From positions 533,760 to 597,759 of the forward strand of contig PSQN01000001.1 of the NCBI GenBank assembly GCA_002989075.1: 64,000 nucleotides of DNA, given 5' to 3'. The notes below the pieces were generated by a model, which was not told the DNA's origin, made no database searches, and saw only the letters and a list, made by a program, of their open reading frames with translations. This DNA comes from Arthonia radiata. Its lineage: Eukaryota > Ascomycota > Arthoniomycetes > Arthoniales > Arthoniaceae. This document shows, piece by piece, positions 1 through 64,000 of this stretch (within the stretch, counting starts at the first letter, position 1; every line of letters starts with the position of its first letter). The position numbers and the translations under genes are program-made.

Positions 1-1
1 C

Positions 2-507
2 TGTTGGAAATTAACCAACTAGCTGGTTAGCCAGAACCCTCAGGGGCCCGGAGTATTGGACAGGTCCTACCAGCTGTCCCGGCCTAGAATAGAACAAGCC
101 TTTTACCTAAAGGATCGGGCCTAGTAGCCCGGGCCTAGGACAAAAAGGAGCATTGCACGACCCGTCTTAGACAGCTGGCCCGTAGTCTAAGACAACACGG
201 GATAGACTGAGACTAACAGTTTTAGATAGACGGAATTACCGTCTTGTGCGGTAAGTTACGGGTTATCTGGCCCCTATCAAAAGAACAGATATCTAGTAAG
301 TCCTGCACGGGCCGCTAGACTTAGATATATAAGCTAGGATCCCTCTAGAGGATTCTAGCTAACAAGACAGACAACACAACAACAGCTTCTCTTTGTTACT
401 GAGTATTGTACCTGTAACAAGCCTAAGTATTGCACTAGTCCCAAGCTAGTCTCGTCTTCCTACTCTTTGTAGTAGTATCCTTCTTCTTCCCTGCACCCTT
501 TCTAACA
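2..507 (+). repeat. Lone Copia-family LTR copy, inverted relative to the full element
   Basis: The segment begins TGTTGG and ends TAACA and matches, in reverse complement, the two LTRs at 2880-3386 and 7784-8291 over its whole length. It is therefore an LTR of the same family in the plus orientation. What follows 507 does not resemble the internal sequence next to the 5' LTR of the complete element, so this is either a solo LTR or the 3' LTR of an element lying left of the window. It keeps more G+C than the other two copies, which suggests it was less altered by RIP or arrived later. Confidence 0.85.
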
Positions 508-1124
508 AGTTTAAAAGCTTATAATGGAGAAAAAATAGATTAAAACTTATATAGAGACCTTTAGACGGGCCTGTTTTTATATATCTATCTATATTATATA
601 CTTTTTTAATATTATATTAAGTATTAGACTCGATTTTAAAGATCTAAAAATCTAGTAGATAGTAAGAGTACTAGAGTATAATGGAGAGGTTAATAGAAGA
701 TAATAATCTAATACTTAGATAGAACTAGTCCTATAGAATAGAGAGTTCTTCTAGCTAATTTTAACTTAGAGGTACTATTCCTTCTAATATCTATTAAATT
801 AAGTATCTTTATCTAAATAATTTCTAATTAATTAGTAAGGTTCTTAATAGTATTCTTTTGAGTCTAATTAAACTAATTCTAATTAATTTGTATTTACTTA
901 AAGTTTATTTTAAGGGTTTTAAACTAATCTTAGAGGGAATTATAGATATTAAGCTTAGTATTCTACTTAGTAAATCTCTTAGCTAGTATAAGAATAGTAG
1001 TCTCAATAGTAGAAAGACTGTTATTAAATAAGATAATAATCTATTTCTTATTCTTAGTAGATTAGAGTTTATTAGCTATTTAGACTATTAATAGACTTTT
1101 TAGTTAATATAATTAGACTTTAGT

Positions 1125-1168
1125 AGAGTTAGATTAGTAGAGTTAGATTAGTAGAGTTAGATTAGTAG
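1125..1168. repeat. 14-bp tandem repeat, about 3 copies
   Basis: The unit AGTTAGATTAGTAG is repeated head to tail three times. It lies in degraded AT-rich DNA with no gene nearby and is probably a replication-slippage product. Confidence 0.8.
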
Positions 1169-1679
1169 TAAAAGTCTAGATAAGTTTTTAGCTATAGTAG
1201 TAGACTATTTCTTCTTCTTAGTATAAGAGATAGAGTAATTAGTAACATTAGATATTATGGTAAGGTAGTTTAGGAAATAATATAGTCTCTAGTATTAAAG
1301 TAGGAGTTAATAGATATAGTAGCTTTTAGAGAGAAGTAAAATAAGATATTAGCTTACTAGTAGATTAAGATATTATTTTTAATTTTTAATAGAATAACAG
1401 ATAATTTTACTAGTAGTTCTTAGATAAGCTATTAAGTATAGGTTGAACTAAGAAAAAGGTAAGTCTTTATAATAATAAAATAAGTAAAATTAGAGTAAAA
1501 TTAGATAGTACTAAAGGCTTAGAATTATAAAGACTATAGAATAAAAACTATTAAAAGGATTTAATTAAAGGCTTATATATATTATTAGTATATTAAATTA
1601 GTTCTAATCTAAGGTTTGATTCTAACCTAGTTGAGATTAGCTCTATATTTAATCTAAACTAAATCCAAACTAGGGTTCT

Positions 1680-1710
1680 AGTTTAGATTAGAATTAATCT
1701 AGATTATAAT
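1680..1710 (+). repeat. Inverted-repeat partner of 12,089-12,119
   Basis: The 31 bases here are the near-perfect reverse complement of 12,089-12,119. A shorter related stretch, sharing TAATCTAGATTATAAT, lies at 12,695-12,720. These could be terminal repeats of degraded non-autonomous DNA transposons, but no target duplications were identified. Confidence 0.5.
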
Positions 1711-2879
1711 ACTATATTTTCTAAAAAATAATTTTATAGATCTATATTTGTACTATATTATATATAAAAACTAGAGTAGCTTAGCTACTCTATATAATTA
1801 AATACTTAGATTAATATATCTAAGCTTTTTTTATTACATTAGTAATACTAGTATAATAGTATTTAAATAATTCTAATAACTATTTTATAGTATGTCTAAT
1901 TATTTATAACTAAAAACATATATATTAGCTAACTTAGCTTATATTTTAGTCCATTTAAGTTCTAATAGAATAGTCTAGAGTATAATTAGCTACTTCTAGT
2001 ATTTTATTCTATTTTTAATAGATACTAGACTCTTCTAGAATATTAACTAGTAGCTTAATTTATAAGAATTATTTTAGCTACTAGCTATATTACTAAATTA
2101 AGCTATTTTTTAATTTAATTCCTTTCTAGTATCTATAAGAAATAAGTAGTTTTCCCTTAATAGTAGATTCTACTTAGTAAATAGACCTATACAAGAAATA
2201 TAGTTAGCTTGATTTATAGTCTAATAAGTTATATAGTACTATTAAAGTCTTATTATACTATTAATATAAGAGCTAAAGAACCTTTTAATAAGGTAAATTT
2301 AGCTAATATATTATATCAAGTTTTAAGCCTCTTTATATACCTCTAGTAGCTCCTTTTAGTATTAATAAGTAAGATATATATTAGTATATAGTATAGAAGC
2401 TATTTTATTCATATATTCTAGAGTAGTGTTAACTTATTTAGCTTCTATTTCCTTAATTTATTTAATAGTTAGCTAAGTAGCAAGTATATTATTTAATTTA
2501 AAACCAGTTTTAGGGCTAGACTCTCTATTTAGATACCTTTTAACTTAATTAGTAAGTTAAACTAGAACTAGATAAGATAAGAATTTAAACTTATATACTA
2601 GCTGAAAGTAGTCTAAATTAATCTAAGTTTAATCTAAGTTTAATTTAGATTTAAATCTAGATAAGAGTTAGAAGTTAGAACTATATTAAAAAGATAGAAA
2701 TTTTTCTTTAGAGAGATTAAAATAGCCTACTATATAGATAGAATATAAATTAGATTACTAGATAGATTACTAATAGATAATTAACTAAATTACTAATATA
2801 TTACTAATACTATGTTATTAATAAGTATTAGTAAGAATAAAAATTAGATTACTAAAAAATTTGTAAGCTACTTATAAAT

Positions 2880-3386
2880 TGTTAAAAAGGTGCAGGGAAG
2901 AAGAAGGATACTACTACAAAGAGTAGGAAGACGAGACCAGCTTGAGACTGGTACAATACTTAAGCTTAATATAGGTACAATACTTAGTAGCAAGGAGAAG
3001 CTATTATTATATTGTCTGTCTTATTAGCTAGAATCCTCTAGAGAGATCCTAGCTTATATATCTAAGTTTAGCGGTTCGTATAAGACTTACTAGATATCTG
3101 TTCTTTTAATAGGGGCTAGATAACTTATAACTTACCGCATAAGACAGTAATTCTGTCTATCTAAAACTGTTAGTCTTTAAGTCTATTCTATATTGTCTTA
3201 GACTATAGGTCAGCTGTCTAGAACGGGTCGTACAATGCTTCTTTTTGTCCTAGACCCGGGCTACTAGGCCCGACTCTTTAGATAAAAGGCTTGTTCTATT
3301 TTAGGCCGAGACAGCTGGTAGAACTTATTCGATACTCCGGGTCTCTAGGGGTTCCGGCTAACTAGCTAGTTAGTTAATTTTTAACA
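2880..3386 (-). repeat. 3' LTR of the Copia element
   Basis: This direct repeat partners 7784-8291, has TG...CA ends and adjoins the target duplication at 2875-2879. It is more AT-rich than its partner; the differences look like transitions, as RIP would produce, so LTR divergence is not a usable clock here. Confidence 0.9.
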
Positions 3387-6300
3387 TACCTTCTTAATCG
3401 ACTAGTTATTTTAGCTAGATTATAAGCTAATTTAAGTTTTAAACGTTAGTATTTTAGCTAAGTCGATCGGTTTTGTTAAACCGTCTGCTAATTGTTTCTT
3501 TGTAGAAACGTATTTAAGCTCTATTTGGCCTACCTGAACGTTTTCTTTAATATAGTGATACTGTATATCAATATGCTTAGATTTAGCTTAGAAGGTAGGG
3601 TTTTTTGTAAGTTTCTTTGCTAAATTGCTGTCGGTAAGTAACAGTTTTACTGGCAAAACCGGGGTCTCCGGTCTAATTTAACCGGCTTGCCCGGGCAAAT
3701 ATATGCTTACCTAGTGCGTTAGAGCCCGCCGAGTCTTTTTATCCGCAGACTTTTTAAAAGTACCCGCTAAAACGGTAGTAATCGAATTTTCTTCGAAAAT
3801 CCCGGACAGTTCGATAGCAATTAATCGGATAAATAACTGTTCCTTTATAGCTTCTTTAAGGGCTATATATTCGGCCTTACAAGAGCTTAAGGCGACCGTT
3901 TTTTATAGCTTCGAATTCTAGCTAAGAGCTCCGTTCCTGAGTAGAAAGATATAGCCGGTAGTCGATCTCCTGGTACCGAGGTCCTTCCCCCAATCTGCGT
4001 TATAATAGCCGGTTATACCGTTTATTAAGGGAAATTTATAGTAAAGGCTAAGGTTAGGAGTTTTATCTAAGTAAGCCTAAAGGCTACTTAAAACTCTTTA
4101 GTGCTACTAACTAGAATTAAATATATAACGAGCTAGTAGGCTAGTTATAAAGGCAATATCGGGTCTTGTCTTTGTTGTTAGATACAAAATCGACCCAATT
4201 TGTTGCTAATAATTAGAAATATTGGTACTGCTAGCTTAGTTAGGATTCGGTGTCAATTTTGAGCCGACGGGTTGCGGTATTTTCCCGGGCATTCGGCCGT
4301 TTTTCTTCGAATATTTGGTTAAAATTTTAACTAAATAAGTCGACTAATCTAGGCGAATTGTTTTCGCCGAGCGATCTTGAGTAATTTTAATTCCTAGAAA
4401 CTTACTAACGTTTTCTAAGTTCTTAATCGTAAGAGTCTTGTTTAGTTTCTAATAGATTCTAGAGATTGTTTCGATAGAATCGGATACAGCTAATATATTG
4501 TCTACGTAGACGATTAAAATTGCCTGCTTTTTAGTTCTTTGAATATAAACCGACTGATCGGATACTAGGGGTTTGAAACCTATGCCCCTTAGTAATTCTC
4601 GAAGATAGGCTTTCTACTGTTAGCCGGCCTGTTTTAAACCGTAAAGGGCCTTCTTTATTTAATAAACTTTATCAGTTTTGTTAGATAGGCCAGTTAGTTG
4701 CTCGATATAGACAATTTTGTCTAACTTTGCGTTAGAATAAGCTAATTTTACGTTTTATTGCTTTATTTACTAGTCTTTCTCTACTACTAAGGCTAGTATA
4801 AGCCGGTAGGTAATTAAATTTACCGTATTTATAAAGGTCTCTATAAAATCGAGGCCGAGTCTTTACTAACAGCCCTTGGCTACCCAGCGGGCTTTAAAAA
4901 TTAACTTGCTCTTTAGGAGATACTTAATCTTCGGTACTCAGCGCCCTTTTAGCGCCTTTCTACCCGGCAGCAGCTCGGTTAATATCTAGATTTCTTAATT
5001 AGCTAGCTCTTTGAGCTCCGACTATATTGCGTCTAGCCAAGAAGATCAATCCTTGGATGCCCTTATTTCTTTTAAGTTATTAGGCTCTTTAGTAACTGCA
5101 ACTAAGGCCTGTTCGGCGTATTGTTCTAGGTTATCATAGAACTCGTTAAACTAATTTTTGTCGGCGTTTTTGTATATAAAATCTATTTCTTGGGCGCAAT
5201 CGGTGTCTATCCGACCGGAGTCTTCGGTACTTCTGTAATCTAACTCGATAAGAAGGTTAGACTCGTTTAGAGCTCTAGTTTAGTATAGTTCTTATCTAGA
5301 TTCGTCCGCTAGTTGTTAAGATATAGGGGAGGTATACTATTTCTTATACAGAGGACTTCCTCCTTTATCGGGAGGTACCTCTTTATTATCTTAAGATTTA
5401 GCGGTCGGATATAGCTCGTTTTAAAACTCGACTTCTAGTTGTTCTTCGGACTCTTTAGGAATACTCTTGGTTAATCGATTAACCGTAGATCTCTGTAGGT
5501 CCCAAACAAATTTTCCTTTCTGAACGTAGACGTCTCTCTCTTAGTAAACCTTCCGGTTATTAAGGTCTAAGAGCTTATATTAGTTTGATTCGTAGTCTAT
5601 TAGGATATAGGCAGTTGCTCTGGTATCTAGCTTTTTTGATTTAGGTTCTTTAAGATAAGTAACTGAGCTCTAGATTTTAATAGTACTAACATCCAGTTTT
5701 TTGCCGTATTTTGCTTTGTACGGGGTAATAAACCCCGACAATCTAGTATAAGGAGTCCTATTATAAATATAGGTAGCTGCTTTTAGCGCTTTACCCCAAT
5801 ATATCTAGGGTAGCCCGGCGGTATAAAGCATTGCTCGAACTTTACTAACAATTGTTCGGTTAAAGCGTTCGGCTCGTCTATTTTACTGGAGGGTATATAG
5901 TACAGATATCGTTAGAATAGCTCTTTTTTGTTCTAGAAGCTGTTTTATCTAGCCTTTCCGGTATTCTTTTGCGTTGTTTAAGTATAGTCTTTTAAAAGAA
6001 TGCTCGGACTACGTTTCTTTCTGAGTAATATAAATAGATAGTACGTTAAAAACCTAATCTTTAGACTATAGTACCTCGGTAGTTGTATACCGGGTTTTAT
6101 TGTCTATAAAGCTAGTAAATAATCGACCTTTAGAAGGGGTTTGCGGTACAATTAGCCTGCAAATATCTGAGTAGACTTTTTCTAAATAATTGGCCAATTC
6201 GTCTAGAGTTTCTCGGCTAACTTTAGCCGTTGCCTTTGCTTCGAAGCAAATTTAGTAATTATCTTTCGATTTGTCCGAATGATTTATTCCTAGGGCAACC

Positions 6301-7783
6301 TTTTTAAGCTGTTTTAAGGCGTTTTCGCCTATATATCCTATTTATTAATATTAAAGGTCAGTTTTCGAAGAAATAGTATAGAGAGATCGGACTATATTAA
6401 TAGTCTAAGCTTCTATTACTATTAGGCCGTCAATATACCGTCCCTCGGTAATTAGTTGTCCGGCTTAATTAACTTTTAGCTTATTTTAGCTAAAAGTTAC
6501 CTTACCTCCCCTCTTTCTAAGCTTATCGAAGCTTAGGAGGTTAATTCTAAATTCCTTAACAAATAAAACTTCGTTTAGAACAATTGTTTTGTTCTTAAAG
6601 AACAGTTTTACTTTATTTGTTTAGAAGGCTCGGATTAACTTCCCTCCTCCTCAACAAATAATCCGGTTAGTTGGCCGAATATCTGTTAGAAGGTCAATAT
6701 TCGAGCAAATATAGCTTATTAAGCCTGTATCGAGGATCTAAGAATTAGTAGAGTGATTAACTCTGTTTAGTAATACTATAAAGCATTGTTCTTCTTGTAG
6801 GTTGGTACTATGTACAGAAAACATTAAAAAATTGGTGTTTTTGGAGCTTTTGTTAGAATTTAGCCGGAGGTTTGGGTATTTTTTCTAACAAGTTGCCGGT
6901 TTATGCCCCTTTTTGTTGCAAAAGGGGCATTTTTCTTGGTTTTTACTTAGAGATTTTATTTTTTCTCCGGTCCTTTGCATCGAATTATTGTCTATTGCAG
7001 TAAAAACCTTTTCTACTGGGGTACTACCGCAAATTTAGCGAGACTCGTCTATAAGTTAACTAAATAAGTTCTGTAGACTTATATTGCTAGTCGTTTGCCA
7101 GTAGCTTTAGCTAATAATAGCCACCGTATGCTCGTATTTAGAGGTTAGATTGTAAAGGACGTAGGCAGCTATCACCTTGTTGGGTAGTGCTAGTCCTCGG
7201 GTTGCCAAATCGTCCGTTAATTGTCTAATTTTAGCAAGGTAAAGCTCAAGGTTTTTTACCTTACTAAGTATAGTGCTAAAGAGCTCCTTGCAAATTAGAA
7301 ACTCAGAACTAAACCCTTTTAATTTATATAACCTTTTTAAGCTATCTTAAAGCTCTAGAGAGTTATAGATCCCCTTTATTTAAATAAGGAGACCGTCCTC
7401 TAGATTTAGTTGAATAAGGGCTGCTGCCCTTGTTGACTGTTCCTGGCGGCTAGCTTCGGTAATATCTCTAGCTAAATAGCCGGAAAAGGGGATTATAACG
7501 TTACTGTAGCCCTTTTTAGTTAAAAGTGCCTCTATTCAAATCGACCAAATATCCCAATTAGTCGAGCCCCTGAGTTTAGGAATCTTATGAGAGGAGTTCA
7601 TAGCCAAATATATAGTCGAAGATTTCCGAAAAAAAGGAAATTCTGTTCTGATAGTTAAATTGGGCTAAAAATTTAGAGTCGATTGGTAATAGGATCGTTC
7701 GGAGGTGCCGATAGGTGTCGTAGGGGAAATATTTTCTAAAAAGGAAATTCAAAAGGAATTGGTGCTAATCCGGGCTTATAACC

Positions 7784-8291
7784 TGTTAAAAAGGGTGCAG
7801 AGAAGAAGAAGGATACTACTACAAAGAGTAGGAAGACGAGACCAGCTTGAGACTGGTACAATACTTAGGCTTAATATAGGTACAATACTTAGTAGCAAGG
7901 AGAAGCTGTTATTATGTTGTCTGTCTTGTTAGCTAAAATCCTCTAGAGAAATCCTAGCTTATATATTTAAGTTTAGCGGCCCATATAGGACTTACTAGAT
8001 ATCTGTTCTTTTAATAGAGGCTAGATAACCTATAACTTACCGCACAAGACGGTAATTCTGTCTATCTAAAACTGTTAGTCTCTAAGTCTATTCTATGTTG
8101 TCTTAGACTACAGGCCAGCTGTCTAGAACGGGTTGTGCAATGCTCCTTTTTGTCCTAGACCCGGGCTACTAGGCCCGACCCTTTAGGTAAAAGGCTTGTT
8201 CTATTCTAGGCCGAGACAGCTGGTAGGACTTGTCCGATACTCCAGGTCCCTGGGGGTTCCGGCTAACCAGCTAGTTGGTTAATTTCTAACA
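7784..8291 (-). repeat. 5' LTR of the Copia element
   Basis: This direct repeat partners 2880-3386, begins TGTT and ends AACA on the plus strand, and is followed immediately by the second TAAAT target copy at 8292-8296. Confidence 0.9.
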
Positions 8292-8296
8292 TAAAT

Positions 8297-9049
8297 CTAA
8301 ATTTAAACTAGACTCTAAAAATTATTTATTTTAAGCTAATCTTTCTGAATAGAGACTAGCTAAACATAGATATAGATAGAAAAATATCAGCTGTATTTAA
8401 TAAAGTTTTTCTACTAAGCTTTAGCTAATAAACTTATCTAAATAGCAAGGTAATTTTTAAAGTTAGTAACATACTTACTAATAAGAGTTACTTTATAATT
8501 AGAATATTAGAATATATTAGTAATTAAATAAACATTAGTCTAAATACTTTTATAAATAGATATAATTAGTAATTTCCACTATAATTAGATATTTTACATT
8601 TTTAAAATTAGTAAGCTACTTTAAGATCTAGAGCAGTTTTAGGCTAATTTTAAGTCTTATTCTAAATTAATTTCAAAGTAGTTCTTAGTTATATTAGGTC
8701 TCTTTCTTCTCTTCTAAAATCAGTTTCTATTTCTATTACTAATCTTAATTTCTAATCTAGAATTACTAATCTTAATTTTTAATATAGATTACTAAGCTTA
8801 ATTTCTAATATAGATTACTAATCTAAATTATTAATTTAAGATTTCAAACATATATATCTACTATCCTTCCTACTTAAAATATAAAATATTTTAGTATCTT
8901 ATATTAGTCTACTATATTATCTAGTCTATTACTACTACTATACCTATCTAGTTATTTACTACTATATTTAGTAATTCACTACTATATCTTAAGACAATTC
9001 TACTAGCTCTAGCTTTATTCTACTAAATTCTAAATCTGAATTCTTTATA
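8297..9049. other. AT-rich degraded sequence between the Copia and hAT coding remains
   Basis: The composition matches 508-2874. No motif is recognised. It may include the 5' non-coding part of the hAT element; terminal inverted repeats were not identified. Confidence 0.6.
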
Positions 9050-11480
9050 TTTTAGAATAATTATCTTAAAAAGATACTATAGCCTCCTTCTATAACTTTA
9101 GAAGTAACTAGAACAGTTGAAATTTAGTATGTATTATTTGAAACTAGTACTAATAAGCCTTATATAAAAAACTATATACTAGCTTAGTATAAAACTAGTA
9201 ACAGAAATTTAATAAAATATTTAAAATAATACTATTCTAATTATTCTAGAAATAAAGAAGAAAAGAATATAAAAATAATAGAAGATACTAGAACTAAAGC
9301 TTTAGAAGATCTAAAAGGTAAGTTTATATCTAGTACTAATTTTAATATAAATAGTATACTAATTAACGTTCATTAGAAAACTCTAATACTAGTAAAAATC
9401 CTATAAGAGACTTATCTTTTTAACCTAGCTTTATAAAAAAATAGATATTAAAAAGCCTCTACCTAGCTATAGAGAGGGTATTATTAATTTAATAATTAAA
9501 TATAATCTCTCTTTAATGATACTAAATAGTAATTCTTTTATAGAATTACTAGCTCTAGTGAAGCTATAAGTTAAACTCTATTTATCTATTTATTTTTGTT
9601 CTACTTTTCTAGTAATTTACTGATAATACTAAGCTCTATAGTATATTTTATTATATTATTAGTGAATTCATATAAACTAACTAATATAGAAGATTACCAA
9701 TCATTAGCTCCTATATTATTTAAAAGAATCTAAAATTGATTCATAACTACTATAAGAATCTAGTTTAACTAGAACTAGAATAATACAAGACTAAAAATAG
9801 TCTATTTAGTCTAACTTTAGATCTAGACCTCTAGTAATTCCATTAAATATCTAGAAATTACTATATACTATATTAATAGTACTTTTACCGTTAAAAATAC
9901 TATTCTAGGCCTAGTACTACTAAAATAGATATATAAAGGTAATTATCTTTATAGTATACTAATAAAAATACTAAAGGACATTGAAATAGAGTCTTCTATA
10001 TCTAGGTAAGCCAGTATATTTATATTCTATAAATATAAGAAGATATAACTAACTAAGATCTAGTGTTACTCGAAATAATACTAAGAATATAAATAAATTT
10101 ATAAGACTTTATTAAGAGTCTAGCTATTTAAAAGATCGTAATGTTTAACTAGTTAATATGAGATACTTAGTATATATTAGAAACTTAGTAGTTTAGGCTT
10201 TTTTATGAGAGCTAGCTATAGAGTTTAATATACGTAAGTTACTAGAAACTTAACTAGATTTAATAGATACAGTAGAAATAATTATACTACTATAATAAAT
10301 TAAACTTATATAAATATAGAAGCTACTCCTACTACTAGTTATAAGCTACTACTAGCTAAAGTTTAAAAATTAATTAATAAAATTTAATAGAGTCTATAAA
10401 TAAAATAAGACTTAAAAAAATAAGCTAAAAATCTAGATATAAGCGAGTGTATCTTATATCTAGATATTAAAACTAGATAGAATTTAACTATTAAGATACT
10501 AATATTCTTTAATAATTTATAAAGCCCTATAAGAAACCTAATTACTAAGGTCAATAGCTTCTAACCTTACTATATTAGTACTATAAAATTTAATCTTTTA
10601 GCTAATATAGTAAAAATACTTAGAATATTTAAAAAAGTAACAATAAAGCTATAAGGTAGTAGCTATCCTTCCTTATATTATAGTCTACTATACTATACTA
10701 TATTTAAAAAAGAGCTAGAAGATACTAGAAATAATATTAATAATCTTATTATTAAAATAGTATTAAAATCTAGTCTAAAAAAGCTAACAAATATTAATTT
10801 AAAAAAAGATAAACTACTATTTATAATGATATTAGATCCTAGATATAAATTAAATATATTTAAATATCTAGATTATAAAGTTAATAAGAAAAAAATAATT
10901 AAAAATAAGTTTATTACTAAATGTAATAGATAGTTTACTAGATATATCTAATTTAGATACAAAAACTAATTATATATCTAGTATAAAAGACTTTCTAACT
11001 AGATTTAGTAATTATATTATTAGATCTAATAGAATAGTAGATACTACTAGTATTACTAAATCTAATTTGGATAATGTTAGTAGTAATAATAGGTAGTATA
11101 TATAGTAATAAAGAGGATAATAATAATAATATTAAATATATCAATTATTTTTAAAGCTCTAAGGTATTAAGATTAGTAAGTCAATATAATTCATTCCAGA
11201 TTCTAGATCTGATACCAATTATAATGTAGACTAATTCTCTAGAATATTAGTAACTAAATAAAATTAAATATCCTATTCTAGCCTACTTAGTATTAACACA
11301 TCTAGCTATACTAGCTACTTTAGCTTCTGTAGAATCTAAATTCTCTTAGAGCTTAAATATAGTTACTTAAAAAAAGAAATTAACTAGCTAAGGATAGTAT
11401 AAGTATTATACTATATTTAAAAAATTACGCTTTCTATTTAGATAAGGATAATAATACTAAAAGTTTAGCTAAAAAGAAAG
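9050..11480 (+). mobile_element. hAT-family DNA transposon relic (transposase remains)
   Basis: Several plus-strand segments read as hAT transposase. Near 9,120-9,260 a BED-like zinc-finger stretch includes KTSNRNLIKYLK. Near 9,490-9,560 a core-start stretch resembles INLIIKYNLSLMILN. Near 10,820-10,880 is ILDPRYKLNIFKYL, the hAT catalytic-core hallmark. Near 11,270-11,360 is the C-terminal dimerisation block YPILAYLVLTHLAILATLAS followed by a VESKFS stretch. The segments are in different frames and interrupted by many stops, often where tryptophan or glutamine is expected, consistent with RIP. The order is correct for a single transposase, so this is one decayed copy. Element ends and the 8-bp target duplication were not located. 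Confidence 0.75.
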
Positions 11481-13690
11481 TAAAAAGAATAGCTTAATCT
11501 AATTATAATAGCTCTAAGCTAATTAATAGCCTAAATACTAGCCTAATTAAGCCTAGTTCTAATTGAAAAGATAATCTAGAAGAAGATCTAGAAGAATAAA
11601 GTTTAGAAGATTAATTAAATATATTAGTTCTTAGCCCTAATCTTGATAGTAATAGTAGTAAAAATAACTTAGCTACCAAAACTAGATATTCTAATAAATC
11701 TATTAAATTCAGATCTAGTAAGACTAGATCTAATAAAACTAGATCTAGATCTACTAGTCTAGTTTTAGATACTATAGAATATACTACTAATAATCATTAA
11801 ACTTAGTCTTCTATAGATAAGCTAGGTTAATTTTATTTTACTAGATAACATAGCTAGAATTATCTAAATTATCTAAATAAACTTAAGTTTTTTCTAAATT
11901 ATAATCAAGTAGTATATATTAGCTTAGAATACTAGAATAGATATAAGATACTTAAATAAAGCTTACATTTAAATCTTTAGATTTATTTTAGTATACAAGT
12001 TTTAAATATTAAGCTTTAGAACCTTTAGTACTAGTATAAAGTTAAACATGGTATTTAAATATAACATAAAATTATTCTATTTTTAGAAATTATAATCTAG
12101 ATTAATCTTAATCTAAACTAAAAACCGGATCGATAGATTAGCTCTATATATAATCTAAACTAAACTAAACTAAACTAGATTGATCTAGATTGATCTAGAT
12201 TAGTAGAAACAATATAATATAGTATACTAGTCTAAGCTATAGCTATAATTAATGTTTTCAAATAGTTAAGTATATTATTATATTTTATTCTCTCTATAAT
12301 AAAACTAGACTTTTTAAGAAGTACTAAATAATGTATATTAATTAGCTATTTGTAGTTTATATACTAGTAGCTTAAGCTACCTACTAGTTTATTATAAGTA
12401 GTATACTAAATTAATTATATACTATATATAAAATTGAATATAAATTAATATAAAATTAGCGGCCCTTTTAGAGGCTAGAAACTTAAGAGTAAATAGAATA
12501 AAAGATAAAGAAGAAGAAGATTTTTAGCTAAAGATAGTATTAGGAAGAAAAGTAGTAAATCAAAAGTAGATAAGTTATATATATAAGTATAATTAAATTA
12601 TATATATAACAGTAGGGCGTATTAAGGGTTTTCTAGTTGAAGGTTAGTTATAATCTAGATAAGAATATTTAGAGTATTAACCTACCATATTTAATTCTAG
12701 TTCTAATCTAGATTATAATATATAGTAAGTAAAGATAATATAGCTATAGTACTAATACTAGATACTAAAATAGATCTAGATATACTAGTATAGTTCTAGA
12801 TACTATAGAGCAAAGTAGTATATAGTATAGTACTACTAAGTAATAAATATAATCTTCTATAAATAACCTAGCTAATATAATTTTATTCTACTATATAAAG
12901 AATAAAGCTAAATATATATAAATAAAGATACTTGAACTTATATACTATACTATATTAGTAGTAAATATAAGCTCCATATACAAAGTAATCAATTCTACTT
13001 TCAACTTTAGATATTTAGTAAATCATTCTTAGGGTATAAATCTAGAGTCTTTTCAGTAGTAGAGCTAGATTTAATATAATATCTAAATAAGAATCTTAAT
13101 AAACTAATAAATTAGTTCTATATAGACTCTAATCTAAATTTAGGCTAAAAAAGATATTCTAGATTAGTTTCAGATTACTAGAATCAACTAAGTATACTAG
13201 ACTAGTAACTTAATACTCTAGATTACTAAATAGTCTTAAGTACTACTTTAGATTTCTAGTCTTAGTTATTACTCTAGATTAATGATATTTACTAATAATA
13301 TTTACTAAAAATATAAATTATTCATAATTATTCATAATCTTAGTTTCTAAATAAGTAATCTAGTTTAATAGTTTAATTAAACATTTCTTTAGTAATCTAA
13401 TATATGTAAGTCGTTTTTTAGTAATATAGATAAACAATCTACCTAATCCAATAGCCTTAAATAGAACTACTAAAAGTAATTATATTAGCTCTAAGATTAT
13501 CTTAGTAGTAGTATATAGAAATACTATACTATAGTAGTATTTGTAGCTCTAAAATATATCTTATAATTTAGATAATATCTCTTTATCTAATAAGTATTAT
13601 AGTAATACTACTGATAGTATCTTTATTTCTTCTAAAAGCTTATTTGAATACTATATTTATACTTGGGAGATAAATAGAACCTTAGCCTTA
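11481..13690. other. AT-rich RIP-degraded sequence to the island edge
   Basis: No coding motif is seen. It contains short oligomer runs (CTAAACTAAA-type near 12,150-12,180, and GATCTAGATT repeats just after) and inverted-repeat motifs at 12,089-12,119 and 12,695-12,720. Base composition switches abruptly to ordinary gene-like GC between about 13,680 and 13,780. Confidence 0.75.
12089..12119 (-). repeat. Inverted-repeat partner of 1,680-1,710
   Basis: Near-perfect reverse complement of 1,680-1,710. It is followed by a stretch (about 12,136-12,165) that also matches about 1,636-1,665 directly, so the two places share a composite repeat. The identity of the parent element is unknown. Confidence 0.5.
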
Positions 13691-13769
13691 TAAAGTATAT
13701 ATGACGGTAGATATAGCAAGCACCTCAATACACTAGTGTATCTCGTTTACTAGACCTATGTGTCCATGT

Positions 13770-14761
13770 TTACATCCACTGCTTGTTTCCAAACTGCGAG
13801 ACAAACGCACCACCATAGCCACCGTCGATGCTGATCTTCTCCCATGTCGACCTATTGGTTCGGACGGCTTCGTCGACAGGGGTGGGGCCCTTGAAATGAG
13901 GAGCATAGGTTGAAAGCTTGCCCATAAATCCCGTCAAGCCTTGGACCTGTTCCGGAGTTGCTACGGGTTTGTATTAGTAAATTGTCTGGATGCTTCGGAC
14001 TTGACAGGGATGGGTACCATTCGCAAAGTGGCCCACCTCGACCACTCCCGGGCTGATACTCACGAAGAGCACACCGTCTTTCTTGTACTGCGCGTTGAAC
14101 TTGCCCACAATGACGTTCATGGCGGCCTTTGAGGCCGAGTACAAAGCACTTGTGTCAATCTCGAAATCATTGATAAAGTCGAGGTCAGCATGACCACTGG
14201 ACATGGTGATGACCTTCTTGACTTTGCCCTTCATGACAAGAGGGAGGTACAGGTTGAAAAGATGGATGTTGCCAGTGACATTGGTCTGGAACGACTTCAA
14301 TGCAACATCGTCCAGCTCATCGGCCTTGTCGCCCCTGTTGGACACACAGTGTTAACCACAGACCAGCCCGGATTGTAGCTAGAGCGAGGGTGACCTACAA
14401 TGCGCCGATGGGCTCATAGGCGTCGAAGTGGGACAGAAAAGCTCCATTGGCAACCAGGTAGTCGATACCACGCTCGCCAACAATCTCGGCAGTGTCGGCA
14501 GCGGCTTGCTTCAGACTGGCGTGGCTGGTGAGGTCTGCATGGAGAATATGGACATTGGAACGCTTGCCCAGCTCTGCTTCTACCTGCTTCTCAGTTGCAG
14601 CTTTGTCGCGGACTAGACCGATGACCAGGTTGTTCGAGTCCTCCGAGATCTGCTCGACGAGCTCGAACTACGCTGGGTTGAGCACAAACAATGCGTGACA
14701 TGGTATAATGTAGGCTCACCCCGATTCCCTTCGACACCCCAGTGATGACGTACACGGACAT
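13770..14761 (-). CDS. Short-chain dehydrogenase/reductase (4 exons)
   Basis: Model: exons 14761-14720, 14667-14399, 14334-14018 and 13960-13770 give 272 residues, with introns of 52, 64 and 57 bp; the last has an ACTAAT branch sequence. The ATG is chosen because translation opens directly with the Rossmann strand and TGVSKGIG (residues 7-14). N122, S150 and the YSASK pair Y169/K173 complete the classical SDR catalytic set. It resembles the C-factor/carbonyl-reductase-like SDRs common in fungi, but the substrate cannot be predicted. It is the first intact gene beside the transposon island and is divergent from a Zn2Cys6 regulator with 601 bp between start codons, so co-regulation is plausible. 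Confidence 0.85.
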
Positions 14762-15362
14762 TTTTGGAAGATTCCGATTCGGTATGGGATGCAAAGCAGA
14801 ATGCTGAACGATGATCTGCGTTGTGAGTCCACGTTGGAGCCTTCTTATACAAACACTATTATCTGTGCTACCTCACTGCATCCGTGCGACGCCCTGAGAG
14901 CTAGCCCGCCGAAGGTGCGGGTCCGTTTTATCTACCGCCGGTGGGCTCTTGTCCGCAGCGATCTAGTACACCATGTATTTACAGTGTGACCTTAGGATAC
15001 ATTGTCGTTTTCTTTGGGCAGAAAGGTATCTTTTCTCGCAACGGAAATGTGGCGACTTGATATGACCATGGTGAGGAAGAAGCACCCGCCGATTGAATGG
15101 TCGACGAAAACCGCGCTTGCCTCTATATCATCACACCATCTTGCCTCATCAATGTGAGACTCTGTGTCCTCGATATTGGACCCCCTACATCAATATTGCG
15201 GACTAGGCTCCGCCCTTCGGGTTAGCGTGCGGACGATTACCCAATCAACATGGGTCCGCACCCAGCCGATGACAAATGTGCGCCCCCATACTACGGTACG
15301 CCTCTTGACTTCCGCCGCGGACAAGATGAGAGGAAAACGCCAAGGGAACATGTCCTTTGACG
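14762..15362. promoter_or_regulatory. Shared divergent promoter with four TGCGGAC sites
   Basis: This non-coding interval separates the SDR and the Zn2Cys6 gene. The 7-mer TGCGGAC occurs exactly four times: 15,197-15,203 and 15,228-15,234 on plus, 14,951-14,957 and 15,254-15,260 on minus. The 15,228 and 15,254 copies form an inverted pair with a 19-bp spacer. CGG is the usual half-site of Zn2Cys6 proteins, so these are candidate operators for the adjacent regulator. That link is inference. Confidence 0.5.
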
Positions 15363-16643
15363 ATGCCGACGCACGTGGAATCGAACGCCTGCAGCGCCTG
15401 TGCGAGGTCGAAGCGGAAATGCGGTCGGCAGATGCCGTCGTGCGCACGATGCGCGGATAGGGGCAGGTCCTGCGTCTATCCTTCGTCGAGAGGCAGAGCA
15501 GCTTCCTCTCCTCGGCCATTGCTTTCCGATGCGTTCGGAGGCTCGGCGCCGCGAGTGGAGGATGGACTGCTTGCTGAGGTCGTGGGCAACATCCCCCGCA
15601 CCGCAGACCTGGCCCTTGCAGACGACCTTATGTTGGACCTGGCGTTCCCACTTATAGACAGTGACATCAATGCCACGTCGTCTCCCATTCGAAATACCAG
15701 CACACCAGCAATCAGGCCCGACTGGTTCCTTGCGCCCGAGACGTGGACAATATCCCACAGAGCGGACACCTCGGCCGCTGGACTAGTTGGCAAGGCGACC
15801 ACGAAAACGTACTTGGCGGTGCTGCAGTCTTGGTTCGAACGCTGGGTCACCACCGGCAGCAATCCTTTCATCCATCCCTGTCTGTACAGTGCAAGCTTTC
15901 CAGCGTGCGTGCAGGTCGCGTATGCCACGCTGGCTAGCTATATCTACCGAACACCCGCAAACACGGACACCGTCCTCCAAATTGTGGAGGACAGGTCGAA
16001 CGAGTTACTCCGGGAGAATGGAGCTGTTCGGGATAGGGTTGGCGCGGAGGAGTGGGCCGATAGAGGGGAGCAAGATGTTGACCTGTTCGCGCAGCTAACA
16101 AGGCTGCACGCGCTCATGGTCTACCAGATTATCGGCCTCTTCGATGGCGATGTCCGCTCTCGTCACGTCGCCGAAGGCCACGTTGCCGTCCAGAATAGCT
16201 GGATCGCCAAGCTTTTTCGCTCGGCCGCAAAGGCATTGTCAAACACCCACGCCGTCGCCGCGCATCTTGTCGGCTGTCTGCCAACGCCGTCCACCTACTC
16301 GCAGCAACAGTGGTATTTGTGGATCCTCTCGGAGAGCATCCGCCGCACCTGGCTCGTCGCCGCCAGCATATCCTGCGTCTTTTCCGCGCTGCAGCAGCGC
16401 TGGTCGACTTGCCCCGGCGGCGTCATGTTCACGAACCGCAGCGGCCTTTGGGACGCCGCGAGCGCCACCGAGTGGGAGAAGCAGTGCTTGGGAAGGAATG
16501 TGGCGTTCCTGCAGCGCTTCGAATGCGCCAGACTCTTCGATGACGCGGATCCCGCGGACATTGACGAGTTCGGCATGGCCATGTTGGACATTACTTTCAA
16601 CGCTGAGTTGTTACAAAAGTGGAGGGACAGAAGCGGTGGCTGA
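15363..16643 (+). CDS. Zn2Cys6 (C6) fungal transcription factor
   Basis: This single-exon gene encodes 426 residues. The N-terminus holds the binuclear zinc cluster with Cys at 10, 13, 20, 27, 30 and 37 (C-x2-C-x6-C-x6-C-x2-C-x6-C) and basic residues KRK between the second and third Cys. The rest is an aromatic- and leucine-rich activation/regulatory region of the type seen in short C6 factors, without a clear coiled coil. The ATG at 15363 is the first in frame; the frame stays open a little upstream but has no ATG there. The length is typical of pathway-specific regulators. It is divergent from the SDR and is probably its regulator, by position only. Confidence 0.9.
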   Translation: MPTHVESNACSACARSKRKCGRQMPSCARCADRGRSCVYPSSRGRAASSPRPLLSDAFGGSAPRVEDGLLAEVVGNIPRTADLALADDLMLDLAFPLIDSDINATSSPIRNTSTPAIRPDWFLAPETWTISHRADTSAAGLVGKATTKTYLAVLQSWFERWVTTGSNPFIHPCLYSASFPACVQVAYATLASYIYRTPANTDTVLQIVEDRSNELLRENGAVRDRVGAEEWADRGEQDVDLFAQLTRLHALMVYQIIGLFDGDVRSRHVAEGHVAVQNSWIAKLFRSAAKALSNTHAVAAHLVGCLPTPSTYSQQQWYLWILSESIRRTWLVAASISCVFSALQQRWSTCPGGVMFTNRSGLWDAASATEWEKQCLGRNVAFLQRFECARLFDDADPADIDEFGMAMLDITFNAELLQKWRDRSGG

Positions 16644-17056
16644 TGGTTGAAGCGCAAGCGCCATCAGAAAGCACCGCAGCTATACCCCGCCTCACGACTG
16701 CGGCGTCTGGACCACACGTGCGACCGCGTCAAGTCGACGGCTGAAGGCGGCACAGCCATCTCGACAGCGGACAACCGCTTCCAAGCAACATAAAAGTGAA
16801 GCAATCGTTTTACACAACATGCGCCCAAAAATACGGTACTCACGACATGCACGACGAGATGAAGAAGAAAGGCTGTCGAAGAGATAAACATTATGATTAT
16901 CGACATGTTAAGGAGTGGTAGAAAAGGAGATACGTGACCTGTACATCATATCCAACAGAACTTGCTTGCGCTCTACTCCCCACTCTCACAAATAATCTCT
17001 CTTCGCGGTGCGCAAATTCACGCCTCGCAGCCGAGACTGCTTCAAGCAAGAGTCCT
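16644..17056. other. Intergenic, between convergent genes
   Basis: The interval holds the 3' regions of the Zn2Cys6 gene and the But2-domain gene. I see no coding or RNA feature in it. Confidence 0.6.
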
Positions 17057-18831
17057 CTAGTGCGGCAGCACATACAGACCGATGGGGCAGGGGTTGTAGT
17101 CCTGGAAGAACTCCAGCGCCAGTGACCCGGTACCCTTGACACCATAGCCAGTGGTCTGGCCAGCGGCACAGGCACCGCTCTTTACGGTGAAGCTCTGGCC
17201 AGCAAAGGCATGCCACGAGCCGACGAGAGTCACGTGAGGCGCCGGTCCAGGCGCGTTGGCAGTGATCCCCTTCTCGAGCTGAGAGAACTGCAGGTCGCCG
17301 CTGCCCGAGAGGTTGAAAAAGCTTGTCTGGAGCTGGTTCTGGGTCGGGAGGGTAATGACGAGATCGCAAGTCTTGCCAGCGTAAGACTGGGGGATGTCAA
17401 AGTTGAAGTAAGCAGTCTCGGAGGCGCTCATGGTGGCGTTGTACGTTGGCCCGGAGGTCTTGCCGCTGGCATCGCTGTCGACGATGAGGTGTGGGTACTG
17501 GTAATCCTTACCTTCGAGAGTCAGTGGGCACGCGGATGCGGGGTGAGTCGCTGACGGCCTGCTGGTAGGGACTGATGTGGTCGCGTTACGGTAGATGGGC
17601 GCTCCAAGAGACACGGAGGGAGCTGGAGTGTACTGAGGCTGGCCAAGGGACACGGAGGGAGCGGGAGTGTACTGAGGCTGACCGGCAGAGACCGAAGGGC
17701 CGGACGGGATCGGCGTGTATGATGGTTGATCAACAGCGACCGTTACGGTAGAGGTGATGGTGACGGTGCTCGCAGGCGGGCAGACATTGCCGCTAGTCTG
17801 GACACTTAGTGCAGTTGTGACACTGTCCTGGACCACAATGGGAGTGGCACTGCCGCTCTGCTGCGCAGTGGTAGCCGATGGGGCCGCCGGACCAGGAGTG
17901 GGGTGAGAGGCTGGCTGCAAGGTCTTCAAGGTCAAGATGCCGCTTTCAGATACGCAAGAGGCGCTCCCTGGGTAGCTATCAGCTGGGTTACAGGCAAAGC
18001 CAGACGAAGAGTGTGCCGAGCTGGGTTGTAGGGGCGAGTATGTCGCCGAAGGAGTGGTGGACGCCGAATAAGACAAGGTCAAAGAGCCGCCTTTCGAGGT
18101 GCAGACAGCGTTGGGGTAGCTATGAGCTGGATTGCATGCATACGTCGATGAAGATGCGGACACAGAAGAGGTGGTGAGCGTCAAGGAACCGCTCACGGAG
18201 GTGCAAGTCACGCCCTGAGAACGTTCGAGTCAGCGAGAAAGTCCATGATCAAATTGCTACTCATCTCACGACCCTAGCAGTCCGCATATCATTGTATAGA
18301 ATGGAAGGACTCACGGCTGGGTAAGAGTGCGCCGGGTTGCAGGCATAGCCAGTCGACGAAGCGCCAGGGGCGGACGTGACGGAAGTCTTGGGGACTAGAG
18401 CGCCTCCGACAGTCGCGCAGTCCTCGCGTGCCGGATTGCAGGCAAATGTAGATGAGGAGGAGGGAACAGAGGTCGCAGGTGCTTTGAGCGTCAACGAGCC
18501 CGATTCAGAGACACAACTGGATCCGCCGGGATAGGAGTGCTGCATTGATCGCGTCAGTAGATTGAGTTCAATGATGCGTTTGCGGATGACCTACCGCTGG
18601 ATTGCAGGCGTAAGTGGAAGACGACGTTGAGGCGGAGGTCATAGACGTCTCAAGTGTCAAAGAGTCTCCTTCCGACACACAGCTTTGACCGTTCGGATAA
18701 GAGTGCGCTGGGTTGCAGGCATATGTTGCTGAAGAAGAGGGTGCTGGAGTAGTGGAAGCTCCGTACGCGGCTTGAGGTATGGCGTTGACTGCCACAAGTC
18801 CATAGGCAACGAGAGGAAGTATATAGCCCAT
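17057..18831 (-). CDS. Secreted But2-domain protein with CNPA repeats (3 exons)
   Basis: Model: exons 18831-18595, 18539-18315 and 18214-17057 (introns 55 and 100 bp) give 539 residues. It starts with a signal peptide (MGYILPLVAYGLVAVNA). Six copies of a ~35-45-residue module follow, each with YACNPAHSYP then C-[ST]-x-x-GSLTL; the third copy is degenerate. Next come a Ser/Thr/Pro-rich linker with QPQYTPAPSVSLG repeats and a C-terminal But2 domain of about 160 residues (YPHLIV, FNFDIP, YAGKTCDLV, FFQDYNPCPIGLY). The But2 domain is widespread in secreted or wall-associated fungal proteins. Both introns fall inside repeat modules, one after CNPA and one after HSYPA. It is likely a cell-wall or extracellular protein; no enzymatic role is indicated. 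Confidence 0.85.
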
Positions 18832-20136
18832 CCTTGCGGATTTTGATTACAGGTTGTGAACGTGAAACACTATTGACGCAAAACAAAGATCGAATGTACG
18901 GATGATGGAATGGTGTATGAAGATGAGTACTGCAAACCGACGAAAGGCTGCACTTTATATGCCTTGAACAGCATCACTCACATATTCTACGGTACGGGTT
19001 GAGCAGATCCACAGTCTCGTATCAGTGACGACGAGAGGCATTTGTTGACAGCCATCGCTCCGTGTGGGAGGTCGTCCAAGATGGAGCGCAGACGTAGTGG
19101 CCGTGCAGCTTCGCAGGCTGTCATAAGTTGCACACAGCGGTTCGCAGAGCAAAACGAGAGCGACAAGAAGCGAGACAACGCTCAAAGTGGAACAATGAGA
19201 GCTGGATTGAGAAGTGGATGGAGTGTAAAAGTTTGAAAGGAGAGCCTTGGCGAGGGTGGCGGCCAAAGTGAAGTCCAGAATGCCAAGACTCCACATCCCA
19301 CAAATCCATCCTCCACAAAGCATCCCCTTTGTTCCTCTGTCTCAGCCATCGTCATGATCGCCAAAATACCTCGTGCAGTTATTCATAGCATGAGCAGATT
19401 CAATGCCTTTCATGAGCGTTTCTTTCGAAGCGACCAACCTCTGAACCGACGTGAGGAGCGCCTAGGAAGCCTGGATCGAGCCTGATAGCGTTGAGCTTTG
19501 ATACCCAGTTCGTATTCCTAACGACGCCCAGCTCCCGCTTACCAGAGCCGAGTGAAAGCTTTGCTACACACAGAATCGAGCGGAGATGGGGCTCCGATTG
19601 CCACGGACCCTGCAGGCCACCGTCTGTTTCTAGCAGTCTCCGGCCATCATGAACTGTTCACAGCCGTTTGGTGTTTGGTGAGGCGACGGAAGCAAGCGCA
19701 TTTTCTGGCTTCCTCATTCCATCAGTCTTCCTTCTGGGCTCGTGGGAGACGGCTTCCTCGTCTGTGGCCGGGCCGAATAGCAAAACGTGCTCACATTGAC
19801 TTTGGAGTAGTCACATCTACTCGGCCTAGTTTTCAGTCTGTAAAGTCAAAGATTGGCGTTTATTATCCGTTTTACCGCCAGGCTTTGGAATACCTAGTGA
19901 TCAATGACCTTTTCATGTGCAACAAAACCTGCAGAAAGCACCTCTTAGTTCTCCGAATGACTAGGTCAGCGCTAGACAGACTGGAAACAGTCTTCGACTT
20001 GGACGCAAGAGCGAATTGACAAGCACTGCATCTACTCGAAATGAACATATTGGATATTGGTCTGGTCTCTTGAGAGCCATGGTTCTATTGCGTCTATCCA
20101 ATGCTCCAGCTCGACCAACTTGGATGTGCTGCAAGC
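18832..20136. other. Intergenic, no gene supported
   Basis: The region holds the promoter of the But2-domain gene and the 3' flank of the Gfo/Idh gene. A 155-codon open frame at 19,552-20,019 shows no family features, no splice context and unconvincing composition, and is not called. Confidence 0.6.
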
Positions 20137-21413
20137 TCACAACTTCGACTTCACCTTCTCACCGTTGATGCGTCTACCTAGCTCATCGAATCGCACGACT
20201 TCACCGCTCTTCAAACTGTCCTGCAGCGCCTCACCAATAATCAACGCATCCACCGCTCCTTGGAAGTCAAACGGCAGCTGGCCATCTGTCAAGCACGCTT
20301 CCGTGAACTCGTTCGCCTCGGTCACGAACGCCTCACTGAAGCGTCCATAGTATGTCTGCGGAATCTCACGTCGCAAACCATCGCTCTGAGCGATCTCCAC
20401 GAGGTTGGCTTGCGGTTGAGCATTGACGGTGAGTTTACCATTGGTGCCGATTATTTCGGTCTGATCATGCTGACCATGGGGGAACGTGCGGGTCGAATAG
20501 ACGTATGCCATCTTCCCGTTCCAGAACTGTCGCCATTGGCCTCGGGTTTCATTTATGGGAAGCAGGGGATGTGGAACATACTTCGATCATACCCATACCG
20601 TTGTCCACATCACCCCACTGCTTCATCTCAGGGTGCAGGGCAGTGATGCCGATAGCATAGCAGCTCTTGACTATGCTATCCTTGCCGAAGAACCACAGCG
20701 CCAGGTCAATGTCATGAATATTGGCATCTACAAAGATGCCTCCACTGGACTTGCTGTAGCCGATGAAGTAGCCGTCTGGTCGCGTGCGATCGCCAGTCTG
20801 CGAGCGGACTATGCAGGCACGGCCAATGTCGCCGCTTGAAACACGCTCGTAAGCATCGCGGTAGGAAGCATCGAAGCGGCGAGAGAAGCCGCATAGTACT
20901 TTGAGATGCGGCTTGCGCTTTGCGGCGTCGATGACTGATTGAGACTGCGCCGGACATGTTAGACTACTAGCATGCTGATGGCATGCCTATATGTAATAAG
21001 ATGATGGCAATGCGCTGAACGTACAATGTCGACGCTGGTGCTGATTGGCTTCTCACACAGCACGTGCAAGTTGGCTTCGATGGCTTTTACCGTCTGCTCG
21101 GCATGCACTGTGGTGACAGTAGCAATGCAGACGGCTTCGAGCCCCTCGTGCTTGAGCATCTCATCGTAGTCTCTGTAGAGAGTCACGCCGTACGGCTCGA
21201 GCTCTTTGCGTCCCCATGCAAGCTCTTTCTCGTCTGGTGTGAAAGCTGCAACTAGATTGGCGCGAGGAGTTTTTGAGAGAAAATGCAGAGCATGCCGAGC
21301 CTACACGGCCTCAGCAACTGTCAGTTTATAGTATTGAGAATTTGTAGCTCTTTACGTACGCCCATGCGACCTAGACCGGAGACGGCTACGTTGAGCTTGC
21401 GAATAGTTGCCAT
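20137..21413 (-). CDS. Gfo/Idh/MocA-family dehydrogenase, inositol-2-dehydrogenase-like (4 exons)
   Basis: Model: exons 21413-21360, 21300-21025, 20944-20582 and 20526-20137 (introns 59, 80 and 55 bp) give 360 residues. The N-terminal Rossmann fold has GLGRMG (13-18), the conserved EKPIS with catalytic Lys102, and GGIFVDANIHDIDLA in which D183 and H187 correspond to the Asp-x3-His pair of inositol dehydrogenases. The C-terminal half has the family's beta-sheet domain. Members oxidise a sugar or inositol hydroxyl with NAD(P)+. Its place four genes from myo-inositol oxygenase favours an inositol or sugar-acid substrate, but scyllo-inositol, glucose and dimeric-sugar dehydrogenases share these motifs. 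It is in tandem, 513 bp downstream of the zinc dehydrogenase. Confidence 0.9.
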
Positions 21414-21926
21414 TGTGGCTGTGTGAAGTATCGAAATTGGACGTATACTTCGGCGCAACCTCGAGTACAACCAAATGCAATGTGAGAGTGCAATGAAGGT
21501 CTCGGTGGAGAATTTGAAAGAAGGCGTGGCTCCAGCTGGAACAGCAGTCTTTCCGTGCTCTGATCACGGAGGCTTTGTATCTCCGTCAGCGGCAAATATG
21601 TCTCTTGCCCAAGAGTGCTCAACAACAGTCCGTGAGGCTTGAGACACGCTGCAGTCCACCGCCGTATCTAAGCTTCTTGAGGCATGCGGGCGATGTTGTG
21701 GGTCAACTCCCACAAGTTTTTCGCGAGGGAGCTCGCGGGCCGGAAGAACATACTCCGGTGGTCCTCTGCGGCGACGACTCGAAGGCACTGTCCCGACCGA
21801 AGGTATGGGTATCCATTCCTGGCATTGACAGTGCTTGCCTCTGCCCGCGAGGAACGCTAAGAAAATGCTCCATGACACCTCTTTGCGGACAGACTTGCCT
21901 TTTCCAAGGCAATTGAATGGCGGGGA
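21414..21926. other. Intergenic between tandem dehydrogenase genes
   Basis: The interval contains the promoter of the Gfo/Idh gene. Short frames here lack family features and no gene is called. Confidence 0.6.
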
Positions 21927-23137
21927 TCAAGTAACAGCGTCACCGCTTGTATCTACAACCACCTTCAGCACAAGCCGGCCTTGATCTTCCTTGGTCTTGC
22001 CAGCCATCTGGAAAGCGTTTTCCACCTCGTCAAGACCCCGATACCTGTGCGTTACCAGCTTTGAGAAATCCGGTAGCCTCTCGTCATTCCGCGCCACCAC
22101 ATCGATGCACTCGGGATACGTGTTGGCATACCGGAAACTGCCAACAAGATCCACTTCGCGCAGTGCCGCAGCAGACACTGGCAGCGTGTATACCGGAGTG
22201 CCCATACCGACGAGGACGACTCGCCCACCGGCGCGCGTCGAATAGATGGCTGCTTGCGTGCACGACGGTACCCCAGTGCACTCGAATGTGGCGTCAACTT
22301 CTCCGAGGGGATCGCCGGTGATCCTCCGTTTCACGTTGCTGATGGATGTTGCGGTATCCCTGGCGATCTTTAAGTCCTCGTCGTCACCATTCCCACGCTT
22401 CATCGGCACTGTGAAGCTTGCGTCCGCGAATTTGTTTGTTACAGCGAAGTCGAGCCGCCCTTGATCGATGTCCGCTATCACCACCTCCTTTGCGCCGTTG
22501 ACCTTCGCCATCGCTGCCACAAGTAGACCAATAGCGCCTGCACCAAATACGAGCACAGTCGAGCCTTGTTTCAACTGCGCTCTCCTCGACGCGTGCATTG
22601 CAACACCCAATGGCTCGAGCAATGCTCCGACATCAAGGGAGACGTCCTCAGGCAGCTTGTGACACCACGCCGCCGGCGCGTTGATGCGATCTTGCAATGT
22701 GCCCTGATAGTGTGGCAAGCTCTTCGCTGATGCGCGGAAACGCATGCTTCTGCAAATATTGTACCTTCCTTCTTGACAATATGAGCATTTGCCGCATGGC
22801 TGCCCAACTTCAAGAGCAACCTTATCGCCAACACACAGGGTTTTTACACTCGTGCCGATCGCTACAACGATACCAGCCGACTCATGGCCCAGGCTCATTG
22901 GCTCTTGCATGACAATGTCCCCATTGCGACCGTGGTTGTAGTAATGAAGGTCCGACCCGCAGAGTCCGGTTGATCGGATTGAAATCTGGACCTCTTCCGG
23001 TGATGGGGGGTCAATGCTACGTGACTCCTATGTGAGTGTCAGCAATGCTATCGGATTTCGGGCGAGGTGTCATGTACAACTCGCAGGTCCCTGGCACCGT
23101 ACAATATCGAGGCGCGGATCTGCGCGGAGGAGGACAT
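21927..23137 (-). CDS. Zinc-dependent medium-chain dehydrogenase, sorbitol/idonate dehydrogenase type (2 exons)
   Basis: Model: exons 23137-23078 and 23027-21927 (intron 50 bp) give 386 residues. Catalytic-zinc ligands C43 (GLCGSD) and H68/E69 (GHE) are present, as are the structural-zinc cysteines C98, C101, C104 and C112. The Rossmann motif GAGAIG follows LLEPLGVAMHA. This is the polyol dehydrogenase branch (sorbitol, xylitol, L-arabinitol, L-idonate). In fungal glucuronate catabolism an enzyme of this type oxidises L-idonate to 5-keto-D-gluconate, so the neighbourhood makes that role attractive; sorbitol or xylitol dehydrogenase cannot be excluded. It is divergent from the KduD-like SDR. 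Confidence 0.9.
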
Positions 23138-24043
23138 GGCGTGCTGTAACGAGGTGAGTAGAAGGTGACGAGCTAGGAAAATTCACCAGCATCTACAACA
23201 AATGAGCAGCAGCGCAAGCTTTGAATAAGATGCGCTAAAAGGAGGGCGCCGCTGCGAAGTGAAATGGAGAAGAGTGACGGGTTTTGGCCTGTAGAGCTCG
23301 ACTACGCAAAAAGCCGCCGCATCGGTCAGACTGCATCCGAAATCTACTGATTTGCATGGGATATCGGAAGGTATATGTCGTTGCTAGCTGGGTTAGCTGA
23401 GCCGCCTGTCAGCCAGAGGCAAGTGCATGGTTGGTTGTTCGAGTGAATGCTCTGGCTGGAGAGGATCAAACGGGGCTCAAAAGTTGTTGAGCGTGCGAGG
23501 GTCAAAATACATGGCGCACAGCTTGCCTCCATATAACCGTCATGGTATGCTTTGAAACCAACGGTCATCACCCTTCCTCCTGTCTCTTCTCCGCCGTCGC
23601 TGTCTTTACTTTTCGCGTTTTTTGGGAATGTCAGACATCCATCACACTACCTGTGAGATCCCTCCGCGGAGTTGCAGTAAATCTAGTAGCAACATGGCAA
23701 GTGAGTATAAGAGAGCGACAGTAGCGCCGGGCAAACAGAGCCCGAGACAGCAATGGCCTGCTCACTAGGCGTAGAAGCTCGTGCTCCTGTACATTTACCT
23801 CACAAGACTGCTGTTTGACACCCATCATGCTTTGAACACTCGTAGCCTCCCTCAACTTCTCTAGCTTCTATCTATCTCATGGTCAGAATAATACCCGATC
23901 CGCAGCACTCCAGAGCAGCGCTTCAGAAGCTTGCACGTTAATAAATACTCGTGAACGCTGCTGCACCACCTCCAACCCGAGGAACATCTGCGTCCAGCAA
24001 CAGCACCCCGGATTGCATGCCCGAGGGCGCCTCCTCTCCCACC
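23138..24043. promoter_or_regulatory. Divergent promoter region of the zinc dehydrogenase and SDR genes
   Basis: About 900 bp separate the two start codons. No reading frame with family features and no strong repeat is seen. It probably contains both promoters. Confidence 0.5.
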
Positions 24044-24838
24044 ATGTCAACGTCCCTTCCTTCTCTCTTCTCACTCACTGGCCAGACCGCCCTAGTCACA
24101 GGCGGCACCCGCGGCATCGGCCAGTCCATGGCCGTCGCCCTCGCAGAAGCCGGCGCCGATATCATCCTTATTCAGCGTGACACCAGCAATACTACCACAT
24201 CAACTCTCATCACTAACCTCGGGCGCAAGTGCACGATCGTACCTGGCGACCTCTCCGACCGCACATCTGTCTCCGAGCTCATGCAGACAGTCCAACAGCA
24301 AACGAACAATACACCTATCCACATTCTCCTCAACTGCGCCGGCATCCAACGCCGGCATCCAAGCCACGAGTTTCCGCAAGACGACTGGGATGATGTGATT
24401 CAGACGAACCTCAGCACAGTCTTTACGCTCTGTCGAGACGTCGGTGCGCACATGCTAGCCCGTGAGCCGGACGCGGACGGTCGCCGCGGCTCCATCATCA
24501 ACATCGGCTCCCTGCTCTCTTTCCAAGGTGGCTTCACAGTCCCTGCTTACGCAGCAAGTAAGGGCGGCGTGGCGCAATTGACGAAAGCGCTGAGCAATGA
24601 GTGGGCGGGCAAGGGCATCAACGTTAATGCGATTGCACCGGGATATATCGCGACTGAGATGAACACGGCGCTTATGGAGGACAAGGCGCGGGCAGCGAGT
24701 ATTCTGGCGAGAATACCAGCGGGGCGGTGGGGCAGCCCTGAGGACTTTAATGGTGTTGTGGTGTGGTTGGCGAGTCGCGCGAGTGCGTATGTGAGTGGTG
24801 AAGTGGTGACGGTGGATGGCGGTTGGATGGGCAGGTGA
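24044..24838 (+). CDS. KduD-like short-chain dehydrogenase (keto-deoxy/keto-gluconate reductase type)
   Basis: This single-exon gene encodes 264 residues from the ATG in ACCATGT context; another in-frame ATG at 24,017 would add nine residues. It has TGGTRGIG (19-26), NCAGIQRR, Y169/K173 in [10 protein letters not shown] and the long signature [29 protein letters not shown] and [12 protein letters not shown] are shared with 2-dehydro-3-deoxygluconate 5-dehydrogenase (KduD) and 5-keto-D-gluconate reductases. In the fungal glucuronate route the last step, 5-keto-D-gluconate to D-gluconate, is carried out by an NADPH-dependent SDR, which would fit this neighbourhood. Substrate is inference. It is convergent with the aldo-keto reductase gene, 179 bp apart. 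Confidence 0.9.
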
Positions 24839-25017
24839 CGCGGTTCAACACTTGCGATGATGGTTGCGATTGAGCAGGTCACTTTCCAAGCAGAATGCCT
24901 AATGACGAAATGGGGACCGCGGATAGCGCAGCTTAGGAGATTATCATTAAGGATCTAAGTCGAGGATGCCCGTAAAATCGAAGGTTTTCCGGGGTATCCG
25001 CTCACTCGAAAGACCAT

Positions 25018-26016
25018 CTACGCTGCTGCTGGTATCGTCTCCTTCGGAAAGCCCAGATCCACGCCAAACGCAGGATAGACATACCGCTTGAAGCCCTGCT
25101 TCTTGTGAATGTCATTCAGCGCCGCCACATCCTCTGCTGTCAGTGTCGTCGAATCCATATTTTCGCCAATCCGGCTCAGAGTTACGCTCTTCGGTATTAC
25201 GCTGATGCCCCTCGAGATCTGATAGCTCAAAAGTACACATCCAGGCGTCACCTTGTACTTCTCCGCAACCTTAGTCACGGCTGGGTCCTTGAAGATCGGG
25301 CTACCCGTGCTGCCGAAGGGGCTGTATGCCGTCACATGGATGCCGTTTTTCGTGCAACAGTCGACGATCTCCTGCTGGGGCAGGTAGGGATGGTTTTCGA
25401 TTTGGTTGACAGCGGGCACGATCCGGACGGTGGGTAACAGCTCCTCCAGATTCTTCACTGAGTAATTGCAGACTCCGACTGACTTGGATTTCCCGGTCGA
25501 TATCAGTGCCTCAAGCTGCTTCCACGTCTTTGTATGATCCCAGCTTTTGTCGAGATCTCTGCTCCCGTCTGCGAGCTTCGGGATGAGTGGGTGTGAGCCT
25601 TTGGGGTTCATAGGTACCGGCCAGTGCATAAGGTAGAGATCCACGTAGTCTAAGCCGAGCTTGGAAAGAGACTCATCGAGGGCCTGCCCCACGCGCGAGT
25701 GGAAGGTGCACCAGAGTTTGGTGGTGATGAAGACGTCTTCTCGCTTGCACACACCATTGCTGAAGGCCGCCTTGAAAGCGGCGCCGACCTCTTCTTCGTT
25801 TTGGTACATGTACGCACAGTCGATGTGCCGATAACCGCATTTCAGAGCATGGAGGACGGCATTCTTGACTTCTCCGGGTGGTGACTGCCATGTCCCGAGC
25901 CCAAGGGCAGCTGGCACCAGTTAGCTCATGAGCATAGTAGGCGAGGAAGTGTGTCTGGTTGGAAGCTGCTTACGGATCGAATGTCCGCTGTTCAGCTTGA
26001 ATTGCTTGGTTGACAT
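25018..26016 (-). CDS. Aldo-keto reductase, glycerol dehydrogenase / uronate reductase-like (2 exons)
   Basis: Model: exons 26016-25974 and 25910-25018 (intron 63 bp, GCTAAC branch) give 311 residues. The full AKR tetrad is present: D45, Y50, K79, H110. PALGLGTWQS, DLYLMHWPV and GISVIPKSV place it in the fungal glycerol/glyceraldehyde/xylose reductase clade, with a C-terminal tail containing FGVDLGFPKE. NADPH use is expected from the family. Beside inositol oxygenase the plausible reaction is D-glucuronate to L-gulonate; glycerol or L-glyceraldehyde reduction is the main alternative. It is divergent from the inositol oxygenase gene across 1.14 kb that contains a 13-bp minisatellite. Confidence 0.9.
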
Positions 26017-27158
26017 CGTCTGCAAACAAACTGGTCAGTGTTGGTTTCGAGAGGCTTCCGATCGGCACATCTCTGAGATGCAAGGGCAACCTGGCAGCAA
26101 ACTCACTTGTGGTCTGCTATGTCTCGCTGTCTTGTCTCGCTGTCTTGTCTCGCTGTCTTGTCTCGCTGTCTTGTCTCGCTGTCTTGTCTCGCTGTCTTGT
26201 CTCGCTGTCTTGTCTCGCTGTCTTGTCTCGCTGTCTTGTCTCGCTGTCTTGTCTCGCTGTCTTGTCTCGCTGTCTTGTCTCGCTGTCTTGTCCCGAAGTC
26301 TGAGTAACAGTTATGACCAGAATGAAGATGAGGATGATCAAGGCCCGGTTGTCTGTGTCTGTGAACCTATGGTTCTCGAATGACGTTGGGAGGGCAGGCA
26401 TGACGGGTCAATGAGCAGCGAGTGAAAGGATGCCCCACGTCTTCTCAATCGTCTTCAGGTGAAAGAAGTGTAGAGACGAAAGTCCGTGGAGCTGAGCGGC
26501 GCAAGAGCTAGGAAAAATGTGTGTCCAGAAATGAGCTAACGCAGCAGGCCGCGTCGACTTGCATCTTTCTCTCGCTGCCTTAAAGCCAGTAGGAGCTCAT
26601 GTGGAGCCTTCTGCTTCCGTTGCAGCCAGTCGCCACTCGAGGAAGGCGCGATCGGATGTTCTTGCTTCCGCTGACGATGGTCTTCGCCGTCTCGGACAAA
26701 GCTAGGAAGCAAAGAAGATCCGTTGAGCGCGCTAGAGTTCTGCCTGCATCGGTATGACCCATGGTGGTCCAGCAAGGACCTCTTATATTTCTGCTGCGGG
26801 ACGAGTTACCACGACGGGCCTGCATTGCAACAGATGCGGGCAGCAGGGTTCCGTCATTGCTGGCGAGGCCTGCGTTGACTGCTAAGATGCGGCATTTGAA
26901 GAGGGAACAACAGACTGCACACGTGAAAAACGTATGCTGAAAAAGTGATGCGGTGCATCAATCTTGCGCCTTGCATACACTCATTTATACAATCTTTCTG
27001 GAAAGCTTGGTAACAGCTGGACTTTCATCCATCCTGAGCCGGCGTTGCGCAAGCTGCAAAAGTGCCTGAGTTTTATCTTCTCAGCTTACACGCTACTTTC
27101 TTCGCTGGGTTGACGAACTCTTTGACTGCGAGTGATACTTTCTATTACTTGCGTCATC
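26017..27158. promoter_or_regulatory. Divergent promoter region of the aldo-keto reductase and inositol oxygenase genes
   Basis: The region separates two start codons by 1,142 bp and holds the minisatellite at 26,119-26,290. No other gene is supported. Confidence 0.5.
26119..26290. repeat. 13-bp minisatellite, about 13 near-identical copies
   Basis: The unit TGTCTCGCTGTCT is repeated head to tail about 13 times without visible variation until the last unit. Because 13 is not a multiple of 3, all frames are open through it, giving spurious Ser/Leu/Cys-rich frames. It lies about 100-275 bp upstream of the aldo-keto reductase ATG, so copy number could affect that promoter. The purity implies recent or ongoing expansion. 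Confidence 0.95.
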
Positions 27159-28142
27159 ATGGCACTAGGTCCAATCTATGAGACCCCAAACATCAAGGAC
27201 AATTTCGACGACCGCCGAGATGGCCTGGCCCTCGAGGAAACCACAGACAATGTCGAACATGTCAACATCCTCAAAGCAGCTCTCAAACAGAAAGAAAGCA
27301 CCGCCACCGAGGAGGACAAGGATATCTATGCCCAGTCCGAGTTCGACGCCAACAAGGGCAAGGCCCAATTCCGCCAATACGAGGAGGCGTGCGACCGCGT
27401 GAAAAACTTCTACCGTGAGCAGCATGAGAAACAGACCGTTGCTTACAACTTGAAAGCGCGGAACGCCTTCAAGACGAGGACGAGAGCTCGGATGACCATC
27501 TGGCAAGCCATGGAGAAGCTCAATACTCTCATCGATGAGTCAGACCCCGACACGTCACTCTCCCAGATTGAGCATCTGCTTCAAGCGGCTGAGGCTATCC
27601 GGCGGGATGGCAAGCCTCGATGGATGCAGCTGACTGGGCTGATCCACGATCTGGGCAAGCTTCTCTTCTTCTATGAGGCTGAAGGTCAGTGGGATGTCGT
27701 TGGCGACACCTTCCCTGTCGGCTGCGCATTCGACCACCGCATCATTCTCCCCGACACATTCAAGAGCAACCCAGACTCACATGACCCAATCTACTCGACC
27801 AGGTATGGCATCTACTCACCTGGCTGCGGTCTCGACAACGTCATGCTGAGCTGGGGCCACGACGAGTACATGTACCACATCTGCAAGGAGCAGTCAACGC
27901 TACCACCAGAGGCACTTGCCATGATCAGGTATCACAGCTTCTACCCCTGGCACAGCGAAGGAGCGTACATGGACCTCTGCAATGACCATGACATGGACAT
28001 GCTGAAAGCTGTTCAAGCCTTCAGTCCGTATGACTTGTATTCGAAGAGCGACGACATGCCATCGGTAGAGGAGCTGAAGCCGTACTATCTGGGATTGATT
28101 GGGGAGTACTTTGGAAGTCCAGACACGATAATCCAATGGTGA
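27159..28142 (+). CDS. MIOX: myo-Inositol oxygenase
   Basis: This single-exon gene encodes 327 residues. It catalyses the O2-dependent ring cleavage of myo-inositol to D-glucuronate with a non-haem di-iron centre in the cytosol. All six iron ligands known from animal MIOX can be placed: H139 (SQIEH), H163/D164 (LIHDLGK), H234 (WGHDEY), H259 (RYHSFYPWH) and D292 (YDLYSK). Length and domain layout are normal, with an about 100-residue fungal N-terminal part. The ATG at 27159 (ATCATGG) is the first in frame. It anchors the run of sugar/sugar-acid oxidoreductases to its left, which could process the glucuronate it makes. Confidence 0.97.
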   Translation: MALGPIYETPNIKDNFDDRRDGLALEETTDNVEHVNILKAALKQKESTATEEDKDIYAQSEFDANKGKAQFRQYEEACDRVKNFYREQHEKQTVAYNLKARNAFKTRTRARMTIWQAMEKLNTLIDESDPDTSLSQIEHLLQAAEAIRRDGKPRWMQLTGLIHDLGKLLFFYEAEGQWDVVGDTFPVGCAFDHRIILPDTFKSNPDSHDPIYSTRYGIYSPGCGLDNVMLSWGHDEYMYHICKEQSTLPPEALAMIRYHSFYPWHSEGAYMDLCNDHDMDMLKAVQAFSPYDLYSKSDDMPSVEELKPYYLGLIGEYFGSPDTIIQW

Positions 28143-28480
28143 ATGATGGATGCCATCTGGTTGTGGCTAGGGGGGGATGCTTGCGCCGTCTTGTAGCGTG
28201 GTAAGCAGCGACTTGTATCCTGGGGAATGATGGGGAATGATTTTTCTTGCTAGCACGAGAAAACGGATCGGCTGATGTTGTGCATGTCGCCATTACTGCG
28301 TGTAGATGACAACTCGTTCACGTCGTCGCAGCGTGCTTGCCGGCAGCGATCTCGGATAAACCTTTTCCACGCCGGGTTATGTTTTTGTACGATTCCTTGG
28401 CGCTCTTGACTGGAGCATCCAGTGCTTTCGTCCAAGCTTTTCCACCGGACACCACCAGCCTGTACTCTGCTGCTGCTAAC
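28143..28480. other. Intergenic spacer
   Basis: The spacer holds the 3' end of the MIOX gene and the promoter of the next gene. The frame of the next gene stays open upstream from 28,337, with an in-frame ATG at 28,379, so an extended N-terminus there is possible but not favoured. Confidence 0.5.
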
Positions 28481-28885
28481 ATGGCTGATCATACTCATGT
28501 ATATGTTGCCAACGAACCTACCATTTACAATGCAGCGCTCAACCCTTATCGCGCGAAGAATACCTGGCCGCCAGACTTCTCCAAGCTGCCTCCAAAATAC
28601 CAATTCCGTCTGGAGCGCCGCTACAAGAGAAGGACGCAGCTCAAATGGGCTCGGCCGCGCCTCATGGCCTGGACGCGTATCGCGCAATGGACTGCTGGCA
28701 TCAGTGTCATGGTGTACGGCGTTTTCTTCATGGATTGGGGAAGGGAAATGCGCCGGCCAGGACAAGTTGGAAATGGGCCTTTTGAGGGCGCAAGAGCGTG
28801 GTTGCAAGATACGGTCGAAGAATTGCAGGGTGTGCGAGAAAAGGGTGCGGAGAGAGTGAAGAAAGAAAGTGGGACTGGTGGTTGA
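28481..28885 (+). CDS. Small conserved-looking single-pass membrane protein
   Basis: The gene encodes 134 residues from the ATG in AACATGG context. An Asn/Pro-rich N-terminus leads into a strongly basic block (LERRYKRRTQLKWARPR), then one hydrophobic segment at about residues 68-84 (WTAGISVMVYGVFFMDW) and an acidic/amphipathic C-terminal helix. The layout resembles small mitochondrial inner-membrane or ER proteins, but I do not recognise the family. A start at 28,379 would add 34 residues. Function unknown. Confidence 0.7.
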   Translation: MADHTHVYVANEPTIYNAALNPYRAKNTWPPDFSKLPPKYQFRLERRYKRRTQLKWARPRLMAWTRIAQWTAGISVMVYGVFFMDWGREMRRPGQVGNGPFEGARAWLQDTVEELQGVREKGAERVKKESGTGG

Positions 28886-31157
28886 GACGTCTTGGGAGGA
28901 TGTGCGATCAAGGATGAGATCCAGGCCAGAGCTGTATACCTCATCCGAAAAGCACGTCAGACTGCGGTACACTTTTCACAATACCCGGTGCATACACCAC
29001 GACATGACGGCGTGACCACGATGTTCCGCTGTGGAGGCTTGCCTGATGAAAACGTCCAGTGGCCAATTATTCTTCTGCAGCATCAGAGAACTACCAGCTC
29101 ACACGAGCTAGCGCATTTGATATCGAGCAGGCTGTCACAAATTCGTTCCAACAAGTTCCTGGACATGGAATAGAGGGCGTGCAGCTATAATGGCTACTCT
29201 CGAACCTCTATCTGACCGCAGTGGGACAATCTTACTGACCTACATTGTATTGAACGCTTCAGCTGGATCTGCATAGGCGGCGCAAACCTGACGAAGGTCG
29301 GACCGCCATATGGACAACTCACCCGGGCAGATCACGTATACGATCCAGCCTGAACATGAATTGCGGCGTCCTATCTACATCTTTGACACAGGATTAGCGC
29401 CACCCTCATGTCAGCCTCTGCTGCCAAAGAACCACACCGATGCACAGTGCGGCTGGATGACTGTACGCGCTCTTGTCGTATACACGAAGTGTTTGCGCAG
29501 AAGCGCCGCAGGAAGGCAAATCACAATAGCCACGACAAAAACGCTACTGAAATGGACGTCCCTCAAAGGATATGCCAGTCGGCTCCCCCAGAATTATCGC
29601 CCCAACCATGTCTCTGCACGCTCATCACTACTGTGGAGCTCATATCAGAATGAAGCGTCTTCCTCAGGCGCATCTTGCTAAATGCAGGTGCGCAGATCAA
29701 GCGAACGCAGACCGCGTATCATTGCATTTCAGGCTTTATGCAGAGCTTCACTGATGGGCATGTCTCTCGATGCGGTGGCTCGTTGTTTGAAGCAATGTAC
29801 AGGAGCGTGTACCACCAGTCGCAGAAGCATACGAATCGCGACGCACAATAAGAAGGCGCCGACTCAGCAGCGTTGCTGTCCCTATGTAACTCGTAAAGTG
29901 CCTGCGTACAGAACCCACCAGATATCTACGCGCCGAAGCCTTGTTGTATCGTTCCAGAACGACATTCCGGCAGCATTTCGCCAGTCCTGGCGTTGTTCCG
30001 ATCATAATGAGGACATACACCCTTTATGTTTGCGAGTTCCATTCGCTCACGGGCTCCTCCTCCTCCTTCCCTGTGGCCCTCGTAACCATCGGATCCACCG
30101 TAGCCCGCTTCGAGTCGAGAGATGGATCTCCGTCGGTTTTTGTGAGGAGGTTTGAAGGACTTTCTGTCATCATCATCGTCTCACACAATCCAGAGTAGCT
30201 ACCATTGAGAGTCGATGTGGCTGCCACTATTGAAACGAGCTGCAAGAAGGCTTTCCATTTGGGGTCACGTGTCTCAACAGATTTGGACTTAAGAGAGGCT
30301 TTGTAGTGTCACGACGAACCGAAGACAGGACTGGTATGCTCTGTTATAGGGCGAATTGCGCGCTCCATATCTACTGCCAACAGAAAAGCACACCTTTGGT
30401 TTTTCTAGGTAATCTGTTGTGGTCGCAAGCGAACAACAAACCGCACGTCTGTTTGGCATCATCGCGGAATGAGGCTGGGAGAATCTTCGAGACGCGAACT
30501 GGTCCGTGCTACAACAGCAAACCTGCATGTCGGACGCGACTCGTCGTTGTTTGAACCAAACAGAAGAGCACACCCGATTAGAGAAACACGTCTCCCGTTC
30601 GACAATTGATCTCGTCAAACTAGGTACGTTGCCGGACCCATTGCGCTAGATTTTGGAATCACAGTCGCTCGCTGTATGCTCCAAATATGAGCACAATGAT
30701 TGGAAATGGACGCATGAACAATGAGCGCTTCCATTCAGGCCATCTGGCTAACGAATGCTGTGTGGCCGCCGGGAGGAACGTTTGCAATGCAAAGTTGCTG
30801 GATCTCAAGTTTTCAGCAAGCGCTAAAACCTTCGGAGCGATCATCACTTGTTGGCATAGAATTCAGCACTTTGTAGAAAACAGTGTTCATATGCTGAGCA
30901 CATCTGTCGCGATGAGCATTACTGAGCAGAGGTGTTTGCACGCGCCGTCGAAAGACTGGACCGGTAGAACACAAGCTATTCATCGCGAGTGCGGTTACGA
31001 ATTAACACGACAGAGAGCCTGAGCCGAAACCATGGCATCGATTTTTCGGAGTGAATACTGATGCAGTCCCTCGCTCGCTGCCGTTTTACTCGTCAACTAG
31101 TCTGGTGGTGTCCCCTTAGACGATCTGACCGTTTCAACAAACACGGACACAAAGGCC
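28886..31157. other. Gene-poor interval, no gene supported
   Basis: About 2.3 kb of ordinary-composition DNA. Several 60-157-codon open frames exist (for example 29,310-29,681 and 29,682-30,155) but none shows family motifs, a plausible splice structure or a coherent domain. No transposon motif or repeat was recognised. Confidence 0.5.
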
Positions 31158-31422
31158 CTAATTCATCCTCACACCTGCTTTACCGAGCTGTTTTTTGACG
31201 TGATCTTCCTTTTCTTCGGCCGTGATGTCCTTTTTATGATCCTTTACGCGTTCAGCGAACTCTGGAGCGGGATCTGCTTTTGAAGAGGTTCGCTCCGTAG
31301 AGCTTTGTTCGTGCTTGTGGATATGTAATACCTTTCACTTGTTAACGGACATGCGCCGGATATAGCATCTGCAAGCTTACCTCTTTCGCCTTTTCGACAA
31401 ACTTCTTGCCTGGGGTAGACAT
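31158..31422 (-). CDS. Small hydrophilic two-exon protein, unknown
   Basis: Model: exon 31422-31381 (MSTPGKKFVEKAKE) and exon 31313-31158, joined across a 67-bp intron (GTAAGC donor, GTTAAC branch, AAG acceptor), give 65 residues. A 49-bp intron ending at 31,332 is also in phase and would give 71. The protein is rich in Lys, Glu and Asp without hydrophobic segments; the second exon reads FAERVKDHKKDITAEE then VKKQLGKAGV, likely amphipathic helices. I do not recognise the family; composition and length recall small stress-induced fungal proteins. Evidence is the clean splice signals with matching phase and biased composition. Confidence 0.55.
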
Positions 31423-32996
31423 TGTGACTTGGTTCTTACCAGAGTCACTCGCGAAGAAAGATTGTGTGTGGAGAACGATGAATATTTGGGTGTGTTGTTT
31501 AGTGCAAGCAGTTTTGAGACGCTCCGAATTCCAGGTGCACAGCAACTTTAATACATTTGAAGGGCGGTAGACACAGTAAGTGTTTCACCCGTAACATCTC
31601 ACGGAGGCGAATCGAGAGGCCAGGTCGCTCGTTCTGGTACTTCACATCGCAGAAAGGGCTTATAAAAGTCATTTGAAACGCTTGTGTGGTCAAAGAGCTT
31701 TCGCTTTTCTGCCATTCCTACAAGTGTGGAGAGGACAGGTGTGCCTGTCGAGTGCGCCATGCCGCGCGTATAGCCAGGTGAGGAGCATGACGCGACGTGA
31801 CAGGTGTGCTTAAATACAACGACAGCGACGACTCCTGTATGTCATGCGGAGACAATGCAATGGCATGCCTGACTGCGTGCTCAACCCTTTGTCAGGTAGG
31901 AGACCGTTTGCTCAAGAGTGCTCAATATCCTCTGCCTGGGAGAACGATGAACTTTGAGACAATAAGCAAGCTGTACGCCAGAACATCGCCTTGACCGAAA
32001 CTTGTCTCGTGCGAGGAATGGTCATTGAGCCATCTTGATGGAATGGACGCGCGAGGTCTTGGTTGAGGTGTTCGATCACGCCGCGCACGTGCCGCTTGAA
32101 AGAGGAGAATGACGCTTGCCCGAATTCGGCATCTCCGTCTTCCAGACACGGCAAGGCGGCTATCTCTCTCTGGACATCCGACGCTAGCGGAGCCTCTCGA
32201 CTCCGTTGCCCGCATGCGCCCCCGCCGCATTTCACCTTACAAAGCGGTGCGAGGCCAGGCCCGCGAAGTCCCCTTGCCTTGCGGTCGGGTTTGTCAGCAT
32301 ACATACTCGTCAGTGTGATCGACTCATCCTGCGCGCTGACAGCGGAAGTACCCAGACAGGGCGGGGTCCACGATATATCCAAAGTAGTACATTTTGGTCA
32401 ACCTTGCTTGTAGAAGGATCATAAAATATTCCATGTTGTCAGGTCGCCCTGCTTAGCTCTGTTTCTACAATCATGCGGTATGACTGAATGGTTTGCAGTG
32501 CGAGCAGATTGATTTGAGCCCTTCCGCTGCCTGGACCATTGTGCTGCAAGGGATTCACCCGTGCAGCGTGCTGCGTGAGTCGACTACAACGACGAGTAGT
32601 CTCCGATCGGGGTTTTCTATGCTCCCGCAAGCGTGCCTATTCTGGATCGCCGTTGTCGAAAGCGTCAATTCACCGTGGATGACCAATCGCAAACCACCAA
32701 CAAGCACTTCTTCATGCATGCTGCCGGTGAAGGCTTCATCCTATGACAGTTGCGTGAACCACGCGATAGGCTTCAGAGTGCTGATTCAGAGGCACCTTGA
32801 AGACTTGCATAGACTCGAATGAATATAAAAGAGCCTCAAGACGTCCATTAGTTCTTAGGGACAAAAGCCTTCAAAGGTTCCTGAAAGACCAGCGTTTGTC
32901 TCTCTCGACTCGTACTTCGCGTCCAGAATTCAACCTACGTCCTCAATACAAAGAAAATCATCTGCAGTTACCGATCAATATCGAACGTGTAACAAT
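31423..32996. other. Intergenic, no gene supported
   Basis: The interval separates divergent genes. Frames of up to about 156 codons on the minus strand near 31,912-32,382 lack family features. No repeat was noted. Confidence 0.5.
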
Positions 32997-34098
32997 ATGC
33001 CTACTCATCTCAAGAACATCGCTATAGTTGGTGGTACTGGTAATATTGGCGGCGCAGCTTTATCTGCCCTCCTCGACACCAAGCGCTTCAACATCACCGC
33101 CATCACACGTGCTGACAGCACATCGACCTTTCCATCCGGTGTCGCCGTCAAGAAGGGCGACTACGACGACCGTGCCTTCCTCGAATCCGCTCTCAAGGGC
33201 CAAGACGCCTTTGTCATCACCCTCGGCGTCCGGTCAGCGCCTGACACCCAGACCAAGCTCATCGAGGCTGCCGCTGCGGCGGGCGTACCCTGGATCTTGC
33301 CGAACGAGTATGGCAGCGACAATGAGCACCCCGTCATGGGAACTGGTCCGGGTTTTGTTGTGGCGAAGAAGCTGGAAGCGCTTCAGAAGGTGAGGGACTC
33401 GGAAAGTAGCTACATTGCGTACATCACCGGATGTTGGTACGATTTCGTGAGTGCAGCTTCACTGGCTCTTGACTGTGCGATCGCGAAGGTCTATGGGAGC
33501 CATATCGCTAATGTCTTACAGTCACTCATCGTGGGCGCTTGGGGCATCGACGTCAAGGCTCGCACGGCTGAGATCTATGGCGATGGCCGTACCAAAGCCT
33601 CCACCACAACGCTTGCGACTGCCGGTCTTGGTATTGCGCGCCTTCTTTCCCTTCCAATCTCGACTACCGACGGCTCACCTTCGCTCTCCGACTACAAGAA
33701 CAAGTCGATCTTCGTGGAGAGCTTTCTAGTGTCACAGCGGGAGATGCTCGAGTCTGTGCAGAAAGCGACCGGAACCACTGATAAGGACTGGAAGATCGAA
33801 GTGAAGGATGTGGATGAAGTGATCAAGCAGGGGCACGAGATGCTATCGAAGGGAGACCACATGGGGCTCAGGTACGACTGCCTGTTCTTGGCGTTCGCCT
33901 GAACACGGATCTGCTCATCGCAGGAAAGCTAACATATCGAATAGAAACGTCATCTATGGTCTGCAGTTCAAGCCGGACTCTGGCAGCAACCTCCACCAGA
34001 AGATCTCGAACGGTGTGCTTGGGCTGAAGGGCGATGATCTCGATGAGGTGACAAAAGTCGCTGTGAAGGAGGTTGAGGCGGGCAAAAAGTTCTACTGA
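32997..34098 (+). CDS. NmrA-like / isoflavone-reductase-like NAD(P)-binding protein (3 exons)
   Basis: Model: exons 32997-33446, 33522-33871 and 33945-34098 (introns 75 and 73 bp) give 317 residues. The N-terminus has GGTGNIGG (12-19), the atypical-SDR nucleotide motif of NmrA and phenylpropanoid-reductase proteins, followed by ITRADS (NADP-type basic residue) and a conserved LPNEYGSDNEH stretch. Such proteins are either reductases of aromatic/secondary metabolites or redox sensors of the NmrA type. The first intron is 75 bp, divisible by three and free of stops, so an unspliced transcript would encode 25 extra residues in frame. Confidence 0.88.
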
Positions 34099-34605
34099 GA
34101 TGGCTCTTGCTGGAAAACCTGAGCCTGCTGCCTGATGCTTGCTACTGGTGCGAGACACTACACAACTGACGCAGTGACGAGGCTTGCTTGTAGGGATACG
34201 AAACCCCCCTCCTGAGATGGCTCCGCAGGATTCAGGATTGGCGCCGCTCGGGAGCTGAGTATTGTGCAATGTACCACAGCCGCTGATCTCACGCGTCCTT
34301 GTCGTAGGTATTCGAAAACCAAATAGTGAAGGAGCCGTTCAAGACTTTAGCAACTCGACCCTTGTTTCGCACATGTGCCAAAGCTCCTGACCCGTCAAGT
34401 CTCTCTCGCCCTCATTACTGTTTCGAGCTCGCATCTGCTCAATGTGTCCAACAATGTATTCTGCAGCAACTAGCGCGAAGCTAAACCCCTAGTGCACGCC
34501 GAAGCACAAATCCATACACTCGCAAGTCCCGACCCACGAACACAGTCCCACATTCCGTGCATCATTAGCATGCGCGTTGGTCCCGCATTTGATGAGATCT
34601 GCATT
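34099..34605. other. Intergenic, nothing recognised
   Basis: The interval holds the 3' flank of the NmrA-like gene. No open frame with family features and no repeat is seen before the tandem array starts. Confidence 0.5.
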
Positions 34606-35215
34606 TCTTCAATCGTTCTCACGAGAGCGTGGGGATCAATTCGCTGTAGAGGGCCTGTCACTTGCCACGCTAGGCAACTAGCGCAGAGAATCGGAAATGC
34701 CTCTCTCCGTGGCAACAGTCAGCAAAATTGTGTCTGTACTGCACGGGCATCCGCTCCGACCCTAAATTCGTCGAAAATACCATTATTAATATCGATATTT
34801 TGATAGCGTTGAATCTGCATAAGCTGTAGAGCATTTGTGTCTTCGCACGCTCTCTCGCGCTAGCCCACTAGCTCCCGCAAGAAGCCATCCATCGCGAATA
34901 GTCTCTCTCACGCTCAAGGAAGCGAAACTATATGTGCTAACTACATTGGCCTGCGCACCAACCCAATTTTCGCCGAAAAGCTCGAATCTACGATCAGAAA
35001 CATCATGGCGTTGACGCGGCGGCCGCTGTGCTGACTTTCTCTTTGCGTCGCGATTATTTGGTGCTAGCGCATAGACTAGTGGCCTAGCGTATAACGCGGT
35101 TGCGAAAGTCTTTCTCGGCACTGAGCATGCAAAGAAATACGTGCTTATTGCACAGGCATGCGCTCCCACCCAGATTTTGCTGAAAAGACCGAAAATGAGT
35201 GTTTTAGGATTGCAG
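34606..35215. repeat. Diverged tandem repeat, about 205-bp unit, 3 copies
   Basis: Three head-to-tail units end near 34,811, 35,013 and 35,219 at a GCGTTG/GCGTGG mark. They share ordered blocks: a CTAGCGC/CTAGC segment, a TCTCTC(T/A)C segment, and a block with GC(A/G)C-CC-A then TT(T/C)GC(C/T)GAAAA. On the minus strand the same reading frame survives across units, giving related peptides (WVGAHACAISTYFFA and WVGAQANVVSTYSFA; VGADARAVQTQF in the most diverged unit). Origin unknown: decayed satellite or eroded repeat protein. Confidence 0.6.
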
Positions 35216-35596
35216 CGTGGAGGGGAAAGAAGTTGTGAGGAGTTTTTGGTGAAGATGGGCGGATTGCGCTAGGGGAGCGAGGAGGCTTGGCGTTTCGTAA
35301 GTCCTTCAGCCGCGACTGAGAGAGAATGCGACGGTCTCATGTGCAAGCTCACAGAGGAGAGGACGTCAATATATTTGGGACCAGCGGAGGCATGAAGAGC
35401 ATTGGGCTCCACAAGCCATGTTGACGTTGCGGCGCTGCCACTGCTGCTGCCTTCTTCTCGGCGTGGTCTCGTCCAGGCTCATGTATCGCATTCATCTTAA
35501 TGAAGTCGGAGACTGATGCTTCTGCTCTTGGATCTCGTTCCTGTTCATATATTTGACGCGTTGCTTGATTAGTCATTACTCAGCCACTCCCACCTG
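35216..35596. other. Intergenic, nothing recognised
   Basis: About 380 bp between the tandem repeat and the 3' end of the CorA-like gene. No feature is supported. Confidence 0.5.
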
Positions 35597-37333
35597 TCAC
35601 CCATATCCCTTCCAAGCCCTCTTCAATCTCCGCCACGACTGCGCAAGAGACCACTTCCGATCCCTCCTCGGAGCGCTCACCGACAGGCTCCGATACCAAG
35701 CCCCCATAACCATCATCATTGGCACCATGACCGCCGGGTACAGCCAAATATGCCCATCGACCCTCAATCGCAAGTCATCACCAACATGGAAGAACACCAT
35801 GCTGAAGAACGTAGCCGCGAACGTCGCCGGCAGAAAGATCAGCGTGACCCACGCAATGCCCCGTATGACCTCGCTGTCCTGCTTCGCCGCCTTGCCAATC
35901 TGAATATTGATCTGCGAGTCCCGCTCCGTCACGAGACTACGCGTCGCGCTCTTTTGCGCTTCGATGCGCTGTAGCAATCCCAAGGCCCCGAGTCTCAAGC
36001 CGCGAATCAAACTTTGCTTTTGTTTGAAGGCGTTTTCGAGCGATTCAGACTCATAGCAGGATCCACGACTGGTTGACATAGCGGCAAGCCGTTCATATTC
36101 ATCAAATTGATGTAGCACAAACTCAATCATCTCCTCGTAGCGCTCTGCGCCCCAGAGAAAGAGGTGCGTTCGATTTGCGTAGTGTTGCAACTTCTCCGTG
36201 AAAGCCAACTCCTCGACTGGGACTGGGCTCTCATGGATCGTTTTCAAATGCGAGTGGCCGGTCATGGCTCCAAGCTCCTGCGTCATGAAAGCGCATCTGC
36301 AGCGTTTGTTGCCGAGGTCCGTTGTGATGGCGTCAAGGAGCATGAGGAGGGCGTGGAAGACGTTGACGGATGTGCAGCCTTGCAGGCGCTGCCTAAGGAA
36401 GATGGTGTTCATATCTACTTCTAGGCCAACGAACATCAGAAAGGAGCGGTTTGTCTTAAGGAGCTACCGTGCGTAGAGCGCCTGGTGTGGAAACGGTTAG
36501 CACGGCGCTGCAACGCTGCAGCAGTCTAGTCTGACACACTTTGCAAGAATCGTTGAATATTGGTCGCCTAATGGCGTAGAACGGGATAGCAGTACTCATC
36601 TCGAAACACAACTTTCCAGCTGGTACTACGTTAAAAGCCCGGGCGTCCCAATCTCTGAAAGACAGCATCACACGCAACGGTCTCAGTGCCTACGGAGAGG
36701 TGATGGACTTACCAATCCATTGTTCCACCAACTTCCGATCCTCAAACAGACATGAAGCGCCTCCGCCTTGCCACTTTCATCGTACGAAACATGCCGTGCA
36801 AATGCCGAATTATTGGTATGCAACACCTCGAGAAACGACGGCAGCAACTCTGCCTCAGCTAGAATGCCCTGCCACAAACCTTTCGAGAGCCACATGCGGG
36901 AGGTCGTGTCCCGATCAGAATACCAACGTCTTTGTGGGATGAAGAAGGCTGTCAATTGAGGCGCCGGTACGCAACTACTGTCAAGGACCTCGGCGATGGG
37001 TTTCGACTCATCAAGGCGATGTGCGTCGATTGCCCCGTCTGAGAAGAAGAGCGCTGAAGCGCACAAGGATGGAGTGGGAGGGAGATACTCCGTGTCGTCG
37101 TTGAGGAGGCTGCTGATATGCTCCGCGTGCATGATGCGAGGATCGAAGAACATGCACGATCTTGGCCATTGCGAGTTGGAGCTCGCTTCTTCACTAGCAT
37201 TTCTAGTCTGGAAGTGGGCCGTATCGTACCTCGCAAGCGCAGCGCCACTATCTGTGCAGACTACGTCGTTGAAGCTATCAACGCGGTCGATGTTAGGAAG
37301 CCAAATGCGGCGCAAACCTCTATAAGAAGTCAT
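35597..37333 (-). CDS. CorA-like two-TM membrane protein of fungi (3 exons)
   Basis: Proposed exons 37333-36713, 36611-36540 and 36463-35597 give 519 residues. The long N-terminal half is soluble. A coiled, basic region (RIEAQKSATRSLVTERDSQ) precedes two membrane segments near the C-terminus: VTLIFLPATFAATFFSMVFF and the IWLYPAVMVPMMMVMGAW stretch. LPATFAATFFSM is the hallmark of fungal CorA-like proteins, which resemble Mg2+ channels but usually lack the strict GMN signature, as here. Transport is therefore unproven. The first intron is modelled as 101 bp ending in AAG with a TTAAC branch; the nearer TAG would need an impossible 23-bp intron and nearer CAG/GAG sites break the frame. The second intron is 76 bp. 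Confidence 0.75.
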
Positions 37334-37711
37334 TTGTGCATGCCTGCCGCCGTGGAATCAGCATCGACGGATAGTGGAAAATTTAAGAGTGTTGCATGCA
37401 TGATAAGCGCAGCAGGCAAATAGGCAGAGCGCAATATGCGTAGGCAACGTGCTAGGCTGAGATAGGGAGAGATTCATGGGCGAGCCTTACGTTGTTTGCC
37501 AAAGCAGTGTGGAATCGATTCTCCATTGGTGATACTCTATTCACGCAGATGCGCGGCGATGGTATTCTGTACATGTCTGTCTTTCATTCAGACCAACGTT
37601 GCGAATAGTCAACGTCTGCAAGCTCTCAGTTTCGATGCTCTGATGTTGCACTTCCCCAACGCCAAACAATGTCGCTGATGAATTGAACCATTCTTCTTCT
37701 TGTTCCGATGC
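37334..37711. other. Intergenic, nothing recognised
   Basis: The interval contains the promoter of the CorA-like gene and the 3' flank of the GPI-protein gene. No further gene is supported. Confidence 0.5.
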
Positions 37712-38182
37712 TCATAGAGCGAACGCAATACCAGCCACACCGACCGCGGCAGCGCCCATGAGACCGAGACCAGTGTTCACCGGCGCGACGTTGCCGGTAG
37801 CGCTTGTGCCTGTACCGCTCGCCAGCGACTGGCTCGCCCTGCTCGAGGCCGAAGAGCCCGATTTCGAGGCTGACGAGACCGCTGTGCTGATACCGGAGGC
37901 AATGGAGGACGCAGCAGCGGCTGTGTCGGTCGCGGTGGAGAGAGCGGCGGCGTTGGATGCAATGCTGGAAGCAAGGCCAGGATCACCGGATGTCAGGGCC
38001 GCGGCTTGAGACTGGATTGCTGGGTCGTTAAGGGCGGAAGAGATGGAGGCTTGCGCCGCTGGGTTGCCGCCGACGGCGCTGGAGATGATGCTGTCAACGT
38101 CGATGACGTTGCTGTCGGCGGAGGACTGGGCGTAAGTGGTGGCCGCGAGGGCGAGGACAGAGGCTGCGAGTGTGAAGCGCAT
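37712..38182 (-). CDS. Small Ser/Ala-rich GPI-anchored cell-surface protein
   Basis: This intronless gene encodes 156 residues. It has a signal peptide (MRFTLAASVLALAATTYAQ), a low-complexity Ser/Ala/Thr-rich body suited to O-mannosylation, a small-residue region (SGTGTSATGN) as a likely omega site, and a hydrophobic C-terminal tail (GLMGAAAVGVAGIAFAL) without basic residues after it, as expected for GPI attachment. It probably sits in the plasma membrane or cell wall. No enzymatic motif. The ATG is the first in frame that yields a signal peptide. Confidence 0.85.
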   Translation of the reverse strand: MRFTLAASVLALAATTYAQSSADSNVIDVDSIISSAVGGNPAAQASISSALNDPAIQSQAAALTSGDPGLASSIASNAAALSTATDTAAAASSIASGISTAVSSASKSGSSASSRASQSLASGTGTSATGNVAPVNTGLGLMGAAAVGVAGIAFAL

Positions 38183-39019
38183 TTCGATTGTGTTGAAAAG
38201 TGGTTGTTTGGTGTTGTTGATTTGAAGGGAAGGTGTCACGGAGATTTGACGTTGTTGGTTTGAGTGAGAGTCGAGGAATGTAGGTTGGTAAAGGTTCGAG
38301 CAGTGAAGCAGACCCTTTCGAAGTAATAGATTTGCAATAGGCAGACGCTTTAGTAGTGAAGGCAGATGTGATTGTGTCAATCAGGAGGCAAGGGCAGGGG
38401 AGACAGCGCATTTTATGCTCTCAAACCCAACGAGATTAGGGGGTACGTAATTTCACGGGCAATGGCAGGGCGGTGCAACTCTGATTCCGCATCTGGGGCT
38501 TGCGGGTCCGGAGGATGACCGCTGCTGTCACCACCTGCTTGAACGTTCGTAAGCCATTGCTGATGACACGAGCCGCTGAACACCGCCATCTGCTTTTGTT
38601 TGAGCAAGCTGCAGGGCGTGTCGACGTGCGTTTGTGGCTGGGCGGCATTTTAGGAGGGGGCGAAACGGCGGCGCGTTTGATTGGTTCCCCCCTGAAGGAT
38701 TCTATCTTTAGAGAAAGCTTGGCCTCGAATTGAGATGGCTGTGCTGCAAGGCTGCTGATCATGCTGAAGAGTCTTTGCGACAGGTCTTGGCAATACGAAC
38801 GCTATCGTTTGTCTTGCATGTGCAGAGCGAGCTGAGCGTTTTGCTGCTACAGTAGCCGCGCGATGGAACCCTGAGAACTTGAGCAATGGATCATGTGACG
38901 TGAGAATGTTTCGTCTGGTCGCATTCAACAACACTCGACACAGCCAGTAATCGAGAGCAAGCATTGGGGTATCATATCATTCACCTGCTCTACTTCGCCC
39001 TCGTCTGAAGTGAGACCAA
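38183..39019. other. Intergenic, nothing recognised
   Basis: The interval contains the promoter of the GPI-protein gene and the 3' flank of RIC8. Frames of about 100 codons on the minus strand lack family features. Confidence 0.5.
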
Positions 39020-40801
39020 TCAGTCATCAGGCAGCTCCTCAAACCGTCCTGACTGCACCGCTTCCTCAACTGGATTCTTTACGTCCACAATCCCAGTCTT
39101 CTTCAAACGCTCGAACAGCACAAACAACCTCTCCGCTTCTCGCTCCTTCTCCTCGTCCGTCATTTGCGGTCCTTCTACTTTCGGTTCTCGATCAAAGAAC
39201 TGGCCAGTGACCGGATTGACGTCGCCACGCATGGCTGATTGGCTTCCACTTGCCGCATTGCCGGCCTGTCCGCCAGGCATTGTGAAGGGTATCTTACGGT
39301 TCTGCAGGTATCCAGAAGCGTAGCCATAGCCAACATTGTTGACGAATGTTTCGGCGTTGCCATCTGAAAGCTCGAAGAATAGCTCCGGGATGAGTTCGCG
39401 TAGCTGAGGTGTGTAGCCAGATGTTGAGAGTCGGAGAAGGCGTGCCGGCAGTGAGTTCGACTGGCCAAGGGGCTTGTCGCGCTCTTCTTCGTGTGGAAGC
39501 AGCTTGTCCCGCAGAAACGCCTTTACGGCATCTGGCGCTCTCGGATGCAGTTGCAGTAGGAGTATCAGGGTTGATGAAAGCTTGAGGTCAAGCTCGGTAG
39601 GCTTGCTTGATGTCGTCACGTTATCGAGAAGTATGATCAGGCTCGCTGTTAGCTTCGTCTCATTGCCTTCTCGGAATAGAAAATCCAAATCCTCCGTGTC
39701 GAGTGGCAATACATGTAAAGCATCGACGAGATGCAGTGCAAGCTGTGCTGTTGCTTCATCGGTTTTCTGGTCCATTTGTATAAGCACAGTAATACCTGGC
39801 TTTACTGCTGATTGGAAGTCTGAGACTTCTGGACACCGCTTGATGACTGCAAAAAGCAGCTTGAGGGTCTCGCAAAGCGCCATCGTTGCGCTTGGGACTG
39901 CTGTGTTGGTCTTTTCGAGAGCTATCGTGTTCTCTGCGTGATTTTCAATGCGCTAACACATGGGATGAGTCGGCATTCAAACAATGACTTGATGGCTCTC
40001 CATGAGGCCTATCATACCTTGATAATGCTCTCACAAAGCTGATGCCTCTCGATCAAATCGTCGAAATCGCATGTCGTGTTGTAGGTCATCAAGAGCAGTA
40101 GACGAGCGCACAGAAACTCGTCCATGATCTCCACTGCCTGACACGAGCGTGTCAGCATAGACCGACAATGCCACACAAAAGGGCTGATTGACTCACATCC
40201 TGATATCTGTCAGTCACTCTTGGTGCTGCTCCCAAAGATACCGTCAATTGGCGAGTTGATGGTTGTAGGAGCATGCAGTTCGCCAGGCAACTCAAGGCCT
40301 GCCTCGATGCAGCGACATCGGAGCCTTGATCAAGGCCATATCGTATCAGCACTTGAAGACCCTGTCGCTTTTAAGTTCCGAATAGATTTGACGTTGTGGG
40401 GGAAGCCGTACCCTTTTGTTGAACAGATCACCTGCATCTCTGGGATCGCGTCCGAATACCTTCAGTCGCTCAAGGTGTTTAGTCTGCTCTTGAACAGCAC
40501 GCTACAGTCAGGCTATTGACTTCTTTTCGAGCTGCATGCTTGTTTGACCTACCTGATGACGAGTTGTCTTCCAAATGCTTTAGTAGCTCAGTAATCTCTT
40601 TTGACTTCGCTTTGAGACGTCAGTCCGCCTGCTTGTCCAATGGTTGCATCTCTCTTGCCTTGTCCGGAGGGAGCTGACTGCATCATCGAGGAGTGTCGAT
40701 CGAATGTGGCCTTCAACGTGAGCTTGACCCTCTCAGAAGCTCAAAACATGGGATGCCCAGCGACGCGAACCGCTTCAGCTGACACTTGATATCTCGGTCA
40801 T
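39020..40801 (-). CDS. RIC8: RIC8/synembryn, G-alpha chaperone and exchange factor (6 exons, start uncertain)
   Basis: Exons 40609-40553, 40488-40412, 40361-40197, 40137-40018 and 39952-39020 join in phase (introns 64, 50, 59, 65 bp). They read as the synembryn armadillo-repeat fold, with KVFGRDP, QALSCLANCMLL, MALCETLKLLF, GYGYASGYL, NPVTGQFF and the C-terminal EREAERLFVLFERLKKTGI. RIC8 acts in the cytosol on heterotrimeric G-alpha subunits. The start is unresolved: the first safe exon has an upstream in-frame stop and no ATG. A 16-nt exon at 40801-40786 joined across a 175-bp intron (AAG acceptor, CTGAC branch) would give MTEIST and 455 residues in all, but its donor GTGTCA is weak. The intron after exon 40609-40553 also ends in AAG. 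Confidence 0.85.
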
Positions 40802-41157
40802 GCCAATCCGAGATACCGGAAAGACCGGAGGATACGGACCGAACAGTCAGCATTCGGGAGAAAGTCCGAGAGTCACGAGATCTACTGCAGCTGATACAAG
40901 CATATATCCCCAATCTCCGCTGCATCGTTGACTGAACGAGCGATAGGACTGCTTATAAACCCCGCGAAAGGCCGCAATACATGAATGTCATACCTCGGGT
41001 AGCGTGGACCGGATGATTTTGTTGTACATTATACAATATATAAATACGGTATCTCTAGACTATCGTCCTTCATAAACTTGCTGTGGACTGCACACGAAAC
41101 GCGATCAGTAGTCGCGACCACAAAAAACACATCAGGTGTACCACCACTACCGCCATC
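40802..41157. promoter_or_regulatory. Divergent promoter region of RIC8 and the SDR gene
   Basis: About 356 bp between the proposed RIC8 start and the SDR ATG. A TATATAAAT-like stretch near 41,037-41,045 lies about 110 bp upstream of the SDR start and may be its core promoter. Confidence 0.45.
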
Positions 41158-42082
41158 ATGTCAGACGCTCTTCAAGCCACCAATCTCTTCAATGTCTCCG
41201 GCCTCGTCGCTGTGATTACCGGAGGAGGGACCGGCATTGGGCTCTTTATGGCAAAGGCCCTTGCTCTGAATGGCGCCTCCAAAGTCTACATTCTCGGCCG
41301 CCGTCTTGAGAAGCTCCAGGAAGCCGCCAAAAACTCCCCACACGGCAACATCATCTCAATCCAGTGCGATGTCACCTCCAAAGACGCGCTCGCCGCAGCT
41401 GTAGCCCAGATCGAGAAGGAGACCGGGTACATCAACCTGCTCTGCGCAAACTCCGGAATAGTGGACGCCGGCGTGGCTGACATGAAGAAAGACCCGACAC
41501 TGAAGGAGTTCAAGGATTACTGCTGGAATTTCACCCCTGAGCAATTCAATAGAGTGTATGAGGTCAATGACACAGCGCTGTTCTTCACCGCTATTGCGTT
41601 TCTGGAGTTGCTGGAAGCCGGAAATACGAAGGGCAATGTGCCACACGTGAGTAGCCAGATCATCGTGACGTCGAGCGTAGCAGGCTTCGTCAAGTTTGTC
41701 GCATCGAGCTTTGCGTACACAAGTAGTAAGGCAGGCGCCACGAGTATGGCGAAGAGCCTCGCGACACACCTAGTACCTTACGGAATCCGCGTCAACGCGA
41801 TCGCTCCAGGTTGTGAGTTCTTCTCGAGCTGTGTAAATTCGTCCTGCCAGATTGCTGACGCAATACTTAGTCTATCCTTCAGAGATGTCAGGAGACTATC
41901 TGAAAAGGGTTTTGGAAAATGGTGGGCTGCCGAAGACGCACACACCTGCTGGTCGGCCAGGGACCGAAGAGGACATGGTGGGCACCACGTTGTATATGGC
42001 TTCGAGAGCCGGCGCCTTCCTGAACGGAAATGTGATTGTGACAGATGGTGGACGATTAAGCGTTCTCCCTTCCACTAATTGA
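41158..42082 (+). CDS. Short-chain dehydrogenase/reductase (2 exons)
   Basis: Model: exons 41158-41812 and 41871-42082 (intron 58 bp) give 288 residues. Features are TGGGTGIG (21-28), CANSGI (NAG-type motif), the catalytic pair Y187/K191 in AYTSSKAGA, and APGFYPSEMSG created exactly at the splice junction, which supports the model. The C-terminal NGNVIVTDGGRL is the usual classical-SDR ending. It resembles fungal rhamnolipid-biosynthesis-type/RhlG-like SDRs, but the substrate cannot be inferred. It is convergent with the SYLF-SH3 gene. Confidence 0.9.
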
Positions 42083-42401
42083 GCTTGGTGTGGTGTCGTC
42101 GGCCACTAGTAAGGAAGATGGAACGTGACCTGGTAGCCCGGATCGTGAAGCTTTGAATCATCACGAATTTTACGGTTCTTTAAATTGGTCTTGGCCCGAT
42201 GCACAACGTCAAGGCCTGCTTTGCGCGGTGCCTCAAGCTCTCTTGTATGTGCTGAGCATTTGCCATTGACGTTCAGGCTCTAAAAATCCACGAAAGCACT
42301 CGTCTTGCTTTTGCAGGCTGTCTTAAGGCTAGACGTTTTGAAGCATACGGAAAAGAGGGAATGCCGCGAGCTGGAAACGCAAGCAAGGGTGTTCTACGTG
42401 C
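42083..42401. other. Intergenic, between convergent genes
   Basis: The interval holds two 3' regions. No feature is supported. Confidence 0.5.
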
Positions 42402-43952
42402 TCAACTTGGCTCAAGATAGTTGCTGGTATCACACATTAGCCAAAGACGCACCCAAGACAAGAGCCAAGTACTTACCTAGGAAAGGTGCCAGTTCTGCCG
42501 TCAAGCCTCCCTGTCCACCAGTCATCCGCCTTGTCGGTGCGTTTGATGATGGTGACAACATCGCCCTTCTTGAAGCCTAAGTCGCCCTCCTGCTCAGCTT
42601 CAAAAGTGAACTTCGCGCGCTTTTGATTTGGCCCCACGGTCCCAGTCTTTTGCGGACTGAATACTGGTTTGGGAGCAGTCGGTCTGCTAGGTTTCGGCTT
42701 GTCGCTATAGGAGTAGTCTGTAGATCCTCGTTTGTTGTCGCTGTAGGAGTAATCTGTAGATGCGGGTCGATCACTGTACACATAATCCTGAGCGCCAGGT
42801 AAGCTAGGCGCATGGCTCCTTCTGTCAAGACTGTCGAAAGTCTCAGAGGGGTTGGCCCGACTCGTAGGTGATCTTCCCAGACCCGGCGATGTGAACCCTC
42901 TATCCAAGTTGCTGGCGCGACCGGTCTGTGATCTTGACATGCCCGGTGAGGTGAAATCTCGATCGTAGACATCATCTTGCCATGTGTTTGCTCTCTTCGG
43001 CGACGTCGGCGAGTCTCGGTACTCGTACTCATTTCCTGCAGCACTTCCTGTTCGGTTCGTAGGCACACCCTCGCCATATGCCGAGCCTCTCGAGCCTTGC
43101 CATATCACGTCCTCGTGCGATTCGTCGTAAACCGGGATGTCGTTATACATGTCTGTATTCGATCTTGTAAGCCCCGACGTGAAGACTCTAGTCTCCAAGA
43201 CGCGCATCAGCGGGTCTGCAGCAGGTGGCGGATTTGCCACGCCCTCGAGCAGGAGCTGTGAAGCTTTGTATCTCTGACCATACATCTTCTCATTAGCGTC
43301 TCTTCGCTCAGCGAACCCACCTCCTTCTAGTGATACACCAGCGAACAGTCCTTTCGTTTTTGAGTAGGCAAAGACACCGCCAACTCCTTTCATACTGACG
43401 CCGCCAGCAGCTTCTGCATTTCTGCCGACTGGTCCCGCCGCTATTGAGACGTTGCCCCCAACTGTCAAGCTGCCAGCCTGTGCGAAGGTCTTCACCGAGT
43501 TCCAATCGTTGAGGATGAATACGAAGTCTGTCAGCTCGAAGCCGATCTGTCCGCCGAAGCCTCCTCCTGCGGTGACGATGGCGGATGGTGCGCCCCAGCT
43601 ACCATCTGCTCGCCGTGCGACAATGACACCGGAACCGAGTCGCCCTGATCCTATGAAGCCAGCTTTCAACACTGTCAAGATCGCAAGCCCCTGTGATTCT
43701 TTAGCAATGGCAAATAATGAGGAATGAGGCTGCTGACCTTTGCGTTGGCCAATATCTCTGGGGGTATGATTTTGTCAGGCCCGAACGACTGTCGAGGATC
43801 AATGAAGGACGCGAGCTAGTCGTTTCGAGTGGTCAGTCTGCAGTATTGAGCTATACAGCGGAGGTAAGACGCACTATTCTGCCGCATTTTGCGCATTCAC
43901 TTCGCATACTAGAGGGTATGAAGTTGTTGATCCCGAACGGCAGAGGAGCCAT
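42402..43952 (-). CDS. YSC84: SYLF- and SH3-domain protein, Ysc84/Lsb3 type (4 exons)
   Basis: Model: exons 43952-43875, 43815-43738, 43690-42477 and 42423-42402 (introns 59, 47, 53 bp) give 463 residues. The N-terminal about 230 residues are the SYLF (DUF500) lipid- and actin-binding domain: INNFIPSSMRSEC, DPRQSFGPDKIIPPEIL, GLAILTVLKAGF, GGGFGGQIGFELTDFVFIL, GLFAGVSLEGG. A disordered linker with repeated TSPG and DYSYSD motifs follows, then a C-terminal SH3 domain (KFTFEAEQEGDLGFKKGD, DDWWTGRLDGRTGTFP) finished by the last small exon (SNYLEPS). The yeast counterpart works in actin patches during endocytosis. Confidence 0.95.
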
Positions 43953-44298
43953 CGTCGCGGTGATATGTGGCTCTCAGCCAACGAGCACTGTTTTGTGATC
44001 TTTGAGATGATGAATGCAAGGATAAGAAATAGACACACAACGCATAATAAGGTCACAAGGTCGCGGTGGGAAAGATGCTAAGGTGTACATAAAGAGAGCG
44101 AGCAGAGCCACCATGCTTACGCCGAGCTCGCAGTGACGTCCTCACCTCGCGCACGGACGCTGCCCGAAAAGAGCCTCACGATGTGAATTACATATACCAA
44201 GCAAAGGAAGTTCTTGCCTGCGGTGTAAAGAAGATACAAGAGAGTATGGGTCATGAATCCTTTGGTATATACATTCTATGTTTGATTCCTACACATCG
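43953..44298. other. Intergenic, promoter of the YSC84-like gene
   Basis: About 346 bp between tandem minus-strand genes. No other feature is supported. Confidence 0.5.
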
Positions 44299-46437
44299 CT
44301 AAGCACCAAGTGCGCATGCACAAGTCTCGCGGTTCTGGAAGTACTCTTTGCATGACCACCAATATTCTTCATCGTCCCGGTCGGTAGGGTTATCCCAAAC
44401 GCGAATCTCTGCACCAGCATCCCACTCGTCGAGATCCGGCGTATCGACTACTTCCTCAAACCCTGGCGTCACGTTCTCGATGAAGGCGTGAATCCGGGCG
44501 TCGCGAGCTTCTGAGTCAATGGCCTTTGCGTCGTCGATGTCCACGTCCAGATCACTGTCCTCAGGGTCGAGAAGAGCGCCCTTATCGTCCACCACACATC
44601 CCATCCAGCGAGCGCGGTACTTTGCAATCTCGTGGCGTATCTCGCAAAGCCGCAAATATGTTGTGACTTCATGGGCGCGACGATCCATCTCTTCGAGACG
44701 TTGATTCCTGTCCTCTGAGGCAATATCGTTTTCCAGTTGCTCTTCCAGCAGCTCGGTCGTCTCTTCTAGCTCTTCGCGCTCAATCTGTAGCTCCTCAATC
44801 TCACTCTCGGCTCCTTCGATCTCATGTTGATACTTCCACACGTCTGCTCGAAGGTCGTTCTGGTTCTGAAGCAACGGAGCCCATTCATCGAGGGCATATG
44901 GCATGACGAGGCCGATGTCTGGGATATTCCTAAGCTTAGTACCGTACTCTTGATCGGTACCGAGAGGGTTGTAAATTGTAGGATCAGACGAGTTTTCGGG
45001 TTCAACGTTGTGGGTCTGTAGTGTATCCCCCTCCTCCAGGGACGTTGGTGAAGCTCGTTCCTCAACTGAAGAGTCGATATCGCCGTCAAGAAGATTATTT
45101 GGCACGCCCTCGAAATCCATTGGGTACAGGACATCGTGATTCCAGTCTGGCACTCGGTCATTAAAACAGGGTGCATCAAATTCAGATCGCAACCCAGCGA
45201 ACACGAAGGCATCGTCCAAGGTATTGGCCAACTCTGCGTCAGTCTGACGTTGATCTGCGTACACTTGATCAGTACGTTCCAGTTCTTGCTTGTCATCTTC
45301 TGCGAAACCTTCCCTAACAGCAACAAATTCTTCTTGCCGCTCCTTGATAGCTAGCATTGCGTGTATGTACGCAGGCTGAGGTTGCATTAAACACGCCTTC
45401 TTCATCCGTTGGTATTGAGCTTCGAGGCGCGTGTGGTATTCAACAATCCCCTGATCACGGAAGTTGCGAGAGTCGAGATTTGTCTGCCGCTGGGAGAGAA
45501 AATTGTAGGCTTCACGATTGCCGTCAAGTGAGGCCAGCATCTTATCGCAGAGCTCGGCAGAAAGCATGAGTGCAATACCCTGACAATGGCCACTGTTGAT
45601 CATGACAAGCTTGTCTTTGTACTTTTCACTGTAGCTTAAATCGTCGATGTGTCTCACGAGGCTCACGCCTGCCTCTACCTGGGCGTGTAAATGCTTTGCG
45701 TCGTCTGCGGAGCTCGTGCTGGCTGAGTTCGGATCAGCACACTCCTCGAACCTTGTTGGTAGCGACTGATCCGCGTCATGGGTTTCTGTTAGCTCGTTTT
45801 CCTCCGCGTCTGAGTCCTCCTCACACTTTGGTCTTTTGACCTCTCGAGAGCACTCATCGCTAATCTGGTCCGCGCTGCGCTTTGCGCCTTTAGACTGATT
45901 TTTGATCAATTGCAGGACTTCTTCCTGCGCCTCTTCTGGTAGCTCAAGGTATTGCGCAAAAAGCTTCTGTACATTCTGCGATTGCCGCAACTGGTCGCTA
46001 TCGGGTGCACAGCTTTGTTCGCTCTTATTCGGGTGATTTTTGGTTGCATGCGATGTTTCCTGGAGCAGCGCTCCACGTGTCGCTCGTCTCCTTCGGAGGC
46101 GTTGTGCGACCTGAATCCCATGGATAGCTAGCAAATACATAGCGATAACAATGATAAATAGAATGATTTGGATCTCAGGCGATGAGCAGAGCATTACGAG
46201 ACCTGCTCGCAGTGAAGTCGAGGGAATGGAGGTGAGCGCTGGCTCGAAATCAACTGTAGTCCTGCTGATATTGTGGTGCAGCATTTTTGCCGGTGCTGTT
46301 GAACAGGGAAGCTTCATGCGCTGAAGACCATCGCCTTTGTTATACAAAGCTTTGTTCATGTACCAGCTCAATAAGGACACAAGATGCGGTTTGTACACAA
46401 ACAAAGCAAACGCCCCTGTGCGCCTCCGTCCACGCAT
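44299..46437 (-). CDS. Large acidic coiled-coil protein with one membrane segment, unknown
   Basis: This single open frame encodes 712 residues. A hydrophobic segment (IQIILFIIVIAMYLLAIHGI, residues 89-108) is followed by basic residues (RLRRRR), as in a membrane anchor. Residues about 190-213 carry KR-rich clusters (AKRSAD, EVKRPK) next to an acidic run. Residues about 550-600 form a Glu-rich heptad-like coiled coil (ESEIEELQIEREELEETTEL). The C-terminal 120 residues are strongly acidic and end with paired Trp (EEYWWSCKEYF) and Cys residues. I do not recognise the family. The start is uncertain: ATGs at residues 27, 41 and 52 all precede the membrane segment. It is divergent from the next gene across 164 bp. 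Confidence 0.75.
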   Translation of the reverse strand: MRGRRRTGAFALFVYKPHLVSLLSWYMNKALYNKGDGLQRMKLPCSTAPAKMLHHNISRTTVDFEPALTSIPSTSLRAGLVMLCSSPEIQIILFIIVIAMYLLAIHGIQVAQRLRRRRATRGALLQETSHATKNHPNKSEQSCAPDSDQLRQSQNVQKLFAQYLELPEEAQEEVLQLIKNQSKGAKRSADQISDECSREVKRPKCEEDSDAEENELTETHDADQSLPTRFEECADPNSASTSSADDAKHLHAQVEAGVSLVRHIDDLSYSEKYKDKLVMINSGHCQGIALMLSAELCDKMLASLDGNREAYNFLSQRQTNLDSRNFRDQGIVEYHTRLEAQYQRMKKACLMQPQPAYIHAMLAIKERQEEFVAVREGFAEDDKQELERTDQVYADQRQTDAELANTLDDAFVFAGLRSEFDAPCFNDRVPDWNHDVLYPMDFEGVPNNLLDGDIDSSVEERASPTSLEEGDTLQTHNVEPENSSDPTIYNPLGTDQEYGTKLRNIPDIGLVMPYALDEWAPLLQNQNDLRADVWKYQHEIEGAESEIEELQIEREELEETTELLEEQLENDIASEDRNQRLEEMDRRAHEVTTYLRLCEIRHEIAKYRARWMGCVVDDKGALLDPEDSDLDVDIDDAKAIDSEARDARIHAFIENVTPGFEEVVDTPDLDEWDAGAEIRVWDNPTDRDDEEYWWSCKEYFQNRETCACALGA

Positions 46438-46601
46438 TGTGTGAATGTGTTCGGTGCATAGTCACTGGCCAGCGTTTGATCTGAGTATAGTCCCTCATTT
46501 GATCCGTCTCTAACGACATCTTCCACTCATTGATTCTCTCGAGTGACTCAATTTGATTCACATTAGCAAGCGAACGCGGGACCGTTCACGCTCTTCTCAA
46601 A

Positions 46602-47471
46602 ATGCCACCTCCAGCTCCCACGCCGGGACGTTCGGGTGCGAGGCCCGCATATAATGCTCAACCGCTCCCAAACGCGCCTGGTCAGCGACGTTACGGAGCC
46701 TCGTGTATGACTAGACAGACTCGACGAGGGACCGCTCTCAGCAAGGTCGCGGACACTAATAAGCTCAGCATTGCTCTCAGAGGCTGCATTGAGGATGTCA
46801 GCAAAAACGGGCCGAACGGGCGGACTGGGGGGCGTCTTGACGTGTACTCGATCATCGAAGACGCTAAGAAAGATGGCATTGACCTTACCAAACACCACAG
46901 CCACAGAGTGCTGGACCACGGGCCTTATATCAAGTCGGGGCTCGGATGTGAGTTCTTCAGCCTCGGCCAGATCATCGATGTGCCGCACCCAGTGCCAACT
47001 ATGGATTCAAATCTACTCAGCACAGACGAAACCGCCGTCACTAGCAAGCTAGGCCCGCTCACATGCAAGCGTCGTCCCGCAGTTGTCGTTGCAGTCTATC
47101 GAGACCGTTGTAAAGTGCTACCGATGTACACTCACCAAAAGCATGGGATTGCGAACAAACCACAGCATGTCCAAGACCTGGCGCTCTGGGTAATGCCGAA
47201 CGGCGCGCAAACGACAGCGCCCTCAAATCGCACGCTGAGATGCGACCAAATGCCATACGGTAGAAACGATGGTGAGTCAACGCTATATCCTACCGATTCC
47301 TATTGCGTGGAGTACTCCTGGCCTATCGGAACCAAGTATCATGGACACCTGGATAACCAGAGCACGATGCGTATCTTGCAAGAATATACTTGGTATCAGG
47401 AAGCCGGCGCTTTGCCGATTGATCGACAAGCTGCGTACATCAAAGGTAAGCGACAAGCGGCGTTTGGATGA
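46602..47471 (+). CDS. DUF6590-like fungal protein, function unknown
   Basis: The open frame gives 289 residues. After a Pro/Arg-rich disordered N-terminus, residues about 105-270 contain FFSLGQIIDVPHPVP, then KRRPAVVVAVYRDRCKVLPM and a Cys/Trp-containing end (YCVEYSWPIGTKYHGHL). This layout of a 'vital motif' (RRFVVV...C-LPI) recalls the fungal DUF6590 domain, whose function is not known. A GTAAG donor at 47,446 with a CAG at 47,507-47,509 would replace the last residues and move the stop to 47,529; I cannot decide between the two ends. Confidence 0.65.
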   Translation: MPPPAPTPGRSGARPAYNAQPLPNAPGQRRYGASCMTRQTRRGTALSKVADTNKLSIALRGCIEDVSKNGPNGRTGGRLDVYSIIEDAKKDGIDLTKHHSHRVLDHGPYIKSGLGCEFFSLGQIIDVPHPVPTMDSNLLSTDETAVTSKLGPLTCKRRPAVVVAVYRDRCKVLPMYTHQKHGIANKPQHVQDLALWVMPNGAQTTAPSNRTLRCDQMPYGRNDGESTLYPTDSYCVEYSWPIGTKYHGHLDNQSTMRILQEYTWYQEAGALPIDRQAAYIKGKRQAAFG

Positions 47472-47650
47472 GTAGCCGATACAAGCTTCTCGACTCTGCT
47501 GCTTCGCAGTCAGTACGTACATCAGATAGTGGCCATGGAACAATGGTTCGCGGATATTTGCTCATCTAATGCTTTCACGTTCTCGCAGCGATTTGTCCTT
47601 TTCAGGCACTCATGAGCTAAACGCAGAACCCCAGGACTCACATGCGAATT

Positions 47651-48940
47651 CTATCTTTGCGATTCTCGAGCATAATTTCCATGAAACACTCTGCAGTGCT
47701 GTTGACCCTCTTCATCAATCCATGCTCTGAACATTCCGCCACAATTGAAGTCGGCGACGATGCTAGACTTAGAATTTACACGCTCAATGCCAATGATGCC
47801 ACCAACGCCCTCACCAGTCTCACCCCAGCGATTGGCGGCAGACCTTTGCAGCTCGCCGCCTGGGCCAGCCATCCATTTTACTGCTTGTGCGAGAGTGACT
47901 GGGGACGCGCTTGAGAAGCGACTGACAGCTGCAGCTGTGCGAACCGCCGACAGCCGCAAGAACGAGTCGCCATTGCCCGTTCCTGACATAGCAACGGCGT
48001 GGACATCGTGGTCTCTTTGTGAGGTTGGCTCGTCAACATTCGCTCCGAGTGTGTCAGCTAAGAGGGGTAAGCATTCTGTGACAGCTCGTAGCATGCCGCT
48101 GTAGTCAAGGCGAAGCGCGGAGTCGTTGACGACGGCGCTCCTGTCCCTGACGGTATTGTGGTTGGGAGAGGTCCACTCCTCTGCCCAGAAACCAGCGCCA
48201 AAGGTCGGGGTGTCGCCTATACGACCAGGCAGTTTGTTTGTCAAGCCTCCCGTAGATGTTGCAACGGCGACGGTACCATACCGATCTAACACTACACACC
48301 CTACTGTTCCTTGTGGTAAATAGTCATGGTCGTTCCAGCTGGGCTCATCTGATGACCATTGAGAACTATCAGGCCTCAATTGATCAGATGAAGTTCTGCC
48401 AGAGTGTTTCCAGCTCCGATCAAGGCCTCTGCAATGTTCTTTCCATCTTTTACGTGTCCAGAAGTGACTCTCCTCGCAGAGCTCAAGGCCCCATGCACTC
48501 GCCAATTCTTCGGCGCTTGTGCCACTGATGTGAACGTGCCCTTGTGCTCTTCCAGCATCTTCATCATCGCCTTTGCGCAGGATGTTGGCGGCGAGCTCGA
48601 TTGGATGCTTGACGTGCTTGATCAGACTGACAGCTGCTCCTCTTTTGCGTCTCCCAGACGAGACCATCACTGACGCCTCCAGCTCGATTGTACCAGTGCG
48701 CGTGAACACGGCGCCTCTGCCGCAGTTGTAAAGCGGGTTCTCTTCAAAGAGCTTGACCGCGTGCACGGCGGCGGATAAAGCGTCCGTACCATCTTGAAGA
48801 AGCTTGTCAGTTGAGCCCAGGATTGAGAGCAGTGCGACGCGATGCTGTAGCCAAAGTTCAGGCGGAAGATTATTGCGAGTGATTGCGCCAGCGCCGCCGT
48901 GTATGATCACGCGAGGCTGGAGTCGTACCTTCTCGGACAT
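47651..48940 (-). CDS. L-asparaginase / isoaspartyl-peptidase family Ntn hydrolase
   Basis: This single-exon gene encodes 429 residues. VIIHGGAGAI near the N-terminus and LYNCGRGAVFTRTG are family signatures. The autocleavage and nucleophile site is the Thr in PQGTVGCVVLD (T212), followed by GDTPTFGAGFWAE and MSGTGNGDSFLR, which line the active site. These enzymes mature by self-cleavage into two chains and hydrolyse asparagine or isoaspartyl peptides. The insert between the two halves (about residues 150-205) is hydrophilic, as usual in fungal members. It is divergent from DUG2 with 211 bp between start codons; both act in amino-acid or peptide salvage. Confidence 0.93.
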   Translation of the reverse strand: MSEKVRLQPRVIIHGGAGAITRNNLPPELWLQHRVALLSILGSTDKLLQDGTDALSAAVHAVKLFEENPLYNCGRGAVFTRTGTIELEASVMVSSGRRKRGAAVSLIKHVKHPIELAANILRKGDDEDAGRAQGHVHISGTSAEELASAWGLELCEESHFWTRKRWKEHCRGLDRSWKHSGRTSSDQLRPDSSQWSSDEPSWNDHDYLPQGTVGCVVLDRYGTVAVATSTGGLTNKLPGRIGDTPTFGAGFWAEEWTSPNHNTVRDRSAVVNDSALRLDYSGMLRAVTECLPLLADTLGANVDEPTSQRDHDVHAVAMSGTGNGDSFLRLSAVRTAAAVSRFSSASPVTLAQAVKWMAGPGGELQRSAANRWGETGEGVGGIIGIERVNSKSSIVADFNCGGMFRAWIDEEGQQHCRVFHGNYARESQR

Positions 48941-49151
48941 GGCGTGCGTTGCGTGCTTGTTTGTATCTCACAAACGACGAACACTACTTTCTGCGCCTGC
49001 TTCCCACCCTCATGCGAGATCGATCATCTCTACACACAATTGTCCGAAGATTGAGTGGAAACGCACGGCGGATGCGTAGTCAAGGACTGCAGCGACGCGT
49101 GATGCGACAAGGGGAACGTTGGTGCGCAGGTCTGATGTCACCATTTCGGAC
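48941..49151. promoter_or_regulatory. Short divergent promoter of the asparaginase and DUG2 genes
   Basis: Only 211 bp separate the two ATGs, so the genes very likely share regulatory DNA. No specific site was identified by eye. Confidence 0.5.
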
Positions 49152-52100
49152 ATGGAACAAACTTCTGCGCCATCCCATCCAAATGTCGATGTAGCAAATT
49201 CATCCGACCATCAAGATCGTCCCAATTCGAGCGAGAGGCGGTATCAAATCGGGTCGCAGGAACGCGGGACGCAAGCACCTAGCTTGCTTCATCGTTTCAG
49301 ACACAATGCCTCCATTCTCTGTCTCACAACGAGCGAGGAACGCGTCTTTGCTGGCACACAGGCAGGAGAGATTCTGGTAAGATGCATTGTGTCGGTGCAA
49401 AGCAATTTCAAATACTGAATGACGAGCAAGGTGTTCACGCTAGACACGTATCAGCGCGAGCATGTAATCCGTGCGCACCATGGAAGTGTTCTGGGTCTCT
49501 GCTTGTCCGACGACAAGAAGCTTCTGTTCTCGAGCGCCGGAGATCGTCTCATCCATGTAGGTCATGGATGAGGGATGAGTCCCAGTTGAGATAGGATGGA
49601 CTGACCAGCTCCAGGTTTGGAACGCCACAACGTTGCAGATAGGGGCAAGCATCTATTCACCATATGATGTTGGCGACATCTTCTGCGTATCATACTCTGC
49701 ATCTCTGCGGACAGTCTACATGGGATGCCAGAACACGTCAATTCAGGTAGGGCGTCCAGGCTTCATGACCTAGTTTGGCATCTAACGGACCGTAAGTGGC
49801 ACGACCTGACCTCCTACAAAACACAACCATCATCTGATCCAAGGTCTCATCCCTCGCTCCGGCAGGACCGGTTTTTCGACTCACCTGGTCCTGGCGGTAT
49901 CCGCAACCCAAGCCAGCGCGCTAGGAGTCGGTCGAGGGTGAGGGAAGGAGTGCGTCTGCTTCAGATTCCGAGAACCCAGATCCAGCAATTTGCGCATTAT
50001 GGATACGTCCACTGCATGCTTCTCATCTCAGGCCTCGGCAACTCGGCTCAGGACGATGAGACTCTGATTACAGCAGGTGGGGATGGCGCTGTATGCTTGT
50101 GGTACCTTGATCGAGCAAAGAAGGGCAAACCGATGTTGCTCACACGTTTAGACGATGATCGGGAGGATTCCGCATCCGTCCAAGCTATAGTCATGGAAGG
50201 CAACTTTTTGTTCACCGGACGGGTCGATGGTGAGATCAATGTTTGGGATTTAGAGACAAAGCAGCTCGTCCGTGGGTGGAAAGCCTTCAAGAGTGATGTC
50301 CTATCCCTCTCGCTTGCTCCTGGGCGGCTTTGCAGCACGAGTGACAGCGGCGACGTGAAGGTACGTCTTAATCAATCGATCGTGTGTGATTGTCCAATTT
50401 TGACACACAACAGCTCTTCAACCCGCAGTACGAGTGTGCACAAGCGTGGCGAGCTCATGACGGCAGAGTGTTAGCATCAGTATTTTCGAACCATCAGGGG
50501 CAGAGCGTCTTCATCACAGGCGGCAGCGATGATAGCGTTGCTGTATGGAGGCATGATAGTCCTGGTAGCCGAAGGGTGACGTCCGAACGCGAGGAAGAAG
50601 GTAAAGCATTCTTCAATACGCATGCGAGAATATCATGCTGATGGATTTCGCAAGACGAGCTACTAGAATCCCTCCGGACATTGATCTCCTTCCGTACTGT
50701 CTCATCGGACCCAAGATATCGTGCTGACTGTCGCCGTGGAGCCTCATACCTGCGCTCGTTGTTGAGAAGGTTCGGTGCCACGACTGAGATGATCTCAACG
50801 GAACAGCAGTGCAATCCAATTGTGCTCGCCAAGTTCAGAGGCTCTGCAGATCCTGCAAGGCGGCGCAAGCGCATACTCTTTTACGGACATTACGATGTGA
50901 TTGCAGCCGAGAACAAACAAGGTCTGTGGATCCAGGACCCATTTTCAATGACCGGCCAGGACGGCTACTTGTACGGTCGGGGCGCATCCGACAATAAAGG
51001 GCCCATCATGGCTGCCATCTACGCGGTTGCAGATATCACACAGTCGAAACAACTCGAATCTGACATTATCTTCCTCCTCGAGGGTGAAGAAGAATGCGGC
51101 TCGCGATGTTTCGAGGACGCCATTCTCAAACATCGCAACCTTATAGGCGATGTTGACTACATTCTATTCGCGAACAGCTACTGGCTTGATGACGAGATGC
51201 CTTGTCTAACGTATGGCCTTCGAGGTGTTCTTCACGCGACTATCCATATGGAGAGCGATCTCCCTGACTTGCACAGCGGGGTCGATGGTAGCAGATGCTT
51301 GGACGAGCCGTTGAAAGATCTTGTCATGCTCACCTCAAGACTCACTGGACCACGAGGTGTCATCAACGTTCCTGGCTTCAATGAATGTATTTCTGATACT
51401 ACCGCGGACGAGCAAGCTCTTTACGACGAAGTATCACGATCTCTCGCAAACCGCAACGCTAGAGCCGAGAAAGCGGAGTCCCTTGCAGAGTCTCTGAAGC
51501 AGCGATGGCGAGAGCCATCACTAACACTGCATGGATTCAAGACGTCAGGATCAGAGAAGTCCACGATCATCCCGCATGCGGCCTCTGTCGCCTTATCTAT
51601 GAGACTGGTGCCCAACCAGGAGAGTCGCATCATCGCGAAGTCTCTGGAGGACTTTCTACACTCCGAGTTCGAAAAATTTGAATCCAGCAACACCCTCACT
51701 GTTCAAGTCCACCACACAGCCGAAGCATGGCTAGGCGACCCAACTAACGAGCTTTTCCAAGCATTAGAGAAGGCTGTCAAAGACGTGTGGTCACAAAAGT
51801 CCAGACGGCGTGTCTCCTTGACGCCAACTTTGCAAGCTATAAATCCTCCACACCTGCGACATCCCTCAAGCGTGACGTCGGCTCGCCGCCCCTCGACTCC
51901 GGCCACCAGCACCACGCTGGCCTCGGGAAAATTTGCTCTGGACATCAATGACAACGACGAAGCTGCTGTTGTCTCTGGCGCTCCAACGAAGTCGAGGAAC
52001 ACCACCACTGTGCAGAATGCAGGCATGCTCGAAACAGCAAACTGGCGACCATTGTATATCCGTGAAGGTGGGTCTATTCCGGCCATCCGCTTCTTGGAGA

Positions 52101-52246
52101 AAGAATTCGATGCACCAGCTGCGCAACTACCATGTGGTCAAGCGAGTGACAACGCGCATCTGGACAATGAGCGACTCAGGGTTGTCAACTTACTCAACAG
52201 TCGCGAGATCTTCAGACGGGTGTTCACAGAGCTGTCAGGGTCGTGA
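49152..52246 (+). CDS. DUG2: Dug2-type glutathione-degradosome subunit: WD40 + M20 peptidase (6 exons)
   Basis: Model: exons 49152-49376, 49431-49556, 49615-49746, 49797-50360, 50414-50600 and 50655-52246 give 941 residues. The N-terminal about 400 residues form WD40 repeats (FAGTQAGEILVFT, LLFSSAGDRLIHVW, TAGGDGAVCLWYL, FTGRVDGEINVWDLE, ITGGSDDSVAVWR). The C-terminal half is an M20 metallopeptidase with GHYDV (H490), GRGASDNKGP and EGEEECGS. WD40 plus M20 is specific to Dug2, which with Dug3 cleaves glutathione in the cytosol. Frame forces AAG acceptors for introns 1, 4 in the exon order shown here as ending at 49,430 and 49,796... and also at 50,654; the others end in CAG. Confidence 0.93.
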
Positions 52247-52631
52247 CCTTGACCAGTACACCGAGAGAGGCGCAAAAAGCGAACGGTTTTCTTGATACCC
52301 GAAATTGATTCAACTCACGTGCCATCAGCACTGTGCGCTACATGTGAGACATATACTAGTCCACCAAACGGCTATACAGTCCAACACTACACTGTTCATG
52401 TCGTGCGTGACAGAAGTGCACCCCTTCCACTGTGCATCGTGTCGTAACAAGCTGCTTGCCCTGTGATGTTGCACCTACTCCATCACACTCGCTACACTCC
52501 TCTCTCACGCATTATCCTCTCATTACCCTCCTTCTTCCCACTGAAATATCTGTATCCCTGACTCTACTACTTTCTATCCACCTACGAGCAGCGCTGGTCG
52601 CCATCTGGAGCTACCCCCTCACGAGACGGCA
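52247..52631. other. Intergenic, promoter of the following gene
   Basis: A pyrimidine-rich tract (about 52,480-52,600, many CTCT/CCTC runs) lies just upstream of the next ATG, as is common in fungal promoters and 5' leaders. Confidence 0.5.
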
Positions 52632-54182
52632 ATGACCTCCTCTCCAAGCATGCTGTCCCACCGACGCCTGCATCACGAGCGCTTCGACAGCCTCAACACC
52701 GCGCTGGCGCACGACACCCACGCCTACACGCAGACCCTCTCCCAGGTCATCGCCTATCTCGACCCTTCTCAGAAACCCGAAGTTCGATTCACGAACATCG
52801 ACGCACACGATCTCGTGCCCAAGTCCTCCGAACATAGCGCTCAGAATTCATCGGCCCGGGATAACAGCAAATTTCCTTTCACCGCCCCGGTCCGTAGCGG
52901 ACGCCGATGTGAATTTGTCGCTCGTGCGCGCGATCATGCACGGTCGAAAAGCATGAAGCGGAAACAGAGTCGCGCGGAGCGAGTGCAGGCGAGGGTTACA
53001 GCGGGATTTGAGAGTGTGGGGACGGTGCCGGAGTGGGTGGAGGAAAACGAGAAGGGTGTGAGGCAAGGTCGGTATTTGGATGGGCTGGAGGAGCGGCAAG
53101 AGAAGGCCAGAATGGCTGTGGTGCGGCAGCGGATGACTGATGGGCAGGGCTCGCAAAAGCAAGCAGAAGAGGCACGCAATGAGCCAAAAGGTACGGGAAA
53201 AGAGAAAGCAGATGAGATTTCGATACAGCCAGACGTGGATAACGAAGAGGGCGTTGGAGAGCAGACTTTGCTGATGAAAGATGATACTCCTCACTGGCCG
53301 TTACCTGACGACCGCTCAGCCGCGACCGGTCGCATTCACGACGAACCAGCGCTGCACTTTGACCCCAATCCCACCCTTGTGGAAGCAACTCGCTCAGCAC
53401 TCCGCCGTGCAAAAAGCGCGCCTGGCAGCCAATACAAGCGCCGTGGTTTGATCGTGCCGGAAAGCGTCGACGAGCTGAGAAGCATGAGTAGCCATGACTG
53501 GGAAGGTTCAATCCTTGAAGGCTACGGCTCGACGTCGACCACGCGCTCTAACAGCCAGCGCGGTCCGTTGCCTCCAACACTAGCGAACATCAAGCGCCAG
53601 GAGCGCTTGCTGCCAGCAGAGGTGGTATCGCGGAAAGTCTCGTCGGCTGGCCTATCTGCGCTTTCGACAGCCGAGTTTGGACGATTGCCAGATCGTACGT
53701 CTTTTGACACGCCTCGCAATGGCACGTCCTTCGAAACAATCCCAGAGACGTCGGCGACCGCTTCATCGATCAGCCACCAACACTCTTCGTACCGCTACCA
53801 TGCGCTTGGTCGCTCAAACACCATAGCCACATCCGTCGACACTGACAGCCAAAACATCTTTCAAGCAGACAGCTACCGCAAGCCCTACCCCTCCACCATC
53901 AAGCGACAGTCCGTCATAGACGCCGAAAAGTGGGAAGACCGCAAGGTCCAGAACTTCGCGAAGCGTGTCGGCTGGAAACAGGCGCTGCCACGAGTCCTTG
54001 AAGATGGGAAGATCAAGGTAAAGCAGTTGCGTCGGCGAAGCCAGCCCTGGCGTGCGCAGCCGGCAGAGACGAGGCCACGGGTGAGTAGAGAGATTGTTGC
54101 ATCTGCCATCTCGCTGGGGACCAACGACCTGCAGGAGCAAGTGGTGCTGAAGAGTACGTCCACGGTGCGGCTGTCTTCATAG
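52632..54182 (+). CDS. Largely disordered protein, unknown function
   Basis: This intronless gene encodes 516 residues. The N-terminus is probably helical (RRLHHERFDSLNTALAHDTH), then comes a basic, Glu-rich region (residues about 100-180, KSMKRKQSRAERVQ). The centre is Ser/Thr/Pro-rich with many possible phosphorylation sites, and a more conserved-looking basic block lies near residues 440-490 (EKWEDRKVQNFAKRVGWKQA). There is no signal peptide, membrane segment or catalytic motif. I do not recognise the family. Its stop codon lies inside the last codons of the opposite-strand riboflavin kinase gene (6-bp overlap). Confidence 0.8.
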   Translation: MTSSPSMLSHRRLHHERFDSLNTALAHDTHAYTQTLSQVIAYLDPSQKPEVRFTNIDAHDLVPKSSEHSAQNSSARDNSKFPFTAPVRSGRRCEFVARARDHARSKSMKRKQSRAERVQARVTAGFESVGTVPEWVEENEKGVRQGRYLDGLEERQEKARMAVVRQRMTDGQGSQKQAEEARNEPKGTGKEKADEISIQPDVDNEEGVGEQTLLMKDDTPHWPLPDDRSAATGRIHDEPALHFDPNPTLVEATRSALRRAKSAPGSQYKRRGLIVPESVDELRSMSSHDWEGSILEGYGSTSTTRSNSQRGPLPPTLANIKRQERLLPAEVVSRKVSSAGLSALSTAEFGRLPDRTSFDTPRNGTSFETIPETSATASSISHQHSSYRYHALGRSNTIATSVDTDSQNIFQADSYRKPYPSTIKRQSVIDAEKWEDRKVQNFAKRVGWKQALPRVLEDGKIKVKQLRRRSQPWRAQPAETRPRVSREIVASAISLGTNDLQEQVVLKSTSTVRLSS

Positions 54183-54806
54183 ATTGTTACTCTTAGTCGG
54201 CCTGTGCCACGAAAAGTCGATCAGGAATGGATCCTGCTTTAATTCTTCATACGCTGGACGTGCAAGGCTCTGCTTAGCTACCTCGGTATCGAAGTTGATG
54301 TCTTTGATCAGTGCATCGACACTGTCATAGTCCTGCTCGGGACGGATGAAGCCCACGATAGATAAGTTCATGAGCGCCTCGTAGAAATCAGAATCAAATT
54401 TGTGGATTACGTGCACCTCCACACTACGCATCTCGTTCTTGTAGACTGGATTGTAGCCGATGGAGAGGACTGCTGGATATACTACCGGATCTTTCGGCTT
54501 TGCATTGTGAGTGACGGAGTCATTTGACGCATCGGCGGCAGCATCAACTGTTGCGCCTGGCGGCGCAGCGGCTTTTGATCTGTCAGGGGTGGCCGTTGAG
54601 AAGTCTATGCCTGCCCAAGCGAAGTAAACACCGCTTTCGACGTTCGTGTGCCCGCCGACACTTAAACCTTCGATTGGGATGTTCGCGGTCGGTATGCCGA
54701 GCTCTTTGCTACCGCGGCCAAAGCCTTTGATAATGTTCCCAGTAATCTTGATCGGAAATGGCGAGACCGGACCGCTTTCCGGACCAGCTACTGAATCTCT
54801 CGCCAT
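54177..54806 (-). CDS. FMN1: Riboflavin kinase (FMN synthesis)
   Basis: This intronless gene encodes 209 residues from the first in-frame ATG. It phosphorylates riboflavin with ATP to give FMN. The motif GFGRGSKELGIPTANIP (residues 28-44) is the flavokinase signature, with the Thr-Ala-Asn that binds Mg-ATP. SGVYFAW, YPAVLSIGYNP and VEVHVIHKF complete the beta-barrel core. An insert of about 45 residues between SGVYFAW and YPAVLSIGYNP (Ala/Asp-rich) is typical of fungal members. It is tail to tail with the previous gene with overlapping stop codons, and divergent from AGE2 with 208 bp between start codons. Confidence 0.95.
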   Translation of the reverse strand: MARDSVAGPESGPVSPFPIKITGNIIKGFGRGSKELGIPTANIPIEGLSVGGHTNVESGVYFAWAGIDFSTATPDRSKAAAPPGATVDAAADASNDSVTHNAKPKDPVVYPAVLSIGYNPVYKNEMRSVEVHVIHKFDSDFYEALMNLSIVGFIRPEQDYDSVDALIKDINFDTEVAKQSLARPAYEELKQDPFLIDFSWHRPTKSNNL

Positions 54807-55014
54807 CTTGACAATGCTGTTGTCAGAAAAGGGTCGATAGGGTGTGATCGCGAACAAAGGTGGAAAAAGTTGTTGCCTGAATTATAAGGCGAAAATCAAA
54901 CATGATATTTCAGATACGGTTTGGGAAATGTCATTGACGAGAGTATTCGCGACCTCACTGTTTGCTTTAGAACACAGCTTGCGTCTGGATACAAACGTCG
55001 TTAGCAACCAGATA

Positions 55015-56519
55015 TGTCGCGCAGAGCCCCCGATCCCGCAGCGGATCGCCGTGCACAGAATCAGCAGACGCTGAAAACGCTCGTGAAAGTTGAATGCAAC
55101 AAGAGCTGTGCGGATTGCAAGAGGAACAAGCGTCTGTCCACCTACGAGAGCTCGTACCGAAGCTCCAGCTAACGGTTCGTTAGATCCAAGATGGGCCAGC
55201 TGGAATCTGGGCGTCTTCGTCTGCATTCGGTTCGCCATGCCTACCCCTCCGCACACAATGCTTTGCTGACTCGACGTAGATGTTCGGGCATCCACCGAGG
55301 CATGGGCACACACATCAGCAGAGTCAAATCGGTCGATCTAGACTCATGGACAGACGAGCAGCTAGGGAACATGCTCAAATGGGGAAATGCGCGCGCAAAC
55401 AAGTATGAGGAGACCGCGAAGCGCAAGGACGCATACTGACGGTGCCAGATATTGGGAGTCGAAACTGGCGCAAGGTCACGTACCAGCTGATGCGTAAGGG
55501 AAACCGGGAATGCGCAGACTTCGTCAATACTGACCGCGCGAACAGGAAGATGGAGAACTTCATACGGACCAAGTACGAATCAAAAAGATGGGTGATGGAT
55601 GGGCCAATGCCTGACCCGTCCACACTGGATGTAGGAGGGGACGATGAGATCGCAAGTCTTACTCATGAAGGTGCATTGTCAAGGATCCTAACAGTGATGC
55701 AGCCTTTGAACGTCGTACAAGAAAAGGCCAAGCTTGACCGCTCCTCATCCACGCGCACTTCCTCCGCGCCCTCCGCAGCACCCCTCCCACAGCCTCGTCT
55801 GCCACCAAAGCAAGTCAATCTCTTCGACATCGATGACGAACCACCACCGCCCGCACCCAGACCGAACTCGGCGATCACACCAGGCACACGGCCACCCCCT
55901 TCCACACAAGCACCCTCACAAGTCAAGCCGAACAAAACAGGAGATTCACTACTTGGATTCGACTTCTTCGGTCCTACATCATCTAACCCACCGCCGCGAC
56001 CAAGCAGTGCCGCAGCTTCGACACCCGGAATATCCTCAGGCCCTTCGCGTCCAGACCTGAAACAATCCATCCTGTCCCTCTACGCCGCCAAACCCCAGCC
56101 TCCACCCCAGCAACAACATCAGCGTTCCATATCTGGCGCCCAACAAGCCCCGAACCAGCCTCTCGGCGGTCTCGACGACGCCTTCGGCAGCCTCAACTTC
56201 TCAAGTGCCCCGCCATCGATTCAACCACAACCGTCAGCTTTCTCCAACCTCACAAGCCCCACCTCTCCGCCCACAGCAACCCGTACCAAACCAAGCATAG
56301 GCGGCGGCGGCTTCTTCGATCCAAAGCCACCTCCTTCAAACCCGCCCCCCGTTCAAGCACCCACACAGCCGCGCATTCAACGAGGTCTCAGCTCCTCCAG
56401 CGATTTTGGAGACTTCGCCTCCTCGGCAATGCCCCCAGCGAAGAGCGCGCCGGCGCCAGCCGCACGGAGTCAAGGCAATGGCCTGACATACGACCTTTTC
56501 GACTTTAGCGCGCCGGCTG

Positions 56520-56556
<37 letters not shown>

Positions 56557-57070
56557 ACCTGCACCTGCGCCGATGAATCCGCCGCCTGTTTCCGCTGCGA
56601 ATTACAGCTCGAATAACTTCGATTCTTCCGTCTTTAATCTCTCATCACCCAAACCCGTGCCGACGCAGACACAGTCGGCTGCGCCGGCTCCGCCACCTAA
56701 GCCCGTCGCGACGAGTGGTCTCGACAATCCCTGGGGCGCAAGCGACGTCTGGGCTTCCAACGACGCTCCTGCCCCTACAGCACCAGCACCAGCACCCGCC
56801 CCAGCGCCATTGTCAGCGCCGGTGAAGTCCGCGCCAACTATCGCACCGATGGACGACTTCGGCGGCTGGGCCAGCAGTGTAACGCCCACTGCTCCTGCCC
56901 CTCCGATGGCGCAGCCGAGAGTGCAGGCTGATGAAGACTTTGGCGGCTGGGAGAGCCAGCCGGGTGCTCCCAATCAAGCAAATACCAGCGGTGCAGGTAC
57001 GGCGCCGTCGAAGCCGGCGGGTGGAGGCTTTGGCGGAAGTGAAGATCTGTTCTCGAATGTGTGGGAGTAA
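55015..57070 (+). CDS. AGE2: ArfGAP of the Age2/SMAP type (5 exons)
   Basis: Model: exons 55015-55132, 55184-55229, 55280-55402, 55449-55493 and 55546-57070 (introns 51, 50, 46, 52 bp) give 618 residues. The ArfGAP zinc finger uses C32, C35, C53 and C56, with catalytic Arg61 in [24 protein letters not shown] and [15 protein letters not shown] finish the domain at about residue 140. It stimulates GTP hydrolysis on Arf at the trans-Golgi/endosome. The remainder is Pro/Ala/Ser-rich and disordered with repeated FGDF, DDFGGW and NPWG motifs typical of clathrin- or adaptor-binding tails. All four introns lie inside the ArfGAP domain. A (TGCTCC)6 run encodes Pro-Ala repeats. Confidence 0.95.
56521..56556 (+). 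repeat. Coding hexanucleotide repeat (TGCTCC)6
   Basis: Six perfect copies encode an alternating Ala-Pro run in the AGE2 tail. The unit length keeps the frame, so copy-number changes would alter only linker length. Confidence 0.9.
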
Positions 57071-57133
57071 ATATGTGGACATTGTGTGTAGGATGAATAT
57101 GAGATTTGTGTGAAAAAACCCTTGACTGTGTCG

Positions 57134-57224
57134 TGTCTTGTGCTTCTGCGTTGCTATGTCTTGTGCTTCTGCATTGCTACGTCTTGTGTTTGTGTATCAC
57201 TCCGCTTGCGCTTCCTCGTTGCTA
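57134..57224. repeat. Decaying 23-bp tandem repeat, about 4 copies
   Basis: Units at 57,134-57,156 and 57,157-57,179 differ at one base (TGTCTTGTGCTTCTGC then G/ATTGCTA); the units at 57,180-57,202 and 57,203-57,224 are progressively diverged. It lies in the 3' region of AGE2, between two convergent genes, and explains the Cys/Leu-rich open frames there. Confidence 0.8.
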
Positions 57225-57534
57225 TGTCTCACGCGGCCAGGCGCTGTTCGCGGGCACTGGCCGGTCATGCTCCTGCTCCTTGGCCCGCCACGCTATCATC
57301 TGCGCGACAAGTCTACTCGGCGGACGACTTTCGAGACATGCGCTCCGCGTGCTCTACATTCTGGCTCATACGACTGCCGGGTATATATGTGCTGTGCGTC
57401 CTCGCGCCAGACCGCTCACCAACATCTCCTCTCCATTTGCAGCGCTTGCTAATGAAGTCTTCACCTCCTCTCATTCGCTTGTCGTATCTTGACGCAATTA
57501 CCAAAGTCATCTCTCGACTCGCCAATGGACCACA

Positions 57535-57947
57535 TCACCGAAACCACGACAGCACAAACCTCAACAAATAATATAACACGACCACGCACACCACAATAAT
57601 GCCGCTCAGCTTGAGTATCGCGACTTTATTCCCCTGCTGCGCCATCCGTGTCATCCTGCCCGCGCTCCCCTTGATACTGCCGCTGAGATTGCTGAAGATT
57701 TCAGTCTATGACTTGTCAGCACGTACCCTTCACAAGTTCTCACCATCACAACGCTTCGGACCGACACTCCTTCCCAGAGGTACATGGTAGAGTAGATGGA
57801 GACTGCACGTACAGATGAATCAATAGCCTCCTGATTCCTTGCATTATCATAGATATCCACCGTCACGCTCCGCAGCGCCGAAACCTTTCCCGAGAGCTCG
57901 TCGAGGCGGGAGTTGTTCTGGCGTTCGCGCTCGTAGGATTCGGACAT
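57535..57947 (-). CDS. SFT1: Sft1/Bet1-type Golgi SNARE (2 exons)
   Basis: Model: exons 57947-57813 and 57705-57535 (intron 107 bp, GTACGT donor, GCTGAC branch, TAG acceptor) give 101 residues, the size expected for Sft1. The N-terminus MSESYERERQNNSRLDELSG begins the SNARE helix, which continues through TVDIYDNARNQEAID and, after the junction, EIFSNLSGSIKGSAGRMTRM with the spacing of a Qc/Bet1-like SNARE. A C-terminal anchor (LSGIIVVCVVVLYYLLRFVL) ends the protein. Sft1 acts in retrograde transport within the Golgi. The second exon is too short to stand out as an open frame. It is convergent with AGE2, also a Golgi trafficking gene. Confidence 0.93.
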
Positions 57948-58608
57948 TTTTGTGCTCTTTGCCCTCTTTCTCTATTGAGATTGCGCGTCGGGAATTTGAT
58001 GTCAGAAGCTATGTCGTGGACGTGAACGAGCCCTCGAGTGCTTTTCAGCTGAGGGAACTTGCGTAGATGGGGAAGATGGGCGCCGGAGGTAGTTGCGTGA
58101 GTCCTATGAAGGAACCAGCTGCATACTGGATGATCGATGGTTCGTTGTGGTATTTGTGACCGTAGTGCTGCTCGCGGGAGCTTGTGACGTTGTGATTAGG
58201 CAGGCTTGTTTGCGGTGTCGTTGGGCGAGATCAGATGAAAGCGCGGCAACTTCCGTCCATAGCGATTTGGGCAGGTTAGAGGGTCAAGTAGTGAAACAAG
58301 ATGAAAACGGACAACGAGGGAATGAAATGCCACGAGCGTCTCTAATATTGTAAGTGCGTGTAAGCGCGAGGTTCTACACGACCCTGCTCTCGGATGACAA
58401 GGGGAGACCCGTGGGATAAATACGCGGACAAGTCCTGGACAACTATGCATCACTATTGAAGCGCCAGACAATGCCATGCTGTATGTACAATGCTCCTGGT
58501 ATCATGTTCTCAACGTATAGCCATGCTTTTCCAACTAGCAGCGACGTGCTCAAGTGCGGTCATGCAATGCTGTATAAACTCGATGGGCGGATCATGTCGA
58601 TGATCATC
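57948..58608. other. Intergenic, promoter of SFT1 and 3' flank of DBF4
   Basis: About 660 bp without a supported gene or repeat. Confidence 0.5.
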
Positions 58609-60702
58609 TCACACTCTGACGAGCTTCTTCAATAGGTCGTCCAACTCCTTCCAGTTCTCATCTGATGCTGCGAATTTCTTATGCTTTTTACCGGCGATAT
58701 GCTGTAACGAGCGTCAGCGAGAGCTTGTTCGTAGGGGAAAGGGAGCGATACATACCTCATGGAAGTCCTCATACTTATCCTTGCAATTCTCACAATACCC
58801 AGGCTTCGGCTCACGCTTGTCGACTTTCTTCTTCTTAGCCGCCTGCTGTCTCTGCTGCCGTTGAGCTTTCGAGTCGTCTTCCGTGCCCTCCTCATCCTCG
58901 TGGATCTGCTCGAGAGCTTCCCCTGCCTTCTGTCGTGTACTGCGACGAGGTCCGGACGCCTGGTCATTGTTGATTGCGGCGCGGACGTCGTTGATGTTGA
59001 AAGAGGAGGGAACACTATTCCCCGATAGCCCACTCTGACCTGACAAGCCACTCTGCCGCTCGAGGACTTTCCGACTCATTTGGTGCTGTTGTCTGCTCAT
59101 ACCAACTCTGGCGCCAGGGGCAGACGGGGCTGTAGATGAGTACATCTGTGATCGAATTGCCGATGTGATGTTCTGACCCTGCAAGCCAGACGCCATGGGC
59201 TCACCACCTGGATTTCGAGGTATGCCCTTGAAGTTAGCATGGGTGCTACCCAACAGAGGAGGCATGTTCTCTGTCCCGCAGCTAGTATTCCGGCTCAAGG
59301 TAGGTGCCTCAAAGCCCTTGCTTGGTGCAGCTGATAACGTTGGCTTGACGATACTATTCTGTGCTGCGCCGACCTCGCGCAGCACGTTCTTTTCAGGACT
59401 GCGTGTCTGACTGCGTGTCCGTGCAGGTCGTTTGGTCGCCTCAGTCGCCGTTGGAGCAGTGTGTGCGCGAGTGAGTCTAGGAGGCCCTTGCGCTGCTTTC
59501 TCCTGCTCCTTCTTCAACCGCTGCTGCTCGGCGCGACGCTCTGCTGGTGGTTCCTCGATGAACGGACATCGACCCTTCGACACACTTCGCAGCTGCGGCC
59601 ATTCGCCGTCTTCTTTTCTCGCCGGCACGTTCCACTCTCGAATCATCACCGGCTTCACCTGCTCGTCCATATCGTGAATGTAAATATAGACGCCCTTGAA
59701 TGGTATGATCTCTTGCCATGGCTTGCGTTGCACCGCAGCATTGTTTTTCTCGTTCCTCAACAGTTGGGACAGATCGTCGCCTTCACGTTCTCGCTTCAGT
59801 GGTATAGCCTTGGAAAGGGTCGCGCTGCCACCACGCGTCGGGGGCTCATCATCTTCAGCAGCGTCTGCATTGAACATGGCCGTCATCATTCGCTCAAACT
59901 TTTCCAAACTCCATATCTTGATACCAAGGTCCCTAGCCTTATGTAAAATGTCGTTGGTGTGTTGTGCATGCCTTGCATCCCATGCAGCTCTTCCTGCTGC
60001 TTGCTCCTGCAATAATTGCTTCCCTGATTGCTGAGCCCGCGATGCTGGCCGTTCATGTTTTTGGCTGAGTACCGACGGATCGATTGTTGCTCTGGGATCT
60101 TTCGAAGAGGATCCCGCTTCTGGGGGTATAGGACGTGTCGTCACAACTTGGGTGACATCTTTGGAGAAGAATTGCTCATGCCGCTGGAGGCGAGGTCAGT
60201 GTTGCCAAACAACGAATCTGCATGCAGGATGGTGACCTACCGCGCCCAACCGGACAAGAATACGCTTCGACTTTGCAGCGACGTCTGATGGCAGACCATC
60301 GAAGTAAAACACAAAAGTGGGGAACACGCGACGGTAATGTTTCCTCCAGTTCTGCATCTGCTCTTTGCTCTGTCCGGTTTGCTCAACAGCTTTTGCTTCC
60401 GTCTTGATCGGTACATTCTGGCGTGCATCCTGGGCTGCTAGGAGCTTCCTCTGGAACAAACTCTGAGGTGCGTTGTCCCGCCTTTCAGCAAACACTCTTC
60501 CCTCGGGCTCGTTCACCGAGATCTTCTGAGCTCTTCTAAAGCTTGCATTGACCGTGCCGAGGTTCTGCCTCTTCTTCGGCGGGGAAATAGGATCCTCATT
60601 CTCCCCCAATGGGGCCCGTCCACGTTTTGACGCGAGCGTGACACGACGCGGTGAATTGACGGCATTTGGATTATCGGCGAGAGGGACGCGATTGGACAAC
60701 AT
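58609..60702 (-). CDS. DBF4: Dbf4/Dfp1-type regulatory subunit of Cdc7 kinase (3 exons)
   Basis: Model: exons 60702-60241, 60183-58756 and 58701-58609 (introns 57 and 54 bp) give 660 residues. Motif N (BRCT-like) spans the first junction: FVFYFDGLPSDVAAK, then RLGARHEQFFSKDVTQVVTT. Motif M reads KPWQEIIPFKGVYIYIHD. The C-terminal motif is the Dbf4 zinc finger, PGYCENCKDKYEDFHE then HIAGKKHKKFA, completed only after the second splice. Dbf4 activates Cdc7 (Hsk1) to phosphorylate the MCM helicase at S phase in the nucleus. Linkers are basic and disordered, with an LSGQSGLSG repeat near residue 540. Confidence 0.95.
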
Positions 60703-61192
60703 CTGGTGTCAGTGTCCAGAGATTGAGGAGCTGTATGGAGATCCTGAGCCACCTAAAGCTGGTGGAAAAGGCAAACATACACAAGGTACGTGTGGATGTG
60801 GGTGGGAAAGAGGTATCAACGGCTACCACGTGAGAAGCCTGCTAGCATTGCATGAGCGAAGGTATCCCAGCCGAGTTCTAGACCAGGTCTGACCCTTCGA
60901 GCCACGCAAATTGGAGAGGAATGAGGTATGGGAGAAGAATGGGAGGTGTGGTCCGTGATGTGTTGACGGTGCTACTGCTTGTTTGTTTGTCTGGCAACCC
61001 TAAGCTCTATCTGACTCGCTCCCACCTAGTGCTAATGAAGCATCTGCTCACACGTCACACAACGCAAAACTATACTGCACAGTATCGCAATTGCATTTGC
61101 ATAAATTTGTTTTGATAAGGTCACAGACCAGAGAATCGAAACGCTATAACATGGCCGGGCAATGGAATGCATTGTCCTTACTCCCAGGGTAT
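60703..61192. other. Intergenic between tandem DBF4 and ICP55 genes
   Basis: The interval holds the DBF4 promoter and the 3' flank of ICP55. A plus-strand frame at 60,548-60,892 runs from antisense DBF4 into this space and has no family features. Confidence 0.5.
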
Positions 61193-62833
61193 CTACCGCC
61201 GCAATGCTTCAATATCAACGACCTGAATTCAATTAGCGAAGCTCTCGGAAAGTTGGGTGTCCACAGTCGAGCTCACCTCCTTCACGGCTTCAGGGCTTAG
61301 CACCAGAGGATGCTCCTCTTGAATGCAGACACTGTCCTCAATGCGCATGCCCATGCCACGGAAGTGCTCTGGCCACCGCTCATCATGGCCTACGTAAATA
61401 CCTCTGTCAATGGTCAGCGATCGATCATTTCAGACATGATCACCCTTCGCACTCACGGCTCGACTGTGATGCACTGGCCCTTTTTCAGGTAGCCTGAGCG
61501 CGGATACCCTGGACAGTCATGGATATCAAGACCTATGAAGTGACCTAGGTGATGGGGAAACAGCGTGTCCATGGCCTGGCAGTGTTAGCAGACGCGTTCT
61601 TCAAAGTCTCCGATTCAGACATACTCGTCCAGACAAGTCGAATCCCAGCGCACTGAGTCCGTCACGTAATGCGGTGTCAGCAACACTGTGTAGCTTGTCG
61701 AGCGACATGTTCGCGTTTTCTCGGCAAAGAGCAACGCACGTGCGCTGCACACCCAGAATCATCTCATACAGATCCCGCTGCGCCGGCGTAAACTTGCCAT
61801 TGACCGGCCACGTCCTCGTGATGTCCGCGACGTACCCACCATATTCGCCTCCTGCATCAGCGCACACCATCATGCCATCGTATAGGACGTCGTCGTTTCG
61901 CACGTAGTGAATCTGATTGGCATTCTCGCCACCTGCGATAACCGGAACATAGGCAGAGGCTTCACAGCCATTCTTCTTGAATTGATATTCGAGGAACCCC
62001 TCGAGGTTCAACTCCGCCTCCCAATGCTGACGCATGGCTTCTGTGAAACCTCGCCCCGAAGCTTGTCCGGCTCTGCGCATGTTGGCGATTTCCGCGCCAC
62101 TTTTGAATGTTCGCAATTGATTCACATATGGGCGCAAAGGCCTCGGATTGCCGGTGTCAAGAATCTCCCGGAAGCGCTGCCACTTAGAATTATTTGAACC
62201 GAACACTATTCGTGAAAAGGTAGATCGCTGTTGGGCCTGGGTAGGGATGTCTGTGAGGATGTGCGATGCACTGGCAACGATGTCTGAGAGAGGCTTGTTC
62301 ACGAGATTGATGTCGCCGGCCTCGTCCGCGTTGAAGACATCTTGTGCAGCCTGTGTGCCTGATCTTGATCCTTCCCACACCTCTTTCGTAGGATCTTTCG
62401 GCCTCACGTAGAGATGAAACGTGTGGTCATTGCCCGAAGTGCCTTTCTCGATGACAGCGACTGCATCAGGCTCGTTGAAACCGGTCAAATAGAAGAAGGA
62501 GGGCTCTTGGTGAAATTTGTAAAAGACGGCACCTGAGCGCGTCTTGATGTCAGAAGCTGCGAGAATGGCTACGCTGCCTGCAGGCATTGCCTGGGCGAGC
62601 TTCGCGCGCCTTTCGGCATACTCGAGCGCGGTGATACCAGGAGTCAGTTCACCGAGCTTTAGCAGATGTGGGTGTGTTTCGTGGAGAGGCTGGCCGAAAT
62701 GTAGATCGGCCGCAGATACATATGATCGCCTGCATGGGCGGATCGTAATGTCACCGTGCAGAGCGTGAGAACGCCATGCCGGCCGTACGGCTCTCACTAT
62801 ACGACTTGCAGCATGCAAGATCGACGAGTGCAT
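61193..62833 (-). CDS. ICP55: Icp55-type mitochondrial aminopeptidase P (4 exons)
   Basis: Model: exons 62833-61625, 61575-61457, 61403-61277 and 61222-61193 (introns 49, 53, 54 bp) give 494 residues. The N-terminus is an Arg/Ser/Ala-rich mitochondrial presequence (MHSSILHAASRIVRAVRPAW). An aminopeptidase P N-domain follows (FYLTGFNEPDAVAVIE). The M24 'pita-bread' domain has metal ligands in CADAGGEYGGYVADITRTW (two Asp), GHFIGLDIHD (His), ITVEP (Glu) and RIEDSV (Glu). Icp55 trims one residue from matrix proteins after MPP cleavage. The start is the first ATG in frame. It is divergent from the sirtuin gene. Confidence 0.95.
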
Positions 62834-63080
62834 AGATGAATGCAAACTCCATGAATGCAAGAAGAGATGAAGAGACGCTGTTGGACTTTGCTTCGCGCGT
62901 CGAATTCTCGGAGCAATTGATGACTGCGCGAGTCATATCCCTATCGATAATCACCACCACCAACTGAAGCTGTCTTGTCGTGCTTACATTGGTCGCACGA
63001 GGCAAAATCCATAGAGGGCAACAAAGGATGCCAACATCCAACCCTGGTGCGCTCGCAACCACTTCTCTGCACAGTGATCC
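62834..63080. promoter_or_regulatory. Divergent promoter of ICP55 and the sirtuin gene
   Basis: The two starts are 247 bp apart (358 bp if the sirtuin begins at 63,192). No individual site was recognised. Confidence 0.45.
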
Positions 63081-64000
63081 ATGCGCTATAGCGCTTTCCG
63101 TAACCCATTTTCCAGCATTTCCATGGTAGTCTCGAAAGACTTGAAGCGTGAGTTGCGCGCGAAAGCTGCTGAAGTAAACCGTCGCTACACCATGGCGGCC
63201 CCAGCTCCAACGACGGAGACTCACGTCACGGCAGAAGATAAAGCTTCGTTCAGAAAGCATTTGGCTTCCTCTAAACGCGTGCTCGCCCTGTGTGGTGCAG
63301 GTCTGAGTGCAGCTTCTGGCCTTCCTACGTTCAGAGGCGCGGGTGGTCTGTGGCGCAACAATGATGCTACCCAGTTGGCAACACCGGAAGCATTTGAGAC
63401 CGACCCCGGCCTTGTGTGGCAATTTTATGGCTACCGTCGTCACATGGCGCTGCAGGCCAACCCAAACCCCGCGCACTACGCCTTGGCCGAGCTCACAGGC
63501 AAGAAGGACTTCTTGACCATATCACAGAATGTCGACGGTCTATCTCCACGCGCGAATCATCCTCGAGACCAGCTTGAACTTCTCCACGGCTCGCTCTTCG
63601 ACATCAAGTGCACAGGTTTTGACTGCGACTACATCGAGAAGGACAACTTCAAGGACCCCTTGGTGCCCGCTTTGGAGATACCCAAAGATCCTAACGACCC
63701 TAGCAAAGATATGGACATTTCTCAAGTTGCCTCACCACTTCGCAAGATACGACCGGACGAGCTTCCACAGTGTCCAAAGTGTCGTAAAGGTCTTCTACGC
63801 CCTGGCGTGGTCTGGTTTGGGGAGTCTCTGCCTGTCGATACCATAGATAGGGTAGATGCATGGATAAACCAGCCCGACAAGATCGACCTGCTTATGGTCA
63901 TAGGGACGTAAGTATCGACAGTCTAAAAGATTGAGATTTCTGTGGCAAGATGCTGACAACTTCCGAACAGCTCGGCCATTGTCTGGCCTGCGGCCGGATA
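63081..64000 (+). CDS. SIRT5-like NAD-dependent protein deacylase (partial, runs off the window)
   Basis: Exon 63081-63907, a 63-bp intron (63908-63970), then exon 63971 continuing past the window end. GAGLSAASGLPTFRGAGGLWR is the sirtuin NAD-binding signature (starting at residue 72), TISQNVDGLSPRA continues it, and H169 in ELLHGS is catalytic. The zinc pairs begin C177 and C182; the second pair is CPKC. WQFYGYRR holds Y116 and R119, matching the Tyr-x2-Arg that lets SIRT5 bind succinyl, malonyl or glutaryl lysine. The 37 basic residues before a second ATG at 63,192 (strong ACCATGG context) could be a mitochondrial presequence; choosing 63,192 would give a cytosolic start. Confidence 0.93.

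Follow-up and report, generated by a model that had tools for sequence, protein, structure and literature searches.

Five adjacent oxidoreductase genes of Arthonia radiata probably form a true gene set for the catabolism of myo-inositol and/or D-glucuronate, leading through glucuronate to gluconate. The genes occupy positions 20137 to 28142 of the window, the whole 64,000-nucleotide stretch analyzed here, and each is intact and open from start to stop (Table 1). All five proteins score far over their Pfam cut-offs, which confirms the Gfo/Idh, MDR, SDR, AKR, and MIOX families named in the initial annotation. Its further statement that no unrelated gene lies between them holds at the sensitivity of Pfam, as none of ten other ORFs, of which half lie in the gaps and half flank the set, matches a Pfam family. 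The set contains no transporter gene. Pfam also identifies a Zn2Cys6 ORF located 3.5 kb past the end of the Gfo/Idh gene, with a But2-domain ORF in between. A promoter motif shared by the set was considered and dropped: no 8-mer is common to all three intergenic regions, and the top 6-mers derive largely from a 13-bp repeat. CGG/CCG pairs occur in these regions, possibly by chance.

Table 1. Genes and shared intergenic regions of the A. radiata locus (window positions)
Feature	Position	Strand	Details
Zn2Cys6 transcription-factor ORF, possible regulator (putative link to the five-gene set)	15330..16640	+	Pfam
Gfo/Idh/MocA oxidoreductase, 360 aa	20137..21413	-	four exons (21413-21360, 21300-21025, 20944-20582, 20526-20137); three GT-AG introns
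Zinc-dependent MDR, GluE (L-idonate 5-dehydrogenase) candidate, 386 aa	21927..23137	-	exons 23137-23078, 23027-21927
MDR/SDR shared intergenic region, divergent genes, 879 bp	23138..24016	.	gene models
KduD-like SDR, GluF (5-keto-D-gluconate reductase) candidate, 273 aa (264 aa if the second Met is the start)	24017..24838	+	
Aldo-keto reductase (AKR), 311 aa	25018..26016	-	two exons (26016-25974, 25910-25018)
AKR/MIOX shared intergenic region, divergent genes, 1142 bp, contains 13-bp tandem repeat	26017..27158	.	
Myo-inositol oxygenase (MIOX), 327 aa, intronless	27159..28142	+	

MIOX and the grouping of the families

The description of the MIOX as complete is borne out. PF05153 matches it with 417 bits against a cut-off of 25, all 249 profile positions are aligned, and the protein is identical to mouse MIOX at 125 of 254 aligned residues. 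The six metal ligands are all kept (H139, H163, D164, H234, H259, and D292); we take them to correspond to H98, H123, D124, H194, H220, and D253 in mouse numbering. This gene is the sole match of its family in the 33.5 Mb genome. The available part of PMC6540932 gives nothing on gene order around the A. fumigatus inositol oxygenase.

Three or more of the families fall within 12 kb only at this place, among 77 of the 97 listed matches; the match lists are lower bounds, and of the 20 matches set aside, 19 are parts of exons next to typed rows and the last is a remote row (C2:176779). Apart from this locus, the same 77 show one mixed place, a single SDR-AKR pair on contig C4.

The MDR, SDR, and AKR enzymes

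The strongest candidate for GluE is the MDR. In a comparison at the level of profile models, its best NCBIfam model is L-idonate 5-dehydrogenase (220 bits, below the cut-off of 469), and among solved structures it lies nearest to ketose, sorbitol, xylitol, and arabinitol dehydrogenases. The SDR appears to resemble GluF and is a candidate for that enzyme. KduD is its best NCBIfam model (305 bits, below the cut-off of 339), and its start and end agree with the ends encoded by the published A. niger gluF primers and guide, a comparison confined to these ends. At the level of its family, the AKR could be the glucuronate reductase. The idea that it fills the 2-keto-L-gulonate gap, by parallel with the grape "2-keto-L-gulonate aldo-keto reductase," was dropped because, according to the available part of PMC6827314, the grape enzyme is in fact a D-2-hydroxyacid dehydrogenase.

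The Gfo/Idh enzyme

The inositol-dehydrogenase catalytic residues reported for this protein in the initial annotation are found at Lys102, Asp183, and His187, in agreement with the characterized enzymes of IolG groups i-ii. Among its 120 best-listed relatives, the Lys and the Asp are present in all and the His in 119. By sequence, the closest solved structures are those of the scyllo-inositol dehydrogenase from L. casei and the myo-inositol dehydrogenase from L. plantarum, and the predicted fold of one relative (P0002) has the same closest structures. IolG group i inositol dehydrogenases carry GF(M/N)RR(Y/F)D at motif III and YGY at motif V (PMC9603128). The A. radiata enzyme departs from both, with GFSRRFD at motif III and HGQ at motif V, the latter placed by alignment; the Ser at motif III and the Gln replacing the second Tyr of motif V occur in 120 of 120 best-listed relatives. 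TIGR04380 (inositol 2-dehydrogenase), from a library made for prokaryotes, gives 259 bits, under its curated cut-off of 355. At aligned position 35, the 120 best-listed relatives have Thr or Ser (92), Asp or Glu (25), and Cys or Ala (3). These residues lean towards NADP(H), yet Ser also occupies position 35 in the L. casei scyllo enzyme.

One scan for relatives yielded ten loci, nine of them bacterial (27-35% identity) and one fungal-looking (L058). No MIOX, SDR, or AKR match is present at the nine bacterial loci, and a weak MDR match is found in the flank of four (L059, L060, L061, and L066). Taking a function from these loci was rejected, the relatives being too remote.

The substrate may be either an isomer of inositol destined for MIOX or, instead, L-gulonate. 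The first option, an inositol dehydrogenase that turns scyllo- or another inositol into a form usable by MIOX, with the rest of the route as proposed below, is a serious contender that still falls short of being probable. The retained catalytic residues and the closest structures, by sequence and by predicted fold, fit such an enzyme, but the 120 best-listed relatives diverge at substrate motifs III and V, the TIGR04380 cut-off is missed, and the neighbor that this gene keeps is the MDR. Moreover, a second enzyme would be required to arrive at myo-inositol, because one dehydrogenase yields a ketone.

Linkage in other fungi

The Gfo/Idh gene adjoins the MDR gene in several fungal classes. In 12 of the 28 species judged, the two share a merged model, carry consecutive tags, or sit on the same contig; in the remaining 16, MDR and Gfo/Idh are apart. 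SDR-MDR merged models occur in four further species. The count excludes Phyllosticta capitalensis and Neoarthrinium moseri, whose rows come from different assemblies or strains, as well as species with just one of the two genes among the rows listed. Two metagenome pairs of SDR and MDR rows (P0244/P0246 and P0250/P0253) show equal size of the longest contig within each pair. Because it remains next to the MDR in related fungi, the Gfo/Idh enzyme is probably part of the catabolic unit.

Other arrangements are also seen. Gfo/Idh is merged with a PF11951 regulator domain in P0146, P0147, and P0204 and with an MFS transporter domain in P0208, and the MDR is fused to unrelated domains in models P0137, P0151, and P0160. 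L058 has a related Gfo/Idh gene and none of the other four genes within 12.1 kb; a MIOX search of the MAG that holds it gave no match, and neither did the controls. The best 120 of 2255 rows from a four-part query are mostly MDR, with one MIOX row (P0355), and a scan of viral contigs for MIOX linkage found no relatives.

The conserved unit could instead be Gfo/Idh-MDR-SDR, acting on a different polyol or sugar acid such as sorbitol, L-iditol, or some aldonate, with MIOX and AKR adjoining in this lineage only. This would agree with a linkage seen solely for MDR-Gfo/Idh and SDR-MDR and with the solved relatives of the MDR. We consider it unlikely, given that the single MIOX of the genome adjoins these genes and that the SDR is GluF-like.

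The proposed route

In the catabolic route that we favor, MIOX would cleave myo-inositol to D-glucuronate, as its profile match and active site suggest, and the AKR may reduce D-glucuronate to L-gulonate. A change at C2, the sole difference between the two compounds, would then give L-idonate. This change runs in A. niger via 2-keto-L-gulonate and a D-2-hydroxyacid dehydrogenase, which in this fungus would be encoded at another place in the genome. Judging by their similarity to GluE and GluF and by the SDR-MDR linkage in other fungi, the MDR would oxidize L-idonate to 5-keto-D-gluconate and the SDR would reduce the latter to D-gluconate. Gluconokinase, whose gene is found on another contig (C2), would bring gluconate into the pentose phosphate pathway.

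The claim that the A. niger route uses enzymes of the classes in this set is only partly right, since the 2-keto-L-gulonate reductases GluC and GluD are D-2-hydroxyacid dehydrogenases. The profile of that family, PF02826, has at least 10 matches, every one on other contigs, and detects no GluC/GluD-type gene in the set or on its contig. The gene for L-gulonate oxidation in the fungal pathway is described as not yet identified in the available part of a 2026 paper (PMC13158570), and the accessible portions of the fungal glucuronate-pathway literature searched describe no sequence for a fungal L-gulonate 2-dehydrogenase. The five genes therefore amount to MIOX and at most three assigned steps. 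The original pathway reading keeps a single real MIOX, a GluF-like SDR, a GluE-candidate MDR, and the SDR-MDR and MDR-Gfo/Idh neighbors, but loses the GluC/GluD class. Points for a catabolic set are the one MIOX with its intact active site, the grouping found at no other listed place, the NCBIfam best models, the recurrent pairs, and gluconokinase; points against are the lack of a GluC/GluD-type gene and of a transporter, the 16 of 28 species without linkage, L058, and the merged models with other neighbors.

The Gfo/Idh enzyme might also be the L-gulonate 2-dehydrogenase that fungi are still missing, converting L-gulonate to 2-keto-L-gulonate, or even, with a bound cofactor, a C2 epimerase (L-gulonate to L-idonate), although we rate this as rather improbable. 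L-gulonate oxidation is the one fungal pathway step without a gene, and the neighbor kept by Gfo/Idh is the candidate next dehydrogenase, GluE. Were it a C2 epimerase, these genes would take inositol all the way to gluconate with neither GluC nor GluD. The set names one enzyme, Gfo/Idh beside the MDR, as a testable candidate for the missing L-gulonate step. Chance adjacency of five large-family oxidoreductases without shared function is very improbable: the SDR, MDR, and AKR families are indeed large in this genome (at least 48, 16, and 17 match rows), but no other place with three families was found, and other fungi show two of the same pairings.

Comparison with known systems

No report of a fungal set of this kind is apparent in the titles and abstracts of the listed open-licence papers. 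By linking MIOX to genes resembling those of GluE and GluF, such a set would reveal a way for fungi to grow on inositol. The A. niger D-glucuronate pathway consists of GaaA, GluC/GurA, GluD/GurB, GluE/IddA, and GluF/KgrA, and its known neighbor pair is gluD-gluE. It shares with A. radiata a GluF-like SDR and a possible GluE MDR, with gluconokinase in the genome, whereas the present set is without a GluC/GluD-type gene and adds MIOX and the Gfo/Idh enzyme. The animal inositol route comprises MIOX, glucuronate reductase, and gulonate 3-dehydrogenase; MIOX and the aldehyde-reductase-like AKR could serve here as the same first two steps, but the partner genes indicate idonate and gluconate rather than L-xylulose. 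With bacterial inositol dehydrogenases (IolG and its kin), the Gfo/Idh enzyme has in common the fold and the catalytic Lys, Asp, and His, and it differs from them in its altered substrate motifs III and V and in its MIOX and idonate-type partners.

Organization of the gene set

The gene models read from the sequence bear out the five-gene grouping claimed in the initial annotation: Gfo/Idh, a zinc dehydrogenase (MDR), a KduD-like SDR, an aldo-keto reductase (AKR) and a myo-inositol oxygenase (MIOX) are all intact, and each protein passes its Pfam cut-off. MDR is followed by Gfo/Idh, both on the minus strand; SDR and MDR are divergent, SDR and AKR convergent, and AKR and MIOX divergent. Three introns interrupt Gfo/Idh and one each MDR and AKR, all with GT and AG ends. 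No Pfam family match was obtained for ten small ORFs, half of them in the gaps and half flanking the set. The promoter region shared by AKR and MIOX holds a perfect 13-bp tandem repeat. In the AT-rich block, TpA/ApT is 1.5-1.7 (0.55-0.67 in the rest of the window) and (CA+TG)/(AC+GT) is 0.24-0.54 (1.2-1.3 in the rest), values typical of RIP.

Features in and around the gene set
Feature	Positions	Strand	Remarks
AT-rich block	1-13500		GC 0.21-0.37
Zn2Cys6 regulator ORF	15330-16640	+	Pfam; between AT-rich block and gene set
But2-domain ORF	17060-18229	-	Pfam; between AT-rich block and gene set
Five-gene set	20137-28142
Tandem repeat	26120-26292		13.3 copies

Match lists for the five families across the genome (33.5 Mb in 16 contigs) are lower bounds. 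Among the matches listed, MIOX has a single one, and Gfo/Idh has one besides its own, with 25% identity over 100 residues. The next matches by E-value are 31% identical for SDR (short pieces reach 55%), 41% for MDR and 49% for AKR (residues 31-195; one 32-residue piece reaches 53%). Among the 77 of 97 listed matches that were mapped (the remainder being 19 exon fragments next to typed rows and a single remote row), three or more of the families fall inside 12 kb only at this place.

Enzyme identities

MIOX matches its profile in full and agrees with the mouse enzyme at 125 of 254 aligned residues; all six metal ligands are present. For SDR, the top NCBIfam model is KduD, with a score under the model cut-off. 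Aspergillus niger GluF, the 5-keto-D-gluconate reductase, is a 265-aa SDR formerly annotated as 2-deoxy-D-gluconate 3-dehydrogenase. The published gluF primers and guide, translated here, encode the start MSAAVASLFSL and the end GWMGR; taken from its second methionine, the window SDR starts with [11 protein letters not shown], and its last residues are GGWMGR.

The top NCBIfam model for MDR is L-idonate 5-dehydrogenase (the GluE activity), again under the cut-off, and its closest solved structures are ketose, sorbitol, xylitol and arabinitol dehydrogenases. Neurospora crassa P0196, annotated as "sorbitol dehydrogenase", is 51% identical to it. A 2026 paper (PMC13158570) places sodh-1 among two predicted N. 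crassa GluE orthologs; P0196 is at most a possible sodh-1 product. Two "Quercus suber" sorbitol dehydrogenases (P0121, P0128) rank among the fungal relatives of MDR, which suggests that their record set contains fungal sequence. AKR is placed at the level of the aldo-keto reductase family only, its solved relatives including aldose and aldehyde reductases.

Linkage in other fungi

Linkage was read from protein records (merged models, locus tags and size of the longest contig) with two joined queries, and species were tallied by hand from the listed rows. The window Gfo/Idh is 82% identical to a protein of the arthoniomycete Coniocarpon cinnabarinum, the merged model P0001 (538 aa), in which residues 1-193 are an MDR end (60% identity) and residues 195-535 the Gfo/Idh (82%), in the order and strand of the window. 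Consecutive MDR and Gfo/Idh tags occur in Pycnora praestabilis, Coniosporium apollinis, Bathelium mastoideum, Trypethelium subeluteriae and Neofusicoccum ribis. Longest contigs of equal length, pointing to a shared contig but not proving adjacency, are found in Lepidopterella palustris, Saccharata proteae, Viridothelium virens, Phyllosticta citricarpa, Lineolata rhizophorae and Aplosporella prunicola. Among the matches listed, 12 of the 28 species with both rows, Coniocarpon included, are thus linked: one arthoniomycete, one candelariomycete and ten that we take to be Dothideomycetes.

The genes are apart in the other 16 of 28, among the same matches. Tags separate them in Dothideomycetes sp. 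NU459, Meristemomyces, Cosmosporella, Xylaria grammica, Neonectria magnoliae, Stylonectria and Scytalidium. Longest-contig size alone does so in Rhizodiscina, Paramyrothecium, Xylaria sp. FL1777, Ustulina, Ilyonectria sp. MPI-CAGE-AT-0026, Lasallia, Halenospora, Xylaria curta and Fusarium verticillioides, a weak sign because that value comes from the longest contig within a 90% cluster. Several MDR rows of these species, only about 50% identical, may be paralogs.

Merged SDR-MDR models occur in Tolypocladium paradoxum, Pyricularia oryzae, Pseudogymnoascus sp. VKM F-4518 and Aspergillus thermomutatus, presumably representing Sordariomycetes, Leotiomycetes and Eurotiomycetes. There SDR precedes MDR on one strand, and in the window the two diverge. 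Whether a merged prediction or a true fusion, such a model means adjacency. Two metagenome SDR/MDR row pairs (P0244/P0246 and P0250/P0253) also have equal longest contigs.

Other neighbors count against conserved linkage. In merged models, the partner of MDR is a JAB-type domain for Bipolaris and Stemphylium and a regulator domain for Cosmosporella. For Gfo/Idh, three Fusarium records (P0146, P0147, P0204) carry the fungal regulator domain PF11951 as the merged partner, and a fourth (P0208) carries an MFS transporter domain. Locus L058 (NYXK01000143.1), filed under a deltaproteobacterial MAG and apparently fungal contamination, carries a related intron-containing Gfo/Idh gene (52-64% identity over pieces) close to a fungal transcription-factor domain, with PF11951 some 1.7 kb upstream of that gene. 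No MDR, SDR, AKR or MIOX match occurs within this locus, which covers 12.1 kb and extends just 2.8 kb upstream. A regulator or transporter is a possible recurrent neighbor of Gfo/Idh.

Fit to the D-glucuronate pathway

The A. niger route runs from D-glucuronate via L-gulonate, 2-keto-L-gulonate, L-idonate and 5-keto-D-gluconate to D-gluconate; GluC and GluD are both D-2-hydroxyacid dehydrogenases. According to publications from 2017, 2019 and 2026, no enzyme has been identified for the conversion of L-gulonate to 2-keto-L-gulonate. The literature drawn on comprises PMC5814732, PMC5306355, PMC4870679, PMC6353982, PMC13158570, PMC6827314, PMC6540932 and PMC9603128. The initial annotation read the set as a candidate inositol-to-gluconate catabolic cluster. 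This reading has partial support: two linked pairs in other fungi favor it, the recurrent SDR-MDR pair being its strongest support, but it errs in one enzyme class, as the GluC/GluD type is absent from the set. The window's contig has no match to PF02826, the corresponding family; all ten match rows lie on other contigs. None of four candidates examined reaches an NCBIfam cut-off, and one has glyoxylate reductase as its nearest PDB entry. Since these rows and a gluconokinase gene (on C2) lie on other contigs, the rest of the genome could complete the route. Compared with the known fungal D-glucuronate pathway, the set has similar genes, here gathered in a larger group together with MIOX.
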